The position numbers and the translations under genes were made by a program. A model generated the notes under the pieces. The model made no database searches. It was not told the origin of the DNA and saw only the letters and a list, made by a program, of their open reading frames with translations. A stretch of DNA of 64,000 nt from the NCBI GenBank assembly GCA_009780585.1, contig WQZS01000002.1, positions 186,001 through 250,000 of the forward strand, read 5' to 3'. Shown here piece after piece: positions 1 to 64,000 of the stretch. The first letter of the stretch is position 1; every line of letters begins with the position of its first letter. This DNA comes from Defluviitaleaceae bacterium. GTDB lineage: Bacteria > Bacillota > Clostridia > Lachnospirales > WQUN01.

Positions 1-1
1 T

Positions 2-2659
2 CTCCGTATCGAAGGTATTCCCTTGGTAAATCCTTTTAACATCGCCGCGGTACAGCAAGGCGGGTGGAGCGCGAGCGCGGCGTCCTTGGCGGTGATCGCA
101 TCCACGCCGCCGCAATCGGTCGATATCGCCTTTACCATCCTTGGGTTAGATGAAAATCAACGGTATTTCCTGTTTGCCGAAACGGACGTCGAACGCTTGG
201 CGGTAGCCGAAGCCTTATTACCCGGTGCGTCGCCGCCGGAAGAACCCGGCGACCATATCGAAACCAACACCTCCGTACCCACCGCGCTTGCGGGTGACGT
301 CACCATCGGTACGCCGCAGATACCGGGCCCCGGCGAAGTGGTGCCCCCCTCTCCCGATTGGGTACGGCACGAACCCCCCGGGCAAACCGACGTGCTTTTG
401 TATTGGCAAAATATACCGTCGGAAGACCCCGCCGAAGTTACCATCGAATATGAAATCATCCGCGTATCGAATACCGTGTTTAATATAAATGACATAACCG
501 ACCGTTCCATGGAGGAAATCATCGCCTCCCGTCCGGATGCCGTGGGTTGGCGTACCAATCAATCAAACCTCAATCCTTTTTTGCAAATCTTCCTTCCCGG
601 GCAACCGATCGGAGAGCAAGCCCTAACCTCGGCTTCCGCCGATTATTCCTTTAATCCCCTCCATCGGGAGGAACCGCCGCCTGTTTGGGTATCATTCGCG
701 GACAGGACGCTGCGCCCCAACAGCCTATATTTTTACTATGTAAGAACCGTACGGCGCGCACGGTTTACCGACCCCGCCGACCAATCCGTCATTATCCTGG
801 AAAACCGTTCCCCTTGGGTAGAGGAAAGCGTCACGACCTCCGTGGTGCAACCCCCGCAAAATCTGCGTGAAGAAGACGGTAGCGACCGCCCCGGCTTCGT
901 ACCCGAAACGCAAATGCTCGTAAGTTGGGCGCACCCCGCGATGGATCTCCTTACGATCCATCGCGACCCGAATGAAACGCTGGTGTTCGAATACCAAATC
1001 CGCGAGGACGGCGAAGCATGGGGCGATATCATACAGGTCCCGATCGCGTCGCTGACCAACCCGAACAACTTAATCGGCGGCCGGTTCCATTTGATGCTGC
1101 GCAACCTTTCGCCGGGTACCAATTACCAAATGCGCGTACGGCTTACCGACCGCGAAACGGGCGATACATCCGTATGGTCGAACATCCTCTCCTTCATTAC
1201 CGGATGGGACGACGAACGCTTCCGGTTGGAACGCGAAACCGATAACTGGCTGGAACATCTGCGCCGTTTATTAATGGAACAGGTACGGCAGCCGTTTTGG
1301 GTCGCGTCCGACACCCCCGAACTGTTACGCGCGGTATACCGCCCCGACGCGTTCCGCGCGTTGATCGACGCGCCCGGCGCGGCCATCCCCCTGTACAATA
1401 CGAACGCGCGGACGAGCGTGTATTACCTGCCTGTGTCGGGTATTTTGGAAGCCAACGATAACCGCAAGGGTTTATCATCCGCGTACGGCGACATGGAAAT
1501 CCTCTTCGCGCCGCGATTCCTAAACCAAGAGCATAACCGCGCGATTATGGACATGGCACGCAACGTCTCCTCTCGCAACGTTAATGTAAACGATTATTTC
1601 GTACGGGTCACCTTGGAGCGTCAAAGCGTCACCGGCCAATTGCACGGCAATCCGCCCTTGGGCGACGCGGTTGACGTGAGGATCGACTTGGTGGGCGTGA
1701 ATACGAATGTCCGTAATATCCGTACCTGGGACACCAACCTAACCAACCGCGCTACGCAAATCATCGATACCCGCGCGGCCGACCCGGTCATACGGCAAAA
1801 TATCTTTAACCTTGTCGAACGCGGCGACCATGATGCCGAACGCGGGGAATACTTGATGCTCGATTATTTGGCTACGGTGGAAGCCGCCGTGGCGGCGGAA
1901 ATCAGCCGCTTGGTTCTGCGGGATATCCCCGTTGTTCCGAACAACATCGGCATAATCGCAACACAGCAAATCTCTGTAACAGCGTTCGACGCACCCATTC
2001 ATATTGTCTCGACAAATAACGCCCCGAATCTGTCCGTAAACGCGTTCACGCAGGTTCGCGGCGGCTTGGTTACAGAATGGATAAACCTGCACGTCATCGA
2101 ACACGCGAACGGCGTTGCGATGATTGCGCAAGCCCCCGGGTTGTACGCCTTTTCGGGGCAGGCGATTAATATCCCCGGCATCGAGGATGTACCGCGCGGG
2201 GACGCCATAACGTCCTTGGTCGCCCGATTCGGGCTGGCGGGGTTGTTCGGGCAGGGTGACATTAACCTCCACCGCAACGCGACGCGCCATGAAATCGTAG
2301 GGAGCGTCGCACGGTTGGCGGGCGCGCCCGCTTCGGCCAACGCGATGACATGGGTTTCCGCCAACATGAACGTGACCTTGGCCAACCGCAACGCAAGCGG
2401 GTTCGTTTCGCAACAGGAGGCCGTTGCCCTGGTTATGGCCCTGTACGAAAATAAGACCAACACACGGGTCGGCTCCATGATCATACGCAACCACGCAAAC
2501 ACCGCGGGCATGACGCTGGATACGCGCTACGCGCAGGCGGTGCGCGCCGCGTTTGAAATTGGCATCGTAAACAACGAAGAATTTCAGCCCGCCGCGCCCG
2601 TTACCGTGGGTGATTTCCTTAATATGCTGGCCGCTTTGGACGGAAGGATCGGATTATGA
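2..2659 (+). CDS. Exported fibronectin type III / SLH-like surface protein, 5' end outside window
   Basis: The frame is open to the first bases of the window, so the true start and any signal peptide lie upstream; the in-frame TTG at 23 has no ribosome binding site in view. About 885 residues are visible. Proline-rich linkers separate beta-rich modules with fibronectin III signatures: an LYWQNIP / YFYYVRTVRR module at residues 95-265 and an MLVSWAHP / LSPGTNYQMRVR module at 275-395. The last 150 residues (from about 730) resemble degenerate S-layer homology repeats, with helices of the type ATRHEIVGSVARL and a second copy around AVALVMALYENKT. The stop overlaps the start of the next gene (ATGA), so both are probably co-translated. 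Likely anchored in or secreted to the cell wall; ligand unknown. I infer an adhesive or structural role only from architecture. Confidence 0.75.
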   Translation, partial: LRIEGIPLVNPFNIAAVQQGGWSASAASLAVIASTPPQSVDIAFTILGLDENQRYFLFAETDVERLAVAEALLPGASPPEEPGDHIETNTSVPTALAGDVTIGTPQIPGPGEVVPPSPDWVRHEPPGQTDVLLYWQNIPSEDPAEVTIEYEIIRVSNTVFNINDITDRSMEEIIASRPDAVGWRTNQSNLNPFLQIFLPGQPIGEQALTSASADYSFNPLHREEPPPVWVSFADRTLRPNSLYFYYVRTVRRARFTDPADQSVIILENRSPWVEESVTTSVVQPPQNLREEDGSDRPGFVPETQMLVSWAHPAMDLLTIHRDPNETLVFEYQIREDGEAWGDIIQVPIASLTNPNNLIGGRFHLMLRNLSPGTNYQMRVRLTDRETGDTSVWSNILSFITGWDDERFRLERETDNWLEHLRRLLMEQVRQPFWVASDTPELLRAVYRPDAFRALIDAPGAAIPLYNTNARTSVYYLPVSGILEANDNRKGLSSAYGDMEILFAPRFLNQEHNRAIMDMARNVSSRNVNVNDYFVRVTLERQSVTGQLHGNPPLGDAVDVRIDLVGVNTNVRNIRTWDTNLTNRATQIIDTRAADPVIRQNIFNLVERGDHDAERGEYLMLDYLATVEAAVAAEISRLVLRDIPVVPNNIGIIATQQISVTAFDAPIHIVSTNNAPNLSVNAFTQVRGGLVTEWINLHVIEHANGVAMIAQAPGLYAFSGQAINIPGIEDVPRGDAITSLVARFGLAGLFGQGDINLHRNATRHEIVGSVARLAGAPASANAMTWVSANMNVTLANRNASGFVSQQEAVALVMALYENKTNTRVGSMIIRNHANTAGMTLDTRYAQAVRAAFEIGIVNNEEFQPAAPVTVGDFLNMLAALDGRIGL

Positions 2660-5600
2660 AAAGAAAATGCTTGATTGGGTTATTAATCATCGGTATCCTG
2701 TCCGCCGTTTTTATCATGGACGTGGCGGGCAATCCCATATGGCCCCCCGCGCAAGGGCGGCGCATCCATACCGGCTCGGTCATGTCCCTGGACATACCCG
2801 CAAACATACCCGCGGGGGGGAGCGATGCATACAGGCTCCGCTTCGAATGGAACCAACCCGACGGATTGATACCCGAAGATACCCGCTGGCACCAAGTGCC
2901 GGGTACAGGCGGCCCCATGCCCCCCGAATTGAACGATACGCACGGTTCGGCATGGACGCGCAGCGCATCTCAATACCTCTTTACGTTTACTAATCGTACA
3001 CAAGCGGGAACGGTCGGGCAGGTGTCGCTGGAGCGCGGTAATCCCGGATTTGTGGACACGAATGGGCAACCCTTCCTTTCAAATCAAGAAATAAACCCCG
3101 GGTTAAGGCTGGCATGGGAAACGACGCGCCAATTCCAACACAGTAGCCTGTATGAAATAACGATCGACCCTTCGCACAGGGTTCCCATATGGACACCCCC
3201 CAATCCCCCCATATACCCTACAGGCCATTTGGGGAGTACGGCTCTTTCCATCATGGAACCCGATGGACCCCTCGCCCCCAACAGCATCCCTATCGTATTT
3301 ATGTCCGACATCGAAGTACGAGCCGAAGGCCATGTCAACGAAATCATCGTGGAATGGCACAACCCCCTTTGGGAAGGCGCGAACGTATTCCCGTCGTGGG
3401 AAATCACGATCATCGACAGCGTCACGAACGCTGTATTGGGCGGCCCGCGTTTGGTGCTGTTCAGCGAAACGGACCCCTTGGACGGCGGTCGCAGACTGCG
3501 CTACGCCCTTACGGATTCCCGATTGCAAATCGGACGCAGCTATCATGTCCGCGTAGAACCCATGATCGCGCCCGGGCGCCCCGCCCGCGGCGAATCGCGG
3601 TTGTTTAACATCATCCCCGGCCGTCCCGAGGTCTTCTTCGCGGCGCGCAGGATGGGGACGGCTTCCGCGCCCATGTTCACTTACCAAACCCGAATCCCCG
3701 TATTGATGGTACCCGAGCTTGAATTACTGCGCGTGGGTGCCGACCATGTACGCCTGCATTGGCCGAGCATCCCCGCCGGTGTGGTAAGCCGTATCGAAAT
3801 CGAGCAATGGCGCCACCCCGTGCCGCCGGACCCGCCGCCACCCGCGCTCACACGGGACGTGCTGGTCATCCTGCCGGGCCAGCAGGCGCAGTCCATCACC
3901 GAATGGGATATAGGCCAAATCATCCCCTTGGAACCGCGGGCTTTCAGCATCGCTTTATTCGACCCCGCCGGGCAAATGCTCGCGCGCTCGAACCTTGTGT
4001 ACTTTATCCCGGACATCGCGGATTTCATTCCCTATACACCCAACATAGAACAAATAACCCCGCATATCGCCGCGGGGGGAGCGGCTTCGCTGTCCTTATA
4101 TTGGCGCGCTTTTTCCCGTTCAGCATACAGCGATGAAGAAAGGCGATGGCTAAACGAAGCCCCCCACAACCTGTACGATTGGCCGGGCGAGGCGCAGATA
4201 ATCGACATGGATTTGCATTACAGGATTTTCGTGTCCGACTCCTGGGAAAACCTCGCATGGGAAAACCCCCGCACCCCTTTCATCGCTCCCGTTATCGACC
4301 GCTTTGACCCCTTGGGCAGGTTAATGCCCGACTTGATCAACTCACCGGGGAGGAACCATACCCCCATACTCCAATTCCCCGGCGGCATTACCCAATATAT
4401 GGCGCAGAATGAAAACGGAATGTGGGAGTTGCGCAACCTAAGCCCCAACTCCGTGTATTTTATCCGTATCGAGGCCGTACGCGACCACCCAAGCGGGGAA
4501 CCTACCCGTGCCTATATATCCCGCCCTTCCTTTGGTGTCATTTATATACCGCCCGTCGGCGACTTATTGCTTAACCCCGAAATGATTGATGCCCCACCCC
4601 TGCGCGGGGTAGCTTCGAATATTCCCAATGCCCCCCCGGAGATTACGCTGGATTGGGACCTTCGTTTCGTGGAGATCGGAAACCAGACCTCCGCGCCCGA
4701 TTGGGACAGATGGCACGCGTCGGCGGGCGTGCGGAACCCAAACACAAATCCGTCGCTCGCTTTCGGCAGGACGGCGGATTTGTTACCCGGTGTCGAAAAT
4801 TGGGCGACATTGAACCGGATGATTCGGGAAAACAGCACCCCCCTGTGGAACCAATTGGTTGACCGAACGCCATCGGGGCAGAATTTCTTCCGTAACCCGA
4901 CGAACCACGCGAACTTCACGGCCGACGTTTGGCCGCTTATCCTTTCGTTCCTCGACCTCCCCGCTTCCTTCCCGCCGCATCCCCTGCGCGTGCAAGATAT
5001 GTTTAACAACCATTACCGCATCCATGTGGCAAGGCACAGCGAAGTCCTGACCCGCGGCGACACGCTTGCCGAAGCGTTTGAGGAATACAGCCGCGAGCTG
5101 CTTGCGCCGGATAACGAAAGCATTTGGACATCCATCGGCAGACCCACCCCCCGAGCGGACGGGACTTCCACGTTTACCATAACCGCCGCGCAAGGCGCCG
5201 CGTTGGTGCCCAACACCGCGTACGTCGTTTTCTTCCAGCCCTACACCTCCCCCGAAGCGGGGCAAACCCTGCTTTCCTTCGCGCCCACCTATGTAATCGT
5301 AACCATTCCCGACGAATTTATCCCGTCGATACCGTCACCCACGACACCCGTCCTCTTTCCCGGCCAGCCCGCTACGGACAGCTCCGTCAGCGTACGCTGG
5401 CGGTTGCTGGGGGATGAGGACGCCGACCCGCGCACGCAAATCCGTTATGAGCTGCGTTGGAGCGAATCCATTTTGGCGCACCCCGATAATACGGGATTCG
5501 TGCATCTCACATGGGAACAAATGCAAGCGTTGTGGCACAGTACGGAAAACCCCGACGGCCAGCAACGCTTCATCACGCACCAGGGCAGCCGCTTCCACCA

Positions 5601-7374
5601 CCTAACGATTGAGGATTTATTCCCCGACACGGCGCACTTTTTATGGATACGGGCGTTCAATTCCCAAGATGTATACTCGGGTTGGTCCAATCCTATCGAA
5701 ATCCATACGCGGGATATAACCGCGCCGTTCCCGCCTGGCTTGGGACTGGTAAGCCGCGCGCACTTGGACGCCTTTAACCTGGCGGGCAACACCCAATACG
5801 CGCCCATCGAGCCGAACGCGGTCAACTTTTTACTTACGCGCACGATATCGGATTACAGGACGCACACGTTGCCCCGCGCGGGGGGCGGCACGGCGGTCGG
5901 AGGTTCGGCCCAACTGCTTAACCTCACCAACCTGCGCGAACGCGATTACGCCGTACGGTTTGAAGGGTTGATACACAACCGAGGTTATTACGCCCGCGCA
6001 AGGACGATCATGACCGTAACGCGCGGCGCGGCGCGTACGTACACCTATGAAATCCAATTGGCGGACAATTCCGATTTTTTGGACGCCATTACGTTTACGA
6101 TCCCTTCGTTGGTTCCCTTTAATCCGCAAACGATGCGGCGGGCGGAGTCCGATTGGGTATACATGGAGCTTTCGACTTCGCCAAGCGCGGACGACTTCGA
6201 CGGCGCGTTCCGTCCGGAACAGTTCCCCCTGCCGGATTACGATTGGGAGATCACGTATGTTAACGGCGTACTCCAATGGCGGTTCCGCACTAATCGGACG
6301 GGTGCGGACGGCAGACCCGACCAACAGGCTGACCAGCGTTTCATCAGCCGTTTGATCGACAGCCGCGTCCACCGTTATTCGGTTGACCTGTCCGATTATC
6401 CGATAAGGCCCGATTGGCCCGTAAGCAACCGTGAATTGATCATCCCCTGGACGATACTCCGCGCGTTTGACGAACGGCGTATCACGTTGGACATCGATTT
6501 CGGCGATACGGTCGTTTCCGTCCCGCCGGGCGCGTTTAATACGGCGGCGGTGCAGGCGTTGAATATGGGCGCGGGTTCGGAGATACGGATCACGATGCAA
6601 ACCTTAACCGACGCCTCGGGCTTACCCGCGCTGCCGCCAAACAACCGATTCGCGTCCTTGCCGCAACGTTTAAGCGTCACAGCCGTTACCCCGCAGCGTA
6701 CGCTCACGCTCAGCGAATTCGCGCGAGCCGTCGAAGTAACCGCGCCGTCGGAACACATGACCGGGCCCGACGGTATCATACGCATGGGACTGTTCTTTAC
6801 TTCGCCGCAAACGGGCAATTGGCAGGACGCGGCGGGGATGCGCATGGCAACCCTCCGTTCCGGCACGTTCGCCGCCGTATCCCGTGAAGTCCCGCAGACG
6901 AACCTTCCCAACGATCCCTCCCTCCCCGCCATGCAACGCGTGACGGCAAGGTTGACTTTTACGGATATGCATGAGTACAATCCCCGTATGGCGGTTAGTT
7001 CCGCCGCGTTCAACAATATCATGCATACGCTGGCCAATAACCGAAGCAGCGTAACGATGGGCGCGCACCTTCCTGCCGCCGACAGGCAAAGCCTCGAACG
7101 CGCGCGTATGCTTGCCCCGGCGGCGCTGACCTACGAGCAGGCAACGGATATACTGGTGCGCTTCTACGAATTGCGTACGCGCCGCGCCATCGAGCCCATG
7201 ACCACGCCGCAAATGGTGATCGGTATTGACCGGACTTCCCCCGTGTTCAGCCAAAATCTGCTTAAAGCGGCGGACATCGGCTTCATCACGGGGACGATTA
7301 ATCCCGGCGGGGCTTTCACATTCGGCGATTTAATGGTAATGTTGGACATAATTATCACGGATACGGGTTTTTGA
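2656..7374 (+). CDS. Giant exported multi-fibronectin III protein with C-terminal SLH-like region
   Basis: 1572 residues. The N-terminus has a basic start and hydrophobic stretch (MKRKCLIGLLIIGILSAVF), a typical signal peptide. The body holds several fibronectin III-like modules with the recurrent pattern of a WxxP strand, then LxPxxxYxxRV, for example around residues 215-310, 345-435, 480-640 and 940-1040. The last 120 residues (YEQATDILVRFYELRTRRA onward) resemble the SLH-like tail of the preceding gene. The start overlaps the upstream stop by ATGA, so the two are an operon of paralogous surface proteins. Composition is rich in Pro, Asn and Thr, usual for cell-wall proteins. The ligand cannot be told from sequence. 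Confidence 0.8.
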   Translation: MKRKCLIGLLIIGILSAVFIMDVAGNPIWPPAQGRRIHTGSVMSLDIPANIPAGGSDAYRLRFEWNQPDGLIPEDTRWHQVPGTGGPMPPELNDTHGSAWTRSASQYLFTFTNRTQAGTVGQVSLERGNPGFVDTNGQPFLSNQEINPGLRLAWETTRQFQHSSLYEITIDPSHRVPIWTPPNPPIYPTGHLGSTALSIMEPDGPLAPNSIPIVFMSDIEVRAEGHVNEIIVEWHNPLWEGANVFPSWEITIIDSVTNAVLGGPRLVLFSETDPLDGGRRLRYALTDSRLQIGRSYHVRVEPMIAPGRPARGESRLFNIIPGRPEVFFAARRMGTASAPMFTYQTRIPVLMVPELELLRVGADHVRLHWPSIPAGVVSRIEIEQWRHPVPPDPPPPALTRDVLVILPGQQAQSITEWDIGQIIPLEPRAFSIALFDPAGQMLARSNLVYFIPDIADFIPYTPNIEQITPHIAAGGAASLSLYWRAFSRSAYSDEERRWLNEAPHNLYDWPGEAQIIDMDLHYRIFVSDSWENLAWENPRTPFIAPVIDRFDPLGRLMPDLINSPGRNHTPILQFPGGITQYMAQNENGMWELRNLSPNSVYFIRIEAVRDHPSGEPTRAYISRPSFGVIYIPPVGDLLLNPEMIDAPPLRGVASNIPNAPPEITLDWDLRFVEIGNQTSAPDWDRWHASAGVRNPNTNPSLAFGRTADLLPGVENWATLNRMIRENSTPLWNQLVDRTPSGQNFFRNPTNHANFTADVWPLILSFLDLPASFPPHPLRVQDMFNNHYRIHVARHSEVLTRGDTLAEAFEEYSRELLAPDNESIWTSIGRPTPRADGTSTFTITAAQGAALVPNTAYVVFFQPYTSPEAGQTLLSFAPTYVIVTIPDEFIPSIPSPTTPVLFPGQPATDSSVSVRWRLLGDEDADPRTQIRYELRWSESILAHPDNTGFVHLTWEQMQALWHSTENPDGQQRFITHQGSRFHHLTIEDLFPDTAHFLWIRAFNSQDVYSGWSNPIEIHTRDITAPFPPGLGLVSRAHLDAFNLAGNTQYAPIEPNAVNFLLTRTISDYRTHTLPRAGGGTAVGGSAQLLNLTNLRERDYAVRFEGLIHNRGYYARARTIMTVTRGAARTYTYEIQLADNSDFLDAITFTIPSLVPFNPQTMRRAESDWVYMELSTSPSADDFDGAFRPEQFPLPDYDWEITYVNGVLQWRFRTNRTGADGRPDQQADQRFISRLIDSRVHRYSVDLSDYPIRPDWPVSNRELIIPWTILRAFDERRITLDIDFGDTVVSVPPGAFNTAAVQALNMGAGSEIRITMQTLTDASGLPALPPNNRFASLPQRLSVTAVTPQRTLTLSEFARAVEVTAPSEHMTGPDGIIRMGLFFTSPQTGNWQDAAGMRMATLRSGTFAAVSREVPQTNLPNDPSLPAMQRVTARLTFTDMHEYNPRMAVSSAAFNNIMHTLANNRSSVTMGAHLPAADRQSLERARMLAPAALTYEQATDILVRFYELRTRRAIEPMTTPQMVIGIDRTSPVFSQNLLKAADIGFITGTINPGGAFTFGDLMVMLDIIITDTGF

Positions 7375-7400
7375 TCCCTAATTCCAAAGGAGAAATCTTT

Positions 7401-7943
7401 ATGCGTTTTGTCTTCACGGGAAGGAACATGAACGTCAACGAAGGCGTAAAGGAACGGACCATCAAGAAGCTGGGTCGTTTGGAAAAGCTGCTCCCCGACA
7501 ATGCCGAAGTACACGTCATCTTTAGCATGAACAAGCACCTCACCACGATGGAGGTCTCCGTACCGATGCACAAGCGCGTATTGCGCGCCGAGGTAACGGA
7601 CGCCGACGTAGCCAACTGCCTGGACGCCACCGCGGATATCCTCGAACGGCAAGTGGTGAAATACAAGACCCGTCTGCGCGACCGCCGCAACCGCAACGTA
7701 GCCACCAAGGAAGAAGTCCTTTACATCGACAACTACGAAGCCGAAGCCGAAGCCGCGCCGCAGGAGATCAGGATCACCCGCTCGAAGCGCTTCGCGTTTA
7801 AGCCGATGGACGCGCAGGAAGCCGTTATGGAAATGGAACTCCTTAACCATGGGTTCTATGTGTTCCGCAACGCGCAAACCGATGAAGTAAACGTTGTATA
7901 TAAACGCAGGGACGGGGAATACGGTTTAATCGAACCGCAATAA
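7401..7943 (+). CDS. hpf: Ribosome hibernation promoting factor, long form
   Basis: 180 residues. The N-terminal ~97 residues match the S30AE/YfiA fold (FTGRNMNVNEGVKERTIKKLGRLEKLL, then a basic strand-helix segment RVLRAEVTDADVANCLDATADILERQVVKYK). After a linker, the C-terminal domain reads RITRSKRFAFKPMDAQEAVMEMELLNHGFYVFRN and mediates dimerisation in long HPFs. Long HPF dimerises 70S ribosomes into inactive 100S particles in stationary phase. The ATG at 7401 is chosen because AAAGGAG lies 8 bases upstream (7386-7392); an in-frame extension to 7371 has no such site. It follows the surface-protein genes by 26 bases. Identification is secure from motif order and length. Confidence 0.95.
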   Translation: MRFVFTGRNMNVNEGVKERTIKKLGRLEKLLPDNAEVHVIFSMNKHLTTMEVSVPMHKRVLRAEVTDADVANCLDATADILERQVVKYKTRLRDRRNRNVATKEEVLYIDNYEAEAEAAPQEIRITRSKRFAFKPMDAQEAVMEMELLNHGFYVFRNAQTDEVNVVYKRRDGEYGLIEPQ

Positions 7944-7949
7944 CCCTCC

Positions 7950-8573
7950 GTGGTTTTCATATTGGCGACGAACAACGCAGGCAAGGCCCGTGAAATTGGG
8001 GCCTTGTTTGCGTGCGGCGGCGGCTTGATAAAGGTGCTTTCGCTTGCGGATTTAGGATTATCCTTTACGGCCGGGGAAGACGGCAAGACGTTTACGGAAA
8101 ACGCGGTCCAAAAAGCCGCGGAAACCGCCGCGTTTCTACGCGCACGAACTGAAACCCGCGGCCTTATATACGCAACCCTCGCCGATGATTCGGGCCTGGA
8201 AATCGATTATTTAAACGGCGAGCCCGGCGTGGATTCCGCGTTGTACCTGGGCGCGGATACGCCGTACGGGGTGCGTAATACGCACATCCTCGGGTTAATG
8301 AAGGACGTCCCCGACGAAAAGCGTACCGCGCGGTTCGTGTGCGTTGCGGCGTGCGCGCTGCCAAACGGTGAAACGCTAACCGCGGCGGCCGCGCTCGAAG
8401 GCAGGATCGCGCGGGAAAGCGCGGGCACGAACGGCTTCGGGTATGACCCGATATTTTTTTTGCCGGAATGTAACCGTACGCTGGCCATGCTTTCGGTGGA
8501 GGAAAAAAACGCCATCAGCCATCGGGGCAAAGCCATGCGCGAAATGGCGCGCCTGGTAAGGGAACGGCAATGA
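7950..8573 (+). CDS. rdgB: XTP/dITP pyrophosphatase (Ham1/RdgB family)
   Basis: 207 residues with a GTG start 6 bases after hpf. The family signature is clear: FILATNNAGKAREI at the N-terminus (substrate-binding S/TxNxxK), LADDSGLEIDYLNGEPGVDSALY (metal-binding acidic patch), and the C-terminal GTNGFGYDPIFFLPE and ISHRGKAMREM motifs. The enzyme hydrolyses deaminated purine nucleoside triphosphates such as ITP and XTP to monophosphates, keeping them out of DNA and RNA. Its stop overlaps the following gene by ATGA. The rdgB-yfcE-type pairing is common in Firmicutes and supports the call. Confidence 0.95.
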   Translation: MVFILATNNAGKAREIGALFACGGGLIKVLSLADLGLSFTAGEDGKTFTENAVQKAAETAAFLRARTETRGLIYATLADDSGLEIDYLNGEPGVDSALYLGADTPYGVRNTHILGLMKDVPDEKRTARFVCVAACALPNGETLTAAAALEGRIARESAGTNGFGYDPIFFLPECNRTLAMLSVEEKNAISHRGKAMREMARLVRERQ

Positions 8574-9052
8574 AAATCCTGGTCATCAGCGATTCCCACG
8601 GGGAGGATGCCCGCATCAAGGCGTTGCTGGCGTATTATACCGGCAAGGTGCGGGCCGTCATCCACTTAGGCGACAACGACAGGGATTTATTAAAATACCA
8701 AGACGAAACGGAGCTGCCTTTGTACACCGTAGCGGGCAATTGCGACGATACGGTGTTTTCCCCGCGGGAACGGTTGCTCACCTTTGGTAAATGTAAAATC
8801 CTTTTGACGCACGGCAACAAGCATCACCTAAACAGCGGGTTTATATCCTTATATAATCACGCACGGGCGCAACAAGCGTCAGCTTGCCTGTACGGGCATA
8901 CGCATATAGCGGCGATTTTTACCGAAGGGGATATCTTTTTCATGAACCCCGGCAGTATCGCCGAACCGCGCGATCATATGCCGCCCTCGTATGGCCTGTT
9001 GACGATCGACGACGCGACGGGTGAGGTATCGGGGGAGATCATCCGGTTATGA
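8570..9052 (+). CDS. YfcE/MJ0936-type metallophosphodiesterase
   Basis: 160 residues. All calcineurin-like metal ligands are in order: DSH at 8-10, GDN at 34-36, GNCD at 56-59, THGNK at 80-84 and GHTH at 109-112. Short proteins of this family hydrolyse phosphodiesters in vitro; the physiological substrate is usually unknown. The gene overlaps both neighbours (ATGA at each end), so rdgB, this gene and recJ are translationally coupled. Confidence 0.9.
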   Translation: MKILVISDSHGEDARIKALLAYYTGKVRAVIHLGDNDRDLLKYQDETELPLYTVAGNCDDTVFSPRERLLTFGKCKILLTHGNKHHLNSGFISLYNHARAQQASACLYGHTHIAAIFTEGDIFFMNPGSIAEPRDHMPPSYGLLTIDDATGEVSGEIIRL

Positions 9053-10761
9053 ACGGTAATTGGCTGTTAATGGAAACGGACGCGGATCTCCGTTTGATGT
9101 CAAGCGTCTTGGGCGTTTCCGAAATCACCGCGAATGTATTGGCCAATCGGGGCTTGCGCACGAAAAAAACGGCGCAAGCCTTTTTATACCCCCAAAGCGC
9201 GCCCCAACATGACACGTTCCTGATGAAAGGGGCGGAAGCCGCCGTCACCCGCATAGCCAAGGCCATCGCGGAAGATGAAAAAATCGTGATATACGGCGAC
9301 TACGATGTGGACGGCATTGTCAGCACGGTGATTTTGTACCGCGTACTCACCCGCTTGGGGGGGGATGTTTCTTATTATATGCCCCACCGTGTGGAAGAGG
9401 GGTACGGGTTGAACATCACCGCCGTCAACCATTTGGCCGAAATCGGGACGCAATTACTAGTTTGCGTGGACAACGGGATTTCCGCCTTTAATGAAATCGA
9501 ACACGCGAATATAATGGGGATCGAAACGGTGATCATCGACCATCACGAGCCGGGGGAAACAATCCCCGCCGCTGTCGCCGTGGTTGACCCCAAACAGCCC
9601 GATTGCACATACCCGTTTAAGGAGCTTTGCGCGGCGGCCTTGGTATACAAGCTGGCGGGCGCGTTGTGCAAAAAAATCGGCACAGCCTACATAGAAGAAA
9701 ATGAAATGTGTGCCTTAGCCGCGATAGCCTGCATCTGCGACATCGTTTCGTTACAGGACGAAAACCGCACAATCGTATGCCGCGGCCTTGCGGCGCTTAA
9801 CGCGAACAAATCGATCAACCCCGGATTGGGTACGCTGATCACGCAACGGGGTTATTTGGACAAGCATATCGACGCGCATTGCGTCGGTTTTATTTTAGGG
9901 CCGTGTTTAAACGCGACGGGGCGGCTGGACAGCGCGGAGCTTTCGGTGGAGTTGTTATTGGCGGATGATATCGACAATAAGATTTCCCTCGCGCTGGAGC
10001 TGGTCAGGCTCAACGACGAACGCAAGCATTTAACCAAGGAATGTGTGGACCGCGCTCTAAGCCGCTTGGCCGAACCGTTGCCGAAGGTATTGGTGCTGGT
10101 CGATAACGAGGCCCACGAAAGCGTCGCCGGTATCGTGGCGGGGCGCGTACGCGACGCTACCGGACGACCCGCGGTCGTGCTTACGCGCGGCGACACCCAC
10201 ATGAAGGGCTCGGGGCGTTCGATCCCCGCGTATAACCTGTTCGAAGCCTTGCAAGCAAACCAGCACTTGCTCATACGTTTTGGCGGACATGCCGCCGCCG
10301 CGGGCTTGACGCTGACGGAGGAAAACATCCCCCCGCTGATCGAAGCTCTGAACCGTGATTGCGCGTTAACCGACGAAGACTTCCTGCCCGTATACGAAAT
10401 CGACCGTACGCTGGAAGCGCGTGAAATCACGCTGGAATTGTCCCGCGAACTGGAGCTATTGGCTCCCTTCGGCAAGGGAAATGCCGCGCCCACGTTCGCC
10501 ACATTCGGCTTGTTTGCGGAAAACGTACGCAATATCAGCGAAAAGAACACGTTGATCTTTACCTTCCGCGATAAAGAAAACGGGACGCGGATCAAAGGCA
10601 TTGCCTTCGGGTTAAACCAAAAATACATACAAGCCGTCGAACGGGCGGGCGTTTCGGCGTTGGGGGGATTTACGCTGGACGCCGCCTACCGCGTCGAAAC
10701 AAACGTATACAACGGGACGGTATCGGTGCAGATGGGTATCAGGGATTTTATATTGACATAA
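9049..10761 (+). CDS. recJ: Single-stranded-DNA-specific 5'-3' exonuclease RecJ
   Basis: 570 residues, the usual length of the compact RecJ form. DHH-family motifs are present: GDYDVDG at 83-89 (motif I), PHRVEEGYGLN at 112-122, VDNG at 140-143 and DHHEPGE at 164-170 (motif III). The C-terminal DHHA1 region has the SGRS and RFGGHAAAAG motifs, followed by an OB-like domain. RecJ degrades single-stranded DNA with 5' polarity in recombination and base-excision or mismatch repair. The start overlaps the upstream phosphodiesterase stop (ATGA). Confidence 0.95.
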   Translation: MNGNWLLMETDADLRLMSSVLGVSEITANVLANRGLRTKKTAQAFLYPQSAPQHDTFLMKGAEAAVTRIAKAIAEDEKIVIYGDYDVDGIVSTVILYRVLTRLGGDVSYYMPHRVEEGYGLNITAVNHLAEIGTQLLVCVDNGISAFNEIEHANIMGIETVIIDHHEPGETIPAAVAVVDPKQPDCTYPFKELCAAALVYKLAGALCKKIGTAYIEENEMCALAAIACICDIVSLQDENRTIVCRGLAALNANKSINPGLGTLITQRGYLDKHIDAHCVGFILGPCLNATGRLDSAELSVELLLADDIDNKISLALELVRLNDERKHLTKECVDRALSRLAEPLPKVLVLVDNEAHESVAGIVAGRVRDATGRPAVVLTRGDTHMKGSGRSIPAYNLFEALQANQHLLIRFGGHAAAAGLTLTEENIPPLIEALNRDCALTDEDFLPVYEIDRTLEAREITLELSRELELLAPFGKGNAAPTFATFGLFAENVRNISEKNTLIFTFRDKENGTRIKGIAFGLNQKYIQAVERAGVSALGGFTLDAAYRVETNVYNGTVSVQMGIRDFILT

Positions 10762-10840
10762 TTTTGCCTCAAATTATCGGGGACTTCTTTGTGTATATGG
10801 TGTAGAATGTACATGTTTTGATTATACGTACGGAGAGGGA

Positions 10841-11842
10841 ATGAACATGAAACGATTCTTATTAAGCGGATGTATGATTATCTTGTTTACGGTATTGCTT
10901 GCGGCTTGCAGGCGTTCGGATAACAGCGACCCCGTCGTGGCGCGTGTCAACGGGATCGACATAACGGTCAGCCAAATGTATTTCCACATACCCTTCGTGG
11001 AGGAACGGATGGAGTGGGAATACTTCATCCAATACGGCGAATGGGATATCAACCCCGCGATGGAATACGAACCCGGCATTACCTTCGGCCGCGCCATACG
11101 CGAAAACGCGGTGCGTGAGGCGGCGTTCCTGATAATCGTCAACGACTACGCGCGGCGGTTGGGCATCGAACTGACGGCCCTTGACCACGCGATGATCGAA
11201 GGCGAAATCGAACGCATGAGGGAGCAATTGGGACGGCAGGAATTCGAAAGGATGATGACCTCAAACGGCTTTAGGGAAGAACGCAACCTAACGGAATTCT
11301 TCGAAGCCCAAATCCTGACGGAAAACCTGGTTTCGTTTATCCTGGCGAACCCCGCCGAGTTTTTACCCTTTGCGCCCCATATGCCGGAAGAGGAGGTCAT
11401 CCCCGAGTTGTTCGGCGCGAAGCATATATTGGCCCATTTCGCCCAATTCGATTCCGAGGCTGAAGCCGAGGAATTCGCCGCCGGTATCCTGGCGCGCGCG
11501 TTGCTGGGTGAGGATTTCGACGACTTGATGTTCACCTATACGCAGGACCCCGGCATCATGGATTTCCCCATGGGTTATTCCTTCGCGAGCGGCGACATGA
11601 TGCTTGAATTTGAGCAGGGTACGCGGGATTTGGCCATGGGCGGGATCAGCGGCTTGGTACGGACGGATTTCGGCATCCATATCATAAAGCGCATCGAACC
11701 CAACGCGGCGGATTGGTACCGCTTGCACCAACGCCAACCGCGCTCCGAAGAAAACAGGATGCTGGAAGCCATTTACATTGGCTTTACCCTAATGACAGAG
11801 GAAGCGGACATCGTGTTCCTGGCGGCGTTGGACGACATCTAA
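10841..11842 (+). CDS. PrsA/SurA-like peptidyl-prolyl isomerase lipoprotein
   Basis: 333 residues. A lipoprotein signal (MKRFLLSGCMIILFTVLLAAC, lipidated Cys about residue 23) anchors it outside the membrane. Residues 30-180 form a helical chaperone region starting with VVARVNGIDITVSQM, a SurA_N pattern. Residues 190-290 are a parvulin domain: FGAKHILAHF, DPGIMDFPMGYSFASGDMMLEFEQ and GISGLVRTDFGIHIIKRIEP. Such proteins fold exported proteins after Sec translocation, which fits the many large exoproteins here. GGAGAGG at 10832-10838 serves ATG 10841 or, with better spacing, ATG 10847. A 79-base gap precedes it without a convincing -35/-10 pair. Confidence 0.85.
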   Translation: MNMKRFLLSGCMIILFTVLLAACRRSDNSDPVVARVNGIDITVSQMYFHIPFVEERMEWEYFIQYGEWDINPAMEYEPGITFGRAIRENAVREAAFLIIVNDYARRLGIELTALDHAMIEGEIERMREQLGRQEFERMMTSNGFREERNLTEFFEAQILTENLVSFILANPAEFLPFAPHMPEEEVIPELFGAKHILAHFAQFDSEAEAEEFAAGILARALLGEDFDDLMFTYTQDPGIMDFPMGYSFASGDMMLEFEQGTRDLAMGGISGLVRTDFGIHIIKRIEPNAADWYRLHQRQPRSEENRMLEAIYIGFTLMTEEADIVFLAALDDI

Positions 11843-11849
11843 CCCTTGT

Positions 11850-13166
11850 ATGGATATCTTTGAAACCAATCGGGAAACCCACAAAAAAACAGCCCCGCTC
11901 GCGGCGCGTATGCGCCCGTCCGATTTGGACGGATGGGTGGGGCAAAAGCATATTATCGGTAAAAATACGCTCCTGTACCGCGCGATTAAGGCTGACCGCT
12001 TGGCCAGCCTTGTTTTATACGGCCCGCCCGGCACCGGCAAAACGACGCTGGCGCGGATCATCGCCAACGCGACCAAGAGCGTGTTTACGCAAATAAACGC
12101 AACCTCCGCGGGGATTAAAGACATACAAAAAGCCATATCCGACGCGAAGGCCGCGCTGGAATTGTACGCCAAGCGTACGATCCTGTTCATCGATGAAATC
12201 CACCGTTTTAATAAAACCCAGCAGGACGCGCTCCTTCCCTTTGTGGAGGACGGCACGCTCGTTTTGATTGGCGCCACCACGGAGAACCCTTATTTCGAGG
12301 TAAATAAGGCGTTAGTTTCACGCTCGATGATATTTGAACTGTTCCCGCTGGCACGCGGGGAAATCCTTACCCTGCTCAAACGCGCTTTAAACGACGAGGT
12401 TAAAGGATTGGGGTATCTCCCGATAAAAGCCTCGGACGACGCGCTGGATTTCCTTTCCGACCGCGCCAACGGCGACGCCCGCGCCGCGTTTAACGCGCTT
12501 GAGCTCGCCGCGCTCACGACGGAACCCGGTACAAACGGGCAAATCATGATTGACCTTGAGGTTGCGTCCGCCTGTATACAGAAGCGGACGCTTTTCTTTG
12601 ACAAGAACGGCGACAACCACTACGACACGATTTCCGCCTTTATTAAGAGTATGCGCGGTTCGGACCCCGACGCGGCGTTGTATTACCTCGCAAGGATGAT
12701 CTACGCGGGCGAGGACCCGAAGTTCATCGCGCGGCGCATCGTGATCTGCGCCGCGGAGGACGTGGGCAACGCCGACCCGCACGCCCTGTTGGTGGCGCAG
12801 GCGGCGGCGCACGCCGTGGAATTCATCGGCTTGCCGGAAGGGCGCATCCCCTTGGCGCAGGCCGTCATTTACATCGCGTGCGCGCCGAAATCAAACGCAA
12901 CCAACGACGCCATCGTCGAAGCCATGCGCGACGTCGAAAACATACAAATCAAATCCTTGCCCCCGTACCTGCGCGATCCCGGCTTCGGCAATACCCTCGG
13001 CCACGGCGAAGGTTACAAATACGCCCACGATTACCCCGGCCACTACGTACGCCAGCAATACCTGCCGGACGAAGTAAAGGACCGGATCTATTACCGGCCC
13101 TCCGAAAACGGTGTGGAGAAAAAAATAAAGGAGTCCTTGGATAAGGTAAGAACTCCCCGTAATTAA
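11850..13166 (+). CDS. rarA: Replication-associated recombination AAA+ ATPase RarA
   Basis: 438 residues, the family length. After a RMRPSDLDGWVGQKHIIG N-terminus come Walker A GPPGTGKTT at 58-66, Walker B LFIDEIHRF at 112-120, sensor 1 GATTENP and an arginine finger in VSRS. The C-terminal part carries the MgsA-type signature (KSMRGSDPDAALYYLARM, RRIVICAAEDVGNADP). RarA acts at stalled replication forks as a tetrameric clamp-loader-like ATPase. Seven bases separate it from the PrsA-like gene, so they are probably co-transcribed. Confidence 0.95.
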   Translation: MDIFETNRETHKKTAPLAARMRPSDLDGWVGQKHIIGKNTLLYRAIKADRLASLVLYGPPGTGKTTLARIIANATKSVFTQINATSAGIKDIQKAISDAKAALELYAKRTILFIDEIHRFNKTQQDALLPFVEDGTLVLIGATTENPYFEVNKALVSRSMIFELFPLARGEILTLLKRALNDEVKGLGYLPIKASDDALDFLSDRANGDARAAFNALELAALTTEPGTNGQIMIDLEVASACIQKRTLFFDKNGDNHYDTISAFIKSMRGSDPDAALYYLARMIYAGEDPKFIARRIVICAAEDVGNADPHALLVAQAAAHAVEFIGLPEGRIPLAQAVIYIACAPKSNATNDAIVEAMRDVENIQIKSLPPYLRDPGFGNTLGHGEGYKYAHDYPGHYVRQQYLPDEVKDRIYYRPSENGVEKKIKESLDKVRTPRN

Positions 13167-13202
13167 TTTGGATTCAATACCAATCCCCCGGTTAACGGTC
13201 GA

Positions 13203-14594
13203 TTATACATCCTCCGCCCACCGCATCAAAAGCGAACCGGGCAGTAAAGCGGCCCACACAAACGGCGCCGACCTAAAGGGCGAAATCACGACTTCAAAGA
13301 AGATGCTTTCGGGTACGACGCGCCACAACAAATAAAACATGCCGCCGCATGTGATGGCGGCCATCAGTACATATAAAATGAACTTGCCCGGACGGGTTAC
13401 CGTGGGGGCATCGTAAATCTTCGTCACGGTCCACATTAAAAGGCCCGCGATCACGCACGTAATGACGGCGACGCCCACCGCGCTGAAGGCGAGTTCCCAA
13501 AACGCGCGGCTCAGGACTTCCCCCGCCATTTCGTCGAACACGTTGACCGCCGCCGCGTAAACGCCGCCCAGCACCACAAGCACGGCGATTCCCTTACCCG
13601 ACCCCAGCGCGCCCCACCTGTACACGATGCTGACCGCGCCGATGACGATCGCCGCGATCGCCAATATACCGTACAGCATCCCGCGCAGCCTGGCGGTATC
13701 CTCAAAGGACTCCGTTTCGAAATCGAATATACCCAACGCCAGTACGCACCCCATCACGACCATAAACACGATCGCCAGCACCACTTGCAACCCGAAGCCG
13801 AACCCCGCGCGCGGGTCGCGTCTTTTGATATCGTTGGGGGGCGGCACATGGCGCGGTACACTCCGTACGCGCGGCGCGGGCATGGGCGCGGCCATGACGC
13901 GCGTTGGGGAGCGGTGCGGTTCGCCCGAGGCCGTACGCGGCACGACCTCGATGCGTGCGGGTAACGTGGTGGCCGGTTGGTGGGCGATTTCCTTTTGTAA
14001 ATCGGAAATGACGTTGCTCGCCGCTTCGCTCATGGCGGTATAGCCCGGGGGGATAAGCCCGCGGGCCTTCGTTTTAAAGGCCAACGCCAGCTTTAATACC
14101 TCGATGCCCAGCGGGCCGGAATACGCGCGCACCACTTCGGCGGCGGCGTCGTAATCGTACAGCGTAAGGTCCTTGGTCGTGGCTTCCGCGCGTTTGACGC
14201 CTTGTATGATCAAGCGGAGCCCTTCCTCTATATTGCGTTGCACCGTAAACGCGTCCGACGGGATCGTCTTCTTCCATATTTGGTGGGTGCCGCCGCACAT
14301 GATGATACCCAGTTGTATCATACCCCAACCGTCGTTGTGGGCGTAAGCCAACCGATTAAGCCATTCCTGCATCCTGATCGCGTCGCCCTTGCCCGTATCC
14401 AAGCCGGAATAATGCCGCGCTAAATTATACGCGCCGCCCGCGCGGCCCGCTTCGGCCGCTTTTTCCCACCAGGTGACGGCTTCGTCCGTCTTTTTTTGCG
14501 ACATTAAAAAATTACCCCATTGGAGCATCGCGACGGCATCGCCTTGCTCGGCCGCGGCCATTAATTCATGCTCATTAACGGATTCCTTCATCAT
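13203..14594 (-). CDS. Sel1-repeat protein with C-terminal multi-pass membrane domain
   Basis: About 463 residues from ATG 14594. AGGGGGG sits nine bases upstream, whereas ATG 14603 directly abuts it and is unlikely to be used. Residues 1-100 contain Sel1/TPR-like repeats (AAEQGDAVAMLQWGNFLMSQKKTDEAVTWWEKAAEAG, AGGAYNLARHY). A basic, proline-rich linker (RVMAAPMPAPRVRSVPRHVPPPNDIKRR) leads to five or six hydrophobic helices from about residue 275 to the end. The repeats probably bind a partner on the cytoplasmic side; no catalytic motif is visible. It is convergent with rarA. Function unknown. Confidence 0.7.
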   Translation of the reverse strand: MMKESVNEHELMAAAEQGDAVAMLQWGNFLMSQKKTDEAVTWWEKAAEAGRAGGAYNLARHYSGLDTGKGDAIRMQEWLNRLAYAHNDGWGMIQLGIIMCGGTHQIWKKTIPSDAFTVQRNIEEGLRLIIQGVKRAEATTKDLTLYDYDAAAEVVRAYSGPLGIEVLKLALAFKTKARGLIPPGYTAMSEAASNVISDLQKEIAHQPATTLPARIEVVPRTASGEPHRSPTRVMAAPMPAPRVRSVPRHVPPPNDIKRRDPRAGFGFGLQVVLAIVFMVVMGCVLALGIFDFETESFEDTARLRGMLYGILAIAAIVIGAVSIVYRWGALGSGKGIAVLVVLGGVYAAAVNVFDEMAGEVLSRAFWELAFSAVGVAVITCVIAGLLMWTVTKIYDAPTVTRPGKFILYVLMAAITCGGMFYLLWRVVPESIFFEVVISPFRSAPFVWAALLPGSLLMRWAEDV

Positions 14595-14722
14595 TATGTA
14601 CATCCCCCCTTGCCAATGCCTGTACCCTTATGTTTGTACACCATTATATATGCCGATATATAATTGTAAATCCTATTGTTGTAAAGTACAATGATAACGG
14701 AACAAATCGGAGGGGATTTGTC

Positions 14723-17700
14723 ATGGAAGACATAAATAGGTTGAAAAACAAGCCGGTAACATTGCGCCGCGGGAAAACCGCTTCATTGTTGCTGGCTTTT
14801 GTCATTTTCCTTTCCTTGTTCACGGTCGCGCCGATGGAGGTGCGGGCGAACGGGGGGATATTCATACCGACGGGGTCATCCTTGACGTTAACCGTAAGCC
14901 CCTCCGCGATTATCTTGAGCTCTCCCGGTTCTGTCCAATTGACCGCATATGACGGCATTACCAACGTAACTAGTAACGTATCATGGAGCAGCTCCAATCC
15001 GGCAGCCGTATCGGTCAGTACCTCCGGTGCCGTCCAGGCGTTGGCTTCGGGTTCGGCTGTCGTCACGGCGTCGTCGAACGGCGCGATCGCGTATGCCGTA
15101 ATCGTAAACGGCGGCGAAAGCGAGTTCGTATCCGCCGTAGGGATCGTAAAGACATCGTCCCTTGCGGGTTTGGTCGGCACCCCCCTTACCCTTATGGGTG
15201 CGGTATTGCCCGCGTCACCCGCCGCGGCCACCGTCGGTATCATTACGTGGTCGTTGGATATGGATGTGGCTTTAACCACCGCCTCGGGCGCGGCCCTTGC
15301 GGCGAACGGCAATATTACCGTCAGCGGCGCAGGGGATGTAGTTGTCTCCGCAACGGTCGTTAACGGCGTCCTTAACGGCACGACGTTTTCGAATACCACA
15401 CCGCAGGGTTTTACGATCACCTTTACGGAGCCTTCGCAGCCCCCTGAGCCTCCGCCTGTTTTTGTTGCCGTCACGGGCATTACAGGCGTACCCTCGGCGG
15501 GAACAGTCGGAGTGCCCTTAACGCTGACGAGTACAGTACTCCCCACCAACGCCACAAACCGAACCATTGTATGGAGCTTGGGTACGGGAAGCACCGCACC
15601 CGGCGCGACGGTGGATAACGGCGTCGCGTCCGCAAGCGGAACGGGTACGGTAGTCGTCACGGCTACCATTATTAACGCCTTGATTGGCGGTGGTTCTTTT
15701 ATCGAGTCTTTTACCATCAATTTTCAAACACCCTCCGTCCCCGCTACCGATATTACGCTGGAAACCACCGCGGGTCAGGTGAATGTTCCGTTCGATTTAA
15801 ACGAACTCGCGGTGATCCATCCGGAAAACGCGTACCCCAACCGCAATAACACCCCCATCGTATGGACGGTCACCAACCATACAATCCCCGAAACCGAGCG
15901 GGAATTTATCAACGGCGTGCTTACGGTGTGGACCGAAGGCATGATGACCGTACGGGGCCGCGTACCCGCCAACGCCGACGGAAGCGTATTCCTGGAGCGC
16001 ACCTTCGTCCTTACTTTTTCAAACGGCGCGGTGGATGCCGAATTTATCGGCTTGGATGAATTATTCGTGGGCGTACCCGCCGCCGGGGAAGTGCGTTTTT
16101 CGCTCCGCTCCGCCGTTTTGCTGCCGGAAATATTCGAGCAGGATTTCCGCGTCAGCGGTTTGCCCGCGGGATTGCAAGCGGGTACGCCGCGCAGGGTAAG
16201 CGATACGCTTGTTATCGTCCCGATTACGGGTACGCCGGCGCGGGCGAATGAAAACGCGTCGTCGTTAACGGTGCCGTCAAACCTACCCGCGCGGAATGTC
16301 CTGCGCGGAGGCCAGCCCTTGGGCATAACGCCCATGTCTTTTCCTTTGCCGCCGATCATCCCCAGCGCGACGCTACGACAGCAACGGGCGGTCTTTGACC
16401 TAAACCCCGACAACCCCGCGTTGCACAGGGATATTCAAATAACCCTAAACGCCAACGATCACCCATTACGCGCCATTATGTACGGTAATTACCGCTTGAT
16501 CGAAGGCGTGGACTTCACGCTGACGGCGGATAACGGCTTCCGTATCCACGGGCATTTCCTGCGGCAGCTTCCCATTGGGGAATGGCCGCTGACATTTGAC
16601 ATGCGTCAGGGGGCCAGCCCTGATTTTACGTTGGCGATCATCGACACGCGAATACCCACACGGGAAGAACCCCAACCCGGGCCGGAGCTTGACACGCACC
16701 TGCTTAACCCGCCCCCGCTTAATGACATGATGATTTTTATGTTAAATTCCCCGCCCGTACGCTTGGATACACTAGGCTTGGAAAACGGCTCGGGGATTAT
16801 CCGCCCCGTCGTGCAGGGCGGGCGGGCATCCTTTTGGCTGCGTACGGATATACTGGAGTATTTAGCCTGGCGGTACCCAGCCGCAACCATAGAGGCGCAG
16901 ACCCGTTTGGGTACGCTGCGCTTCCCGACGTTCCTGCTGGATATCCTGCGCGGGGCGAAGGCTGCCATCGCCGAAGAACGCTTGGAATACGACCAAGTAT
17001 ATGTACGGATAACGCTGACCGACATGAGCCAAAACCAAGCGTACACCGCCCGCGTACAAAGCACCATGCCCGGCGCGCAAGTACTCGCGCCGTTGGTGGA
17101 TGTAAACATCGAATTGATCCGCCGTTCCGACATGCACGTATTCTTCACCGTGCGGGAATTTACGCGCCCCTTGGAATGGATACAGCCGATTATGCCGCCT
17201 TCGGGCATCCTGCGGTACGGCGCGTTTTGGTTTAACGACGCGGCTTCGGGGTTGGACTTCGCCCCGCACCGTTCGCACGGGGGTAGTGAAGTGATGATCC
17301 GCTCCATTTACACGGGTACGCACGGCATCATCAACAATCCCGCCGTCATAACCGATGTGGCGTTTTCGAATTGGGGCTTTGCGTCCGCGAATACCGCCGC
17401 GCAAAAGGGCCTGGTGCGCCCGGCAGGGGGCGTATTATCCCCCACCGAGGCCATTACAAGGGCGGAGTTCGCCCGCTTGCTTTCCCTCGCGCTACAACTC
17501 CCGTCATCCGGGTTTATCCCCCACTTTTACCATGACGTACCCGTTAGCCATGAAGCATACGACGCCATAGCGCGCGCGCGATACGCGGGTTTGCTTGACG
17601 GGGAGGAAGCCTTCCGCCCCAACGTCTTGATTACGCGGCAGGAAATGATCAGCATAATCGCGCAAGCCATCAGCCGCGGTACGCCCGTCATACCGCCGCA

Positions 17701-17899
17701 AAACCGCCCCCTGGACCAATACTTCACCGATTACCGCGACATCGGCACCCGCTATGTGCTTGCGGCGCAGACCGCGCTTAATCATGGGATTTTTGTCGGC
17801 TTTGAGGACGCGACGTTCCGCCCCGATGCTGCCACCAGCCGTATGGAAGCGGTTTCGATGCTGGTGAGGTTGATGCGGGTGATGGGAAATATTGATTAA
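14723..17899 (+). CDS. Surface protein with Big2-type Ig-like domains and three SLH domains
   Basis: 1058 residues from ATG 14723, chosen because GGAGGGG lies at 14709-14715. A signal peptide (RRGKTASLLLAFVIFLSLFTVAPMEVRA) is followed by Ig-like Big2 modules: LTVSPSAIILSSPGSVQLTA ... WSSSNPAAVSVSTSGAVQALASG at about 48-125, and further copies to residue 350 (AVTGITGVPSAGTVGVPLTLTS). The C-terminal 170 residues hold three S-layer homology domains, with ITRAEFARLLSLAL, LITRQEMISIIAQA and TSRMEAVSMLVRL. SLH domains bind secondary cell-wall polymers, so the protein is displayed on the surface. Its divergent neighbour is the Sel1-repeat gene. Confidence 0.85.
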   Translation: MEDINRLKNKPVTLRRGKTASLLLAFVIFLSLFTVAPMEVRANGGIFIPTGSSLTLTVSPSAIILSSPGSVQLTAYDGITNVTSNVSWSSSNPAAVSVSTSGAVQALASGSAVVTASSNGAIAYAVIVNGGESEFVSAVGIVKTSSLAGLVGTPLTLMGAVLPASPAAATVGIITWSLDMDVALTTASGAALAANGNITVSGAGDVVVSATVVNGVLNGTTFSNTTPQGFTITFTEPSQPPEPPPVFVAVTGITGVPSAGTVGVPLTLTSTVLPTNATNRTIVWSLGTGSTAPGATVDNGVASASGTGTVVVTATIINALIGGGSFIESFTINFQTPSVPATDITLETTAGQVNVPFDLNELAVIHPENAYPNRNNTPIVWTVTNHTIPETEREFINGVLTVWTEGMMTVRGRVPANADGSVFLERTFVLTFSNGAVDAEFIGLDELFVGVPAAGEVRFSLRSAVLLPEIFEQDFRVSGLPAGLQAGTPRRVSDTLVIVPITGTPARANENASSLTVPSNLPARNVLRGGQPLGITPMSFPLPPIIPSATLRQQRAVFDLNPDNPALHRDIQITLNANDHPLRAIMYGNYRLIEGVDFTLTADNGFRIHGHFLRQLPIGEWPLTFDMRQGASPDFTLAIIDTRIPTREEPQPGPELDTHLLNPPPLNDMMIFMLNSPPVRLDTLGLENGSGIIRPVVQGGRASFWLRTDILEYLAWRYPAATIEAQTRLGTLRFPTFLLDILRGAKAAIAEERLEYDQVYVRITLTDMSQNQAYTARVQSTMPGAQVLAPLVDVNIELIRRSDMHVFFTVREFTRPLEWIQPIMPPSGILRYGAFWFNDAASGLDFAPHRSHGGSEVMIRSIYTGTHGIINNPAVITDVAFSNWGFASANTAAQKGLVRPAGGVLSPTEAITRAEFARLLSLALQLPSSGFIPHFYHDVPVSHEAYDAIARARYAGLLDGEEAFRPNVLITRQEMISIIAQAISRGTPVIPPQNRPLDQYFTDYRDIGTRYVLAAQTALNHGIFVGFEDATFRPDAATSRMEAVSMLVRLMRVMGNID

Positions 17900-17911
17900 A
17901 CTCGATGTTCG

Positions 17912-17937
17912 GAATTCGGAATAAAAGGAGCGGGAAC
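17912..17937 (+). repeat. Pre-start sequence shared with 38114-38090
   Basis: This contains the ribosome site of the TIM-barrel gene and an EcoRI-like palindrome GAATTC. Apart from a small indel near the ribosome site it equals the sequence ahead of the U32 fragment. Confidence 0.65.
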
Positions 17938-18726
17938 ATGCGTTACGGGTATTGTATGGATATAGGTTTTTTGGACGGGGACGCGGCGAGCCGCGCTGTC
18001 TTTGAAGGGGTCGCGGAGGCGGGGTTTGATTATGTGGAGCTTCCCTTTTACGCGTTGTCGGCGTGCGTTAAAATCGATGAATTGAAGAAAACGCTCCGCG
18101 GCGCGGGGTTACGGTGCTTGGCTTGCAATATTTTTTTCCCGTCCGAAATAAAGCTGGTGGGCAGGGATATGGATAAGCCCGCCATTATAAAATATTTGGA
18201 ACGGATGCTGCCTTTCGCGGCGGATTTGGGCGTTGAAACGCTGGTCTTCGGCAACGGCGGCGCGCGCAGGATCCCCGACGGCGAAACGCGGGAAACGGTT
18301 TGGGGCAATCTGCGCTGGATCGTGGAAAAAATGGACGGATACGCGGGCGCGAACGGTATACGTATCGCCGTGGAACCGTTAAACGCGGCCGAAACGAATA
18401 TGATCCTCAGCTACACCGAAGCTGTGGACTTGACGCGCGGATTAACCAACGCCGCCGCGATGATCGACACCTACCACACGCTGGCGGAAGGACGCAACTA
18501 CGACGACGTACTCGTTTACCCCGATCGGTTATGGCATTTGCATACGGCGTATTCAAGCAAACGCTTCGTACCCTCCCCCGATGATGAAGCGGGATGGCTC
18601 GGCGATTTGGTCAAAATTATAAAATCAACAGGGTACGACGATAAAATCAGCATCGAAGGCAACCTGCGCGCCCAAGCGGACGTCAAGGGCGCGCTAACCG
18701 CGTTAAAAAAGGAGATGAACGGATGA
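17938..18726 (+). CDS. Sugar phosphate isomerase/epimerase-like TIM-barrel protein
   Basis: 262 residues from ATG 17938, with AAAGGAG seven bases upstream (17924-17930). The fold pattern is the AP-endonuclease-2 / xylose isomerase-like barrel: FDYVELPFYAL, CLACNIFFPSEIKLVG, VETLVFGNGGARRIPDG, RIAVEPLN (metal-binding Glu), AAMIDTYHTLAEG and LWHLHTAYSSK, DDKISIEGNLR. Members isomerise or epimerise sugars and inositols; the substrate cannot be read here. The stop overlaps the aldo/keto reductase start (ATGA), suggesting a two-step carbohydrate or polyol conversion. The sequence just before the start recurs upstream of the U32 fragment at 38087. Confidence 0.8.
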   Translation: MRYGYCMDIGFLDGDAASRAVFEGVAEAGFDYVELPFYALSACVKIDELKKTLRGAGLRCLACNIFFPSEIKLVGRDMDKPAIIKYLERMLPFAADLGVETLVFGNGGARRIPDGETRETVWGNLRWIVEKMDGYAGANGIRIAVEPLNAAETNMILSYTEAVDLTRGLTNAAAMIDTYHTLAEGRNYDDVLVYPDRLWHLHTAYSSKRFVPSPDDEAGWLGDLVKIIKSTGYDDKISIEGNLRAQADVKGALTALKKEMNG

Positions 18727-19553
18727 AATACGCGATATTAAACAACGGTATCATCATGCCGCTGCTGGGCTTCGGCGTTTACGGCTTAGCCGAAGGGGAG
18801 CAATGCGTAAACACGGTCAAATTCGCCATCGAAGCGGGCTACCGCAGCATCGACACGGCGTCGGGATACGACAACGAGGCTTCGGTAGGCCAAGCCATCC
18901 GCGAATCCGGCGTCTCCCGCGACGAAATCTTTTTAACGACCAAGCTGGGTAACGGCGACCAGCGCAGCGGCGGGGTACAAGCAGCCTTCGAAGCGTCGCT
19001 TTCAAGGCTGGGCCTTGACTACGTGGACCTTTACATCACCCATTGGCCTTGTAAAGGCTATTACGAAAAAGCCTGGCTCGCGCTTGAAAAAATCTACAAA
19101 TCCGGCAAGGCGCGCGCCGTGGGGGTCAGTAATTTCCAACCGCACCACATCGAGGACATAAAAAAAACGTGGACCATAATCCCCGCGCTCAACCAAGTCG
19201 AAATGCATCCCTTCCTTACGCAAAAGCCGTTGTTCGCCTTCTGCCGCGAGAATAACATCGCACCCCAGGCGTGGAGCCCGCTGGGCGGTAACCGGCCGCT
19301 GCAGGAACGAATCTTCGCAAGCGAGGCCATCACACGGCTCGCCGAAAAATACGGCAAATCACCCGCGCAAATTGTCCTGCGCTGGAATATCGAATTGGGC
19401 GTAATCACCATCCCCAAATCCGCCAACCCCGCGCGGATCAAAGAAAATTTCAATATTTTCGATTTTGAATTAACCCCCGAGGAAGCCGCAAACATCGACG
19501 CCCTTAACCGCGATGAACGCGGCGGACCCGACCCGGATAATTTTAACTTTTAA
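18723..19553 (+). CDS. Aldo/keto reductase
   Basis: 276 residues with the AKR catalytic tetrad: Asp44 and Tyr49 in SIDTASGYDNE, Lys74 in LTTKLG and His107 in YITHWP. NADPH-binding features follow, including VGVSNFQPHHIEDI, NQVEMHPFL, AWSPLGG and VITIPKSANPARIKENFNIFDFEL. It belongs to the 2,5-diketo-gluconate reductase-like subgroup, which reduces aldehydes and ketones in the cytoplasm. Translational coupling to the upstream TIM-barrel protein suggests both act on one pathway. The physiological substrate is not evident. Confidence 0.92.
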   Translation: MKYAILNNGIIMPLLGFGVYGLAEGEQCVNTVKFAIEAGYRSIDTASGYDNEASVGQAIRESGVSRDEIFLTTKLGNGDQRSGGVQAAFEASLSRLGLDYVDLYITHWPCKGYYEKAWLALEKIYKSGKARAVGVSNFQPHHIEDIKKTWTIIPALNQVEMHPFLTQKPLFAFCRENNIAPQAWSPLGGNRPLQERIFASEAITRLAEKYGKSPAQIVLRWNIELGVITIPKSANPARIKENFNIFDFELTPEEAANIDALNRDERGGPDPDNFNF

Positions 19554-19557
19554 TTAT

Positions 19558-22500
19558 TTACCCCGTCATACCCCATATGGGGTTATTTGCGTTGCGGTTG
19601 ATGATATACGTCGTACCTTCCGCCATATCACCTTCAAACAAGGGTGAAACGTAATAAAACATCGTACGGGTGGTTGAACCGCGGTGTCCTTCAACAAAGC
19701 CCATCTCCACCAGTTGCCGTTGCGTATGCCACACGGTAAAGGACGGCGTGCCCTGCTGCCAACGTTGTTGTACGGGCGCGAAACGCATGTTGCTTGGGAT
19801 ACGGTCGTAAACCGTAAACGAACCGCGCGTGCCGGGCGGCAGCGATACGCTCAGCTCCACGCGGTACAAGCCGTTCGCGGCGGGGGTGATCGTGCGGTGG
19901 ATTTCGGCGCGGTTGTTTGCCGCGTCCCAATGGGAATGGTCATAACCGTAGAAGGTGATGTGGTATTCCGTATCGCCGCTGACGGGCGTTAAATCCAACG
20001 CTTCGAATTGCTCGCGGGAGATGCGGAGTGTATGGCGGTCGAAGTTTTCCAACCGCACCGTATGTGTTTGGCCATGCAGGGTATAGCTGACTTCGGAAAC
20101 GGTGCCGCCCGACAGCCGCGTCCGCCGTACGAAGTTGATCCGTTCGGGTACGTCGGAAACAAATTGGTTGGCCCCGCTGCGGAAGATGTAATTAAGCGCG
20201 GCTTGGGGTTCCAACGCGGTATTGATAAACAACCGCAGGGTGGCCGCCGTTTCGCGGTCTTGTTCGCTCATGGAATCGTTCGGTGACGGCGGCATGGATG
20301 TAAACAAACGCATGGCTCCCGCGTCATCGCCGATCGCCACCAGCGCGGCGGTGAGGTACAGCCAAGCCATATAAGAATCTGACGCCAATAATTCGGCTTC
20401 GTTTTGGATGCACAGCAAAACGGGTTCGCCGATGGCCGCCAGCGCGAGTAACCGCGCCGCGCGTATAATCGGCGCGGATGTAATGTTCGGCACGGACGCC
20501 AGCATACGCGGCGTTTCCGCTTCCATGTAACGGATGATTTCATTGCGGTTGACGAATTCGGGGAAGGAAGCGGCGAACCGCGCGGTGTAAAAGAATTCCG
20601 CCTCCTCGTAAACCAATTCGGCTATCCCGCCCGAAGGACGGTGAACTTCTGACCTGGTAGGACAGAAGTTAGCCTCCCCGGTAAAGAAGTAATCCCTGTA
20701 CGCCGCCGCCGCGCGGTAATCCGTACGGGACGACCGTGAATCGCCCGCGCGGGACAGGATGTGCGTAAGCGGCCAAATGGCGGCGTTGGTCAGCGAAATA
20801 CGCACGGGTAAATCACGCATGGCGAATTGCGCGGGACCTGAGCCGTTATACCCGGGAGATATTTGCCCGCCGATCCGATTTTCGATGATCAAGCCGCTGC
20901 GCGCCACGCTGAAGGGCAGTTCCACCGCGTCGCGCCGGTTGCCCGATACGGCGGTGACGCGCATCGTATATTCGCCGATCGCCAGCTTGCCCGCGTTAAA
21001 TTCGGCGCGGCGCGCGGCGTTTACGGTATGGGTGTAAATCCGTTCCCCGTCTTGCAATATTTCAAAGGTAAAGTCCACCGCTTCGCCACCGGCACCGTGT
21101 ACCCGCGCCGCCGCGGCGATGTCATCGCCGATGATGTATTCCGTCGTCAACAGTAAGTCCACGTAAAAATCCAACGCGGATATCACATGCTCGCGGACAT
21201 CCCCGCCGCTTCCGTTTTCGGTTAAGGCAATCGCCGTCACCCGCCACGAGGTCACTTGATGGGGCAACGTAAAAGTCAATACCGCTTTCCCGTCAGCGTC
21301 GGTTCGTATCAATTCAAATACGGGATTGTCCGTAAAATCGTCGCGGAAGCTCTCCGCGTCACCGTCCCCGTTTCCGCCCCAACCGTTTTGGTAATTCTCG
21401 GTGCCGAATTCATGCTGCGTGTGCGACGCGAACTGCGAATACCTAATCGACCATAAGGATTGGCGCGCGCTTTGGTATAAACGCGGCAGGAAATCGGCAT
21501 TATGCCGCCTGCCCAGGAACGCGGATTCATCCACCACGCTGATCAACAACTGCGCGTCCGCGGCGGAGGAAACGGTAACCGTCACTTCGTCGCCGGGTTT
21601 GTAACGCTCCCGGCAAAAATCCAGTTCCACCCCGATTTCCCGCTCGGTGTGGTCGAAGGTCAACGCCGCGGGGTTGGTGACGGGGTAGATATACCGCCCG
21701 TCAAAATACGCCCCCAGGACAAACGCGTTGCTGATCCCTTCCTCGGGGAAAACGACCGGAACCCCGCCGGGGTCCCCCGCGTTTACGGATAGGATAACAC
21801 CGTCCCGTATCATCACCGCCAACACGCGCCCGTTGGTGACGGGGGCCGTTTCGCCCAGTACGCCGTACCACGTATCCCACGTCCGCCCTTCCGTGAGCGT
21901 GATCCGCGTGGTTTCGCCTATCCGCAAGCGGTTGTTTTCCGGTACGAAATTAAAGTGCCTGATGGAGGAATCCGCATCCGTCCATTCACTATGCCAAAAA
22001 CCAAACCCTACCGTAGCCTGCCGCCCGCGGGTATCGTGGTACGTGATATCGAAATTGTACCAAATCAACGGGTCATCCGAACGGGGCAGGTTGGCGACGC
22101 TTGCCGTGCCGTTTACCGTACGCCCTTGTATAACGCGGTAATTTGGGTCCCGGGTGGTTGTGTGGTTATAGGTGGTAACCGTCCTGCGGTTAATATGGTC
22201 ATATCGTTGGCTGCGTATCGTGCGCGTGGTGACGTTCCGCGTAACGCGGATCGTATAGTCGACATCGACCGCTTCCCCGCGGAAGGTATCGGGCTCGATA
22301 TACGTCCACGGAGGCAAGCCGCGATGGTGCGCGTCCAAGCGGTCAACGCGGATTCCGTACGTATTTATCCGTAGGGTATGCCCGACCCATTCGTGCTCCA
22401 GCATGATGTCGAACGGCGCGATAATACGCGGCATTACTATCCCTTGCGAATTCTGCGTGCCACCCACCCATATCCAATGGGATGTCCAAAACGGCATCCA

Positions 22501-24405
22501 ATGCGTCGCCCAATGATGGCCGTGTTCCGCCCGCAGCGGCCCCGACGCCATGCCGTTTTCGTTTGTGATAAGGGTCGTGTTGTCCGAACGTAAGGTAACG
22601 CCTTCCATCGGCATCCCCGCAAAATTAGTGACGGAAATTTCGGCGTAGGCGGATTCGTCAATATCATAGGCGGTCTTGTCCCATTCCCCCTGTATCACGA
22701 AGGACAGGTTCGTATAATCGAGGAATTCCGGCCATACGGACATCAAGTGGTTGCCGTTGTGGCGCACTTCGATATCCATCCACCCGAACATACCCGTGAC
22801 GGGGACACGCACCGCAAAGGTATCGAACGCGTTTAACGTCAGCGGTATCTCAAGCATATCCCCGATGTGCAAGGTAAAGCGGTCCGTCGGCAAACGCGTA
22901 TGCCCAAAGCGCGGTTTTATCACGCCGAACACATCCACCGTATCGTTGGGACGATAGACGGGGCGGTCGGTGTACATATGGAAAAGGAAACGGTCGGAAG
23001 CAAGCAGCGGCCTTTGCCCGAAGGTAGATTGGGTATACGCGAAGGGGAGGTATTCGCCGTATTCGACGGTGATCGGCGTACGGCTCTCCTGCCGCGTGGG
23101 CGAAACGGCGATACCGTTGCGGTCGGTTATAACGTCCGATCCGCCGACGCGGACCCGCGCGCCCTCGGCGGGCAAACCCGTAAAGGCGTCATGGACCCAA
23201 AAGACGGCTTCCCCGGCGATGGCGAGGGAATAGACGGACAAGGAAGACACCTGTATGAATTTGTGCGCGACCTCACGCACGGCCGGGTTCGCGGAGCGGA
23301 TTTCGGCTACGTAATAACCTTCGGGCAGGGTTTCACCCAAGAATAGATAAAACAGGCTCCGCCAATCGGATACGTCGATTTCAACCGCCGTCAGTTCATA
23401 AACACGCATACCCGTGTACGTCCCCGTAAAATGGATGTAATTCTCCGCCGTATGCAAGTCGTAGAGGCTGACGGTAAAATCCCTGCCCGCGGATTCAAGC
23501 GGTATATCGAGCGCGATAAATACCTCATCCCACGGCAGGAAGGTTTCGTACGCTTCGCCCCGCAGCGAAAACGCGGACGTATTCTGATTACCCCACGCGG
23601 TGACGAACGTGAAGGTTTCATCCTCGGTTAACGCGTCACCCTCCGCGCCGATAAGCCCTTTGCGTACGGTTACGGTATAGGCCGTTCCTTCTTGCAACGC
23701 GTCGGCGGGCGCGAATATATGGGTATCGCCCCGTTGGAGGAAATGCCCCCGCACCGGCGGATAGATATCAAAGGCATCTTCGAAGCGGCCCGCCAAGGGT
23801 TGGTTAAAGGTAATCTCGATCCCCGCGTTAAGGGGGATGTTAAAGGAGGAATCGGAAGGGGAAACCGCCAGGACACGGAACGCGTCAACCGTTTGGAACG
23901 CATGGGACGCGGGCGCGTATCCCGTCGGGCCGTAAATAAATTGATAGATTTTATGATGGGACAGCGGACCGTCGAAACGGAGCAGGAACGTATTGTCGCC
24001 GTTATCCTCCAGCGCGAACGCTTCGCCGCTCGGCACGGAAAGGTATGCCTTCAAATGCTCCGCGGTCAGCGTCTTAACGTCGGACTTGATTAAGAAAGCC
24101 GAATCCAAGGAAACCCCTCTCCCGTTTGCGTCAAGGGGAGTGATTTGTATGCCGCCGAGCGCGGCGGGGGCAAACGGCAGTTGAACGGAGTCACCCTCAG
24201 ACGGGTCCGTTTCCGCCGGGTCAGGTACGCCGTTCGGGTACGCGTGTCCCGCGTAGGGGTCGGCGGGAGCCGCTTCGCCGGGCCTTTCCCGTACCGCCGT
24301 CAATCTCGGCAGAAAATAAACCGCTACGGAAATGACGGCCGCCAATATCACAGCCACGCATGAAAAGATGATTATTTTTTCCTTCCCGCTTAATCCTTTT
24401 GACAT
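19558..24405 (-). CDS. Alpha-2-macroglobulin-like protein, membrane anchored, no thioester motif
   Basis: About 1615 residues from ATG 24405, preceded by GAGGTG. An N-terminal membrane segment (KIIIFSCVAVILAAVISVAVYFL) anchors it outside. Residues 60-270 are an Ig-like pre-domain, followed by macroglobulin strands (SDRFLFHMYTDRPVYRPNDTVDVFGVIKP is the family MG2 signature) and the A2M module (FELIRTDADGKAVLTFTLPHQVTSWRVTAIALTE). The C-terminal receptor-like domain ends near SFTVYDRIPSNMRF. The CxEQ thioester typical of protease-trapping members is absent; the region of the helical domain instead contains a 27-bp palindrome (20644-20670) encoding NFCPTRSEV. It is convergent with the aldo/keto reductase. 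Likely a surface protein that binds or shields against proteases. Confidence 0.85.
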   Translation of the reverse strand: MSKGLSGKEKIIIFSCVAVILAAVISVAVYFLPRLTAVRERPGEAAPADPYAGHAYPNGVPDPAETDPSEGDSVQLPFAPAALGGIQITPLDANGRGVSLDSAFLIKSDVKTLTAEHLKAYLSVPSGEAFALEDNGDNTFLLRFDGPLSHHKIYQFIYGPTGYAPASHAFQTVDAFRVLAVSPSDSSFNIPLNAGIEITFNQPLAGRFEDAFDIYPPVRGHFLQRGDTHIFAPADALQEGTAYTVTVRKGLIGAEGDALTEDETFTFVTAWGNQNTSAFSLRGEAYETFLPWDEVFIALDIPLESAGRDFTVSLYDLHTAENYIHFTGTYTGMRVYELTAVEIDVSDWRSLFYLFLGETLPEGYYVAEIRSANPAVREVAHKFIQVSSLSVYSLAIAGEAVFWVHDAFTGLPAEGARVRVGGSDVITDRNGIAVSPTRQESRTPITVEYGEYLPFAYTQSTFGQRPLLASDRFLFHMYTDRPVYRPNDTVDVFGVIKPRFGHTRLPTDRFTLHIGDMLEIPLTLNAFDTFAVRVPVTGMFGWMDIEVRHNGNHLMSVWPEFLDYTNLSFVIQGEWDKTAYDIDESAYAEISVTNFAGMPMEGVTLRSDNTTLITNENGMASGPLRAEHGHHWATHWMPFWTSHWIWVGGTQNSQGIVMPRIIAPFDIMLEHEWVGHTLRINTYGIRVDRLDAHHRGLPPWTYIEPDTFRGEAVDVDYTIRVTRNVTTRTIRSQRYDHINRRTVTTYNHTTTRDPNYRVIQGRTVNGTASVANLPRSDDPLIWYNFDITYHDTRGRQATVGFGFWHSEWTDADSSIRHFNFVPENNRLRIGETTRITLTEGRTWDTWYGVLGETAPVTNGRVLAVMIRDGVILSVNAGDPGGVPVVFPEEGISNAFVLGAYFDGRYIYPVTNPAALTFDHTEREIGVELDFCRERYKPGDEVTVTVSSAADAQLLISVVDESAFLGRRHNADFLPRLYQSARQSLWSIRYSQFASHTQHEFGTENYQNGWGGNGDGDAESFRDDFTDNPVFELIRTDADGKAVLTFTLPHQVTSWRVTAIALTENGSGGDVREHVISALDFYVDLLLTTEYIIGDDIAAAARVHGAGGEAVDFTFEILQDGERIYTHTVNAARRAEFNAGKLAIGEYTMRVTAVSGNRRDAVELPFSVARSGLIIENRIGGQISPGYNGSGPAQFAMRDLPVRISLTNAAIWPLTHILSRAGDSRSSRTDYRAAAAYRDYFFTGEANFCPTRSEVHRPSGGIAELVYEEAEFFYTARFAASFPEFVNRNEIIRYMEAETPRMLASVPNITSAPIIRAARLLALAAIGEPVLLCIQNEAELLASDSYMAWLYLTAALVAIGDDAGAMRLFTSMPPSPNDSMSEQDRETAATLRLFINTALEPQAALNYIFRSGANQFVSDVPERINFVRRTRLSGGTVSEVSYTLHGQTHTVRLENFDRHTLRISREQFEALDLTPVSGDTEYHITFYGYDHSHWDAANNRAEIHRTITPAANGLYRVELSVSLPPGTRGSFTVYDRIPSNMRFAPVQQRWQQGTPSFTVWHTQRQLVEMGFVEGHRGSTTRTMFYYVSPLFEGDMAEGTTYIINRNANNPIWGMTG
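20644..20670. repeat. 27-bp palindrome inside the alpha-2-macroglobulin-like gene
   Basis: Left arm AACTTCTGACCT, centre G, right arm GTAGGACAGAAGTT. The reverse complement of 60894-60920 matches this with 26 of 27 bases. The copy is in frame and encodes a short Cys-containing peptide in the host protein. Confidence 0.8.
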
Positions 24406-24494
24406 CGCGCACCTCATCAAATCGGGGGAATGGCTTGCGGTATTAACAGGCATAATAAAGGGTAAACGTCTTTATTACAAGGAGTGGTCCGTAC

Positions 24495-25487
24495 GTGAAA
24501 ACATTTTCGCGTCCCAATTTCTATACCGACTTGGCGCTGGAGAATTGCGAAGCGTTGCAAGGCGAATCCGAAACGCCCGACGGCATCGAAGTTACCGTGG
24601 AGGAAGACGAAGCGCAGGGCATCGCCGTCACATGGGTTAAGATCACAAACGACGCGGGCGCGGAAGCCATGGGCAAACCCATCGGCAATTACATTACGTT
24701 GGAATCCCCCCGCATGAAGGAAGCCGACCCCGCCGTCCACGAATCGATCAGCAAAATCATCGCGCGTAAATTGGGCAACCTCCATCCCTTGCAAAAGGAC
24801 GCGTCTATTTTAGTCGTCGGATTGGGCAATTGGCAGGTTACGCCCGACGCGCTGGGCCCGCAGGTATGCGAAAGGATGCTGGTCACGCGCCACTTGCAGG
24901 AAGCCATGCCACGGGAGCTCCAAGGCCGCGTGCGTTCCGTCAGCGCGCTGCGCCCCGGTGTTATGGGCTTGACGGGTATCGAAACCGCCGAAATCATTTT
25001 AGGGGTGGTGCGGCACATAAAGCCCGATCTGATCATCGCCGTTGACGCGCTCGCCGCCCGCAAGACCTCCCGCGTCAACGCCACCATCCAAATCTCCGAT
25101 ACGGGCATCAACCCCGGCGCGGGTTTGGGCAACAAACGCACGCCCATTAATCATGAAACCGTGGGCGTACCCGTCATCGCCGTGGGCGTACCCACGGTGG
25201 TGGACGCGGCTACGCTGGTCAATGACACGATGGATACGCTGTTCCACGCGCTGTCCGCCGCCGCGTCCGAAAATGACGCGTTGATTAATATGCTCAATGA
25301 TATGGAAAACGAGGAACGCTACGCCCTCATTAAGGAAATCCTTGACCCCGAAACGGGTAACATGTTCGTCACCCCCAAGGAAGTGGACGCCGTAATCGGA
25401 CGGCTCGCGCAAATCATCGCCTCCGCGCTTAACATCGCGCTCCATCCGGGGATAACCGCGCGGGACGTTAACCGGTACCTCAATTAA
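24495..25487 (+). CDS. gpr: GPR endopeptidase (spore germination protease)
   Basis: 330 residues from GTG 24495, with AAGGAG about ten bases upstream. Family segments are clear: RTDLALE-like FYTDLALE near the N-terminus (the self-processing region), VVGLGNWQVTPDALGPQV, LRPGVMGLTGIETAEI, DLIIAVDALAARKTSRVNATIQISDTGINPGAGLGNKR and GVPVIAVGVPTVVDA. GPR degrades small acid-soluble proteins that coat DNA in the spore, at the start of germination. Made as a zymogen in the forespore. Its presence marks the organism as an endospore former. It is divergent from the alpha-2-macroglobulin-like gene. Confidence 0.96.
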   Translation: MKTFSRPNFYTDLALENCEALQGESETPDGIEVTVEEDEAQGIAVTWVKITNDAGAEAMGKPIGNYITLESPRMKEADPAVHESISKIIARKLGNLHPLQKDASILVVGLGNWQVTPDALGPQVCERMLVTRHLQEAMPRELQGRVRSVSALRPGVMGLTGIETAEIILGVVRHIKPDLIIAVDALAARKTSRVNATIQISDTGINPGAGLGNKRTPINHETVGVPVIAVGVPTVVDAATLVNDTMDTLFHALSAAASENDALINMLNDMENEERYALIKEILDPETGNMFVTPKEVDAVIGRLAQIIASALNIALHPGITARDVNRYLN

Positions 25488-25581
25488 ATGTCGCAATATT
25501 GCCCAACATTTGCCTCAGTTTTGCGCTTACTTTTCGATCGCTTAAATGATAGGATACGGGCATAACGATTCGGGAGCGTGC

Positions 25582-26700
25582 ATGATGAAATCGATAAGGA
25601 CGTTTGTAATTTTGGTAATATGCGTAATGCTTTTAATGTTCGGCAGCGGATACGCGGGTATGCGGTTGGCGTATATGGGTATGCGGGGGGATTCCGCCGC
25701 TTTGCAGCCGCCGCCGCGGGAACAGCCCGAGCCCGTTTATACCAACGGCGGTATCGGGCTGATGAATAACGCCGAACCCCCGAAGGAAGAAATAAACCGC
25801 GCGCTTTCCCTGCCCGATTTATTTGACATGGCCAACCCCGCCGTGGTCGCGATCTCAACCGAAATTATCGGGCAAAACGCCTTCGGGCGGCAGGTATCAC
25901 GACCCTCCGCGGGTTCGGGCTTCCTGATCACTTCCGACGGCTATATCGTCACCAACAACCATGTAATCGAAAACGCGTCCTCCATCACCGTATTAACGCA
26001 CGACGGCAAAGCCTTCCCCGCGGAATTGATCGGACGCGACCCGAATACCGACCTTGCCGTGCTTAAGATAGATGTAGCGGGGTTCCCGTTTTTGACATTC
26101 GGCGATTCGGACGCGGCGAGGGTGGGTGAACAAGTCGCCGCCATCGGCAACCCGTTGGGCCAGCTTGCCAATTCCATGACGGTAGGGTACATCAGCGCGC
26201 TTAACCGCGACGTTAACATCGATGGTATGTCCTTTAATAAGATGCAGACGGACGCCGCCGTCAACCGGGGTAACTCCGGCGGGCCGCTGCTTAATACCCG
26301 CGGCGAAGTGGTGGGCGTGGTCAGCGCGAAGTCAACGGGCATGGACGTAGAGGGCCTCGCTTTCGCGATCCCGTCCAACCAAGCGTTGGCGGTCGCTTCG
26401 CAACTGATGGAGTACGGTTATGTACGCGGCCGCGCGGTTTTGGGGGTCACCGTTTCCGAAAACAACGGACAGGTGCAGATCGTAACCGTAAGCGAAGGCA
26501 GCGCGGCGGACCGTGCGGGCTTACAGGCGGGTGACGTGATACTGGAAATGGACGGACGCGCCATCGCGTCCTTTGCGGACCTGAGGCGCGTGCTGGACGC
26601 CGCCGCCCCGGGGATTAATATACAAATCAAGATAAGACGCGGCAACGAAGAACGGGTACTGACCGTCGCACCGGATGAATACCGTCCGTCCGCGTTATAA
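25582..26700 (+). CDS. HtrA/DegP-like membrane-anchored serine protease with PDZ domain
   Basis: 372 residues from ATG 25582 (GGGAG at 25572-25576). A membrane anchor lies at residues 7-24. The trypsin-like domain has the triad His127 (TNNHVIENA), Asp157 (PNTDLAVLKID) and Ser232 (NRGNSGGPLL), plus the VSAKSTGMDVEGLAFAIPSNQA segment. A single PDZ domain spans about 275-365 (GVTVSENNGQVQIVTVSEGSAADRAGLQAGDVILEMDGRAI). It degrades or refolds damaged proteins at the outer face of the membrane. Other S1C proteases (DegS, sporulation-linked forms) are possible; adjacency to gpr is suggestive only. Confidence 0.93.
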   Translation: MMKSIRTFVILVICVMLLMFGSGYAGMRLAYMGMRGDSAALQPPPREQPEPVYTNGGIGLMNNAEPPKEEINRALSLPDLFDMANPAVVAISTEIIGQNAFGRQVSRPSAGSGFLITSDGYIVTNNHVIENASSITVLTHDGKAFPAELIGRDPNTDLAVLKIDVAGFPFLTFGDSDAARVGEQVAAIGNPLGQLANSMTVGYISALNRDVNIDGMSFNKMQTDAAVNRGNSGGPLLNTRGEVVGVVSAKSTGMDVEGLAFAIPSNQALAVASQLMEYGYVRGRAVLGVTVSENNGQVQIVTVSEGSAADRAGLQAGDVILEMDGRAIASFADLRRVLDAAAPGINIQIKIRRGNEERVLTVAPDEYRPSAL

Positions 26701-29325
26701 TGAATGAATCAGCTTTAACGCGCCGTCGAAATCGTAATCCTCGATTAATCCGATCAGTTCCTCCATACCTTCCGCGCCTTGTAACTTATCGGCGAACTGC
26801 GCCGCTTCGAAATCGTTTTTGACCAGTAAGGGCGTCAGCTCGGAAAGGATAACCGCCAGGTCTTCCTTGCCGACGCGCGCGGTTTCCGATTTCTTTTGTT
26901 CCTTTTCCGCGTCCATTTCCGTTACGATAGGCGCGAGGCTGCTAAGAACGTCCGCCAATTCATTTTTTATCGCGTCAAGCTGCCCGGTTGTATAGCCGGG
27001 CGGTTCGCTTTGCAGCGACGATTCCAATGAAGCCGCCGCCGCTTGCAAGCCCTTTTTCCCGAGGTAGCCCGCGTTGCTTTTTAACGTATGCGCGATCCTG
27101 TGCGCCGTCTTGTAATCGCCCGTATCCAACGCGCGGCGTATCCGTTCAAAGACGTTTTCGTTTTCCTTTACGAAGGTATAAGAAGCCTTGCGGCGCAAAA
27201 ACGCTTCCTTTTCCAACAGCGTTTCCCGATTTCCGTCCCGATCCGCAGCCTTGATTTTATCGGGCGGTAAATAGCCTTGGACGATTTCATATAATTCGGA
27301 CGAATCGATGGGCTTTGACAGGAAATCGTCGAACCCGTTTTCCAAAAACATTTCCCGCGCGCCCGAAATGGCGTTGGCGGTTAACGCGATGATCGTGATA
27401 TCCGCGTATTTACCGCCCAAGTCCCTTATCCTTTGCACGGTTACGATGCCGTCCATTTCCGGCATCATATGGTCCATAAAAACGATATCGTAATCGTTTT
27501 GCTTGATGAGCTCGATCGCCTTATAACCCGAATTCGCCGTTTCCGCCTCGATATCGATCAAATTCAAGTGTCCGTACACCACTTTAAGGTTAAACTCGTT
27601 GTCATCCACCACCAAAATCCTCGCGTCGGGCGCGGAAAAGGCCGTTTTTACCGCTTCGGTTTCGTTTTTGCGGGCGTATTCGGCGTCGCCGTATATGATG
27701 GGTATGGTGACGGTAAACGCCGTACCCTGCCCGTACTCGCTTTCCACGGTGATTTCGCCGCCCATCATCTTTACGAAGGACTTGCATATGGAAAGCCCGA
27801 GGCCCGTACCCGTGACGTTCCTCGTTTTGGATTTATTCACCTGCTCGAACGCGTCGAACAACTTGGGCAGGTCCTCACGGCTGATCCCCATACCCGTATC
27901 CTCCACCACGAATATGAGGTTGTTTTCATCAGCCCTTATCGATAAGCGGACGTGCCCCTTTTCGGTGAATTTGATCGCGTTGCCGCATATATTGGTCAGG
28001 GTTTGCCTTAGCCGAAGGTCGTCCCCGTACAGGTATTCGGGAAGGTCGTCCGCCATTTCAACCATAAACGCGAGGCCCTTATCGTGGGCGACGTACGTAA
28101 ACATGGACGCGATATTGTCCATCAACTCACGGAAATTGTAATCGACGGTGTTTAACTCAAACTTACCCGATTCGATCTTAGAAAAATCCAATATGTCATT
28201 GATAATGCCCAAAAGCGATTTGCCGGACAGGATAATATCGCGGACATAACCCGCCTGGCGTTCGTTAAGCACCTCATGGGATAACAGCTCGCCCATACCG
28301 ATGATGGCGTTCATGGGCGTTCGGATTTCATGGGACATATTGGACAGGAATTCGGACTTGGTCATGTTCGCGGTTTGCGCTTCGTCTAACGCGTCCTTTA
28401 ATTGCAACGTCATTTCGTTTTTAAGCATCGAGTTCGCGATCAATAAACCCGCCGAACCCAAAATCGACGCTTCGTAATCGGTAAATATCCTTTCCCTGTG
28501 GCAATCGTCAAAGCCGATAAACCCCCAAAACTGGTCTTGCAAAAATACGGGGGTTACGAATATGGACTCGATCCCCTGCCCTTCGAGGTGCGCCGTGGAA
28601 GCCGGGGGCATATCCTTCACCACGCCGTTGATATATTTGCCGACGGCAAGCGTACTTTCCCATTCGGGGATCGTTTCCTTATAAGACACGCTGACGGTAT
28701 ATTCGTTGCCCTGCATGGGTTCGGCTTTTTCCGACCATTCGCATATTTGGGTGCAGAACAGCTCATCGTTTTCAACGTAATTCTTCCATATGTATACACG
28801 GTCAACGTCCATCGCCTCGGCGATGATGCCCATGCAGCGGTACATCCTTTCCATAAAGTCCTCTGTTTGCGATTTCGACAGGAGCTCCGCTATGCGGTTT
28901 ACCGTGTTTAAAAGACGGTCCTTATGCGCGGCTTCTTCGATCATCGCGTTGTACCTGCTCATGTCGAATACATGCGCCACGACGAACCGTTCGTTTTTAC
29001 CGTCCACGCGGACCGCGGTGATGTTACAGGGGATCGGCGTACCGTGGGAATCGACGTGCGCCCAATCGAAGACGAGCTTGCCTTCTTCAAACGCTTTTTT
29101 AAGGTTCGCGGCGGCCAACTCGCCCGAAGGTCTCCCGTTCGGTTGATATTCGGGCGAAAAATTAAAGAAGCCCTTCATAAAACTTTCTTTATTGTCCGCC
29201 TTAAACATCTTCATGCTGGCGTCATTACAATCGATCATTTGCAAATCGGAGCTCCACAAATGACAGGTATACGGCATCGAATCGAACATGAGCTTTATAT
29301 TGTCGTAATTCTTTGAATCATTCAT
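26695..29325 (-). CDS. Hybrid sensor histidine kinase: PAS-GAF-HisKA-HATPase-REC-HPt
   Basis: 876 residues. In order: PAS (residues 8-130), GAF-like sensor (145-310, ending FIGFDDCHRERIFTDYEASILGSAGLL), HisKA with MSHEIRTPMNAIIGMGELLS (phospho-His near 332), HATPase with NICGNAIKFTEKGHV and VVEDTGMGISREDL, receiver ILVVDDNEFNLKVV with phospho-Asp in DIVFMDHMMPEMDG, and HPt with AHRIAHTLKSNAGYLG. No membrane helices, so it senses a cytoplasmic signal. It follows the receiver-GGDEF gene by seven bases; the upstream TAG overlaps its GGGAGTAGG ribosome site. The HPt could pass phosphate to that receiver. Convergent with the HtrA gene, overlapping by six bases. Confidence 0.92.
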   Translation of the reverse strand: MNDSKNYDNIKLMFDSMPYTCHLWSSDLQMIDCNDASMKMFKADNKESFMKGFFNFSPEYQPNGRPSGELAAANLKKAFEEGKLVFDWAHVDSHGTPIPCNITAVRVDGKNERFVVAHVFDMSRYNAMIEEAAHKDRLLNTVNRIAELLSKSQTEDFMERMYRCMGIIAEAMDVDRVYIWKNYVENDELFCTQICEWSEKAEPMQGNEYTVSVSYKETIPEWESTLAVGKYINGVVKDMPPASTAHLEGQGIESIFVTPVFLQDQFWGFIGFDDCHRERIFTDYEASILGSAGLLIANSMLKNEMTLQLKDALDEAQTANMTKSEFLSNMSHEIRTPMNAIIGMGELLSHEVLNERQAGYVRDIILSGKSLLGIINDILDFSKIESGKFELNTVDYNFRELMDNIASMFTYVAHDKGLAFMVEMADDLPEYLYGDDLRLRQTLTNICGNAIKFTEKGHVRLSIRADENNLIFVVEDTGMGISREDLPKLFDAFEQVNKSKTRNVTGTGLGLSICKSFVKMMGGEITVESEYGQGTAFTVTIPIIYGDAEYARKNETEAVKTAFSAPDARILVVDDNEFNLKVVYGHLNLIDIEAETANSGYKAIELIKQNDYDIVFMDHMMPEMDGIVTVQRIRDLGGKYADITIIALTANAISGAREMFLENGFDDFLSKPIDSSELYEIVQGYLPPDKIKAADRDGNRETLLEKEAFLRRKASYTFVKENENVFERIRRALDTGDYKTAHRIAHTLKSNAGYLGKKGLQAAAASLESSLQSEPPGYTTGQLDAIKNELADVLSSLAPIVTEMDAEKEQKKSETARVGKEDLAVILSELTPLLVKNDFEAAQFADKLQGAEGMEELIGLIEDYDFDGALKLIHSL

Positions 29326-29332
29326 CGCGTAC

Positions 29333-30244
29333 CTACTCCCCGCTTATTACATAACGGTTTCTGCCGGATTCCTTGGCCTTGTAGAGTGCTTGGTCCGCCT
29401 TTTCGATAAAGTCGTCGATCGATGTGTTTTCCGAGGGTATAAGCGAATTAACTCCAATGCTGACCGTTATCTTCGTAATGACGTTGTGCTCGGTGGGGAT
29501 GTCGGTTTCCTCGACGTTTTTGCGTACCCGCTCGGCGACTTCCCCCGCGCCCTCCGAATCCGTATTCGGCAGCAATATAATAAATTCCTCACCGCCCCAA
29601 CGCGCGGCGAAATCGGACGGGCGGTTAAGGGAACGGGAGGCCGCCTCCGCGAACGCCTTTAACGCCGTATCGCCCTGCTGATGCCCGTAGGTGTCGTTAT
29701 AGGTCTTAAACTTATCGATGTCCATCATGAGGATGCTGATCGGTTTTTGTTCGCGGTTCGCGTTGCCCCATTCCGCGAAGAGCCGATTTTCAAATCCGCG
29801 CCGGTTCGATATCTTCGTCAGCGGGTCTACAAGGGCTAGGTGTTCAATTGTACGCATTTGGTCAATAATTTTGAGGTGGGTATTTACGCGGGCCTTTACG
29901 ATTGATTTATTAAAGGGCTTCGTTATGTAATCGACCGCCCCCAGAAAGAATCCCTTTTCCTCATCATCCGCGCTCGTTAACCCGGTGATGAATATCACGG
30001 GGATTTTGTTCGTCGCGTCCGTTTCCTTTAACTTCTTGATTACTTCAAAACCCGACATTTCCGGCATAAGGACATCCAGCAATATCAGGTCGGGTTTATG
30101 CTCATTGGCGAGGTCGATCGCCCGCGCGCCGCTCCTCGATATCAGGAGGTTGTACATGGGCGACAGGATATCACCCAGGATATTGACGTTCATCTTTTCA
30201 TCATCCGTGATTAGGATCGTAAATTCCTTCTTGTCTCCAAACAT
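29333..30244 (-). CDS. Response regulator with GGDEF diguanylate cyclase domain
   Basis: 303 residues. The N-terminal receiver (ILITDDEKMNVNILGDIL; phospho-Asp in LILLDVLMPEMSGF; KPF near residue 110) is joined to a GGDEF domain with a DPLTKISNRRGFENRL start, active-site RWGGEEF and an upstream RPSD that fits the inhibitory I-site (RxxD five residues before GGEEF). Phosphorylated receivers of this kind dimerise and activate c-di-GMP synthesis. It is first in a two-gene unit with the downstream hybrid kinase, so kinase and output enzyme are made together. Confidence 0.94.
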   Translation of the reverse strand: MFGDKKEFTILITDDEKMNVNILGDILSPMYNLLISRSGARAIDLANEHKPDLILLDVLMPEMSGFEVIKKLKETDATNKIPVIFITGLTSADDEEKGFFLGAVDYITKPFNKSIVKARVNTHLKIIDQMRTIEHLALVDPLTKISNRRGFENRLFAEWGNANREQKPISILMMDIDKFKTYNDTYGHQQGDTALKAFAEAASRSLNRPSDFAARWGGEEFIILLPNTDSEGAGEVAERVRKNVEETDIPTEHNVITKITVSIGVNSLIPSENTSIDDFIEKADQALYKAKESGRNRYVISGE

Positions 30245-30447
30245 ATCCGAACACCCCGCTTTAATATTTTTACTTCGAATAAGGGACTACAATGTGTACG
30301 AATCCGACATAACCAAATATAAAATAAATATCCCGCGCGGATTAGCCCCCAAACGAATAACCGCTCCCTTAATACTTCCGCGCGTAAATGTACCAACGGG
30401 TGTATCCGATAAATGGGGCAAATTAGCGGCAACGCTTTATTACGGTA

Positions 30448-30474
30448 TTGTTACAAACCCCGTTATGGTATAAT
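30448..30474 (+). promoter_or_regulatory. Extended -10 promoter for the ABC operon
   Basis: TGGTATAAT (perfect -10 at 30469-30474 with an extended TGn) follows TTGTTA at 30448-30453 with a 15-base spacer. It lies in the divergent gap between the GGDEF gene and the ABC ATPase gene. Confidence 0.6.
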
Positions 30475-30497
30475 TCGGCAGAATTCTCATACCATAA
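30463..30497. promoter_or_regulatory. Candidate palindromic operator overlapping the -10 box
   Basis: TTATGGTAT at 30463-30471 is the exact inverted copy of ATACCATAA at 30489-30497, with inner AATTC/GAATT arms. Overlap with the -10 box suits a repressor site; the regulator is not known. Confidence 0.5.
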
Positions 30498-30519
30498 TTA
30501 CCGAAAGGGGCAATTCGCG

Positions 30520-31521
30520 TTGATAGAAGTGATGAACCTCACGAAGCGATACGGCCACCATTTTGCGGTCAATGATTTGAATTTCTCTATTTCCGCGGGC
30601 GAGATCGTGGGCTTCCTCGGGCCCAACGGCGCGGGCAAGACAACGACGATGAACATTATGACGGGGTTTATCGCGGCGACGAAGGGCGACGTGATCATCA
30701 ACGGGCTCGATATCGTCGCCGAACCGGAAAAGGCGAAGGCGCAAATCGGTTATCTGCCCGATACGCCGCCCGTGTACGGCGATATGCGGGTGGACGAATA
30801 CCTGAGCTTCGCGGCAGATATCAAGGGCGTTAAACGCGCCGGACGAAAAGAGCATTTAAACCATATCAAAAACCAAGTACACATAAACGACGTCTCCCGC
30901 CGCTTGATCAAGAACCTCTCGCGGGGGTACCGCCAACGGGTGGGGCTTGCGCAAGCCATGGTGGGCAATCCGCGCGTCATTATCATGGACGAGCCCACGA
31001 TCGGTTTGGACCCCAAGCAAATCATCGAAATGCGCGACGTTGTAAAGAATTTAGGCAAAAAGCATACGGTAATCCTTTCGTCCCACATCATGCAGGAAGT
31101 CAGCGCGGTATGCGACCGGGTGATGATCATTAATAAGGGCCGCATCGTGGCGCAGGGTACGCCCGAGCATCTTTCCTCCAACCTTTCCAAGTCGGGGGGG
31201 AAGATCCAAGTGCGCGTAAAGGCCGACCCCACACAAATACGCGAGGCGCTAAAGGAATACACGGTCATCCGCCACATCAACGTACTGGACGGCCGCGAGC
31301 CCGGCACGACCGACCTTGAGTTGGCGGGCGACGACGGCGCGGACATACGCGAAGCGGTCTTCCGTTGCATGGCCAAGCACAACCTGCCGCTTTTACTCAT
31401 GAAGTCGATGGATCTTTCGCTGGAAGAAGTCTTCCTTAGATTAACGGGCGACATACGCGGCGAGGCCGCGGGGTACGAGCTCCCCGAAGAAGAAACCGCG
31501 AAAGGGGGCGATCCCGCGTGA
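30520..31521 (+). CDS. ABC transporter ATP-binding protein (GldA-like)
   Basis: 333 residues from TTG 30520, with GAAAGGGG nine bases upstream. A longer in-frame version from 30448 would run through the promoter and is rejected. Walker A GPNGAGKTT, signature LSRGYRQRVGLAQAM, Walker B VIIMDEPTIGLDP and the H-loop SSHIMQEV are intact. A C-terminal extension of about 80 residues follows (IREALKEYTVIRHINV onward). With the next three genes it forms the Gld-like ABC unit found in many Firmicutes; the substrate is unknown. The stop overlaps the permease GTG start. Confidence 0.92.
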   Translation: MIEVMNLTKRYGHHFAVNDLNFSISAGEIVGFLGPNGAGKTTTMNIMTGFIAATKGDVIINGLDIVAEPEKAKAQIGYLPDTPPVYGDMRVDEYLSFAADIKGVKRAGRKEHLNHIKNQVHINDVSRRLIKNLSRGYRQRVGLAQAMVGNPRVIIMDEPTIGLDPKQIIEMRDVVKNLGKKHTVILSSHIMQEVSAVCDRVMIINKGRIVAQGTPEHLSSNLSKSGGKIQVRVKADPTQIREALKEYTVIRHINVLDGREPGTTDLELAGDDGADIREAVFRCMAKHNLPLLLMKSMDLSLEEVFLRLTGDIRGEAAGYELPEEETAKGGDPA

Positions 31522-32393
31522 TTCCCATATATAAAAAGGAAATACGCGCCTACTTCACCCAAATGGTGGGCTACGCGTTTTTGGCGTTTATGCTGTTTTT
31601 GGTGGGTATGATGTTTACGTTCAATAACATCTTTCCGCAGAGCGGGCGCTTCGGCGATACGCTGATGGCGTCCTCCACGTCCTTTATGTTTTTTATCCTC
31701 GTCCCGATCCTGACGATGCGCCTCTTTTCCGAGGAAACGAAGCACAAAACCGACCAATTGTTGTTCACGAGCCCGCTTTCGGTCGCGCAGATCGTATTGG
31801 GTAAATACCTGGCGGCTTTTTCGCTGTTTATGGTCGGTGTCGGGCTTACGGTCTTGTTCCCGCTGTCGATGGTACGGCACGCCGTAGAGGGATTGCCCGC
31901 GAGCCAAATCATGGGTTCGTACGCGGGTTTTATCCTAATCGGCGCGTGTTGCATCGCGGTGGGTATGTTCGTTTCGGTGTTGACCGACAACCAAATCATC
32001 GCCGCCGTGGCTACGTTCGCGGTCATATGGGTTATGTTCGTGATGGACGCCTTGGCCATGACGATGCCCGTTTCCGCGGGGGCATCGCTCTTTTTCGTCG
32101 CGCTGGTGGTTTTGGCGGTAGCGGGTACTTGGTACTATTCCACGCGGCATTGGCTTTCCTCGGGGATATTAGCCGTAATCGGCGTTGCCGCGGCGATCGG
32201 GCTGTATATTTACAATAACTTGATTTACGACGCTATTATCGTAAGGGTATTGCTGTGGTTCTCCCTGTACACGCGCTTCGGCGTGATGTCCCTGGGTATA
32301 TTGAACCTGTCCGACATCGTTTACTATGTATCGTTTACGGCGCTGTTCACCTACCTCACCATGAACGTGATCGAAAAAAGGAGGTGGCGGTAA
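31518..32393 (+). CDS. ABC-2 type permease (GldF-like)
   Basis: 291 residues from GTG 31518 (GTGA overlap with the ATPase stop). It has six hydrophobic segments, beginning with MVGYAFLAFMLFLVGMMFTF and containing the FSEETKHKTDQLLFTSPLSVAQIVLGKYLAAF element typical of ABC-2 permeases of this subgroup. It would form the membrane channel for the preceding ATPase. A strong AAGGAGGTGG near its end serves the next gene, whose ATG overlaps the TAA by one base. Confidence 0.9.
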   Translation: MIPIYKKEIRAYFTQMVGYAFLAFMLFLVGMMFTFNNIFPQSGRFGDTLMASSTSFMFFILVPILTMRLFSEETKHKTDQLLFTSPLSVAQIVLGKYLAAFSLFMVGVGLTVLFPLSMVRHAVEGLPASQIMGSYAGFILIGACCIAVGMFVSVLTDNQIIAAVATFAVIWVMFVMDALAMTMPVSAGASLFFVALVVLAVAGTWYYSTRHWLSSGILAVIGVAAAIGLYIYNNLIYDAIIVRVLLWFSLYTRFGVMSLGILNLSDIVYYVSFTALFTYLTMNVIEKRRWR

Positions 32394-33847
32394 TGTTCGG
32401 CAAACTCAAAATCCTACGCGAGAAACGCTTCCGCTACGGCACCTTTTCCACGGCGATGATGCTGTTCGCCGTTGTGTTGTTCGTACTGGTCAACTTGGTG
32501 GCGGGGGAGTTCGACCGCACATGGGACTTGACGGACGAACAGTTGTTTACGCTGTCGCCCCAATCGCACCGGTTTTTGGAAACCCTTAACCAAGACGTAA
32601 CCATCACCCTAATCGCGCCCACTGGGACGGAAGACCCTTTATTGACGGCATTGCTTGAGGAATACGCAAGCGCGAACGCGCGCATCAGCGTAGGCTCACG
32701 CGATCCGCTGATCAGCCCCGGCTTCGTACAGCAATTCTCCGCGGAATTGGACGGCGCGATGCCCAACCAAAGCATCATCGTGCAAAGCGGCACGCAGCAC
32801 CGCGTCATCACCCCCGACATGATGGTTACATTGCAGCATAACCAATGGGGACATCCGATTGGAATCGCCAGCGTCAATTTCGAGCGGCAGATCACCACGT
32901 CCATACACACCGTCACGCAGGGCGAAGTCGCCACGGTGTACAAGGTACTGGGCAGCGGCGAAACGCCCCTCGACCCGGCCTTCATATCCTTCCTGGAAGC
33001 CGAAAACTTTATCGTACGCGGTATCGACGCGATCACGATCATCCGCGACGGTATACCCGCGGACGCGGATATCCTGTTGCTTTCCACCCCGCAATGGGAT
33101 TGGCCCGCCGATAAGGCCGACAGGATATTGGCCTTTTTGGAAGACGAAGGGCTTGCCTTTATGGTGATTGACCCCCAATTCGGTATGCGTATGCCCAATT
33201 TCGACCGCGTATTGGCGGCGTACGGCGTCCGCGTGAGCGACTATATCGTGATGGAAACCGACCCGCGCCAGCATGTGGTGCTGCCGATGTTTGTGATACC
33301 GCAGTTAATGCCGCATGAGGTTAACCTGCCCTTGGCGGCGGCGGGGCGTATGACGCTGCTTACGCGCTTCTCGGGCGCGGTGGAGCTTACGGGCATCTTA
33401 CGGACAACCACAACGATCGAGCCTATATTATTCACGTCATCCAACGCCTTCGGCCGGATCGATTTGCATTTGGAATCCCCCCTCTTCCATCCGGATTACG
33501 ATTACGACGGCGGACCCTTCGTATTGGCCGTCGCCATTACCGATTCGGTCTTCGCCGGAAGGAGCATGGAAACGCGCATCGTGGTCGTGGGCAGCGGCGA
33601 TATTTGGTCGCCCGCCCCGCGTGAGATGGTGGGCGACAATAACTTCCTGTTCGCGGCGAGCGCGCTGCGCTGGCTCACGGGCCAAGGCCCGGGCTTGTTT
33701 ATCCACACCCGCACCCCGCCGGGTATCAACCCGTTAATGCTCAATCAACTCCAAGCCAATATGATCGCCGGATTTTCGATGGGCTTGCTTCCTTTGGCGA
33801 CGCTGGCCGTCGGTATATTCATATGGTACAGGAGGAGGCACAGCTAG
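32393..33847 (+). CDS. GldG-like ABC-associated membrane protein
   Basis: 484 residues from ATG 32393 (TAATG overlap, AAGGAGGTGG at 32378-32387). An N-terminal helix (GTFSTAMMLFAVVLFVLVNLVAGEF) precedes the diagnostic FDRTWDLTDEQLFTLSPQSHRFLETLNQDVTITLIAP, then a large extracytoplasmic domain (ADILLLSTPQWDWPADKADRILAFLEDEG) and a C-terminal helix (MGLLPLATLAVGIFIWYRRR). This matches the ABC_transp_aux/GldG family. The role in transport is unclear. Translationally coupled on both sides. Confidence 0.88.
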   Translation: MFGKLKILREKRFRYGTFSTAMMLFAVVLFVLVNLVAGEFDRTWDLTDEQLFTLSPQSHRFLETLNQDVTITLIAPTGTEDPLLTALLEEYASANARISVGSRDPLISPGFVQQFSAELDGAMPNQSIIVQSGTQHRVITPDMMVTLQHNQWGHPIGIASVNFERQITTSIHTVTQGEVATVYKVLGSGETPLDPAFISFLEAENFIVRGIDAITIIRDGIPADADILLLSTPQWDWPADKADRILAFLEDEGLAFMVIDPQFGMRMPNFDRVLAAYGVRVSDYIVMETDPRQHVVLPMFVIPQLMPHEVNLPLAAAGRMTLLTRFSGAVELTGILRTTTTIEPILFTSSNAFGRIDLHLESPLFHPDYDYDGGPFVLAVAITDSVFAGRSMETRIVVVGSGDIWSPAPREMVGDNNFLFAASALRWLTGQGPGLFIHTRTPPGINPLMLNQLQANMIAGFSMGLLPLATLAVGIFIWYRRRHS

Positions 33848-35337
33848 TGAGCAGGAACGCGCGGCAAATCCTTTCGCTGCTTGTGGCGGCGTTGGTCATC
33901 GGGGCGATGGCGGCGGCGTATATATGGAGTACCCGACGGGCGGACATGTCCGACCCTGAGGACGCGGCGCACCCAAACGGTGACGCGTCCCCCACTACGT
34001 ATACACTTTCCGACCGCGCCCAAACGGAGGTTTCACGGATATCCGTACGGCACGGGGACGGGGTCGCAAGGCTCTTTTTGCCGGGGGAAGCGGTGGGGGA
34101 TCGGTTCATATGGTATATGGCCGACCACCCCGAATATATACTGGATAATTGGAGCGTGCAAAACCTGCTGCGCCCCGCTTTCACGCTGACCGCGCACGAA
34201 CGGGCCCACGAGGATACGCACGGCATGGATTTAACGGAATTCGGCCTGGACCCGCCGCAGGCTGTTTTTACCGCGCACTATACGAACGGCGGGACGGCTT
34301 CCATTTATTTGGGGAACGAAACCCCCGACAGGCAACGTTTCTTCGTTATGGTAAGCGGCGACCCGGCTATGTATTTATTACCGCGCTTTACGGTGTCTTG
34401 GATGCTTTCCGAAGCGGAAGACCTCCTTTGCCGCGCCTTTCCGCCGCTCCATACGGACAGCCTCACCCTGTTCTATTTAGCGCAGCGCGGGCGCGATACG
34501 CTGGAAATCACAAGGACCGACGACCCCGAACTGTTGGCGACCCTGCCCGACATGGGCTTTGCCCCGGCCGTCGCGTTGCAACCCCCCGCCCTCGCGGGGC
34601 GCACCGCGGATACATTTAACCTTAACCGAATGGTGCTGGAGGATTTCTTCGCGGGATTCCGCTTGGGGGATGTGGCGGATATAGCGCCCGATGACCTGGC
34701 TCCGTTCGGCCTGGATGACCCCTATATCGACTTCCGGTTTGAAACGGACGACGGGTTCGTACACCTTCGCTTCGGCGATACCCTATCGCGGGAAATCGAC
34801 GGGCAAAACGTACCCCATATTTACGTCATGCACAACGACCGCCCGCACGTATTTATGGCGGAGCTTAGCGCGGTTAATCCGATCATCGATCTTAACGTGA
34901 TGCACTTCATCACGCGTTTTATCGCGCTCGTCAACATCCTGGACGTGGAGCGTATCGGCGTGGCGCACGGTACGGTACCCGAACGTAACCTTAACATGGT
35001 GATCAACCATGATTTTTCACAGGGTAACAACGATATCTTCCCCACGATCAACGGCGTTTCCGTCGAAGCCGCGTCCTTCCGCACGCTGTACAGGCTTTTG
35101 ATTTCCATCGGCGCGGACTCCCCGCTGGACCCGTCGCCGCCGCAGGGTACACCCGCGTTCACCGTTACGTTCTATCTGCTTGACGGCACGCAAACGAAAA
35201 TCGACTTTTACGATTTCGACGGGAACTTCTATACCTTTTCGCTGGATGGAGACTATGTATGGGCGGTTACGAACCGGCGCGGGGTTGAAGCGTTCTTTGC
35301 CGAAACGGAAAGGCTGCTTACGTCCCCGCAGGGTTAA
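33847..35337 (+). CDS. DUF4340-type extracytoplasmic protein of the ABC operon
   Basis: About 496 residues from GTG 33847, which overlaps the upstream TAG by one base and has AGGAGGAGG nine bases before it. An N-terminal helix (ILSLLVAALVIGAMAAAYIW) anchors it, and the rest is exported. The repeated beta pattern (LTEFGLDPPQAVFTAHYTNGGTASIYLGNETPDRQRFFVMVSGDPAMYLL, and LAPFGLDDPYIDFRFETDDGFVHLRFGD) matches DUF4340. Proteins of this family follow GldG-like proteins in many bacteria. Convergent with the next kinase gene, overlapping by four bases. Confidence 0.85.
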   Translation: MSRNARQILSLLVAALVIGAMAAAYIWSTRRADMSDPEDAAHPNGDASPTTYTLSDRAQTEVSRISVRHGDGVARLFLPGEAVGDRFIWYMADHPEYILDNWSVQNLLRPAFTLTAHERAHEDTHGMDLTEFGLDPPQAVFTAHYTNGGTASIYLGNETPDRQRFFVMVSGDPAMYLLPRFTVSWMLSEAEDLLCRAFPPLHTDSLTLFYLAQRGRDTLEITRTDDPELLATLPDMGFAPAVALQPPALAGRTADTFNLNRMVLEDFFAGFRLGDVADIAPDDLAPFGLDDPYIDFRFETDDGFVHLRFGDTLSREIDGQNVPHIYVMHNDRPHVFMAELSAVNPIIDLNVMHFITRFIALVNILDVERIGVAHGTVPERNLNMVINHDFSQGNNDIFPTINGVSVEAASFRTLYRLLISIGADSPLDPSPPQGTPAFTVTFYLLDGTQTKIDFYDFDGNFYTFSLDGDYVWAVTNRRGVEAFFAETERLLTSPQG

Positions 35338-37367
35338 CCCACGTCCGCGGCAATCCTTTCGTATGCTTCGTTAAAATGTTTTTCCAAATTGGGTAAGGCG
35401 TCGCTTTTCGGGGTTGCGCCTTTTTTTACGGTGGATTCGATTTCGTAAGCGGCTTTGGTCAGGGCCTTTTCACTTAACAATACGGCAATGCCCTTAAGGG
35501 TATGGGCGATGTACAGGGCTTCCTTCATATCGTTGCGTTCCAACGCCGCTTTTAGCTTGGGGAGAGTATCCCGATGGGATTCGATAAAATCGGCGCGGAT
35601 TTCCGTTTGTATCTCCGGCGAGGTATAGAACTCGTTTAATTCGTCGCCCGGCGATTCGTCCTCGAACGGTTCAAAATCGGGCTGCGCTTGGGTGTCTTTT
35701 TCCGTCCCTTTATTCCTGATAAATTTGTCCAATATTTCATTTAAGCGTACGGTCGATATCGGTTTGGAAAGGAAGGCGTCGAAGCCGCTGTTTATAAATT
35801 CCTCGGCCTGCCCCACCAGCGCGTTCGCCGTCAACGCCACGATCGGTTTCGTATACCCCATTTCGCGCAATTGCGCGGTCGTTTCCATGCCGCTCAAACC
35901 CGGCATGTGGTGGTCCATGAAGATGATGTCGTATTCGCGGTTGTCCTTGACGCGCGCGATACATTCCTTCCCGCTTGTACAGGCGTCGATCATAAGGCCG
36001 TACAGGTTTAACAAACCCTTCGCCACGAAAATATTGGTCGGCACGTCGTCCACCACCAGCACTTTGCCGTGGGGCAGCGGCTCCGGTATGAATTGCAAAC
36101 GCGTATCGGTCATGCGCACGTCGTCGTTGAGCTTGCGCAGGTTTTGCGCGGCTTTTTTACCCAACAGTTCCTTACCCACGGCCCCCTGCGGGATCAACAG
36201 CGAAATCGTGGTACCCCGATCCGGCTCGCTCTCCACCTCGAATACGGCGTTCATCATTTGCAACAGATTAAACGCGATGGACATACCCAAGCCCGTACCC
36301 TTTACGATCTGCGCCTCTTTTTCGTGGAAGCGGGTGTATTCCTCGAATAGCGCGTCCTTCTGCTCCTTGGTCATACCGCGGCCCGTATCGCGTATGGTAA
36401 TCAGCAGGTTAATCGCGTCGGGCTCGTTATATTCGGACGCCAGCGCGTACATGGAAAATGAAACCGTCCCCTTGACGGTATATTTAAACGCGTTGGAAAT
36501 GAAATTGTTCAATATCTGCTTGATACGCAACTCATCGCCCACCAATACGGCGGGGATGTTTTCGTCCACGCGGACGTTGAACTCGATTTCCTTTTCCTCG
36601 CGGTACACGCGGTTAAGCTGGGTTACGTCGCTTACCAGGCCGGCGACTTCGTACGGGCCGTTGTTCAGCTCCATTCTGCCCGCTTCAATTTTGGACAGGT
36701 CCAATATATCGTTGACGATGCTCAAAAGCGTATTGCCCGAAGCGTAGATATTGTTAAAAGCCAGCTCCTGCTCCGCCGAAAGGCCGCCGCTTTGGAGCTG
36801 GATTTCCGCAATGCCCAGCACCGCCGATATGGGGGTGCGTATCTCATGGCTCATACGCGCGAGGAAACGGCTCTTGGCCTCCGAATTCTCCTTTTCACTC
36901 AATACGTCGGTCACGGCGGACACGTCGTTAATGTACGCGGCGATGATATCCTCCGAAAGGAAGCCGCAGCGCACGAAAGTGATTTCCACATGGGCAAGCC
37001 GCGCGTAACGGTTCACCAGCCCCCATTCGAAGCGGGTATAACCGTTTTGCATCGCTTCGTCGAAGTACCACTTCATTTCCTCGCCTTTGTGCGCGGTGAA
37101 TATCTCGGCAAACCGATCGATACCCTCCTGTACGTCCGCCAAACCGAAGAACCCCAACGCCGCCCGGTTGCAATCAATGGCTTTAAAATCCTTACCAACC
37201 AAAAAACAGGCGATGGGCGCAACATCCACGATCAGCTTGTTGCGTTCCTCCATTGCCCGTATGACCCCGTTTTCGGTTGATAAAGCGGAAACCTTTTTAT
37301 GATATGTATAAACGACCGCCGCCAACGCAAACAACAACGCCGCCGCCGCCAACGCGAAGACCCACAT
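35334..37367 (-). CDS. Membrane-bound hybrid sensor histidine kinase: TM-PAS-HisKA-HATPase-REC-HPt
   Basis: 677 residues from ATG 37367 (AGGA nine bases upstream; a TTG lies one codon earlier). One N-terminal membrane helix (VFALAAAALLFALAAVVY), a PAS domain (45-155), HisKA with MSHEIRTPISAVLGIAEI, HATPase with ILNNFISNAFKYTVKGTV and IRDTGRGMTKEQ, receiver VLVVDDVPTNIFVAKGLL with phospho-Asp in DIIFMDHHMPGLSG, and a C-terminal HPt with ALYIAHTLKGIAVLL. It is monocistronic with a clear promoter upstream and no adjacent response regulator, so its output partner is elsewhere. Confidence 0.92.
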   Translation of the reverse strand: MWVFALAAAALLFALAAVVYTYHKKVSALSTENGVIRAMEERNKLIVDVAPIACFLVGKDFKAIDCNRAALGFFGLADVQEGIDRFAEIFTAHKGEEMKWYFDEAMQNGYTRFEWGLVNRYARLAHVEITFVRCGFLSEDIIAAYINDVSAVTDVLSEKENSEAKSRFLARMSHEIRTPISAVLGIAEIQLQSGGLSAEQELAFNNIYASGNTLLSIVNDILDLSKIEAGRMELNNGPYEVAGLVSDVTQLNRVYREEKEIEFNVRVDENIPAVLVGDELRIKQILNNFISNAFKYTVKGTVSFSMYALASEYNEPDAINLLITIRDTGRGMTKEQKDALFEEYTRFHEKEAQIVKGTGLGMSIAFNLLQMMNAVFEVESEPDRGTTISLLIPQGAVGKELLGKKAAQNLRKLNDDVRMTDTRLQFIPEPLPHGKVLVVDDVPTNIFVAKGLLNLYGLMIDACTSGKECIARVKDNREYDIIFMDHHMPGLSGMETTAQLREMGYTKPIVALTANALVGQAEEFINSGFDAFLSKPISTVRLNEILDKFIRNKGTEKDTQAQPDFEPFEDESPGDELNEFYTSPEIQTEIRADFIESHRDTLPKLKAALERNDMKEALYIAHTLKGIAVLLSEKALTKAAYEIESTVKKGATPKSDALPNLEKHFNEAYERIAADVG

Positions 37368-37452
37368 CAAGGGCTTTCCTTACGAAGAGACAAGGCTTGT
37401 GGGTTAATCGCGGCCAACTCCTCCCGATGTTATGTATATCGATGATGTGAAT

Positions 37453-37481
37453 ATTATATACATTTGCGCACAAAATGAAAA
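37453..37481 (-). promoter_or_regulatory. Sigma-A type promoter for the hybrid kinase
   Basis: On the minus strand TTTTCA (37481-37476) and a perfect TATAAT (37458-37453) are 17 bases apart, giving a predicted start near 37446. Confidence 0.6.
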
Positions 37482-37487
37482 TCACCG

Positions 37488-38087
37488 CTATACCTTCGAA
37501 TGGAATTTGCCCCGCGTAAACTTGATCCCAAGCGGTTTGCGCCGCAAATAAGCCTTAATGACGCCGCGCGCCTCCTCGGCGGTTTCGACGGTGAAGATTA
37601 AACGCCCGTGCGTAATACCCGACCCTTCGATATCCGCCATTTTATCCGCCATAAAGACCGGCACGGAATTATACAGCTCCGCACCACAACATGGGAACCG
37701 CGCGTTCGTCCTATCGGTCAGCGTATAAAAATCATCCCCGCCCCGCGCAAGGGGACTCCCCAATACCATCAAGGGAATCCTTCCGTAAATAACCGCTTCG
37801 GTGGGGATGGTTTTTTGAATATCACGTATCTGCGCCAAGTTAAGCTCGGGGTGAAGCGTCGCGCGCCCGACACCCAACAACCGAAGCGCTTCCAACGTCG
37901 TAGAATTAAAACAATGCACGGAAAAGTCCGTCACGCACCCGGGTGTGATTTCACCAAGCGAACGGGCATAATCACACCCGGGTACAATTTCGCTTAATGA
38001 ACGGTTATGATTTTTCATAACTTTAATTTTATATTCGGCGCAAACCCGGGTTTGTTCTTCCGTTAGGCATGTTGCAATAAATTCCAT
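37488..38087 (-). pseudogene. C-terminal part of a U32-family peptidase, separated from its N-terminal half
   Basis: 199 residues from ATG 38087 (AAGGCGGG six bases upstream). The core VHCFNSTTLEALRLLGVGRATLHPELNLAQIRDI, VIYGRIPLMVLGSPLA, LTDRTNARFPCCGAELYNSVPVFMADK and ITHGRLIFTVETAEEARGVI matches the C-terminal barrel of long U32 (YhbU/RlhA-like) proteins. In these, one polypeptide normally contains both this part and the domain encoded next at 38234-39331. The roughly 300-residue middle is missing and a 22-bp repeat tract separates the pieces. It has a ribosome site and an open frame, so it may still be expressed; alternatively it is a short stand-alone U32 variant. Confidence 0.6.
37936..38013. 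repeat. 39-bp direct duplication in the U32 fragment
   Basis: Two imperfect 39-bp copies start at 37936 and 37975, each opening with CACCCGGGT and containing GAACGG. They encode the 13-residue pair SLSEIVPGCDYAR / SLGEITPGCVTDF. Confidence 0.7.
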
Positions 38088-38089
38088 AG

Positions 38090-38114
38090 GTTCCCGCCTT
38101 TTTATTCCGAATTC
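38090..38114 (-). repeat. Pre-start sequence shared with 17912-17937
   Basis: Minus-strand GAATTCGGAATAAAAAGG then CGGGAAC sits just before ATG 38087. Nearly the same string (GAATTCGGAATAAAAGG, AG, CGGGAAC) precedes ATG 17938. Confidence 0.65.
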
Positions 38115-38155
38115 TGTATTCATTATTCTGAATTTTGTATCCTTTATTCTTTATT

Positions 38156-38243
38156 CAAATTCCATATTATATTTTTCCAAATTCCGCACTATCCTTTTCC
38201 GAATCCCGCATTATCCTTTTCTAAAATTCCGTATTATCCTTTG
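38156..38243. repeat. Four tandem 22-bp units
   Basis: Units start at 38156, 38178, 38200 and 38222. The consensus is close to CAAATTCCGCATTATCCTTTTC. A more degenerate continuation runs to about 38105. The stop codon of the upstream U32 gene (38236-38234) lies inside the last unit. Confidence 0.8.
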
Positions 38244-39331
38244 TAAGGGTTTTTCAACGTCTTCATGTACATGTCATTTTTATTTCCGGTGTAATAACCG
38301 TCGGTATAGCCGCCGCGGTTAAAGACGTTAAGGAGCCGTTCCTTTTCCTTTGCCGTAGGGGTTTTGCCGTCAAGGGCGGCGCGGTAGGCTTTGACGGTCG
38401 CGCTTACGTAGTCTTCACCCTTCATACGGCCTTCGATTTTCAACGAAACGATACCCATTTCGATAAGCTCTTTTACATAATCAATCAAGCATAAATCCTT
38501 CAAACTAAGCAGGGGCGCGAACTTAACGTCCCGCTCTTTTCCGTCCCGGCCCGCTCCCCGTTTTGTTCCACGTTCTACCCCCCGGCCCGCTCCCCGCTCT
38601 GTTCCACGTTCCACTCCCCGGCCCGCTCCCCGTTCTGTTCCACGTTCCACTCCCCGGCCCGCTCCACGTTCTGTTCCACGTTCCACTCCCCGACCCGTTC
38701 CCCGCGCTTGCGCCGCGCCCTCCATGCGGTACGGTAATCGGCAGGGCTGAGCGCACTTGCCGCGGTTCGCGCTGCGCCCCCCGATGAAGCTCGACATCAA
38801 ACATTGACCGGAATACGACGCACACAACGCCCCGTGTACGAAGACCTCCAGCCCTATATTTACATTGCGGGCGATTTCTTGTAATTGCGCGCGTGATAAT
38901 TCCCGCGCCATTACGACGCGGGAGAAGCCCAAGTGTTCCAAAACATTCACATCATCCGCCGTCTTCGCCGTCATTTGCGTGCTGGCGTGGAGTTCGGCAT
39001 TGGGAAAATTCCGTTTAATCATTTGCGATAACCCGATGTCCTGTACAATAAAAGCGGCCGCACCCAATTCATAGGCGCAGCCGACCAATTCAACGGCTTC
39101 TTTTAATTCGCGGTCGGTCATTAATATGTTGACCGCAAGATACACCTTTATACCGTACGCCGAAGTATACTCAATCGCCTGCGCCAATTCGCCGTCGTGG
39201 AAATTTTTCGCGTACGCTCGCGCGGAGAATTTACCAGCGCCCAGATACACAGCGTCCGCACCCGCTTGTACGGCGGCTTTGAGGGTTTGTATGCTTCCGG
39301 CGGGAGCCAGGAGTTCGGGTTTTGACATCAT
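38234..39331 (-). CDS. U32-family peptidase, N-terminal half, possibly truncated
   Basis: About 365 residues from ATG 39331 or 39328. The earlier in-frame start at 39403 would lie in a terminator hairpin. The sequence opens with PELLAPAGSIQTLKAAVQAGADAVYLGA and has the U32 hallmark EVFVHGALCASYSGQCLMSSFIGGRSANRGKCAQPCRLPYRM with its Cys set. It ends at FNRGGYTDGYYTGNKNDMY. U32 proteins act in collagen degradation or, like RlhA, in 23S rRNA or tRNA hydroxylation. A 55-residue Gly-Arg-Glu tandem insert sits right after the Cys cluster, where relatives have only a short loop. The stop lies in a 22-bp repeat tract, and the C-terminal domain appears as a separate frame downstream. Confidence 0.75.
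   Translation of the reverse strand: MMSKPELLAPAGSIQTLKAAVQAGADAVYLGAGKFSARAYAKNFHDGELAQAIEYTSAYGIKVYLAVNILMTDRELKEAVELVGCAYELGAAAFIVQDIGLSQMIKRNFPNAELHASTQMTAKTADDVNVLEHLGFSRVVMARELSRAQLQEIARNVNIGLEVFVHGALCASYSGQCLMSSFIGGRSANRGKCAQPCRLPYRMEGAAQARGTGRGVERGTERGAGRGVERGTERGAGRGVERGTERGAGRGVERGTKRGAGRDGKERDVKFAPLLSLKDLCLIDYVKELIEMGIVSLKIEGRMKGEDYVSATVKAYRAALDGKTPTAKEKERLLNVFNRGGYTDGYYTGNKNDMYMKTLKNPYKG
38545..38707. repeat. In-frame 36-bp minisatellite in the U32 gene
   Basis: Four full 36-bp units (38545, 38581, 38617, 38653) and a partial fifth encode copies of RGVERGTERGAG. The copies touch directly without spacers, so this is not a CRISPR array. Confidence 0.9.
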
Positions 39332-39360
39332 AGGGTTAGTATAGCATGATTCACTTGCTA

Positions 39361-39675
39361 TATAAAAACCCTGCGCAAAAGCATTGGAACAATGCTCCCG
39401 CACAGGGTTTTCACCCGCCTCCCGACGTTACCAGGGAGGCGTTCATATTTATTTTGCTTTTTTTCGTTTTTTTGCTATGTCGTAGAAAAGGTCAGGCGGA
39501 TATCCATTACATGCATACCTGTGACTCGGCTGCGCAGCCTTTATGAGTCGGTTGTAAGCCTTGGCGAAGTTAAATCGGGATCGTGGGCATCAGGGACTGT
39601 TGGAAGCAGGGACGGAGCTACCGTTTGTCATCAAGGGAGTATAGATGCCGTCCGTCAAGAAGATGACCTCGGCTT
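39361..39675 (-). ncRNA. Structured leader or stand-alone small RNA of unknown class
   Basis: The stretch between the U32 gene and the DUF262 gene holds no credible ORF but starts with a near-consensus promoter and ends in a terminator. Predicted hairpins on the minus strand include GGCATC/GATGCC enclosing ACGG-TAGCT-CCGT, GACTC/GAGTC enclosing the palindrome GGCTGCGCAGCC, and GCCTCCC/GGGAGGC with a ten-base loop. I checked for T-box, RNase P, tmRNA, SRP and common riboswitch signatures and saw none. It may be a 6S-like or other trans-acting RNA, or an attenuator leader for the U32 gene. Confidence 0.5.
39365..39411 (-). terminator. Strong terminator hairpin upstream of the U32 gene
   Basis: Minus-strand stem AAAACCCTGTGCGGGAGC.. 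pairs through a nested ATTG/CAAT stem with GCGCAGGGTTTTT; five T residues follow. It lies 34 bases before ATG 39331 and could end transcription of the upstream RNA or attenuate the U32 gene. Confidence 0.75.
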
Positions 39676-39681
39676 AGGTTT

Positions 39682-39709
39682 ATTATACCAAGTACGAACA
39701 CAATGTCAA
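39682..39709 (-). promoter_or_regulatory. Consensus sigma-A promoter of the structured RNA
   Basis: On the minus strand a perfect TTGACA (39709-39704) and a perfect TATAAT (39687-39682) are 16 bases apart. The predicted start is near 39675. Confidence 0.8.
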
Positions 39710-39759
39710 CACCTTATGAAGTAAATTATATACATGATTAAACATTTCGAATTAAGCGA

Positions 39760-42138
39760 TTATATTTCTTCTCCGTCAAGCCTTATGATTTCCGACTTAA
39801 TATTTAATATCTCACAGATTTTTTTTATATTGTTCTTTTTTTGCATGGTACTTGAATGAACTTCGACGTATAATTCCATGCCGTTAACTGTTATTTTTTT
39901 TGGAGCGCGCATTTTGTTAGGATTTTTCGAAACTATATTGTTTGGCAGGGTGTCGATATTATCCATCCGCAACGTGAAAAGTTCGCTTAATATATTCATG
40001 TAAAGGGTACGCCAATTGTTTCCCGTTACGCTAACCCCCCCGACGGTTATGAATTCGGGTACGGCTTTAATTTCACCACGCAAACCACCCGGAATGATTG
40101 CATAAATTTCTTCTCCCGTATCGGTATATGCCGTAAACTTTTCATGTTCAAGCGCCATAATTTTCAAGGTTTTACCTATATCCTTGAGTTTTTGGTTCAA
40201 GCTCGTTGACACGCCCACTACATAGGGGCCATCCCCGATAATTTTGACAGAACGAAACTTACCAAACCCCGTTTGCTTTTGACCAATCAAATCATGTTGA
40301 TTTTCCACAAGCAAAGTAAATAAATCCGGGTATTGCCCTTCGATATGCGTATAGAAAACCTGCATAAGAGACGAACCTTCGCCCCCGGGAATCGTTTCGT
40401 TTTTTCCGTTAAGTGTATACGAAACAATTTTTTTATCCGAAACGCGTTCCTTACTTTCACTTAATGTAATTAAATCCAAATCCGTAAAGGCTGTCCAAAT
40501 ACGTGCTAATTCCCGGGAAAGTTCTGTCCCTCGATGTATCATTTGCTCCTCGCGCCACGTTGTCAAATAATGCCAACATTCATTGAGTGCGAATTTACTT
40601 TTCAAATATAAATCCCGCTTTTGCGCGAACGCATGATTAGATGCTTTTTTATTTATGCTTCCGGGTAGATACGTAAGGTTGGCAATTGTATCAAGATAAT
40701 GTGTATAAATTCGCTCCCAATCATTCCCCAAGTACGCTTTCCAGGGTTCTGTTAATGTTTGGGGCATGATGTGTTCAATTTGCGTATAATCCGCGCTTAC
40801 CTTTTCATTTTTATTTATTTCGTCTTCCAACGTAGACAATGCTAAATGGCATAAAGAATTGGAACCGCCGTAAAAAGGGTAAAGCCGAATCTTCTCAGCA
40901 AACTCTTCATCGGATAATATATATGTGTTTTTATTTTTGGAAAGGGATGAAACAAGCAGGTTGCGCAAAGTGCGCGGCAAATCCTGCGTCGGATAATTGA
41001 ATAGCTTGGTAATAATCGGCGGGAATAATTTGTCCAACGATTTTTTGGCCTGCGCGTTACCAATAAAAGTACGGACTATAAATATTTCCAGCACCCTTAA
41101 CAATTCGATAGCCGTATCAATATCGATATCTTCGTCTTCGTATTTGATAATAATTGACAGCGCCAATGGAAAATAGGTTTCCGTATCTGTTTTTAACAAA
41201 CGGTTTAATTGATTTCGTAATTTCTTATCTGACACTTTTTTTGTCGGATTGATCATTTTATCGAAGTAATTCGCACATTTATGCAACGCGATAACAAATG
41301 ATCTCGCATCTACGTTATTATCAGATTGAAAGTCCCTGTACGCGGACTTAAAAAATGTATATAAATCCCGAACAGCCACATGTTCGCCCGAAAGCATGAT
41401 GTAGCTCCGTATAAATTTTTCGACACATTGCTCTTCAATGGGGACTACAATGTCCCTCTTGTCTTTTCGTTTTACTCTGTAAACCGTTTTCTTTAAGTCT
41501 TCTAATTGTTTTATATATCTTCTGTAATATAAACGTCTTTCTTCTTCGGGAATATTCATTAAAAGGAAGTTTCGGATAAGATCAAAAGGATCCAAGCTCC
41601 GTCCTTTTGAATTAAGGCTCTCGAATATTGCATAAGCGTTTTCAGCTTCATCTACGAAAATGTTTACCGTATACAAGCGATTCAACAAAGCATCGGCAAA
41701 TCCTTTCCGATCTTCATCGTTTAAATTATCTAAAAAAGCGCGTATTTGAAAAAACCTTCGGGCTACGTTTCCCATACAATCCTTTTTTATATCATCTCGC
41801 TTGATCCGTTCAAATATTTCCTCGTCATCTTCCGCGGGGAAAAATTTGCACGACGCCAATGCTTTTTTTGTATCATGAAACGAAAGTGCGTATAATAGTA
41901 AGAAAAGGGTTGTTACCCGTTGTTGGCCGTCGATAAGAAAGTAATTGCCTTTCTTTCCTTCAAATACTAAAGAACCCAAAAAATGTCTTGCTCCATCATT
42001 ATCAAGCAACGTCCTTATATCTTCGCAAAGCGTGGTTACTTCGGCAGCTTCCCAACAATAAGGACGTTGATAAAGCGGAATTGCAACACTTCCAAGTTCC
42101 GCCAATACTTCAGCAATTGTATGGCTGTTAACTTGCAT
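39760..42138 (-). CDS. DUF262/DUF1524 (GmrSD-like) predicted nuclease protein
   Basis: 792 residues, ATG 42138 with AGGAG seven bases upstream. The DUF262 domain shows IPLYQRPYCW at 20-29 and LIDGQQR at 68-74, the ParB-like NTP-binding motif. A helical middle follows. The DUF1524 HNH-like motif IEHIMPQ is near residue 455, followed by NLTYLPGSINKKASNHAFAQKR. A C-terminal region of about 220 residues includes a DUF5655-like stretch (YTHIEGQYPDLFTLLVENQHDLIGQ) and ends in an extra domain. GmrSD proteins are type IV restriction enzymes cutting modified DNA, and relatives occur in several phage-defence systems. AT-rich and unlike its neighbours. The target is unknown. Confidence 0.85.
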   Translation of the reverse strand: MQVNSHTIAEVLAELGSVAIPLYQRPYCWEAAEVTTLCEDIRTLLDNDGARHFLGSLVFEGKKGNYFLIDGQQRVTTLFLLLYALSFHDTKKALASCKFFPAEDDEEIFERIKRDDIKKDCMGNVARRFFQIRAFLDNLNDEDRKGFADALLNRLYTVNIFVDEAENAYAIFESLNSKGRSLDPFDLIRNFLLMNIPEEERRLYYRRYIKQLEDLKKTVYRVKRKDKRDIVVPIEEQCVEKFIRSYIMLSGEHVAVRDLYTFFKSAYRDFQSDNNVDARSFVIALHKCANYFDKMINPTKKVSDKKLRNQLNRLLKTDTETYFPLALSIIIKYEDEDIDIDTAIELLRVLEIFIVRTFIGNAQAKKSLDKLFPPIITKLFNYPTQDLPRTLRNLLVSSLSKNKNTYILSDEEFAEKIRLYPFYGGSNSLCHLALSTLEDEINKNEKVSADYTQIEHIMPQTLTEPWKAYLGNDWERIYTHYLDTIANLTYLPGSINKKASNHAFAQKRDLYLKSKFALNECWHYLTTWREEQMIHRGTELSRELARIWTAFTDLDLITLSESKERVSDKKIVSYTLNGKNETIPGGEGSSLMQVFYTHIEGQYPDLFTLLVENQHDLIGQKQTGFGKFRSVKIIGDGPYVVGVSTSLNQKLKDIGKTLKIMALEHEKFTAYTDTGEEIYAIIPGGLRGEIKAVPEFITVGGVSVTGNNWRTLYMNILSELFTLRMDNIDTLPNNIVSKNPNKMRAPKKITVNGMELYVEVHSSTMQKKNNIKKICEILNIKSEIIRLDGEEI

Positions 42139-42155
42139 ATTAATTCTCCTATCAA

Positions 42156-42238
42156 ATTATACTGGGCATGATGCGTTATGTATCATTTCATTTATATTGT
42201 TGTCAATTATTGACATAAAATAATTTTAAATGTAAGAT
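42156..42238. promoter_or_regulatory. Divergent promoter region with palindromic -35 elements
   Basis: TGTCAATTATTGACA (42201-42215) is a perfect palindrome supplying one TTGACA to each strand. On the plus strand TTGACA at 42210 is 17 bases from TAAGAT at 42233, feeding the 42271 operon. On the minus strand a second -10 TATAAT lies at 42161-42156, close to the DUF262 start. A repressor could bind the palindrome and control both sides. Confidence 0.55.
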
Positions 42239-42270
42239 TCTATCAAAACTTTGTCTTTGGAGGAAAATAT

Positions 42271-42639
42271 ATGCCGCGTAATTCAAGTAACAAACGTAAA
42301 TTTGTGAAGGACAGGAACCCCTACAGTGGATACATAATATATTTTATTTTTGGGATTATATTTTTTTTGGTAGCCAGGCTCGTTGCGGATTATTATGCGG
42401 ATGTCCCGGGTTCCAACATGGGTGCGGTTTATGGTATTGTGGTTATGTACTTCGGGTTCGGTATTGCATATATTTTTACGGCAAAAGTTTGGGTTTCGGG
42501 CGGTAGCGGTGGTAAAGTGTATCATAGAAAAAAAGGTTGCGGCGGTTCGTCCATACAAATTAGAAGAACAGAAGCAAAATCACGCGGGCTTGAACCATGC
42601 GCATTATGCCACAAAATTTCCGGCATGAACAGAAATTAA
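42271..42639 (+). CDS. Small two-helix membrane protein with a C-terminal Cys/His motif
   Basis: 122 residues behind GGAGG. Two membrane segments (GYIIYFIFGIIFFLVARLVADYY and GAVYGIVVMYFGFGIAYIFTAKVW) are followed by a cytoplasmic tail VYHRKKGCGG ... EAKSRGLEPCALCH. That tail resembles the YHxxxC..AxxxGxxPCxxC zinc-knuckle seen at the ends of some nuclease and phage proteins. First gene of the three-gene plus-strand operon of the island. No known function; possibly a membrane anchor for the downstream proteins. Confidence 0.75.
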   Translation: MPRNSSNKRKFVKDRNPYSGYIIYFIFGIIFFLVARLVADYYADVPGSNMGAVYGIVVMYFGFGIAYIFTAKVWVSGGSGGKVYHRKKGCGGSSIQIRRTEAKSRGLEPCALCHKISGMNRN

Positions 42640-42660
42640 TTAAAGAGGAGAAAAGTAATT

Positions 42661-44226
42661 ATGGCTATCATAAAACCAAGGCTACCGGAAATAAATTGCC
42701 GAACTTGCGGAGGAAAACTCAGACCTAAAAATATTTTTTGCACAAAATGCGGGGATATGGTGGCAAGCGGGCGCCGTTGCGCTTCATGTTATCATCTGCT
42801 TGAGGAGTACGATATTTTTTGCGGGGCATGTGGAATAAGGTGCGTGGAAATAAAAAACCAAGAAACCGTGAAACCCCTTGATGAAGAAGAAATAAAAGCA
42901 ACTAAAATTTCCGAACATTGGATTGCGCACAGAAGTGATTTACATATGCTCGGAAATGTAAAATATACAAAAAAAAATATTGATCTCCATATATATCCGC
43001 CTTACGATATTGGCATCGGATATTATAAAGGACATATTTATAAAGTGAATAAAGATGATAAAGATAACTCCGTTATTTTATATAGAATAAACCAAAAAAC
43101 GTCTAAAATAAGCCATACAATTAAATTGGATCATGATTATGGAAATATTTACGGTGTTAACAGATGCGGTATATTTTTTGTAAAAAATGTAGATGGATAC
43201 TTAAAATCATACGCAGAAAAGATAAAGTTATCGGATGGTTGGGAACACTCCGGAGAGCAAACCTATACTATAACAAACATCGGTTTTGATGGTACATTTT
43301 TGGGTCAAGTGCAGATAAAATCCGAATATTATTTTCATAATGAAATGAATTGGGAAATATACCAAGGACAACCGGAATGGATATTTATATTAAATGATAC
43401 CATTTATTACACATACGGTTATGGGGTAAAAAGCGTAAACATAACAAGCGGAAAAGAAAATATTATCTATGAATTTAATGATCTTAATTTACTAAACGAT
43501 ATGAATGGAGGAAAAATAGCGGCTCAATCTGAAGCTGTAAAGATTAAATTCGTTCTCGCTGATACCGATTATATTTATTTTAACATTACTATAAATAAGG
43601 AATATATCAAATATGACATGAATATTTTTAATAATTTAAAAAACAATGATAATTATTGGTATAGATACAACAACATAACAAGTGAAATCGAATGTATCAG
43701 CTCAACCTGTATAGACTTGTTTGATATCTTTACAAAGCCGGAAATGTTTTTAAAGAATATATACGATCCCATTAAAAATGAATGGGCTGATAATCCAAAA
43801 TTTAAAAATGATTTGTCTTATATTAATATTCGGGTCATTGATATAGTTAACGGTATTATGTGGATTTCGCATAAAAATAACAACAATATTTTAGAAGCTC
43901 GAAGCATCTGTATTACACCCGGCCATTCTACCAACCAAATTTTGGAGTGGCAGTTTGATACGTGGGGCGAAAATGTTTATTTTGATGGTAATTATATGAT
44001 CATCGCTAATAACCTCGGAAGATTACTTAGTGTTTATGACAAATTAGGGAATGTATTAATTAAACAACATAGTACTTATTACGCAAATTATATGTTTATA
44101 GCCGGAGATTATATTTACGGAGGTTTTAACGTTGGCGGAAATTCAGAAGAAATGAATCGTATAAAAATTTCCAACGGTATTAAATTAAAGGTTGAATCCG
44201 CTCCTGAGATTTATAGAACTGTATAA
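42661..44226 (+). CDS. Double zinc-ribbon protein with a predicted beta-propeller-like body
   Basis: 521 residues. Residues 12-65 carry four CxxC knuckles (CRTCGGKLRPKNIFCTKCG and CASCYHLLEEYDIFCGACG), a DZANK-type double zinc ribbon. The remaining 400 residues are a Tyr/Asn/Ile-rich series of short beta repeats (IYKVNKDDKDNSVILYRINQ, IYYTYGYGVKSVNITSGKENIIYEF, YIYFNITINKEYIKYD), resembling DUF5050/YWTD-like propellers. No catalytic residues recognised. Very AT-rich. Between the membrane protein and the KAP NTPase, it may be a sensor or scaffold. Confidence 0.7.
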   Translation: MAIIKPRLPEINCRTCGGKLRPKNIFCTKCGDMVASGRRCASCYHLLEEYDIFCGACGIRCVEIKNQETVKPLDEEEIKATKISEHWIAHRSDLHMLGNVKYTKKNIDLHIYPPYDIGIGYYKGHIYKVNKDDKDNSVILYRINQKTSKISHTIKLDHDYGNIYGVNRCGIFFVKNVDGYLKSYAEKIKLSDGWEHSGEQTYTITNIGFDGTFLGQVQIKSEYYFHNEMNWEIYQGQPEWIFILNDTIYYTYGYGVKSVNITSGKENIIYEFNDLNLLNDMNGGKIAAQSEAVKIKFVLADTDYIYFNITINKEYIKYDMNIFNNLKNNDNYWYRYNNITSEIECISSTCIDLFDIFTKPEMFLKNIYDPIKNEWADNPKFKNDLSYINIRVIDIVNGIMWISHKNNNNILEARSICITPGHSTNQILEWQFDTWGENVYFDGNYMIIANNLGRLLSVYDKLGNVLIKQHSTYYANYMFIAGDYIYGGFNVGGNSEEMNRIKISNGIKLKVESAPEIYRTV

Positions 44227-44247
44227 AATAAAAAATGAGGAATAATT

Positions 44248-45969
44248 ATGACAAAAAAATTTTTAGGTGTCACAGATTTACCGCGCAAAAAAGATACGGA
44301 AGACCTGCTTAATGTTGACGCTTATATAAAAGGGTTGTGTGAGTTTATAAAAACTTGCAAAACCCCCATGTCCATTGCCCTACAGGGTGATTGGGGTAGC
44401 GGTAAATCTTCTTTTTTAAACCAAATAGAAGAAAACATGATGGAGAACGAAATTAAAGTAATATTTTTTAATACATGGCAATATTCGCAAATGAACAAAG
44501 ATGATAATTTGGCTAAAATATTCATAACATCGCTATTAAATGATATGGGGCTTGAAGACAAAACAAAAAGAAAAATAAGCGAAACGGTTATGCACATAGG
44601 CCGGTCGGTAATTAATAAATATGTAGGAGATGAAAAATTATTTGATACATTGATGGATTGCGAAACAGGTATTAAACGTATTAAAAGTTTAAAAGACAAT
44701 TTTAAGGAATCCATATCAGAGGCGATCGCTGTTAACGCAAAAAAATATGGAAAGGAAAACATAGATTTATCCAATGAACGCTTGGTGATACTCGTAGATG
44801 ACTTGGATCGTCTTAATCCCAGCGTTGCGGTGGAGTTATTAGAAGTTATCAAACTATTTTTAGATGTCGAACAATGCGTTTTTGTGTTGGCAATTGATTA
44901 TGATGTCGTCGTCCAAGGTGTAAGAACAAAATTCGGTAAGGATATTTCCATTGATAAATGCCGTAGCTTTTTCGATAAGATTATACAACTCCCTTTTTAT
45001 ATGCCGGTTGAAATGTACAAACTCGAAAAAATGGTAAAAGAATACTTAGGTGAAAAAATTAGAAAAGAACATATCGAAAAATTAAGCGCTTTCGCCGAAT
45101 TGGTTATTGGCGCGAATCCGCGGGCATTTAAACGTTTAGTCAATTCATTCCTTTTATTGGAAATTATACAAAATAATTTACACGGTTCCATAAATACCCA
45201 TACTCTTCCTTATAATGAAGAGGATTATGCGATTCTTTTATGTGTGCTTTGTATACAAATCAATCATCCACAATTATATAGTTTTCTCTCCGAACCCGAA
45301 GCATGGCTTGAACAAGTAAAAAATGACGATGGTTTTCTTCCTAAAAATGAAAACGAAGATTTTGAAGCAAACGATGTCCTTCGTGAAAAATTGTCTTATT
45401 TTTCAGATGAAAAAATGGAAGATAAATATTTTGGATTAATTTTAAATATATTATCTGCTTTGGATGGTATATTGAACAGCCTTTTTTCAAAAAGCACTAA
45501 AAACAATAATAAATATGACCATTTGTCTCGAGTTATCAACCTTTCCGCGGTGACACACCGCGAAAATACTAATACTTCGGCAAAGCAAGGCCGCCGTTCT
45601 ACCCCCGTTACAATCAAAATAAATAAAGATGAATCAAGTTATCAAGTAGCACACGAAGCATATAAAACCGTTGCGGAAACCCTATTAAAAGAACACCAAG
45701 ATAAAATTGCCGATTGTTTAAATAAATTGGGGAGATTTTTAACTACAGACCCGAACCGGAAAAATGGATTTTTTGGTACCGAAGGCAAGCAAAAACGTAA
45801 ATTAAACCAAATTTATTTAACCGAAGACAATCAAAAAAATACGGTGTTCATCGGTATCCATTCAAGCACGGAAGCAAAGCGTTTGCAATTATCCGAATTG
45901 CTTCGAGTATTGAACATTAATAAAGGTTTTGTAATTTGGAAGGACGCTCAAGGAGAATTTGAATTATAA
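44248..45969 (+). CDS. KAP-family P-loop NTPase
   Basis: 573 residues. Walker A QGDWGSGKSS at 46-55, then IFFNTWQYSQ; Walker B VILVDDLDRLNPSVAVELLEVIKLFL near residues 178-200; sensor FVLAIDYDVVVQGV and the downstream NPRAFKRLVNSFLLL. These are the KAP (Kidins220/ARMS-PifA) NTPase signatures. Unlike many KAP proteins it shows no membrane helices inserted in the NTPase domain. PifA, a family member, excludes phage T7. The C-terminal 200 residues are charged and unassigned. Last gene of its operon; a shared hairpin terminator lies downstream. Confidence 0.88.
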   Translation: MTKKFLGVTDLPRKKDTEDLLNVDAYIKGLCEFIKTCKTPMSIALQGDWGSGKSSFLNQIEENMMENEIKVIFFNTWQYSQMNKDDNLAKIFITSLLNDMGLEDKTKRKISETVMHIGRSVINKYVGDEKLFDTLMDCETGIKRIKSLKDNFKESISEAIAVNAKKYGKENIDLSNERLVILVDDLDRLNPSVAVELLEVIKLFLDVEQCVFVLAIDYDVVVQGVRTKFGKDISIDKCRSFFDKIIQLPFYMPVEMYKLEKMVKEYLGEKIRKEHIEKLSAFAELVIGANPRAFKRLVNSFLLLEIIQNNLHGSINTHTLPYNEEDYAILLCVLCIQINHPQLYSFLSEPEAWLEQVKNDDGFLPKNENEDFEANDVLREKLSYFSDEKMEDKYFGLILNILSALDGILNSLFSKSTKNNNKYDHLSRVINLSAVTHRENTNTSAKQGRRSTPVTIKINKDESSYQVAHEAYKTVAETLLKEHQDKIADCLNKLGRFLTTDPNRKNGFFGTEGKQKRKLNQIYLTEDNQKNTVFIGIHSSTEAKRLQLSELLRVLNINKGFVIWKDAQGEFEL

Positions 45970-46076
45970 ACAGGCTCCCTTTTTAATTAAACCGGTATGA
46001 TAATGGATTCATTACTATTTTTCTTCATGGTTTATGTTTTTTAATCTAATAATTTTAGATGTTGCTAATCAAAAAT

Positions 46077-46117
46077 AAAAAGACTGCTAACATTTTTTAC
46101 ATGAAAGCAGTCTTTAG
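46077..46117. terminator. Bidirectional terminator between the KAP gene and the Hsp70-VWA gene
   Basis: AAAAGACTGCT (46077-46087) pairs with AGCAGTCTTT (46106-46115) across an 18-base loop, with A and T runs on both sides. It separates two convergent operons. Confidence 0.8.
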
Positions 46118-46137
46118 TTTTTGTTCCTTATTTCGAA

Positions 46138-48222
46138 TTACAGCCTAATCAATTCCGCGATGCTCATCGCGATGTTATCCAAGATATCGAAAAACTTGTC
46201 GTTAAGGTCGTAATATTTCCCGTTCGGCTTGGTCACGGGGTCGTAAGCGTCGATACTCTCCCTGTCCTTACGCGCCACTACATAAGTCGTGACCGAATAT
46301 GCCGCCAGCATATCGCAGATGTTCGCTACGCTTTTGCCGCTCATGGTGGGGACGTGGGGCGGCGCGTCGGTGATGAGGATGAAGATGTTACGCGCCGTGC
46401 CGTCGTCGCGGTGGGATTTGAGCAGCTCTATCCCGGTTTCCAAAGCGTCCAATGATGACTCCGGGATGTCGCCGCCGTAGGTGCGCGGGATGTTCTTCAC
46501 TTGCTTTTGGAATTTGGGCACGTCGTCGGTAAAGTTGTATACGCTGGGCTTTTCTTTTTCGCCCAAGTCGCCGAAGCCGATGAGCCCCAGCTTGTATAGC
46601 GCACCCTTCGACGCGAGGATATTGGAGAATTCGATAGCGCGGTCCTTTACGCCGTTGATATAGGTATCCATGCTACCCGTAGTGTCGATGAGGAACACGA
46701 CGTTGACGCGGTCGGTACCCGCCACGCCGCGCATATCACGGGAAGGCGGGGGCGGCGCGGGCTTCGAACGGTCAAACTCGGCGCGTTCGGCGCGGCCGGT
46801 CGCCATGTCTTTGACGTAAACCTCGAAGATATTGTTCTCGTCGATGGCGTAGGTGATCTCAAGCTGCGTCGTACCGCTCAAGCCGGACAAGGCGACCGTA
46901 CCGATGTAACGGCGGTCGTCCTCGCGGTTTTGCTCCCATTGGTACACGTCCACGTTAACGCGGCTCGCCCCCGACATGCTGGCGAAGTTGGAATCCGTAT
47001 AGCGGCTGGGGATGGGGCTGCCCATGGGAATGATGGGGATGGGGCGGCGTTCCATGGTGGCGATGTTGGTGACCGCTTCCGTGCCGAACACTTGGCGGGA
47101 GATTTGCCCCACTTTCACGTTGGAATTGGGCAAGTGGATCAGGTAGTTGTAAATAGACGCGCCCATCGCCACGCTCTTGGCGGGGTCGGTGGCACGGTAG
47201 GGTTCCTTGATATAACCCGCCACCATGCGGCGCACCATGGGGATAAGCGTGGAACCGCCGACCAGTACGACCTTAGAAATTTCGTCGGCCTTCCTGTCCG
47301 CGCGCTTTAACGCTTCCTCGATGATGTCGCGGCTGCGGTCTACGTATTTGCGGATCAACGCTTCAAATTCCTCGCGGGTGATTTCGGCGTTTAAATTCTT
47401 GGGTACGCCGTCCACGATAATCAACGGATTTATCCGTACGGCTACTTTATTCGTGCCCGATAGTTTCTTCTTGGTTTGCTCGGCTTCCTGCTTCAACTTT
47501 TGCATGACGCGTTTGCGCTCGGCGTTATCCAAGTCGTCGAGGTCGATGCCGTTGGCTTCGGTAAAGGCGTTCTTCATCCAACGCACCAGTTCGGAATCGA
47601 AATCGTCGCCGCCCAAATTCATGTCGCCCACGTCGGAAAGCTCCTGGAAGGTTTCCTGCCCGTTTTCGTCCTGCGAAACCTGTAATACGCACGCGTCAAA
47701 CGTACCGCCGCCCAAGTCGTACACCAACAGCGTTTGGGCATACGATTGGCGGTAGCCGTATTCGATGGCGGCGGCGAGGGGTTCGGATAAAAGGTACACG
47801 TTCTTAAAGCCCGCCAACAGCCCCGCCTGCTTGGTGGCAAAAATTTGCCTGTCGTTAAAGTACGCGGGGTGCGTGACGACTACTTCGTCGAAGGTTTCCC
47901 CCGCTTGCTCCTCTGCGGCACGTTTTAACTTGCGCAAAATATCCGCGCTGATGTCTTCGGGCGTTTTCTCCATGTCGCCCAAGTGGATGGCGTCCCCCGA
48001 GCCCATCATCCGTTTGACCGAAAGGACGGTGCTTTCCGGGTACACAATCGCCCCCGCTTTGGCCTCCGCGCCCACGATGGTCCCCTCCGGGCCGTAACAC
48101 ACCACGGAGGGCAGGATTTCATCGGTGCCGTCCACTTTTACGACATCGAGGATGTCCTTCTTGTCGTTGTAGATAATCGCGACCGAGTTGGTGGTGCCTA
48201 AGTCAATGCCTAAGTAACCCAT
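46138..48222 (-). CDS. Hsp70-like chaperone fused to a C-terminal von Willebrand A domain
   Basis: 694 residues, ATG 48222 behind AGGAGG. The ATPase domain is canonical: IDLGTTNS (6-13), VKRMMGS with the catalytic Lys70, DLGGGTFD (169-176), GGDDFDSELVRW and VVLVGGSTLIPMVR. A short substrate-binding beta domain follows (about 385-490). In place of the helical lid there is a PPPPS linker and a VWA domain from about 504, with MIDAS DTTGS (513-517) and ILITDAPPH. VWA domains bind protein ligands through a metal. Last of nine genes in the minus-strand operon. This architecture is not the housekeeping dnaK. Confidence 0.9.
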   Translation of the reverse strand: MGYLGIDLGTTNSVAIIYNDKKDILDVVKVDGTDEILPSVVCYGPEGTIVGAEAKAGAIVYPESTVLSVKRMMGSGDAIHLGDMEKTPEDISADILRKLKRAAEEQAGETFDEVVVTHPAYFNDRQIFATKQAGLLAGFKNVYLLSEPLAAAIEYGYRQSYAQTLLVYDLGGGTFDACVLQVSQDENGQETFQELSDVGDMNLGGDDFDSELVRWMKNAFTEANGIDLDDLDNAERKRVMQKLKQEAEQTKKKLSGTNKVAVRINPLIIVDGVPKNLNAEITREEFEALIRKYVDRSRDIIEEALKRADRKADEISKVVLVGGSTLIPMVRRMVAGYIKEPYRATDPAKSVAMGASIYNYLIHLPNSNVKVGQISRQVFGTEAVTNIATMERRPIPIIPMGSPIPSRYTDSNFASMSGASRVNVDVYQWEQNREDDRRYIGTVALSGLSGTTQLEITYAIDENNIFEVYVKDMATGRAERAEFDRSKPAPPPPSRDMRGVAGTDRVNVVFLIDTTGSMDTYINGVKDRAIEFSNILASKGALYKLGLIGFGDLGEKEKPSVYNFTDDVPKFQKQVKNIPRTYGGDIPESSLDALETGIELLKSHRDDGTARNIFILITDAPPHVPTMSGKSVANICDMLAAYSVTTYVVARKDRESIDAYDPVTKPNGKYYDLNDKFFDILDNIAMSIAELIRL

Positions 48223-48236
48223 GGTTTTCCTCCTAT

Positions 48237-48467
48237 TTATGCCGCATGAGCTGTGTATTCCACGATTGCCACTTCTTTGATTAAACTTTCCAGCTTGTCG
48301 ATAATCATTTCCACATTTTGCATTACATCATCCGTAAAATATACTTCCCCGCATTGGCCGCACACCCAAGACGGTACGCGTTTTACGATAATTACGGAAT
48401 TATCCAGCGTTACGGCATGGGTTTTTTCAACGGGTTGTGTTTTTCCCATACAACGGAAGCAATCCAT
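48237..48467 (-). CDS. YgiT-type zinc finger protein (MqsA-like antitoxin N-domain)
   Basis: 76 residues. CFRCMGK at the N-terminus and WVCGQCGEVYF give two CxxC pairs, the YgiT zinc finger; the C-terminal helix VEMIIDKLESLIKEVAI resembles stand-alone YgiT proteins. Such proteins commonly pair with DUF4258 proteins. It starts three bases after the DUF4258 stop. Confidence 0.85.
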   Translation of the reverse strand: MDCFRCMGKTQPVEKTHAVTLDNSVIIVKRVPSWVCGQCGEVYFTDDVMQNVEMIIDKLESLIKEVAIVEYTAHAA

Positions 48468-48470
48468 CGG

Positions 48471-48794
48471 TTATTGCCCCTTTCTTGTTTTATAATCGCT
48501 TTCCCATTGGTTTATGTCGGGGCGGTACGCGGTAATTATACTGCACAAAACACCCGCGTTAACCCCCACCACAATATGCAACGGTTGATTATACGCATAA
48601 TAACCTAAAATCAAACAACTCGGGAAAGGAGTGTCGTCGGTGTATTGCTTTATTATTTCCCCATTATATATACATTCAAGCAAATCCATACGTCTGATGC
48701 CGCGTTCGCGCAAACGCGCAGCCACATGCTCCGTCCATATGACTTTTCCCTCAGATATAAGCGTTATGATTTGGGATAAGTTAATTGCGGGCAT
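48471..48794 (-). CDS. DUF4258 protein, putative toxin partner
   Basis: 107 residues. The family pattern is present: VIWTEHVAARLRERGIRRMDLLECIYNGEIIKQY followed by HIVVGVNAGVLCSIITAYRPD. DUF4258 proteins resemble RelE/MqsR-like folds and usually sit beside a YgiT zinc finger gene, as here, so I infer a toxin-antitoxin-like pair. The start overlaps the GNAT stop by 14 bases. Confidence 0.8.
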   Translation of the reverse strand: MPAINLSQIITLISEGKVIWTEHVAARLRERGIRRMDLLECIYNGEIIKQYTDDTPFPSCLILGYYAYNQPLHIVVGVNAGVLCSIITAYRPDINQWESDYKTRKGQ

Positions 48795-49317
48795 TTATGT
48801 ATTCCTCTGCCAAGATTGCATAAACCGCTTCATCCACCCATTCTTTATCCACCCGCGCCCAAAAGCCTTTGACATACAACGCTTCGCGGCGCATACCATT
48901 GCGCTCCATGATACGGTAGGAACCGTAGTTGGGGGCGGCGCAGGGGGTTTTGATGCGGCGCAGGTTCAAGTCCTCGAAGCCGTAACGGATGAGTTCGCCG
49001 CACAGCTCCGTGCCGTAGCCTTTTTTCCAATGGTCCATATGAAGAATCCAACCCAATTCGGCGGTGTCGTTCGCGTCATCGGGGTAGATGCCGCAGGAAC
49101 CGATGACCGCGCCGGTTTCCGTCAGGACGACGGCGAAGTCCTTCCCCTGTTTGGTTTGGGATAAAAACCAGCGGGTATCGTCCTCGGTGTTGGGGCCCCA
49201 CGCCATGAAGCGGACATTTACCAGATTGGACGCCCACGCATGAACGGCGGCGAAATCGCCGGGTGTGAAGGGACGCAAAGTTAGGCGTTCGGTAGTTAAA
49301 GTATCGCGGTAGGTCAT
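48781..49317 (-). CDS. GNAT-family N-acetyltransferase (RimJ/RimL-like)
   Basis: 178 residues. TERLTLRPFTPGDFAAVHAWASN is the RimJ/RimL opening; GSCGIYPDDANDTAELGWILHMDHWKKGYGTELCGELIRYGFEDLNLRRIKT holds the acetyl-CoA loop, and NYGSYRIMERNGMRREA the C-terminal signature. These enzymes acetylate protein N-termini or small amines or antibiotics. The substrate is unknown. Ten bases after the Nudix gene stop. Confidence 0.9.
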   Translation of the reverse strand: MTYRDTLTTERLTLRPFTPGDFAAVHAWASNLVNVRFMAWGPNTEDDTRWFLSQTKQGKDFAVVLTETGAVIGSCGIYPDDANDTAELGWILHMDHWKKGYGTELCGELIRYGFEDLNLRRIKTPCAAPNYGSYRIMERNGMRREALYVKGFWARVDKEWVDEAVYAILAEEYINARN

Positions 49318-49327
49318 GTCGGACTCC

Positions 49328-50317
49328 TTATTTTACCAATTTATTTTTCAATATTTTTAATTCCTCGCGTACGAAATATCCCGTTTCTACCATATACGCA
49401 ATATCTTGCAAGGTTGCGGCTTTTGCGTCCATGGTTTCGCCTTTTTGCGGGATAAAATCGGTTAAGTCGAAGTTGTGGCGGAACAGCCAGTTATCCCAAA
49501 AGGCGTTTTCCTCCCGCACGGTGCGGAACAGCTCGGCGGCTTCGATACATTCGGGGGGTAGGATTACACCCGTTTCTTCTTTGACTTCGCGGGCGGCGGC
49601 TTGGCGGCTGGTTTCCCCCGCGGCTGCGCTGCCGGAGGTGATTTCCCACATGCCGGGGCTGCCCAGCTTGGTAAGGCAACGGCGAGTGCTTATAAATTCG
49701 CCTTTCGCGTTCATCACCCACGCGCGCACCACGGTGTGGTAGGTGCCGGGTGGCTTGGGGTCGCCGCGTTTGTGTGTGACGCCCAAGGGGTTACGGTCGG
49801 CGTCCAGTAAATCCCAATATTCATCCGGGGTGTTGCGCGCCAGCCAGCGTTGCATTTCGGCGAACAGTACGGGTAGGATTTCGGGGTAGGTCATGGTGTC
49901 GGGGAGGGTGTCGAAGGCTTTGATTTCCGCCATTTCATAGGTTGGGTCAAGCGCGCCGAATTTTTCCACATCGGCAAGGTAGGCTTGCCCGTTACCCTTT
50001 GATATGCCGCTCCGATGCACGGTGTAATCAAAAGCGGGGTGCAAATGAAACTTTTCCGCGCCCGTTTCCTCCCGCAGCTCGCGCTCGGCACATTGGAAGG
50101 GCGTTTCACCCGGCTCAATACGTCCGCCCGCGGTTTCGAATGTCGTGCGCTCCTTGTGGCGGGCGTAGAGCCATTGCCAGCGGAGCGGATTGCCGGAGGA
50201 AGTGTCGCCCTTTCCAACCCCGGAAGGAACCGCTTGGCGGGTGAAGATAACGGTATATTTATAATCGTTGAAAGTATTGTAAGGGTATGTTTTTGTTAAT
50301 AAACCCCCGTGGGTCAT
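49328..50317 (-). CDS. Tandem Nudix hydrolase
   Basis: 329 residues with two Nudix boxes. The first, GGRIEPGETPFQCAERELREETGA, is at about residues 64-87, in a domain resembling YtkD-type 8-oxo-dGTPases. The second, SGSAAAGETSRQAAAREVKEETGV, is at about 222-245, in a domain with the DLLDADRNPLGVTHKRGD opening seen in IPP-isomerase-like Nudix proteins. Both keep the REVKEE-type metal ligands. Nudix enzymes hydrolyse nucleoside diphosphate derivatives. Translation is coupled to the upstream Hsp70 (ATGA overlap). Two-domain fusions of this type are uncommon. Confidence 0.88.
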   Translation of the reverse strand: MTHGGLLTKTYPYNTFNDYKYTVIFTRQAVPSGVGKGDTSSGNPLRWQWLYARHKERTTFETAGGRIEPGETPFQCAERELREETGAEKFHLHPAFDYTVHRSGISKGNGQAYLADVEKFGALDPTYEMAEIKAFDTLPDTMTYPEILPVLFAEMQRWLARNTPDEYWDLLDADRNPLGVTHKRGDPKPPGTYHTVVRAWVMNAKGEFISTRRCLTKLGSPGMWEITSGSAAAGETSRQAAAREVKEETGVILPPECIEAAELFRTVREENAFWDNWLFRHNFDLTDFIPQKGETMDAKAATLQDIAYMVETGYFVREELKILKNKLVK

Positions 50318-51957
50318 GATTTAATCCCCAACTCCGTCTTAACAAACCTTTCCGGTGAAAACGCTTCGCTAAACCCGCTCGACGGCCATTCCGCGCCGAA
50401 GCCCACGTCCTCCACGCGTCCATGCACCAAGCCGCCTTCTTCCTCCACCATTAACGTGATGCGCAGTTTTGTCTTGCCGCTGGGGCGTACGGGCAAGCCT
50501 TTAATGGAAACTTCACCGATGGGTTTGCACGCTTCGAAGGGGTCGTCGGCTTGCACACGCTCCAGGATTTTGAGCGCGAAGCCCGTCATTTCCTCGGGGG
50601 TGTTGCCGCTTAGCGTGAATACATGGCTTTTCTTCGCCAGCGCGTAGAACGTACCCCGCCGTATCATGGTGAAGAATTTCTTCTCACGCCCTGTATCGAT
50701 TTCCAAGCCGATGTCGTGGGGTACGGTGACTTCGAAGGCGACGGTGACCTTTTCCGATTCCATATCGGGGTGAGAGAGCAAGCCCATCTTCATGGCGGCG
50801 TAGTAGGTCGCGCCGAGGGAAATGTCCAGCGCGGGCCGTTCGGATGAATAAATTTTGCCTTCGTCACTAAAAATATCCAAAAGCATTTCCCGCACCCAGG
50901 GCATTTGCGACGAGCCGCCTTCCAGCAGTACGCGGTCGATATCGTCGGGCGTCAAACCGCCGGTATAGGTTTCGCGCAGGGCCTTGAGGACGAGTTTGCG
51001 GGTCTTGTTAATGAAGGGATTGATGAGCTCATGAAATTCCTCCCGGGTTATTTGTTCCACAAACGGCGGGATGCAGAACGTAAACGGGATGCGGAAACGC
51101 CCGACGCCGCTGAGGCGCTCCTTGGCTTCCCGCGCGCGGGCGACCAGCTCAACACGGTTCTCTATGGCCAGGTCTTGCAGGGTTTGGCCGGTTTTGGCTT
51201 GAATGAAACCGGCGCAGGCTTCTACTAGCGTATCGTCGATATCGTCGCCGCCGTGGTGCGCCTCGCCGCCTTGGGAAATGACGGCTAGTTTTATACGTGC
51301 CTCATCGCGTTCGGCTACGTGGAAAAGCGTGATGTCCAGCGTGCCGCCGCCGAAGTCGAAGACCATGATTTTTTCGTCTTTTTTTAAGGTATTGCGGAAA
51401 TTATAGGCGAGCGCGGCGGCGTTGGGTTCTTTAATTAAGCAAATCAGCTTGTCCGCCAAGCCCGCGATTTCACACGCGCGCATGGTGGCCTTTTGCGCCG
51501 CGTCGTCGAAGTCGTAGGGCACGCAAACGACCAAGCCCGCGATTTCGGCCTTGGGGTTGAGGTTTTGGGCGTGGCCGACGAGTTCGCTTAACAGCTTGGC
51601 GGAAATTTCTTCGGGTAAGTATTTTTTACCGCCCAAAGTTACCGTCGCGTTCGTACCCATCTTACGCTTGATGGAGCGCACGGTGGTTTCGGGGTACATC
51701 TTCATGGAGCGGTAGGCTTCCTCGCCGATGACCCATTCGTCCTCGTCACCGTTTTCCCCCTCGCGGAACTGTACCACGCTGGGCAGGGGAACCTTGCCGA
51801 AGCCGTTGGAAATATCTATGGGTTCGGGCTTGCCGCCGGCGTTGTCCCAATAACTGATGACGGAGTGGGTCGTGCCCAAGTCAATGCCGAGGATGTACCA
51901 ATCCTCGGGCAGGGTGCCTTTATCGTCTATTTGCTTGCGGTAGTCTTCCCAGGTCAT
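50314..51957 (-). CDS. Hsp70-like chaperone, lidless short form
   Basis: 547 residues. After a 20-residue N-terminal tail come IDLGTTHS (25-32), VRSIKRKMGT with Lys97, VCVPYDF, DFGGGTLD (201-208), GGDDIDD and LEGGSSQMPWVR: an intact ATPase core. The last 150 residues form a short beta domain (VTVPHDIGLEIDTGREKKFFTMIRRGT) without the helical lid, so peptide binding would differ from DnaK. The N-terminal tail MTWEDYRKQ... parallels that of the degenerate Hsp70 at 52594, suggesting common descent. Fourth gene of the operon. Confidence 0.92.
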   Translation of the reverse strand: MTWEDYRKQIDDKGTLPEDWYILGIDLGTTHSVISYWDNAGGKPEPIDISNGFGKVPLPSVVQFREGENGDEDEWVIGEEAYRSMKMYPETTVRSIKRKMGTNATVTLGGKKYLPEEISAKLLSELVGHAQNLNPKAEIAGLVVCVPYDFDDAAQKATMRACEIAGLADKLICLIKEPNAAALAYNFRNTLKKDEKIMVFDFGGGTLDITLFHVAERDEARIKLAVISQGGEAHHGGDDIDDTLVEACAGFIQAKTGQTLQDLAIENRVELVARAREAKERLSGVGRFRIPFTFCIPPFVEQITREEFHELINPFINKTRKLVLKALRETYTGGLTPDDIDRVLLEGGSSQMPWVREMLLDIFSDEGKIYSSERPALDISLGATYYAAMKMGLLSHPDMESEKVTVAFEVTVPHDIGLEIDTGREKKFFTMIRRGTFYALAKKSHVFTLSGNTPEEMTGFALKILERVQADDPFEACKPIGEVSIKGLPVRPSGKTKLRITLMVEEEGGLVHGRVEDVGFGAEWPSSGFSEAFSPERFVKTELGIKS

Positions 51958-51971
51958 GGCGGGTGTCCTTT

Positions 51972-52592
51972 CTAATTAAAAATCCCTTTGCTGATTTCCT
52001 CACGGAACAAATTATATATATTCATGCCGCATTTTTCGTCGAAGTAACCTTTCAAGGCGAAATACGCTTTCCACTTCTCGATTGTATATTCATTGAAGGC
52101 GCGATGGCTTTGCCGGAGGATAATTTCCGTTAACCTGCGTTCAACCGTACATACCCCGTCGGCTGTACATATCGCGTCGCATAATTGGATGAGCCTGTCA
52201 TAATCGTCATAAACCGTTTCAATTAAGCAATTTCTTATAACAGCCAGTTCGTTTTCATCTTTGGTTAGGTTTGAACCGGTATAAACACGGATGTCTTGTA
52301 TATTAAATGAATGTGTTATACAAATTTTTGCAACAGCGTCGCAGCCTTTTTCCATCATCAGCGCATAACCGTTATAAACGTGGCAGTTTTTACCCGTGCC
52401 GTCGGCGTTCGCGTAGTAGCCGATGTCGTGCAGCAAGCCCGATACATAGGCGCGTTCGGGGTCCATGCCGCATTGTTCGGCGATGGCTTGTGCCGCGCGC
52501 GCGGCGTTTTTGCAATGGTCAAGCCACGGACCGGGATTTTGTTTTCCGCCCCATGCCAGCAGGGCTTCGGCTTCGCCTCGGGAGGGGTTCAT
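51972..52592 (-). CDS. HD-domain protein
   Basis: About 206 residues from ATG 52592, which follows the upstream stop as TGAAATG; an alternative ATG at 52625 would overlap by 32 bases. Metal ligands of an HD phosphohydrolase are visible: WLDHCKNAARAAQAIAEQCG, SGLLHDIGYYA, CHVYNGYALM and ITHSFN. The family cleaves phosphate mono- or diesters of nucleotides. The C-terminus is AT-richer than the surrounding genes. Its placement between two Hsp70 genes implies a role in the same process. Confidence 0.85.
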   Translation of the reverse strand: MNPSRGEAEALLAWGGKQNPGPWLDHCKNAARAAQAIAEQCGMDPERAYVSGLLHDIGYYANADGTGKNCHVYNGYALMMEKGCDAVAKICITHSFNIQDIRVYTGSNLTKDENELAVIRNCLIETVYDDYDRLIQLCDAICTADGVCTVERRLTEIILRQSHRAFNEYTIEKWKAYFALKGYFDEKCGMNIYNLFREEISKGIFN

Positions 52593-52593
52593 T

Positions 52594-54174
52594 TCAAGCC
52601 AACCTAACCGCAAAGGCTTCTTCATACGCCGATTTGGGGAATAACTCCCCGAAGCCCAAATCCCGTACCTTTAGGGTCATATCTACATTGGAGGCGAATT
52701 CCAAGGCAATGCCCAAGCGGGTCGTGCCTTTGGGGCGTTCGGGCAAGCCGGTCAGGTCGATTTCGGTTAGGGGTTGTAGTTCGCCCGCGGGGGAGCGGCG
52801 TGCCAAGTGCAGGCGCAGGGCGTCGAGCTGGTTTTTCGTCCAGTCTTCGGGGTCACCGACGGATTTGTTTACCAGGATGAGCTTGTCCGGATGCTTTTGC
52901 CACCAAAAGGCGTTGCGCTCGACGAGGGGGAGGAAGGCGTCGCCGTCCGAAAGCCCGATGTCGGCGGTGAGCTGGTGGCGGTCCTCCAGGCTGACGGCGG
53001 GTCCTTCGGCGATGCCCAGGCGTTGGGCGGCTACGAGTGCCGCGCCCTCGGCGGTGATGAGCTTCGCGTTCTTGTGGAAGCGTACCTGCGCCCGGGTAAA
53101 CATGTCGCCCACGGCTTCCCGCGCCCACAGCATTTCGAAGCCGCCGCCCACGCACAGGACGGCGGAAATATCCTGCGGGAGGATTTCTTCCTCGTAGAGG
53201 TTCTTTTGCAATACGTCGCGCATGAAACGGTTGAAACGGCGGTGATAGGGCTTTATGAGCCGCGTCGCGTCGTCGTGGGAGAGGGTTTGCTGGAAGGGCG
53301 GGTAAGCGAAGTTGAAGTACAGCTTGGCTTCCTTGGTGCGGATGGTTTTTTGGAACAGCATGTCCTTATGCTGGTACACGAAGGCGGACACCTGCTCGGT
53401 CATTTGCTTGCTTAATTGCTTGACGGGCTGCTGCGCCAGCAGGAAGGATTCGAACAAATCGCACACGTCGGCTACGATGCCGAAGGTGCCGATGGTATCG
53501 TCGAAAAGGCTGGAAATACTTTTAACGGCGATGGTGTCGCCTTGGGGCATGACGTGGTATAAACCGCCGCGCACCTCGCGGCTGCCGTAGTCGAAGAGCA
53601 TGACGCGGGATTCGTGGGGGGCGTGCCGCGCGTAATGGTGGGCGAATACACATTCGCGGTCGGGTACCAGCGCGATGAGCTCGCGTTCGTAGCCCGCGGC
53701 TTTGAAGGCGCGCACAAGCTCGGCTTGTGCCTGCTCGCTGAAATACGCCGGAATGGAAGCGACGATGCCCGCGATTTCCGCCTTGGGGTTAATGTTGCGC
53801 ACGCTGGAGAGGATTTCCTTTAAAAAAAGCGCCAAAATCGATACCACACTCATGGGCTTGTGCGCAACATCCACGTAATCAAAGCTGCCCAAGCGTCCGA
53901 TCAAGTCGTTGAGCGTTACTTCCGTACCTACGCCTCGGTTCAATATGGCATATTCGCCGTACACCCATTCCTTCGTTTCGGCGATGTACTGCATGACGGT
54001 GGGAATGGACGGTTTGCCGTAGCCGCCGCTTAAGTCAATGGTTTCGGGGATATTTTCCGCGGCGTTATAGAAGGCGATGCCGGAGGAATCGTTGCCGATG
54101 TCCAGCCCGATTATATAATATGACTCGTCCCGTTTTTGTGGGTCGGGAAGGTTTTTATATTGCTTCCAATGCAC
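52594..54174 (-). CDS. Degenerate Hsp70-like protein, predicted ATPase-dead
   Basis: 526 residues. Order and length follow the Hsp70 of 50314-51957, but the key motifs are altered: phosphate-1 reads DIGNDSSG (25-32) instead of DLGTTxS; the catalytic Lys is replaced in TLNDLIGR (Asn89); phosphate-2 reads DYGSREVRG (195-203) instead of DLGGGTxD; the adenosine loop is VGGGFEM. NPKAEIAGIVASIPAYF and the C-terminal ITEIDLTGLPERPKGTTRL beta region are conserved with its neighbour. The frame is intact and long, so this is a functional divergence rather than decay. It may act as a regulatory partner of the active Hsp70s. Confidence 0.85.
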   Translation of the reverse strand: MHWKQYKNLPDPQKRDESYYIIGLDIGNDSSGIAFYNAAENIPETIDLSGGYGKPSIPTVMQYIAETKEWVYGEYAILNRGVGTEVTLNDLIGRLGSFDYVDVAHKPMSVVSILALFLKEILSSVRNINPKAEIAGIVASIPAYFSEQAQAELVRAFKAAGYERELIALVPDRECVFAHHYARHAPHESRVMLFDYGSREVRGGLYHVMPQGDTIAVKSISSLFDDTIGTFGIVADVCDLFESFLLAQQPVKQLSKQMTEQVSAFVYQHKDMLFQKTIRTKEAKLYFNFAYPPFQQTLSHDDATRLIKPYHRRFNRFMRDVLQKNLYEEEILPQDISAVLCVGGGFEMLWAREAVGDMFTRAQVRFHKNAKLITAEGAALVAAQRLGIAEGPAVSLEDRHQLTADIGLSDGDAFLPLVERNAFWWQKHPDKLILVNKSVGDPEDWTKNQLDALRLHLARRSPAGELQPLTEIDLTGLPERPKGTTRLGIALEFASNVDMTLKVRDLGFGELFPKSAYEEAFAVRLA

Positions 54175-54184
54175 GGGTGTTACC

Positions 54185-55924
54185 TCATCTCGCCGCGATT
54201 ACGTTTGCCCGCATCAGCACTTGGTCGTTGTGCCTGTAGCCGCTGCCTACCAATTTTATGATTTCGCCCTTGGCGAAGCCTTCCTGCTTTTCCGCCACCA
54301 GGACTTCATGCTCCTTACCGTTGAAGGCATCGTGCGGCGCGGGGCGGATGGGGGTGATGTTATTCTTGCGCAGGAGCACCTCCAGCGCCGCGTAGGTGTC
54401 GTGCAGCTTTTGCGCGGCGGCAAGGACGGCTTCGTTGTCCGATTCCTTCAGGCGGGAAACGCTGTGGGTCAATATTTCCTCGTAGGTGCAGACTTCGTAC
54501 AGCAGAATTTCCTTTTTAAAGCGCAGCGCGGCTTTTTCCATTTTCGCCGTATAGTGGTTTACGTGTTTTTCGTAATCGGTCCTGTAGGGGGCGAAGGCTT
54601 CGCTTTCGCGGCAGCGCGCGAGGAAGCAGGGTAGGTCCGTTTCCGTCGGGGGGTCGCTCAGCCACGCCTCCCTGATGGTTAAATAAGCGGCTTCCTTGAT
54701 TTCGTCGGTTACGTCGTTTTTTTCCTTGGCGAAGGATTGCAACAGGCCGGCGCTTTCGCCGTTAAAGGCTTGTATGCTTTCGCGCAGGCTTTCGATTTTG
54801 ATTTCCAGCGTTTCGGTAATGCCCGCGATGATTTGTCCTTCGGTTTTCGTGCCGTCGGGTTCTCCTTCTGCCAGCAGCGTGTATGCCGTGCTAAAGAGCG
54901 CGGCCGCTTCCTCGGCGATGAGGATTTCCACGCCAATCATGCGCTGCATCTTGTATGCCGCTTTAAGGAAGGTGATGCGCTGTTGGCCGAAAAGGGTAGC
55001 CGTTTCCTCCCGCAGGGCTTCGAAGAAAGGGGTCGTGTCGGGAAGGGCGCCGGGGGGTTCCGCTACCGCTTGCGCGCGGATTGCCGCAGAAAATTCCTCA
55101 TACGTACGGCAGGGCGATACCTGCCCCGTGCGTGCCGCGGTTTGCGGCAGGGTGCGTATATCCTCAATCATCGGCCCGATTTGCTGATACGCCTCGCGGA
55201 TGATGTCAAGCACGCGAATAGGCGCAATGTCCGATTCGGATACTTCCGCTTCCAACGCTTGTACCTGTACGCGTATCATCGCCTCCAGCATTTCCCATTC
55301 ACGTTCGATTAATTCGATATAGGAATACGTAACCCTTCGCCCGTGCAGATCGTCCAACCCCAGCAGGCAAAAACGCAGACCGTCCTGGTAATGGACGAAT
55401 ATTTCCCGCAGGGCTTGCTCGTCCCGCCATTCGATTTTATTCCCCAATATAAATATCCCGCGCATAGCCGCCCATATTTCGGGCGCGGCTTTACCGGGGT
55501 ATTGGTTTGCCTGGTTTTCGATTTGGCGGGCGGTATACAAGAGCGCGCGTTCAACGATCGCGCGTTTTTCCTCCGCTACGGGGTTGGGGGTTGATTCTTC
55601 GCCTGCCATATCCTCGAATTGCCGCAAACGGGAATTGAGGATATCGCGAATACCCGCCATCAAGGCGTTGACGGTCGGGTTCGCTTCCGTCTCCGCGTCG
55701 GAGGATTCAATCAATCCCACGGCTTCACGGTACGCTGCCATCAGTTGCATCAACCGGTCGTATACGCGTTCATCGCTACCGCCGAGGCGCGAAAAACGCG
55801 CCGCGTCCTCGGCCAGTATTTCACACGCGACGCGATTGTATTGGCCGAACAAACGCAGGATATATCCCTTTAGGGCTTCGTCCGCCGCGGCGGCGAGTTG
55901 TTGCCAAGTATTAATTAGGGACAT
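54185..55924 (-). CDS. Long helical protein with C-terminal GrpE-like domain
   Basis: 579 residues, first gene of the nine-gene operon, behind GGGGTG. The first 510 residues are mostly predicted helix, rich in Glu, Ala and Leu, with repeated patterns (RVYDRLMQLMAAYREAVGLIES; TTPFFEALREETATLFGQQRITFLKAAYKMQRM). The last 65 (LLRKNNITPIRPAPHDAFNGKEHEVL ... GEIIKLVGSGYRHNDQVLMRANVIAAR) match the beta domain of GrpE, the DnaK nucleotide exchange factor (HEAV...G.I..V...GY....++R.A.V.V). I infer that it releases ADP from the operon's own Hsp70s. Ordinary GrpE is about 200 residues. Confidence 0.75.
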   Translation of the reverse strand: MSLINTWQQLAAAADEALKGYILRLFGQYNRVACEILAEDAARFSRLGGSDERVYDRLMQLMAAYREAVGLIESSDAETEANPTVNALMAGIRDILNSRLRQFEDMAGEESTPNPVAEEKRAIVERALLYTARQIENQANQYPGKAAPEIWAAMRGIFILGNKIEWRDEQALREIFVHYQDGLRFCLLGLDDLHGRRVTYSYIELIEREWEMLEAMIRVQVQALEAEVSESDIAPIRVLDIIREAYQQIGPMIEDIRTLPQTAARTGQVSPCRTYEEFSAAIRAQAVAEPPGALPDTTPFFEALREETATLFGQQRITFLKAAYKMQRMIGVEILIAEEAAALFSTAYTLLAEGEPDGTKTEGQIIAGITETLEIKIESLRESIQAFNGESAGLLQSFAKEKNDVTDEIKEAAYLTIREAWLSDPPTETDLPCFLARCRESEAFAPYRTDYEKHVNHYTAKMEKAALRFKKEILLYEVCTYEEILTHSVSRLKESDNEAVLAAAQKLHDTYAALEVLLRKNNITPIRPAPHDAFNGKEHEVLVAEKQEGFAKGEIIKLVGSGYRHNDQVLMRANVIAAR

Positions 55925-56009
55925 GCTTCACCCCTAGTCAAATGTAATGGGCATTGGCGTTATCATACCTTTAATATACGTAAAAATCCAGTAAAAGGCT
56001 TATTGTATC

Positions 56010-56038
56010 CGAAGCGGCGGTTAACGCGATCCGCTTCG
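56010..56038. other. Perfect 8-bp inverted repeat after the ABC gene
   Basis: CGAAGCGG and CCGCTTCG flank a 13-base loop between the ABC stop and the Hsp70 operon promoter region. No T-tract follows, so it is at best a weak terminator. Confidence 0.4.
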
Positions 56039-56040
56039 CG

Positions 56041-57756
56041 CTACATCAATTGCGATTTGTAAATCTCCCGGTACACCGCGCAATCGCGCATTAAATCCCC
56101 GTGGCTGCCGTATCCCGCGACGCTCCCGCCGTCCATCACGAGGATGTGTTCCAAATTCATGACGGAAGAAATGCGCTGAGTGATCATCACGATTGTCGGG
56201 GCCGGCGTTAAACCGCGTATTGACTGCATGATCGCCGCTTCGGTTTCCACGTCCACGGCACTTACGCAGTCATCCAGGATTAATAAGGGTGCGTTGCGCA
56301 CCAACGCGCGGGCGATGCCGACGCGTTGTTTTTGCCCGCCGGATAGGTTAACGCCCTTTTGCCCGATGACGGTTTCGTACCCCTCGGGGTATTCGGCGAT
56401 AAAATCATACGCTTGCGCCGCGGTTGCGGCTTTTTTTATTTCCTCGGGGGCCGCGTCTTCCTTGCCCATGCGGATATTGTCCGCGATCGTGCCGTAGAAC
56501 AACGTGTTCTGCTGCGCCACGTAAGCGATATTCGCGCGGAGTTGATCGATGCCGCACAACGCCGTATCCCAATCCCCCACGCGAATCCTTCCCGAAGTGG
56601 GTTGGTATAGAGCGGGTATCAACTGGACAAGCGACGTCTTGCCCGCGCCCGTTGGCCCGATGATGCCCAGTATTTTGCCCGCGGGCAGGAAAAAAGAAAC
56701 GTCATGCAATACGGATTCGTCCCCGCCGCCGGGGTAATTGAAACTTACGCCTTCGAAGGTGAGGGACGGAGGGGATATCCTTTCTCCGTCGGCATCACCT
56801 TTCAACGGCGATATGTCCTTTTCATCCAATACCTCTCCGATGCGCACGGCTGACGCACGCGCCCGCACGAGCATTTGGTATACGTTAAAGAGCATCCCCA
56901 ACGACATGGAGATTTGCATCATGTAATTAAGGAACGCGACGATTTGCCCGACTTGCATTTGCGAATTCGCCACCCATTCTCGCGCCATCCACAGGGTAAG
57001 GACGAGCGAAGCGTTGACCGCGAACGAAATAATCGGGAAAAAAACGCCCACCACCCTTTGCGCCTTGGTAGCCGTGGCGGCGAGCGCGGTATTGGTGACG
57101 TCGAAGCGTGCCACTTCCCGGTCAAAAGCATTGTACGCCTTCACCACGCGCACGCCGGAAAGGTATTCGCGGGTGACGGCGTTGTTCCTGTCAAGGGCCT
57201 CTTGCAACCGCGTAAAGAGCGGGAACCCCACCTTCATGCTGATGTACATGAGGAGCGCGATCAACGGAACGACCCCCGCCAACACAACGGCCAAACGGGG
57301 GTTTAACAGGATGGTCATGGTTACCGCGCCGATCAACAAAACGGGCGAACGAAGCACGAAGCGCATCAAGCCGTTGGTAAAGCCCACCAACTGCGAAGTA
57401 TCGTTGGTCATGCGGGTAATGAGCGAAGCCGTGTCTTGCTTGCCGATAGCCGCGTAGGAAAAGCGGTTGATCCGTTCGAACAAATCCAACCGCAAATCCG
57501 CGCCGAACCGTTGGGATACCCTGCTGGAAATCACGCACCGCGCCACCGTAAAGGCCGCGCCCACAGCCGTAACGAGGAGCATCAAACCGCCGAGCCGCGT
57601 GACACGGGCAATATCCCCTTGCGTCACGCCTTCATCGATGATGCGCGATACGATCGTGGGGATAAGCAAGTCCCCGATCGTACCAAGGACAAGGCAAACC
57701 ATCCCGACGATGATCTGCGCTTGGTAACGCTGCCAATACGGTAGGAAGTGCCGCAT
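56041..57756 (-). CDS. ABC exporter half-transporter with degenerate catalytic site
   Basis: 571 residues. Six membrane helices (LPYWQRYQAQIIVGMVCLVLGTIGDLLIPTIVSRIIDEG opening) precede the ATPase: Walker A GPTGAGKTS, Q-loop AYVAQQNTLFYGT, signature NLSGGQKQRVGIARAL, Walker B LLILDDCVSAVD. The residue after the Walker B Asp is Asp rather than Glu, as in the degenerate subunits of heterodimeric exporters (BmrC, TM287). The expected partner with a normal site is usually adjacent; here a candidate lies 5 kb away on the other strand (62885). The start overlaps the methyltransferase stop (TAATG). Confidence 0.92.
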   Translation of the reverse strand: MRHFLPYWQRYQAQIIVGMVCLVLGTIGDLLIPTIVSRIIDEGVTQGDIARVTRLGGLMLLVTAVGAAFTVARCVISSRVSQRFGADLRLDLFERINRFSYAAIGKQDTASLITRMTNDTSQLVGFTNGLMRFVLRSPVLLIGAVTMTILLNPRLAVVLAGVVPLIALLMYISMKVGFPLFTRLQEALDRNNAVTREYLSGVRVVKAYNAFDREVARFDVTNTALAATATKAQRVVGVFFPIISFAVNASLVLTLWMAREWVANSQMQVGQIVAFLNYMMQISMSLGMLFNVYQMLVRARASAVRIGEVLDEKDISPLKGDADGERISPPSLTFEGVSFNYPGGGDESVLHDVSFFLPAGKILGIIGPTGAGKTSLVQLIPALYQPTSGRIRVGDWDTALCGIDQLRANIAYVAQQNTLFYGTIADNIRMGKEDAAPEEIKKAATAAQAYDFIAEYPEGYETVIGQKGVNLSGGQKQRVGIARALVRNAPLLILDDCVSAVDVETEAAIMQSIRGLTPAPTIVMITQRISSVMNLEHILVMDGGSVAGYGSHGDLMRDCAVYREIYKSQLM

Positions 57757-58613
57757 TATCTCTTCTTCACGATGGGTTGCAACGCGGACAGCGGCGCGCC
57801 CGTTTCATAAGAAATCCGAACCTCCAGCGCGTCGCCCGCGTTCACTTCGATCGGGGTTTCCAAGGGATGCACCAAATAATTATTGTACCAATCGGTAATG
57901 GCCTGCGTTTCGGGCTCGACGGCCAGCAGATTCTTCGTAATAAAACGCAAAGCGTTGACCGTTCCGTCAACCGTAACGGGCAATGTACCGTTCCATTCGA
58001 TGCAAAAATCAAAGGGCTGGGCGTACAGTACCTGATGGTACACGACGGGGTCGCCCAGCGCGGTAAGGTCGGGATTTTCCGCGTAGGGGTCGTTAAACAT
58101 GGGGACGGCGGCGCGATATCCGTGGAATTCGAAGGGATGATACACGGGCTGTACGGCCTGTATCGCGGCAAAGGGAATAAAGATCGGCAGCGGCTCGCCG
58201 TATTTGTTTATGTAATTGCGCTTGAACGCGTCGATGACTTGCATTTGTTTTTCACGCAGGAGGCCGACGTGCAGCATTTCGCAAATAACTATGTCAATCG
58301 GCTCGGGCGGGACAAAACCGCGCGCGTCGCCGTGGATTAACTCCACACGCTCGCCGTTCGGGTTTGCGGCCAAGATGCGGCGCGCCTCGCTTACAAGCTC
58401 GGGGTTGTATTCCACATAATAGACCTTGCGCGCCTGTTGCGCGGCGAAGAACGAAAGCACGCCCGTCCCGCCGCCAAGCTCGGCCACGGCGGCATCCGGC
58501 TGTACGACTTGGCCGATCGCGGCTTTAAACCCGCCCATACGCGCCGCGTCCAGGAGCATGTTGTGGTGATAATGCAAGGGGATAAATTGGCCGAGTTCGT
58601 TTTTAGCGTCCAT
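57756..58613 (-). CDS. Class I SAM-dependent methyltransferase, PRMT-like
   Basis: 285 residues from ATG 58613 (GAGGTG upstream; ATG 58625 is not preceded by one). Motif I AELGGGTGVLSFFAA, post-I VYYVEYNPELVSEARRILA, VELIHGDARGF and DIVICEMLHVGLL give a Rossmann methyltransferase with the EMLH double-E-like loop reminiscent of protein arginine methyltransferases. The C-terminal beta region (EWNGTLPVTVDGTVNALRFITKNLL, EVNAGDALEVRISYETG) also resembles the PRMT barrel. Target unknown. It overlaps a small gene upstream and is coupled to the ABC gene downstream. Confidence 0.82.
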   Translation of the reverse strand: MDAKNELGQFIPLHYHHNMLLDAARMGGFKAAIGQVVQPDAAVAELGGGTGVLSFFAAQQARKVYYVEYNPELVSEARRILAANPNGERVELIHGDARGFVPPEPIDIVICEMLHVGLLREKQMQVIDAFKRNYINKYGEPLPIFIPFAAIQAVQPVYHPFEFHGYRAAVPMFNDPYAENPDLTALGDPVVYHQVLYAQPFDFCIEWNGTLPVTVDGTVNALRFITKNLLAVEPETQAITDWYNNYLVHPLETPIEVNAGDALEVRISYETGAPLSALQPIVKKR

Positions 58614-58851
58614 GCTGCACCTCAATAATAATTAAATAGGCTGTTGATTCCAAAATTTCTTGGAATTTTTCAATTTCGGAATCCAAAAAGCCCGTTACTT
58701 CGCTCCATTCGTATGAAGGCAAGTAACAGGTCGCCGAATTAAACCCACCGTATATCGGTTTTTCGATATACACCTTTACACGGTTATCCCGTAAAATTTC
58801 CGAGTGAACGATTTCAGTTTCGTCCTCAAGCTGTATAAAAGGATACATCAT
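58603..58851 (-). CDS. Small uncharacterised protein
   Basis: 82 residues from ATG 58851, with AAAGG eleven bases upstream; a GTG at 58863 is possible. It has a mixed alpha/beta pattern (MYPFIQLEDETEIVHSEIL, VKVYIEKPIYGGFNSATCYLPSYEWSEVTGF, EIEKFQEILES) without membrane helices. I do not recognise the family. It overlaps the methyltransferase start by eleven bases and probably forms an operon with it and the ABC gene. Confidence 0.6.
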   Translation of the reverse strand: MMYPFIQLEDETEIVHSEILRDNRVKVYIEKPIYGGFNSATCYLPSYEWSEVTGFLDSEIEKFQEILESTAYLIIIEVQHGR

Positions 58852-58857
58852 AATAAT

Positions 58858-58887
58858 TTGCACCTTTCGTTATCCATATGATAGAAT
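58858..58887 (+). promoter_or_regulatory. Promoter of the candidate RNA
   Basis: TTGCAC (58858-58863), an 18-base spacer and TAGAAT (58882-58887). Predicted start near 58894. Confidence 0.6.
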
Positions 58888-58893
58888 GTGTCC

Positions 58894-59157
58894 GTAACAA
58901 AACCGCAGTAACCGTGAGTGTCGGCAAACACCCGCGGCGAGTGTAGGGATATAAGGCATCACCTAACACACACAGGCTTGCGGCCTGCTACTGCGCAATC
59001 GAAGTGTAGCACTTGTTTATGCCTATTTCAATGATAATAGCGCGTGGATGTGTTATTTTGGATTGTTGCAACCCGGCGGCGGAGCATGAACCGTTTAATC
59101 GGATGATTTTTGGTGTGTAGGTGATGGCAGGTTTCTGCCGTCCTTGCACACTTTTTT
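58894..59157 (+). ncRNA. Structured RNA or leader with alternative terminator pairing
   Basis: The 534-base gap between the small gene and the lipoprotein has no credible ORF. It has a promoter, self-complementary segments and a terminator, about 264 nt in all. AGGCAT and ATGCCT close one domain; AAGTG-TAG-CACTT forms a small hairpin. CATCACCTAACACAC (58957-58971) pairs with GTGTGTAGGTGATG (59113-59126), the 5' arm of the terminator, so the two structures exclude each other. I cannot assign a known class. It could be a trans-acting RNA or a ligand-controlled leader. Confidence 0.55.
59113..59157 (+). terminator. Rho-independent terminator
   Basis: Stem GTGTGTAGG.. / ..CCTTGCACAC with an inner GGCAG-GTTT-CTGCC hairpin, followed by six T residues (59152-59157). 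Confidence 0.85.
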
Positions 59158-59161
59158 GTTG

Positions 59162-59209
59162 GCATACCTTTGGGGCGGTGCAGAAATTAATGTTCCGCCC
59201 GAAGGATGC
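59162..59209. repeat. Inverted repeat with a partial second copy at 59824-59840
   Basis: GCATACCTTTGGGGCGG and CCGCCCGAAGGATGC form a stem with small bulges around a 16-base loop. The left arm recurs almost exactly (GCATACCTTCGGGGCGG) at 59824-59840. Confidence 0.65.
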
Positions 59210-59397
59210 TTATATCATGTCCGGAAAGGACGGGGAAGGATGTATTTTAGGTAATTGATTGGTTTTAAAAATCATAAATGCCACCGCAGCCGATAAGAGC
59301 GCCCTTGTGGTTCATGCTTCGGGTACACAGTATAAATGCTGTGTTAATAACGTAAATAAAATCCAAAACACCATATTTATGTAAAGGGGGAAATTGT

Positions 59398-59808
59398 GTG
59401 AAAAAAATCGTTTGTTTAACCGCAATTATAATTCTATCTTTTATCCTTACAGGATGCAGCAGAAGCGGATCCATCGTCGGCACTTGGACGTCGGGCGGTA
59501 CACGGTATGAATTTAATGACAATGGAACTTACAGCATAAATTGGCCTTCAGCTTTTGGTACAAGCAGAGCTTCGGGTACTTATGAAACAAACGGGAACAG
59601 GCTCAATTTTTATACCAGCGGACTCGGTACCGGGATGATTTCAGGCTACTTGCACCGTACATGGCGTTTTGAAATATCGGGTGATACGATGACGCTAAGA
59701 AACGGCAGTACCATGAAAACCCTCATGCGATCGGGAAGCGGTACGGACGCACAATCAACCCCCGCTCCGGTACCAACACCTGCACCTACGCCGCCGCCAC
59801 TCGGTTAA
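59398..59808 (+). CDS. Small secreted lipoprotein, lipocalin-like
   Basis: 136 residues from GTG 59398, behind AAAGGGGG. Lipoprotein signal KKIVCLTAIIILSFILTGC with lipidated Cys20. The mature part (IVGTWTSGGTRYEFNDNGTYSINW ... ASGTYETNGNRLNFY ... WRFEISGDTMTLRNGS) has the GTW and strand-turn pattern of lipocalin-like DUF proteins found in Firmicutes. A Pro/Thr-rich tail (STPAPVPTPAPTPPPLG) probably spans the wall. Ligand unknown. Confidence 0.85.
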   Translation: MKKIVCLTAIIILSFILTGCSRSGSIVGTWTSGGTRYEFNDNGTYSINWPSAFGTSRASGTYETNGNRLNFYTSGLGTGMISGYLHRTWRFEISGDTMTLRNGSTMKTLMRSGSGTDAQSTPAPVPTPAPTPPPLG

Positions 59809-59823
59809 ACAAAAAAACTAATA

Positions 59824-59840
59824 GCATACCTTCGGGGCGG
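59824..59840 (+). repeat. Second copy of the left arm of the 59162 inverted repeat
   Basis: GCATACCTTCGGGGCGG, one base different from 59162-59178. It lies between the lipoprotein and the B-box-like gene. Confidence 0.6.
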
Positions 59841-59892
59841 GGCGTATATAAACGCTTCACCTAAAACCATTTATGAAGAAAGGAAAATATCC

Positions 59893-60687
59893 ATGTTTTG
59901 TTACCATCACAAAACGCAAAACGCGGTGGCGGAATGTAACGGGCCTAATTGCGGAAAGCATATTTGCAAGGATTGCTATGACACTTGGAAGGTCGAAGTC
60001 GGGCCTTGGGCGGGGATGCCCATATGTTACGATTGTGCAACTACCATGGTGGAATATAACGCATACCTGGCAAACGACACAAAACGGAAAGAGAAGCGTG
60101 ATTGGATTTTAATTTGTATCCTCAGCGGTGCAGGTGTTTTAATTATCCCGATTTGGGCAGGGGTAGCGGTCGGCTTCAATGGTTTCCTTGATTTTATTAT
60201 ATTAGTGTGGATAGTACTTGGCTTTAGCGGCAACGTATGGCATTTCCTCAAACGTCATTTTGCTAACAGCAAAAACGATGTACAGGCAATTAAGGAAAGT
60301 TTTAAGGGTTTTGGCATAGGTGGAGCCGTCGGTGCTACCGCGGGAAGTTTTATTCGTGACATCGTTTATTTTGGTTTGTGTATATTGGCAGGACCCATCG
60401 TTCCCTTTGTACGCGTTTTTTTGGTAAAGAGGAAGATTCGTACATGCGATGAAATTATTAAAAATGACGAAAAATCATTACGATTGATGCAAGATTATAT
60501 GGCTTATACACAAACCGCGGCTTTAACCGCCGACAGCGACAATGCGGACGCCGTCATCGCCATAAGTGAAAACTTCGCTGACAATATTCACGCGTTAACT
60601 GTAAAAGAAAAAGGAAAAGATGCCGCACAACAGGAAGTGCGCACTCATTTTGCACGCGTCGCCGTTGACAGCGAGAAACTGCGTTAA
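59893..60687 (+). CDS. B-box-like zinc finger membrane protein
   Basis: 264 residues. The N-terminus CYHHKTQNAVAECNGPNCGKHICKDCYDTW ... CYDCATTM is a B-box-type zinc-binding module, frequent at the N-terminus of bacterial membrane proteins. Two or three membrane segments follow (WILICILSGAGVLIIPIWAGVAVGF, FLDFIILVWIVLGFSGNVWHFL, IVYFGLCILAGPIVPFVRVFLV), then a charged helical tail. Probably a cytoplasm-facing membrane scaffold; function unknown. The ATG at 59893 is preceded by GAAAGGAAAA. Confidence 0.8.
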   Translation: MFCYHHKTQNAVAECNGPNCGKHICKDCYDTWKVEVGPWAGMPICYDCATTMVEYNAYLANDTKRKEKRDWILICILSGAGVLIIPIWAGVAVGFNGFLDFIILVWIVLGFSGNVWHFLKRHFANSKNDVQAIKESFKGFGIGGAVGATAGSFIRDIVYFGLCILAGPIVPFVRVFLVKRKIRTCDEIIKNDEKSLRLMQDYMAYTQTAALTADSDNADAVIAISENFADNIHALTVKEKGKDAAQQEVRTHFARVAVDSEKLR

Positions 60688-60850
60688 TGTAGTTACATGT
60701 GATTCGTTGAAGTTGTTTAAAATATATTATTAAGGGGTGGTCTTGTTTGTTTCGCCTCGGGGGACAAGTTAAAGGGTGTTTTTAACAATAAAACTACCGG
60801 AGACATTCAATAACAAAAAAGACGGTTACTTTAACATCTGCCCAAATTGA

Positions 60851-60920
60851 GCAGAAGTTAAAACCCACACAACCGGAAAAGTGACTGCTCTTTAACTTCT
60901 GTCCTACTAGGTCAGAAGTT
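60851..60920. repeat. Cluster of CAGAAGTT repeats including a 27-bp palindrome
   Basis: GCAGAAGTTAAA at 60851 is an inverted copy of TTTAACTTCTG at 60891. The latter opens the 27-bp palindrome at 60894-60920 (arms AACTTCTG / CAGAAGTT), which matches 20644-20670 in 26 of 27 bases after reverse complementing. Confidence 0.8.
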
Positions 60921-60970
60921 GGGTTGGATATACCAAAAGAAAAAACGGGATGCCAACACACCGGACACCA

Positions 60971-61157
60971 GTGGGGCGGGGGCGGGTGGATGTTCCATAA
61001 GCAGCGCCTACGCAATCGGACGATTAACGGCGAACGGGCGCGTTATGTGGTTGGCATCGGGTGCTTGCCAACCGATGCAACCACTTCGCGGACGGAGCCG
61101 TTCATCGCCCGATTGCGTTCAGCGCAGCGTTGGAACATCCGCCCGCCCACGCCCCAC
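60971..61157. repeat. 187-bp imperfect palindrome
   Basis: The arms begin GTGGGGCGGGGGCGGG and end CCCGCCCACGCCCCAC. Further matching blocks are GGATGTTCCA/TGGAACATCC, CGCAATCGG/CCGATTGCG and GTGGTTGGCATCGG around the centre near 61064. It fills most of the 566-base gap between the B-box-like gene and the toxin-antitoxin pair and codes for nothing convincing. Transcribed, it would fold into one very long hairpin; as DNA it could extrude a cruciform. It could be a MITE-like element or a small RNA. Confidence 0.85.
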
Positions 61158-61253
61158 GGAACATAGGTAGGTAAGACAACACCCGTGACAAATAACCAAT
61201 TGGATTTTACGAATAATTATGATACATTTACAACAGCAAAGGAGGCGGATCAT

Positions 61254-61502
61254 ATGCCAAACATTAAACCCGTTTCGGATTTACGGAATTATAACGAAGT
61301 CTTACGTGATGTGGATGTCCGCGAACCCGTATTTTTAACGAAGAACGGACGCGGACGGTATGCGCTTATGGACATACAAGATTTTGAACGTTTACATGCC
61401 TCGATTCGGTTATTGTCCGAATTGTCCAAAGGTGAAAAATCTGCAAAAGAAAGCGGTTGGTTTTCTATTGAGGAAATCGAAGCGGAATTGGGTATCGCAT
61501 GA
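61254..61502 (+). CDS. Phd/YefM-family antitoxin
   Basis: 82 residues from ATG 61254, behind AAAGGAGGCGG. MPNIKPVSDLRNYNEVLRDVDVREPVFLTKNGRGRYALMDIQDFERL is a typical Phd/YefM DNA-binding half; the acidic C-terminal tail would neutralise the toxin. The stop overlaps the toxin start (ATGATGA). Such proteins repress their own operon. Confidence 0.93.
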   Translation: MPNIKPVSDLRNYNEVLRDVDVREPVFLTKNGRGRYALMDIQDFERLHASIRLLSELSKGEKSAKESGWFSIEEIEAELGIA

Positions 61503-61837
61503 TGAAATTGCAAGTCACACCAGCAGCGCGAAATGACTTAAAAGAAATCCGCGCATACATAACAAACGAATTAATGAACCCGCAAGCGGCAATTAACGTT
61601 GTTAAACGCATTACAACACGCATACGATCACTTATGGATTTTCCCGCGTTGGGTGCGCCGCTGTCGTCCGTTACGGAATTTGATACTGATTACCGTTTCC
61701 TCATATGCGGGAATTACATGGCATTTTATCGGTTCGACGATAGAAATGTGTATATACTCCGTATACTGTACGGCAGACGCGATTTCATTAAAATTCTTTT
61801 CGGCATATCAACGGTATCGGGTGACGAAATCCCATAA
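61499..61837 (+). CDS. ParE/RelE-family toxin
   Basis: 112 residues. KLQVTPAARNDLKEIRAYITNELMNPQAAINVVKRITTRIRSLMDFPALGAPL and YRFLICGNYMAFYRFDDRNVYILRILYGRRDFIKILF match the ParE/RelE plasmid-stabilisation family. Members poison DNA gyrase or cleave mRNA at the ribosome; the subtype cannot be decided here. Translationally coupled to the antitoxin. Confidence 0.92.
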   Translation: MMKLQVTPAARNDLKEIRAYITNELMNPQAAINVVKRITTRIRSLMDFPALGAPLSSVTEFDTDYRFLICGNYMAFYRFDDRNVYILRILYGRRDFIKILFGISTVSGDEIP

Positions 61838-61880
61838 CAATGCTACTATGAACCATCTTATCCCCGAAAGGATGCTTCCC

Positions 61881-62885
61881 ATGCCCGAAACAAAACCCTA
61901 CTACGGTTTTAATTTCCTGTGGATGTTCGCCAAATGGCGCGAGGATATGAAGCCCGCGCCGCCGGACTTGAAGGAACTGGACTTTGTGGCTAAGCACGGC
62001 TTCAATTTTGTGCGTGTGCCGACGGATTACCGCTTTTGGACGGAAGGCTTCGATTATATGAAGCCCGACGAGCGGATTTTCGAAGATTACCTCGACAAGT
62101 ATTTGGAAGAATGTACGAAGCGCGGGCTGCACATGAGCCTTAACATCCACCGCGCGCCGGGGTACTGCATCAACCGGAACGACATAGAAAAGCATAACCT
62201 TTGGGCGGATAAGGAAGCGCAGGACGCGTTCCTTTTCTTGTGGGAAACCTTCGCCAAGCGGTACAAGGGCGTGGGGAGCGATAAGTTGAGCTTCGATTTG
62301 CTTAACGAGCCGCCCAACATCGGCCAATACGGCTGCACCCGCGATGTGCATGAAAAACTGATGCGCCGCGTCATCGCCGCGATACGCGCCGCCGACCCCG
62401 AACGGGAAATCGTGATCGACGGCTTGGAAGGCGGGCATACGGCCATGCCGGAGCTTGCGGACGCGGGTGTGGTACACAGCGGGCGCGGGTACACACCCTT
62501 CCCCGTGAGCCACCATAAAGCGGAATGGGTGAGCGTGGAAAACATGCCCGAACCGGTATACCCGGGCGAAATGTGGGGCGAATATTGGGACCGAAAAGCG
62601 TTGGTGGAATTCTACCAGCCGTGGCGCGACGTGGAAAAAGCCGGGGCGAAGGTGCATATCGGCGAATTCGGGTGCTACAACAAAACGCCGAACGACATCG
62701 CCCTGCGCTGGCTGACGGATTTGTTCGATGTGTACCGCGAATTCGGCTGGGGGTACGCGCTTTGGAACTTTAAAGGAACCTTCGGGATCATCGACCACGG
62801 GCGCGAGGGCGCAAGGTTTGAAAAGATGGACGGCTTTAACGTGGACAGGGATTTATTCGAGCTGATGGTTAACAACCGCGTATAA
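61881..62885 (+). CDS. Glycoside hydrolase family 5-like endoglucanase/mannanase
   Basis: 334 residues from ATG 61881 (GAAAGG about nine bases upstream); no signal peptide, so probably cytoplasmic. The GH5 landmarks are FNFVRVP (41-47), acid/base Glu143 in LLNEPPN and nucleophile Glu262 in HIGEFG, with HRAPGYCIN and WALWNFKGTFGIIDHGRE further on. It acts on beta-glucan or mannan oligosaccharides; the precise substrate is open. The stop overlaps the start of the next ABC gene (TAATG), suggesting transport and hydrolysis are co-expressed. Confidence 0.9.
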   Translation: MPETKPYYGFNFLWMFAKWREDMKPAPPDLKELDFVAKHGFNFVRVPTDYRFWTEGFDYMKPDERIFEDYLDKYLEECTKRGLHMSLNIHRAPGYCINRNDIEKHNLWADKEAQDAFLFLWETFAKRYKGVGSDKLSFDLLNEPPNIGQYGCTRDVHEKLMRRVIAAIRAADPEREIVIDGLEGGHTAMPELADAGVVHSGRGYTPFPVSHHKAEWVSVENMPEPVYPGEMWGEYWDRKALVEFYQPWRDVEKAGAKVHIGEFGCYNKTPNDIALRWLTDLFDVYREFGWGYALWNFKGTFGIIDHGREGARFEKMDGFNVDRDLFELMVNNRV

Positions 62886-64000
62886 TGCCGCCGCGTAATA
62901 ACGCCCCCGCCCCCCCTCCTCCGCCGATACCCGGGCGGGGACCGCAAGGTAACTTCGGGCGCGGGGGCAACCGCTTCCAGCGGGAACGGGAGCGTCCGAG
63001 GAATTTCTTTAAAACGGTGTTCCGTTTGCTGGGGTATTTCCGCGAGCAATGGTATGCGCTCCCGGTTATATTTGTGTTGAGTTTGGGCGCGACCGCCGCC
63101 GCGTTGGTCGGGCCTTTTCTGATTGGGCGCGTGATCGACGGGCTTGTATATCCGTATCCCGCACCGGAAGTCACGCGCTTTGCCATTCCCATCTTCACGT
63201 TATTGATCATCCTGTATTTTTGGGATTCCTGCACGCAATTCTTGCAAACGTGGGTGGTGGCGGGCGCGAGCCAACGGTTGGTGCGCAGTATGCGGCACTA
63301 CCTGTTTAAGCATTTGCAGCGTCTTCCGATCAAATTCTTTGATTCGTACATGCATGGGGAATTGATGAGCCGCTTATCCAACGATACGGACAATATCGCG
63401 GGTATCCTGGGTATGGCGTTGGTACAGTTGACATCGATTTTGATTACGGTCACGGGCGTTTTGGCGATGATGTTGTGGCTGTCACCGACGATGACCTTCT
63501 TCGCGTTGGTGAGCGTTCCGTTCTTCTTTATCGTGAGCAAGACGATCGGGGCGAAGACGCGCGGGCATTTCCGTGACCAGCAGCTTTCCTTGGGATTGCT
63601 TAACGCGAAGATCGAAGAGGATATCACCGGGATGGCGGTGATTAAGGCGTACGGTTATGAGCGTAAATCCGTCGCCGACTTTGCTGAAATCAACGAACGC
63701 CTGTGTTCCGCGGGTACGCAAGCGCAGATATGGTCGGGCTTTATCATGCCCGCGATGAACGTGATCAATAATTTGGGCTTGGCGGTCGTGGCTTTCGCGG
63801 GAGCGGTGCTGGCGATCAACGGGAGCATCACCGTGGGGGTGATCGCGTCGTTTATCGCGTACGCGCGGCAGTTCGGGCGGCCGTTGAACGACCTCGCTTC
63901 GACGTATAACCAATTGCAATCCGCGTTGGCCAGCACCGAGCGCGTGTTTGAAATCCTGGATGTGGCGGAAGAAGCCCCCGACGAACCAAGTGCCGCCGAA
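62885..64000 (+). CDS. ABC exporter half-transporter, 3' end outside window
   Basis: 372 codons are visible and the frame stays open to the end. A proline/glycine/arginine-rich N-terminal tail (MPPRNNAPAPPPPP ... RERERPRNFFKTVFRLLGYF) precedes membrane helices typical of type IV exporters (LPVIFVLSLGATAAALVGPFLIGRVIDGLV; RHYLFKHLQRLPIKFFDSYMHGELMSRLSNDTDNI). The ATPase domain begins just at the window edge. Second subunits of heterodimeric exporters often carry such a charged N-terminal extension, so this is a plausible partner of the degenerate subunit at 56041. Confidence 0.88.
   Translation, partial: MPPRNNAPAPPPPPIPGRGPQGNFGRGGNRFQRERERPRNFFKTVFRLLGYFREQWYALPVIFVLSLGATAAALVGPFLIGRVIDGLVYPYPAPEVTRFAIPIFTLLIILYFWDSCTQFLQTWVVAGASQRLVRSMRHYLFKHLQRLPIKFFDSYMHGELMSRLSNDTDNIAGILGMALVQLTSILITVTGVLAMMLWLSPTMTFFALVSVPFFFIVSKTIGAKTRGHFRDQQLSLGLLNAKIEEDITGMAVIKAYGYERKSVADFAEINERLCSAGTQAQIWSGFIMPAMNVINNLGLAVVAFAGAVLAINGSITVGVIASFIAYARQFGRPLNDLASTYNQLQSALASTERVFEILDVAEEAPDEPSAAE

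Follow-up and report, generated by a model that had tools for sequence, protein, structure and literature searches.

The window, by which we mean the whole stretch of 64,000 nucleotides analysed here, carries on its minus strand a gene encoding an Hsp70 fused to a von Willebrand A (VWA) domain, referred to below as HV. The coordinates given for this gene in the earlier note, 46138-48222, are correct, and its reading frame, which opens with an ATG, runs on the minus strand. The gene and its parts, with the evidence that defines each, are:

46138..48222, minus strand: Hsp70-VWA fusion gene (HV), 694 aa (open reading frame, translation, Pfam HSP70 and VWA, full-length conservation elsewhere)
48229..48234, minus strand: AGGAGG ribosome-binding site of HV (sequence)
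47134..48222, minus strand: Hsp70 nucleotide-binding domain (NBD), residues 1-363 (Pfam, DnaK structural match, site table)
46768..47121, minus strand: Hsp70 beta-sandwich substrate-binding subdomain (SBD), residues 368-485 (VIA alignment on DnaK, site table)
46711..46767, minus strand: Pro-rich linker, residues 486-504 (pLDDT, pairwise identity)
46141..46710, minus strand: VWA domain, residues 505-694 (Pfam, AF2 model, fold searches)
46672..46686, minus strand: MIDAS motif DTTGS (D513, T515, S517), residues 513-517 (63/63 distinct sequences)
46459..46476, minus strand: GGDIPE motif (D585, P587, E588), counterpart of the integrin-beta D-x-P-E (conserved in 62/62 sequences with letters there)
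46354..46374, minus strand: ITDAPPH, with the last MIDAS aspartate D619 (conserved in 62/62 sequences with letters there)

Three further genes of the operon to which HV belongs in related genomes are also present in the window:

50314..51957, minus strand: short lidless Hsp70 (SH; Pfam HSP70), immediately before HV in relatives (synteny)
52594..54174, minus strand: catalytically dead lidless Hsp70 of the DUF5716 family (Pfam DUF5716_C and HSP70)
54185..55924, minus strand: GrpE-like protein with a long N-terminal part and a C-terminal GrpE region (Pfam, profile match to PDB GrpE)

Other genes of the window were recorded as observations in their own right:

38234-39403, minus strand: protein resembling a U32-family peptidase, in which a GRGVERGTERGA-type unit is repeated in tandem and in frame
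39760-42138, minus strand: GmrSD-like restriction protein (GmrSD_N and GmrSD_C; PADLOC Orf5/HEC-06/SspE-like), a possible defence gene near HV
42661-45969, plus strand: zinc-ribbon protein, then a KAP NTPase (PADLOC QatA/PifA-like), convergent with HV
48237-48467 and 48471-48794, minus strand: YgiT-type zinc-finger protein (TIGR03831) and DUF4258 protein, resembling a type II toxin-antitoxin pair and located between HV and the short Hsp70, genes that nearly touch in many relatives
61185-61837, plus strand: Phd/YefM antitoxin and ParE toxin pair

That HV is a genuine fusion, as had been proposed from the sequence, is confirmed by its Pfam domains, by fold matches and by full-length copies in other genomes. 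Residues 1-486 match HSP70 (PF00012, E 5e-93), and residues 507 onward match both VWA_4 (E 2e-10) and VWA (E 1.3e-6), each above its gathering cut-off. The AlphaFold model of the full-length protein has a pLDDT of 77.6, and its residues 1-484 align structurally with DnaK in VIA at a Z of about 45. The Pro-rich linker described between the beta domain and the VWA is present at residues 486-504, and its residues 494-503 fall below a pLDDT of 50.

Because the top rows of whole-model Foldseek and VIA searches were all Hsp70s, the VWA domain was folded and searched alone. The isolated AF2 model (pLDDT 80, pTM 0.83) superposes on solved VWA/I domains with Z values of 17.5-19.5 over about 175 residues, and its best Foldseek matches are integrin beta chains (E 1e-9), so that domain search and structure prediction both uphold the assignment of the C-terminal region as a VWA fold. 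The MIDAS motif recognized in the earlier note is likewise sound: D513, T515 and S517 are invariant in 63/63 distinct HV sequences, and none of the five metal-site residues (D513, T515, S517, E588, D619) varies over 62-63 distinct sequences. We take E588 to be a metal ligand from established knowledge of integrin beta chains. GGDIPE aligns with NIDTPE of integrin beta, the alignment with integrin beta-6 being weak (E 0.02). The VWA of HV thus carries a complete predicted MIDAS metal site, and fold ranking, together with this weak sequence alignment, points to integrin-beta subunits as its closest resemblance.

The Hsp70 part was examined through a site table comparing 17 HV, 17 short Hsp70, 17 Hsp70-A and 14 DnaK sequences, along with 16 copies of the dead Hsp70. 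The equivalents of the catalytic residues D8, T11, T12, K70, E171 and D194 are invariant in 17/17 HV sequences, and the beta-sandwich pocket positions V436/I438/V440 stay aliphatic (V/V/V). HV has a methionine at the DnaK T199 position, which might have meant a catalytic defect, but 12 of the 14 DnaKs of these bacteria have an asparagine there and the idea was abandoned. By contrast, D393 of the LLLD linker and the J-protein contacts R167, N170 and T173 are kept in none of the 17 HV sequences, as against all 14 DnaKs, and they are absent also from every short Hsp70 and Hsp70-A compared (17 each). Because the loop at R167 is two residues shorter in HV, automatic alignment leaves a gap opposite this residue; whichever way the loop is placed, no HV has an arginine at that position. 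N170 and T173 are J-domain contact residues in the DnaK-DnaJ structure. R167 and D393 have been linked to J-protein action and interdomain coupling (PMC7289447, PMC6843406), and, given the loss of the canonical linker, NBD-SBD coupling could be weak or absent in HV. Against the NCBIfam DnaK models HV scores 337-339, under cut-offs of 648-823. The description of the ATPase core as fully canonical therefore holds for the catalytic residues but not for the J-contact and linker positions, which are lost in 17/17.

The alpha-helical lid of Hsp70 is missing from HV and the VWA stands at its place, as the earlier note had it; the sister Hsp70s, however, end without anything there. All four operon Hsp70s are lidless and HV alone has a VWA, which makes the domain an addition to an already lidless type. 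Its position in the chain is that of the lid, but it was added rather than swapped in.

In relatives, the operon runs DUF5717, Hsp70-A, GrpE-like, dead Hsp70/DUF5716, short Hsp70, HV and TPR, an order that is identical in many families of the order, with DUF5717 often divided into two genes. L143, L144, L146 and L147 are single-contig genomes that have the operon. The proteins measure about 558 aa (Hsp70-A), 560-640 (GrpE-like), about 510 (dead Hsp70), about 545 (short Hsp70) and about 385 (TPR); in the window's GrpE-like protein, Pfam GrpE lies at residues 455-576 (E 4e-12). In the window's genome the gene set is spread over four contigs with every component kept: the GrpE-like protein, dead Hsp70, short Hsp70 and HV lie within the window, Hsp70-A on C11, DUF5717 on C21 and TPR on C48. 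The window's operon genes are interspersed with genes for an HD-domain protein, a NUDIX protein and an acetyltransferase, and with the DUF4258/YgiT pair. That all parts persist despite this scattering is the strongest evidence that the components work together. HV and DUF5717 occur together in 67 of 68 HV genomes, and DUF5717 occurs without HV in 25 more (Fisher p 4e-30, a value that ignores kinship among these related genomes and so cannot be read as a true probability). Gene order and co-retention lead us to infer that the components physically associate.

When the J-like matches of the window's own genome were located, no J-protein gene lay near the operon genes: DnaJ, at C2:62777, adjoins DnaK (64306-66021), and the only other J-like match is on C17. 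A Pfam scan of the operon genes and their immediate neighbours gave no match to a MoxR-type ATPase, and gene content thus lends no support to the link to MoxR and Ter systems that had been suggested. One locus in a related genome, L148 (G027) 6340-8384, has HV split over two frames (494 + 198 aa) and shortened GrpE-like and TPR genes, which points either to sequencing errors or to an operon in decay.

None of the 16 copies of the dead Hsp70 compared keeps K70 or E171, and the profile of this protein matches the short Hsp70 (E 1e-69). In a Lachnospiraceae-like family (f5, loci L134-L140), which we read as Lachnospiraceae, all that is left of the set is DUF5717, DUF5716 and a small TPR-like protein. 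The profile of the DUF5716 from this reduced set matches the operon's dead Hsp70 (E 3e-42) and short Hsp70 (E 3e-18), and finds DnaK in the PDB (E 3e-5). On profile evidence, DUF5716 is a dead Hsp70, a link that we did not find in the open-access literature. The identification of DUF5716 as a dead Hsp70 and of DUF5717 as an operon partner provides a setting for two Pfam families of unknown function, and the DUF5717/DUF5716 link extends to a Lachnospiraceae-like family whose members are common gut bacteria.

The fusion belongs to a group of gut-type Clostridia. Other genomes have it at 54 loci, with 63-100% identity, and most of these copies cover residues 1-694 (about 50 full length), so that neither chance nor misassembly explains it. 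Among the nearest relatives, 25 of 41 genomes carry it, own genome included (matches below 1e-60); in the sample of the order the count is 68 of 196 genomes (E 1e-20). The nearest relatives are metagenome-assembled Defluviitaleaceae and Clostridiales, one of which (L010) has an HV identical over the best segment; sample names lead us to guess that they come from termite guts. Other matches in the samples of the class (291 genomes) and phylum (299), which overlap slightly and both include the own genome, were distant VWA proteins at 24-34% identity. These were discarded as HV relatives, the fetched stretches having no Hsp70 match and the two examined in full resembling surface proteins. Plasmid and phage collections held no close HV, their matches being VWAs in other proteins (26-33% identity). 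Separately, at least 80 viral contigs (L204-L283) carry Hsp70s that are 31-36% identical to the Hsp70 part of HV, with no VWA in frame.

HV, SH, Hsp70-A and DnaK each form a clade of their own, all four fully supported, on long stems and with an uncertain branching order. Across 12 operons, the mean pairwise identity of HV is 0.74 in the ATPase, 0.64 in the beta-sandwich, 0.27 in the Pro-rich linker and 0.71 in the VWA, the nearly equal values for VWA and ATPase indicating nearly equal constraint on the two. Other operon proteins diverge fast over the same 12 operons (GrpE-like 0.24, dead Hsp70 0.32, TPR 0.27).

The reading we prefer, to which we would give slightly less than an even chance, is that HV is the partner-binding subunit of a dedicated, apparently J-independent cytosolic multi-Hsp70 assembly or remodelling machine, in which the contact between VWA and partner is bridged by Mg2+. 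Three of the four operon Hsp70s keep their catalytic residues. An acidic residue of the partner or client protein would complete the Mg2+ site and so bind that protein to the VWA, and the lidless beta-sandwich would give a weaker, faster-exchanging peptide contact. The pace of ATP turnover would be set not by a J-protein but by the sister Hsp70s together with the GrpE-like factor, the latter resetting the nucleotide, and repeated cycles of binding and release would assemble or remodel a protein complex. Such a task might be comparable to that of MoxR-VWA pairs, but Hsp70-powered. An extended version, which we consider improbable, would make this a J-protein-independent class of Hsp70, with four lidless paralogs and an integrin-like, Mg2+-dependent VWA capture with an affinity governed by the ATP cycle and by the machine's own GrpE-like factor.

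The VWA could also act independently of the ATPase cycle. It may do no more than keep a lidless Hsp70 at a single fixed partner, without mechanical coupling, an account with which both the invariant metal site and the flexible, poorly conserved linker agree; we nonetheless judge it unlikely, as it leaves the retention of three other lidless Hsp70s and of the GrpE-like protein unexplained.

The earlier note had envisaged instead an ATP-controlled ligand grip, in which the VWA would stand in for the lid and the MIDAS site would open and close under the direct control of the Hsp70's ATP state. The VWA does occupy the chain position of the lid, and VWA and ATPase pairwise identities correlate at 0.91, although any two parts of one gene would do so. 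The intervening linker, however, is flexible and unconserved (pLDDT < 50; 27% mean identity), which argues against a rigid lid-like swap, the canonical NBD-SBD linker is lost, with LLLD and the J-contact arginine absent, and the sister Hsp70s manage without a lid or any replacement for it. We therefore regard a lid-like grip as possible, though with a low probability, and do not favour it.

Least probable of all, and in our view quite remote, is a role in defence or conflict as a variant of the GAP1-N2 GTPase/HSP70/GrpE systems predicted by Kaur et al. 2020 (eLife 52696), for, although the parts of that work consulted report HSP70, GrpE, a shortened second HSP70 and TPR-bearing proteins in actinobacteria and firmicutes, and a GmrSD-like gene and a KAP ATPase adjoin in the window, HV is single-copy, slowly evolving and in a separate clade, no effector domain was found in the operon, plasmid and phage collections lack a close-identity HV, and the GAP1-N2 link itself is not supported, there being no GAP1-N2 gene at the locus and a match in only 16 of 68 HV genomes, the own one on another contig (C1). 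This own-genome GAP1-N2 protein is at L158 / G000:C1:236548-236877, and the matches in the order sample are mostly in the window's own family.

The interest of the system lies in the fact that Hsp70s are among the best-studied molecular machines, and that their working is held to centre on the lid, the LLLD linker and stimulation by J-proteins. This gene set keeps the catalytic site yet loses lid, LLLD and J-contacts in three paralogs, one of which gains an integrin-like domain; nature thus provides a case in which to test what an Hsp70 ATPase is capable of once the standard coupling parts are gone. No description of an Hsp70-VWA fusion or of its operon was found in the open-access literature, the scope of our survey as distinct from subscription journals and architecture databases, and we accordingly put its novelty at not found, short of proven. 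The closest published theme is the pairing of HSP70 with GrpE in the GAP1-N2 systems of Kaur et al. 2020.

HV can be compared with several known systems. With DnaK/Hsp70 and its partners DnaJ and GrpE it shares the ATPase fold, the catalytic residues, the beta-sandwich with its aliphatic pocket and a GrpE-like factor in the set; it differs in having a VWA where the helical lid would be, in the loss of LLLD and J-contacts and in an operon without a J-protein. The integrin beta I-like domain has the same VWA fold and corresponding metal-site residues (D-x-T/S-x-S, D-x-P-E, D), but HV is bacterial and has neither a signal peptide nor the integrin insertions. MoxR-VWA ternary and TerY-type systems also partner an ATPase with a MIDAS-bearing VWA, the ATPase there being a MoxR AAA+ ring, whereas in HV it is an Hsp70 in the same chain. 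The GAP1-N2/HSP70/GrpE systems (eLife 52696), as far as the consulted parts of that source describe them, resemble the HV locus in combining HSP70, GrpE, an extra shortened HSP70 and TPR proteins in firmicutes; the HV locus lacks a GAP1-N2 gene, and those parts describe no Hsp70-VWA fusion. CoCoNuT CnuD and the McrB-Hsp70 fusions (eLife 94800) likewise have Hsp70 NBD/SBD units joined to other domains or encoded next to them, and their operons include TerY-like VWA genes; in those systems, however, the VWA has a gene of its own and the ATP site is degenerate, whereas HV has its VWA in the same chain and an intact ATP site.
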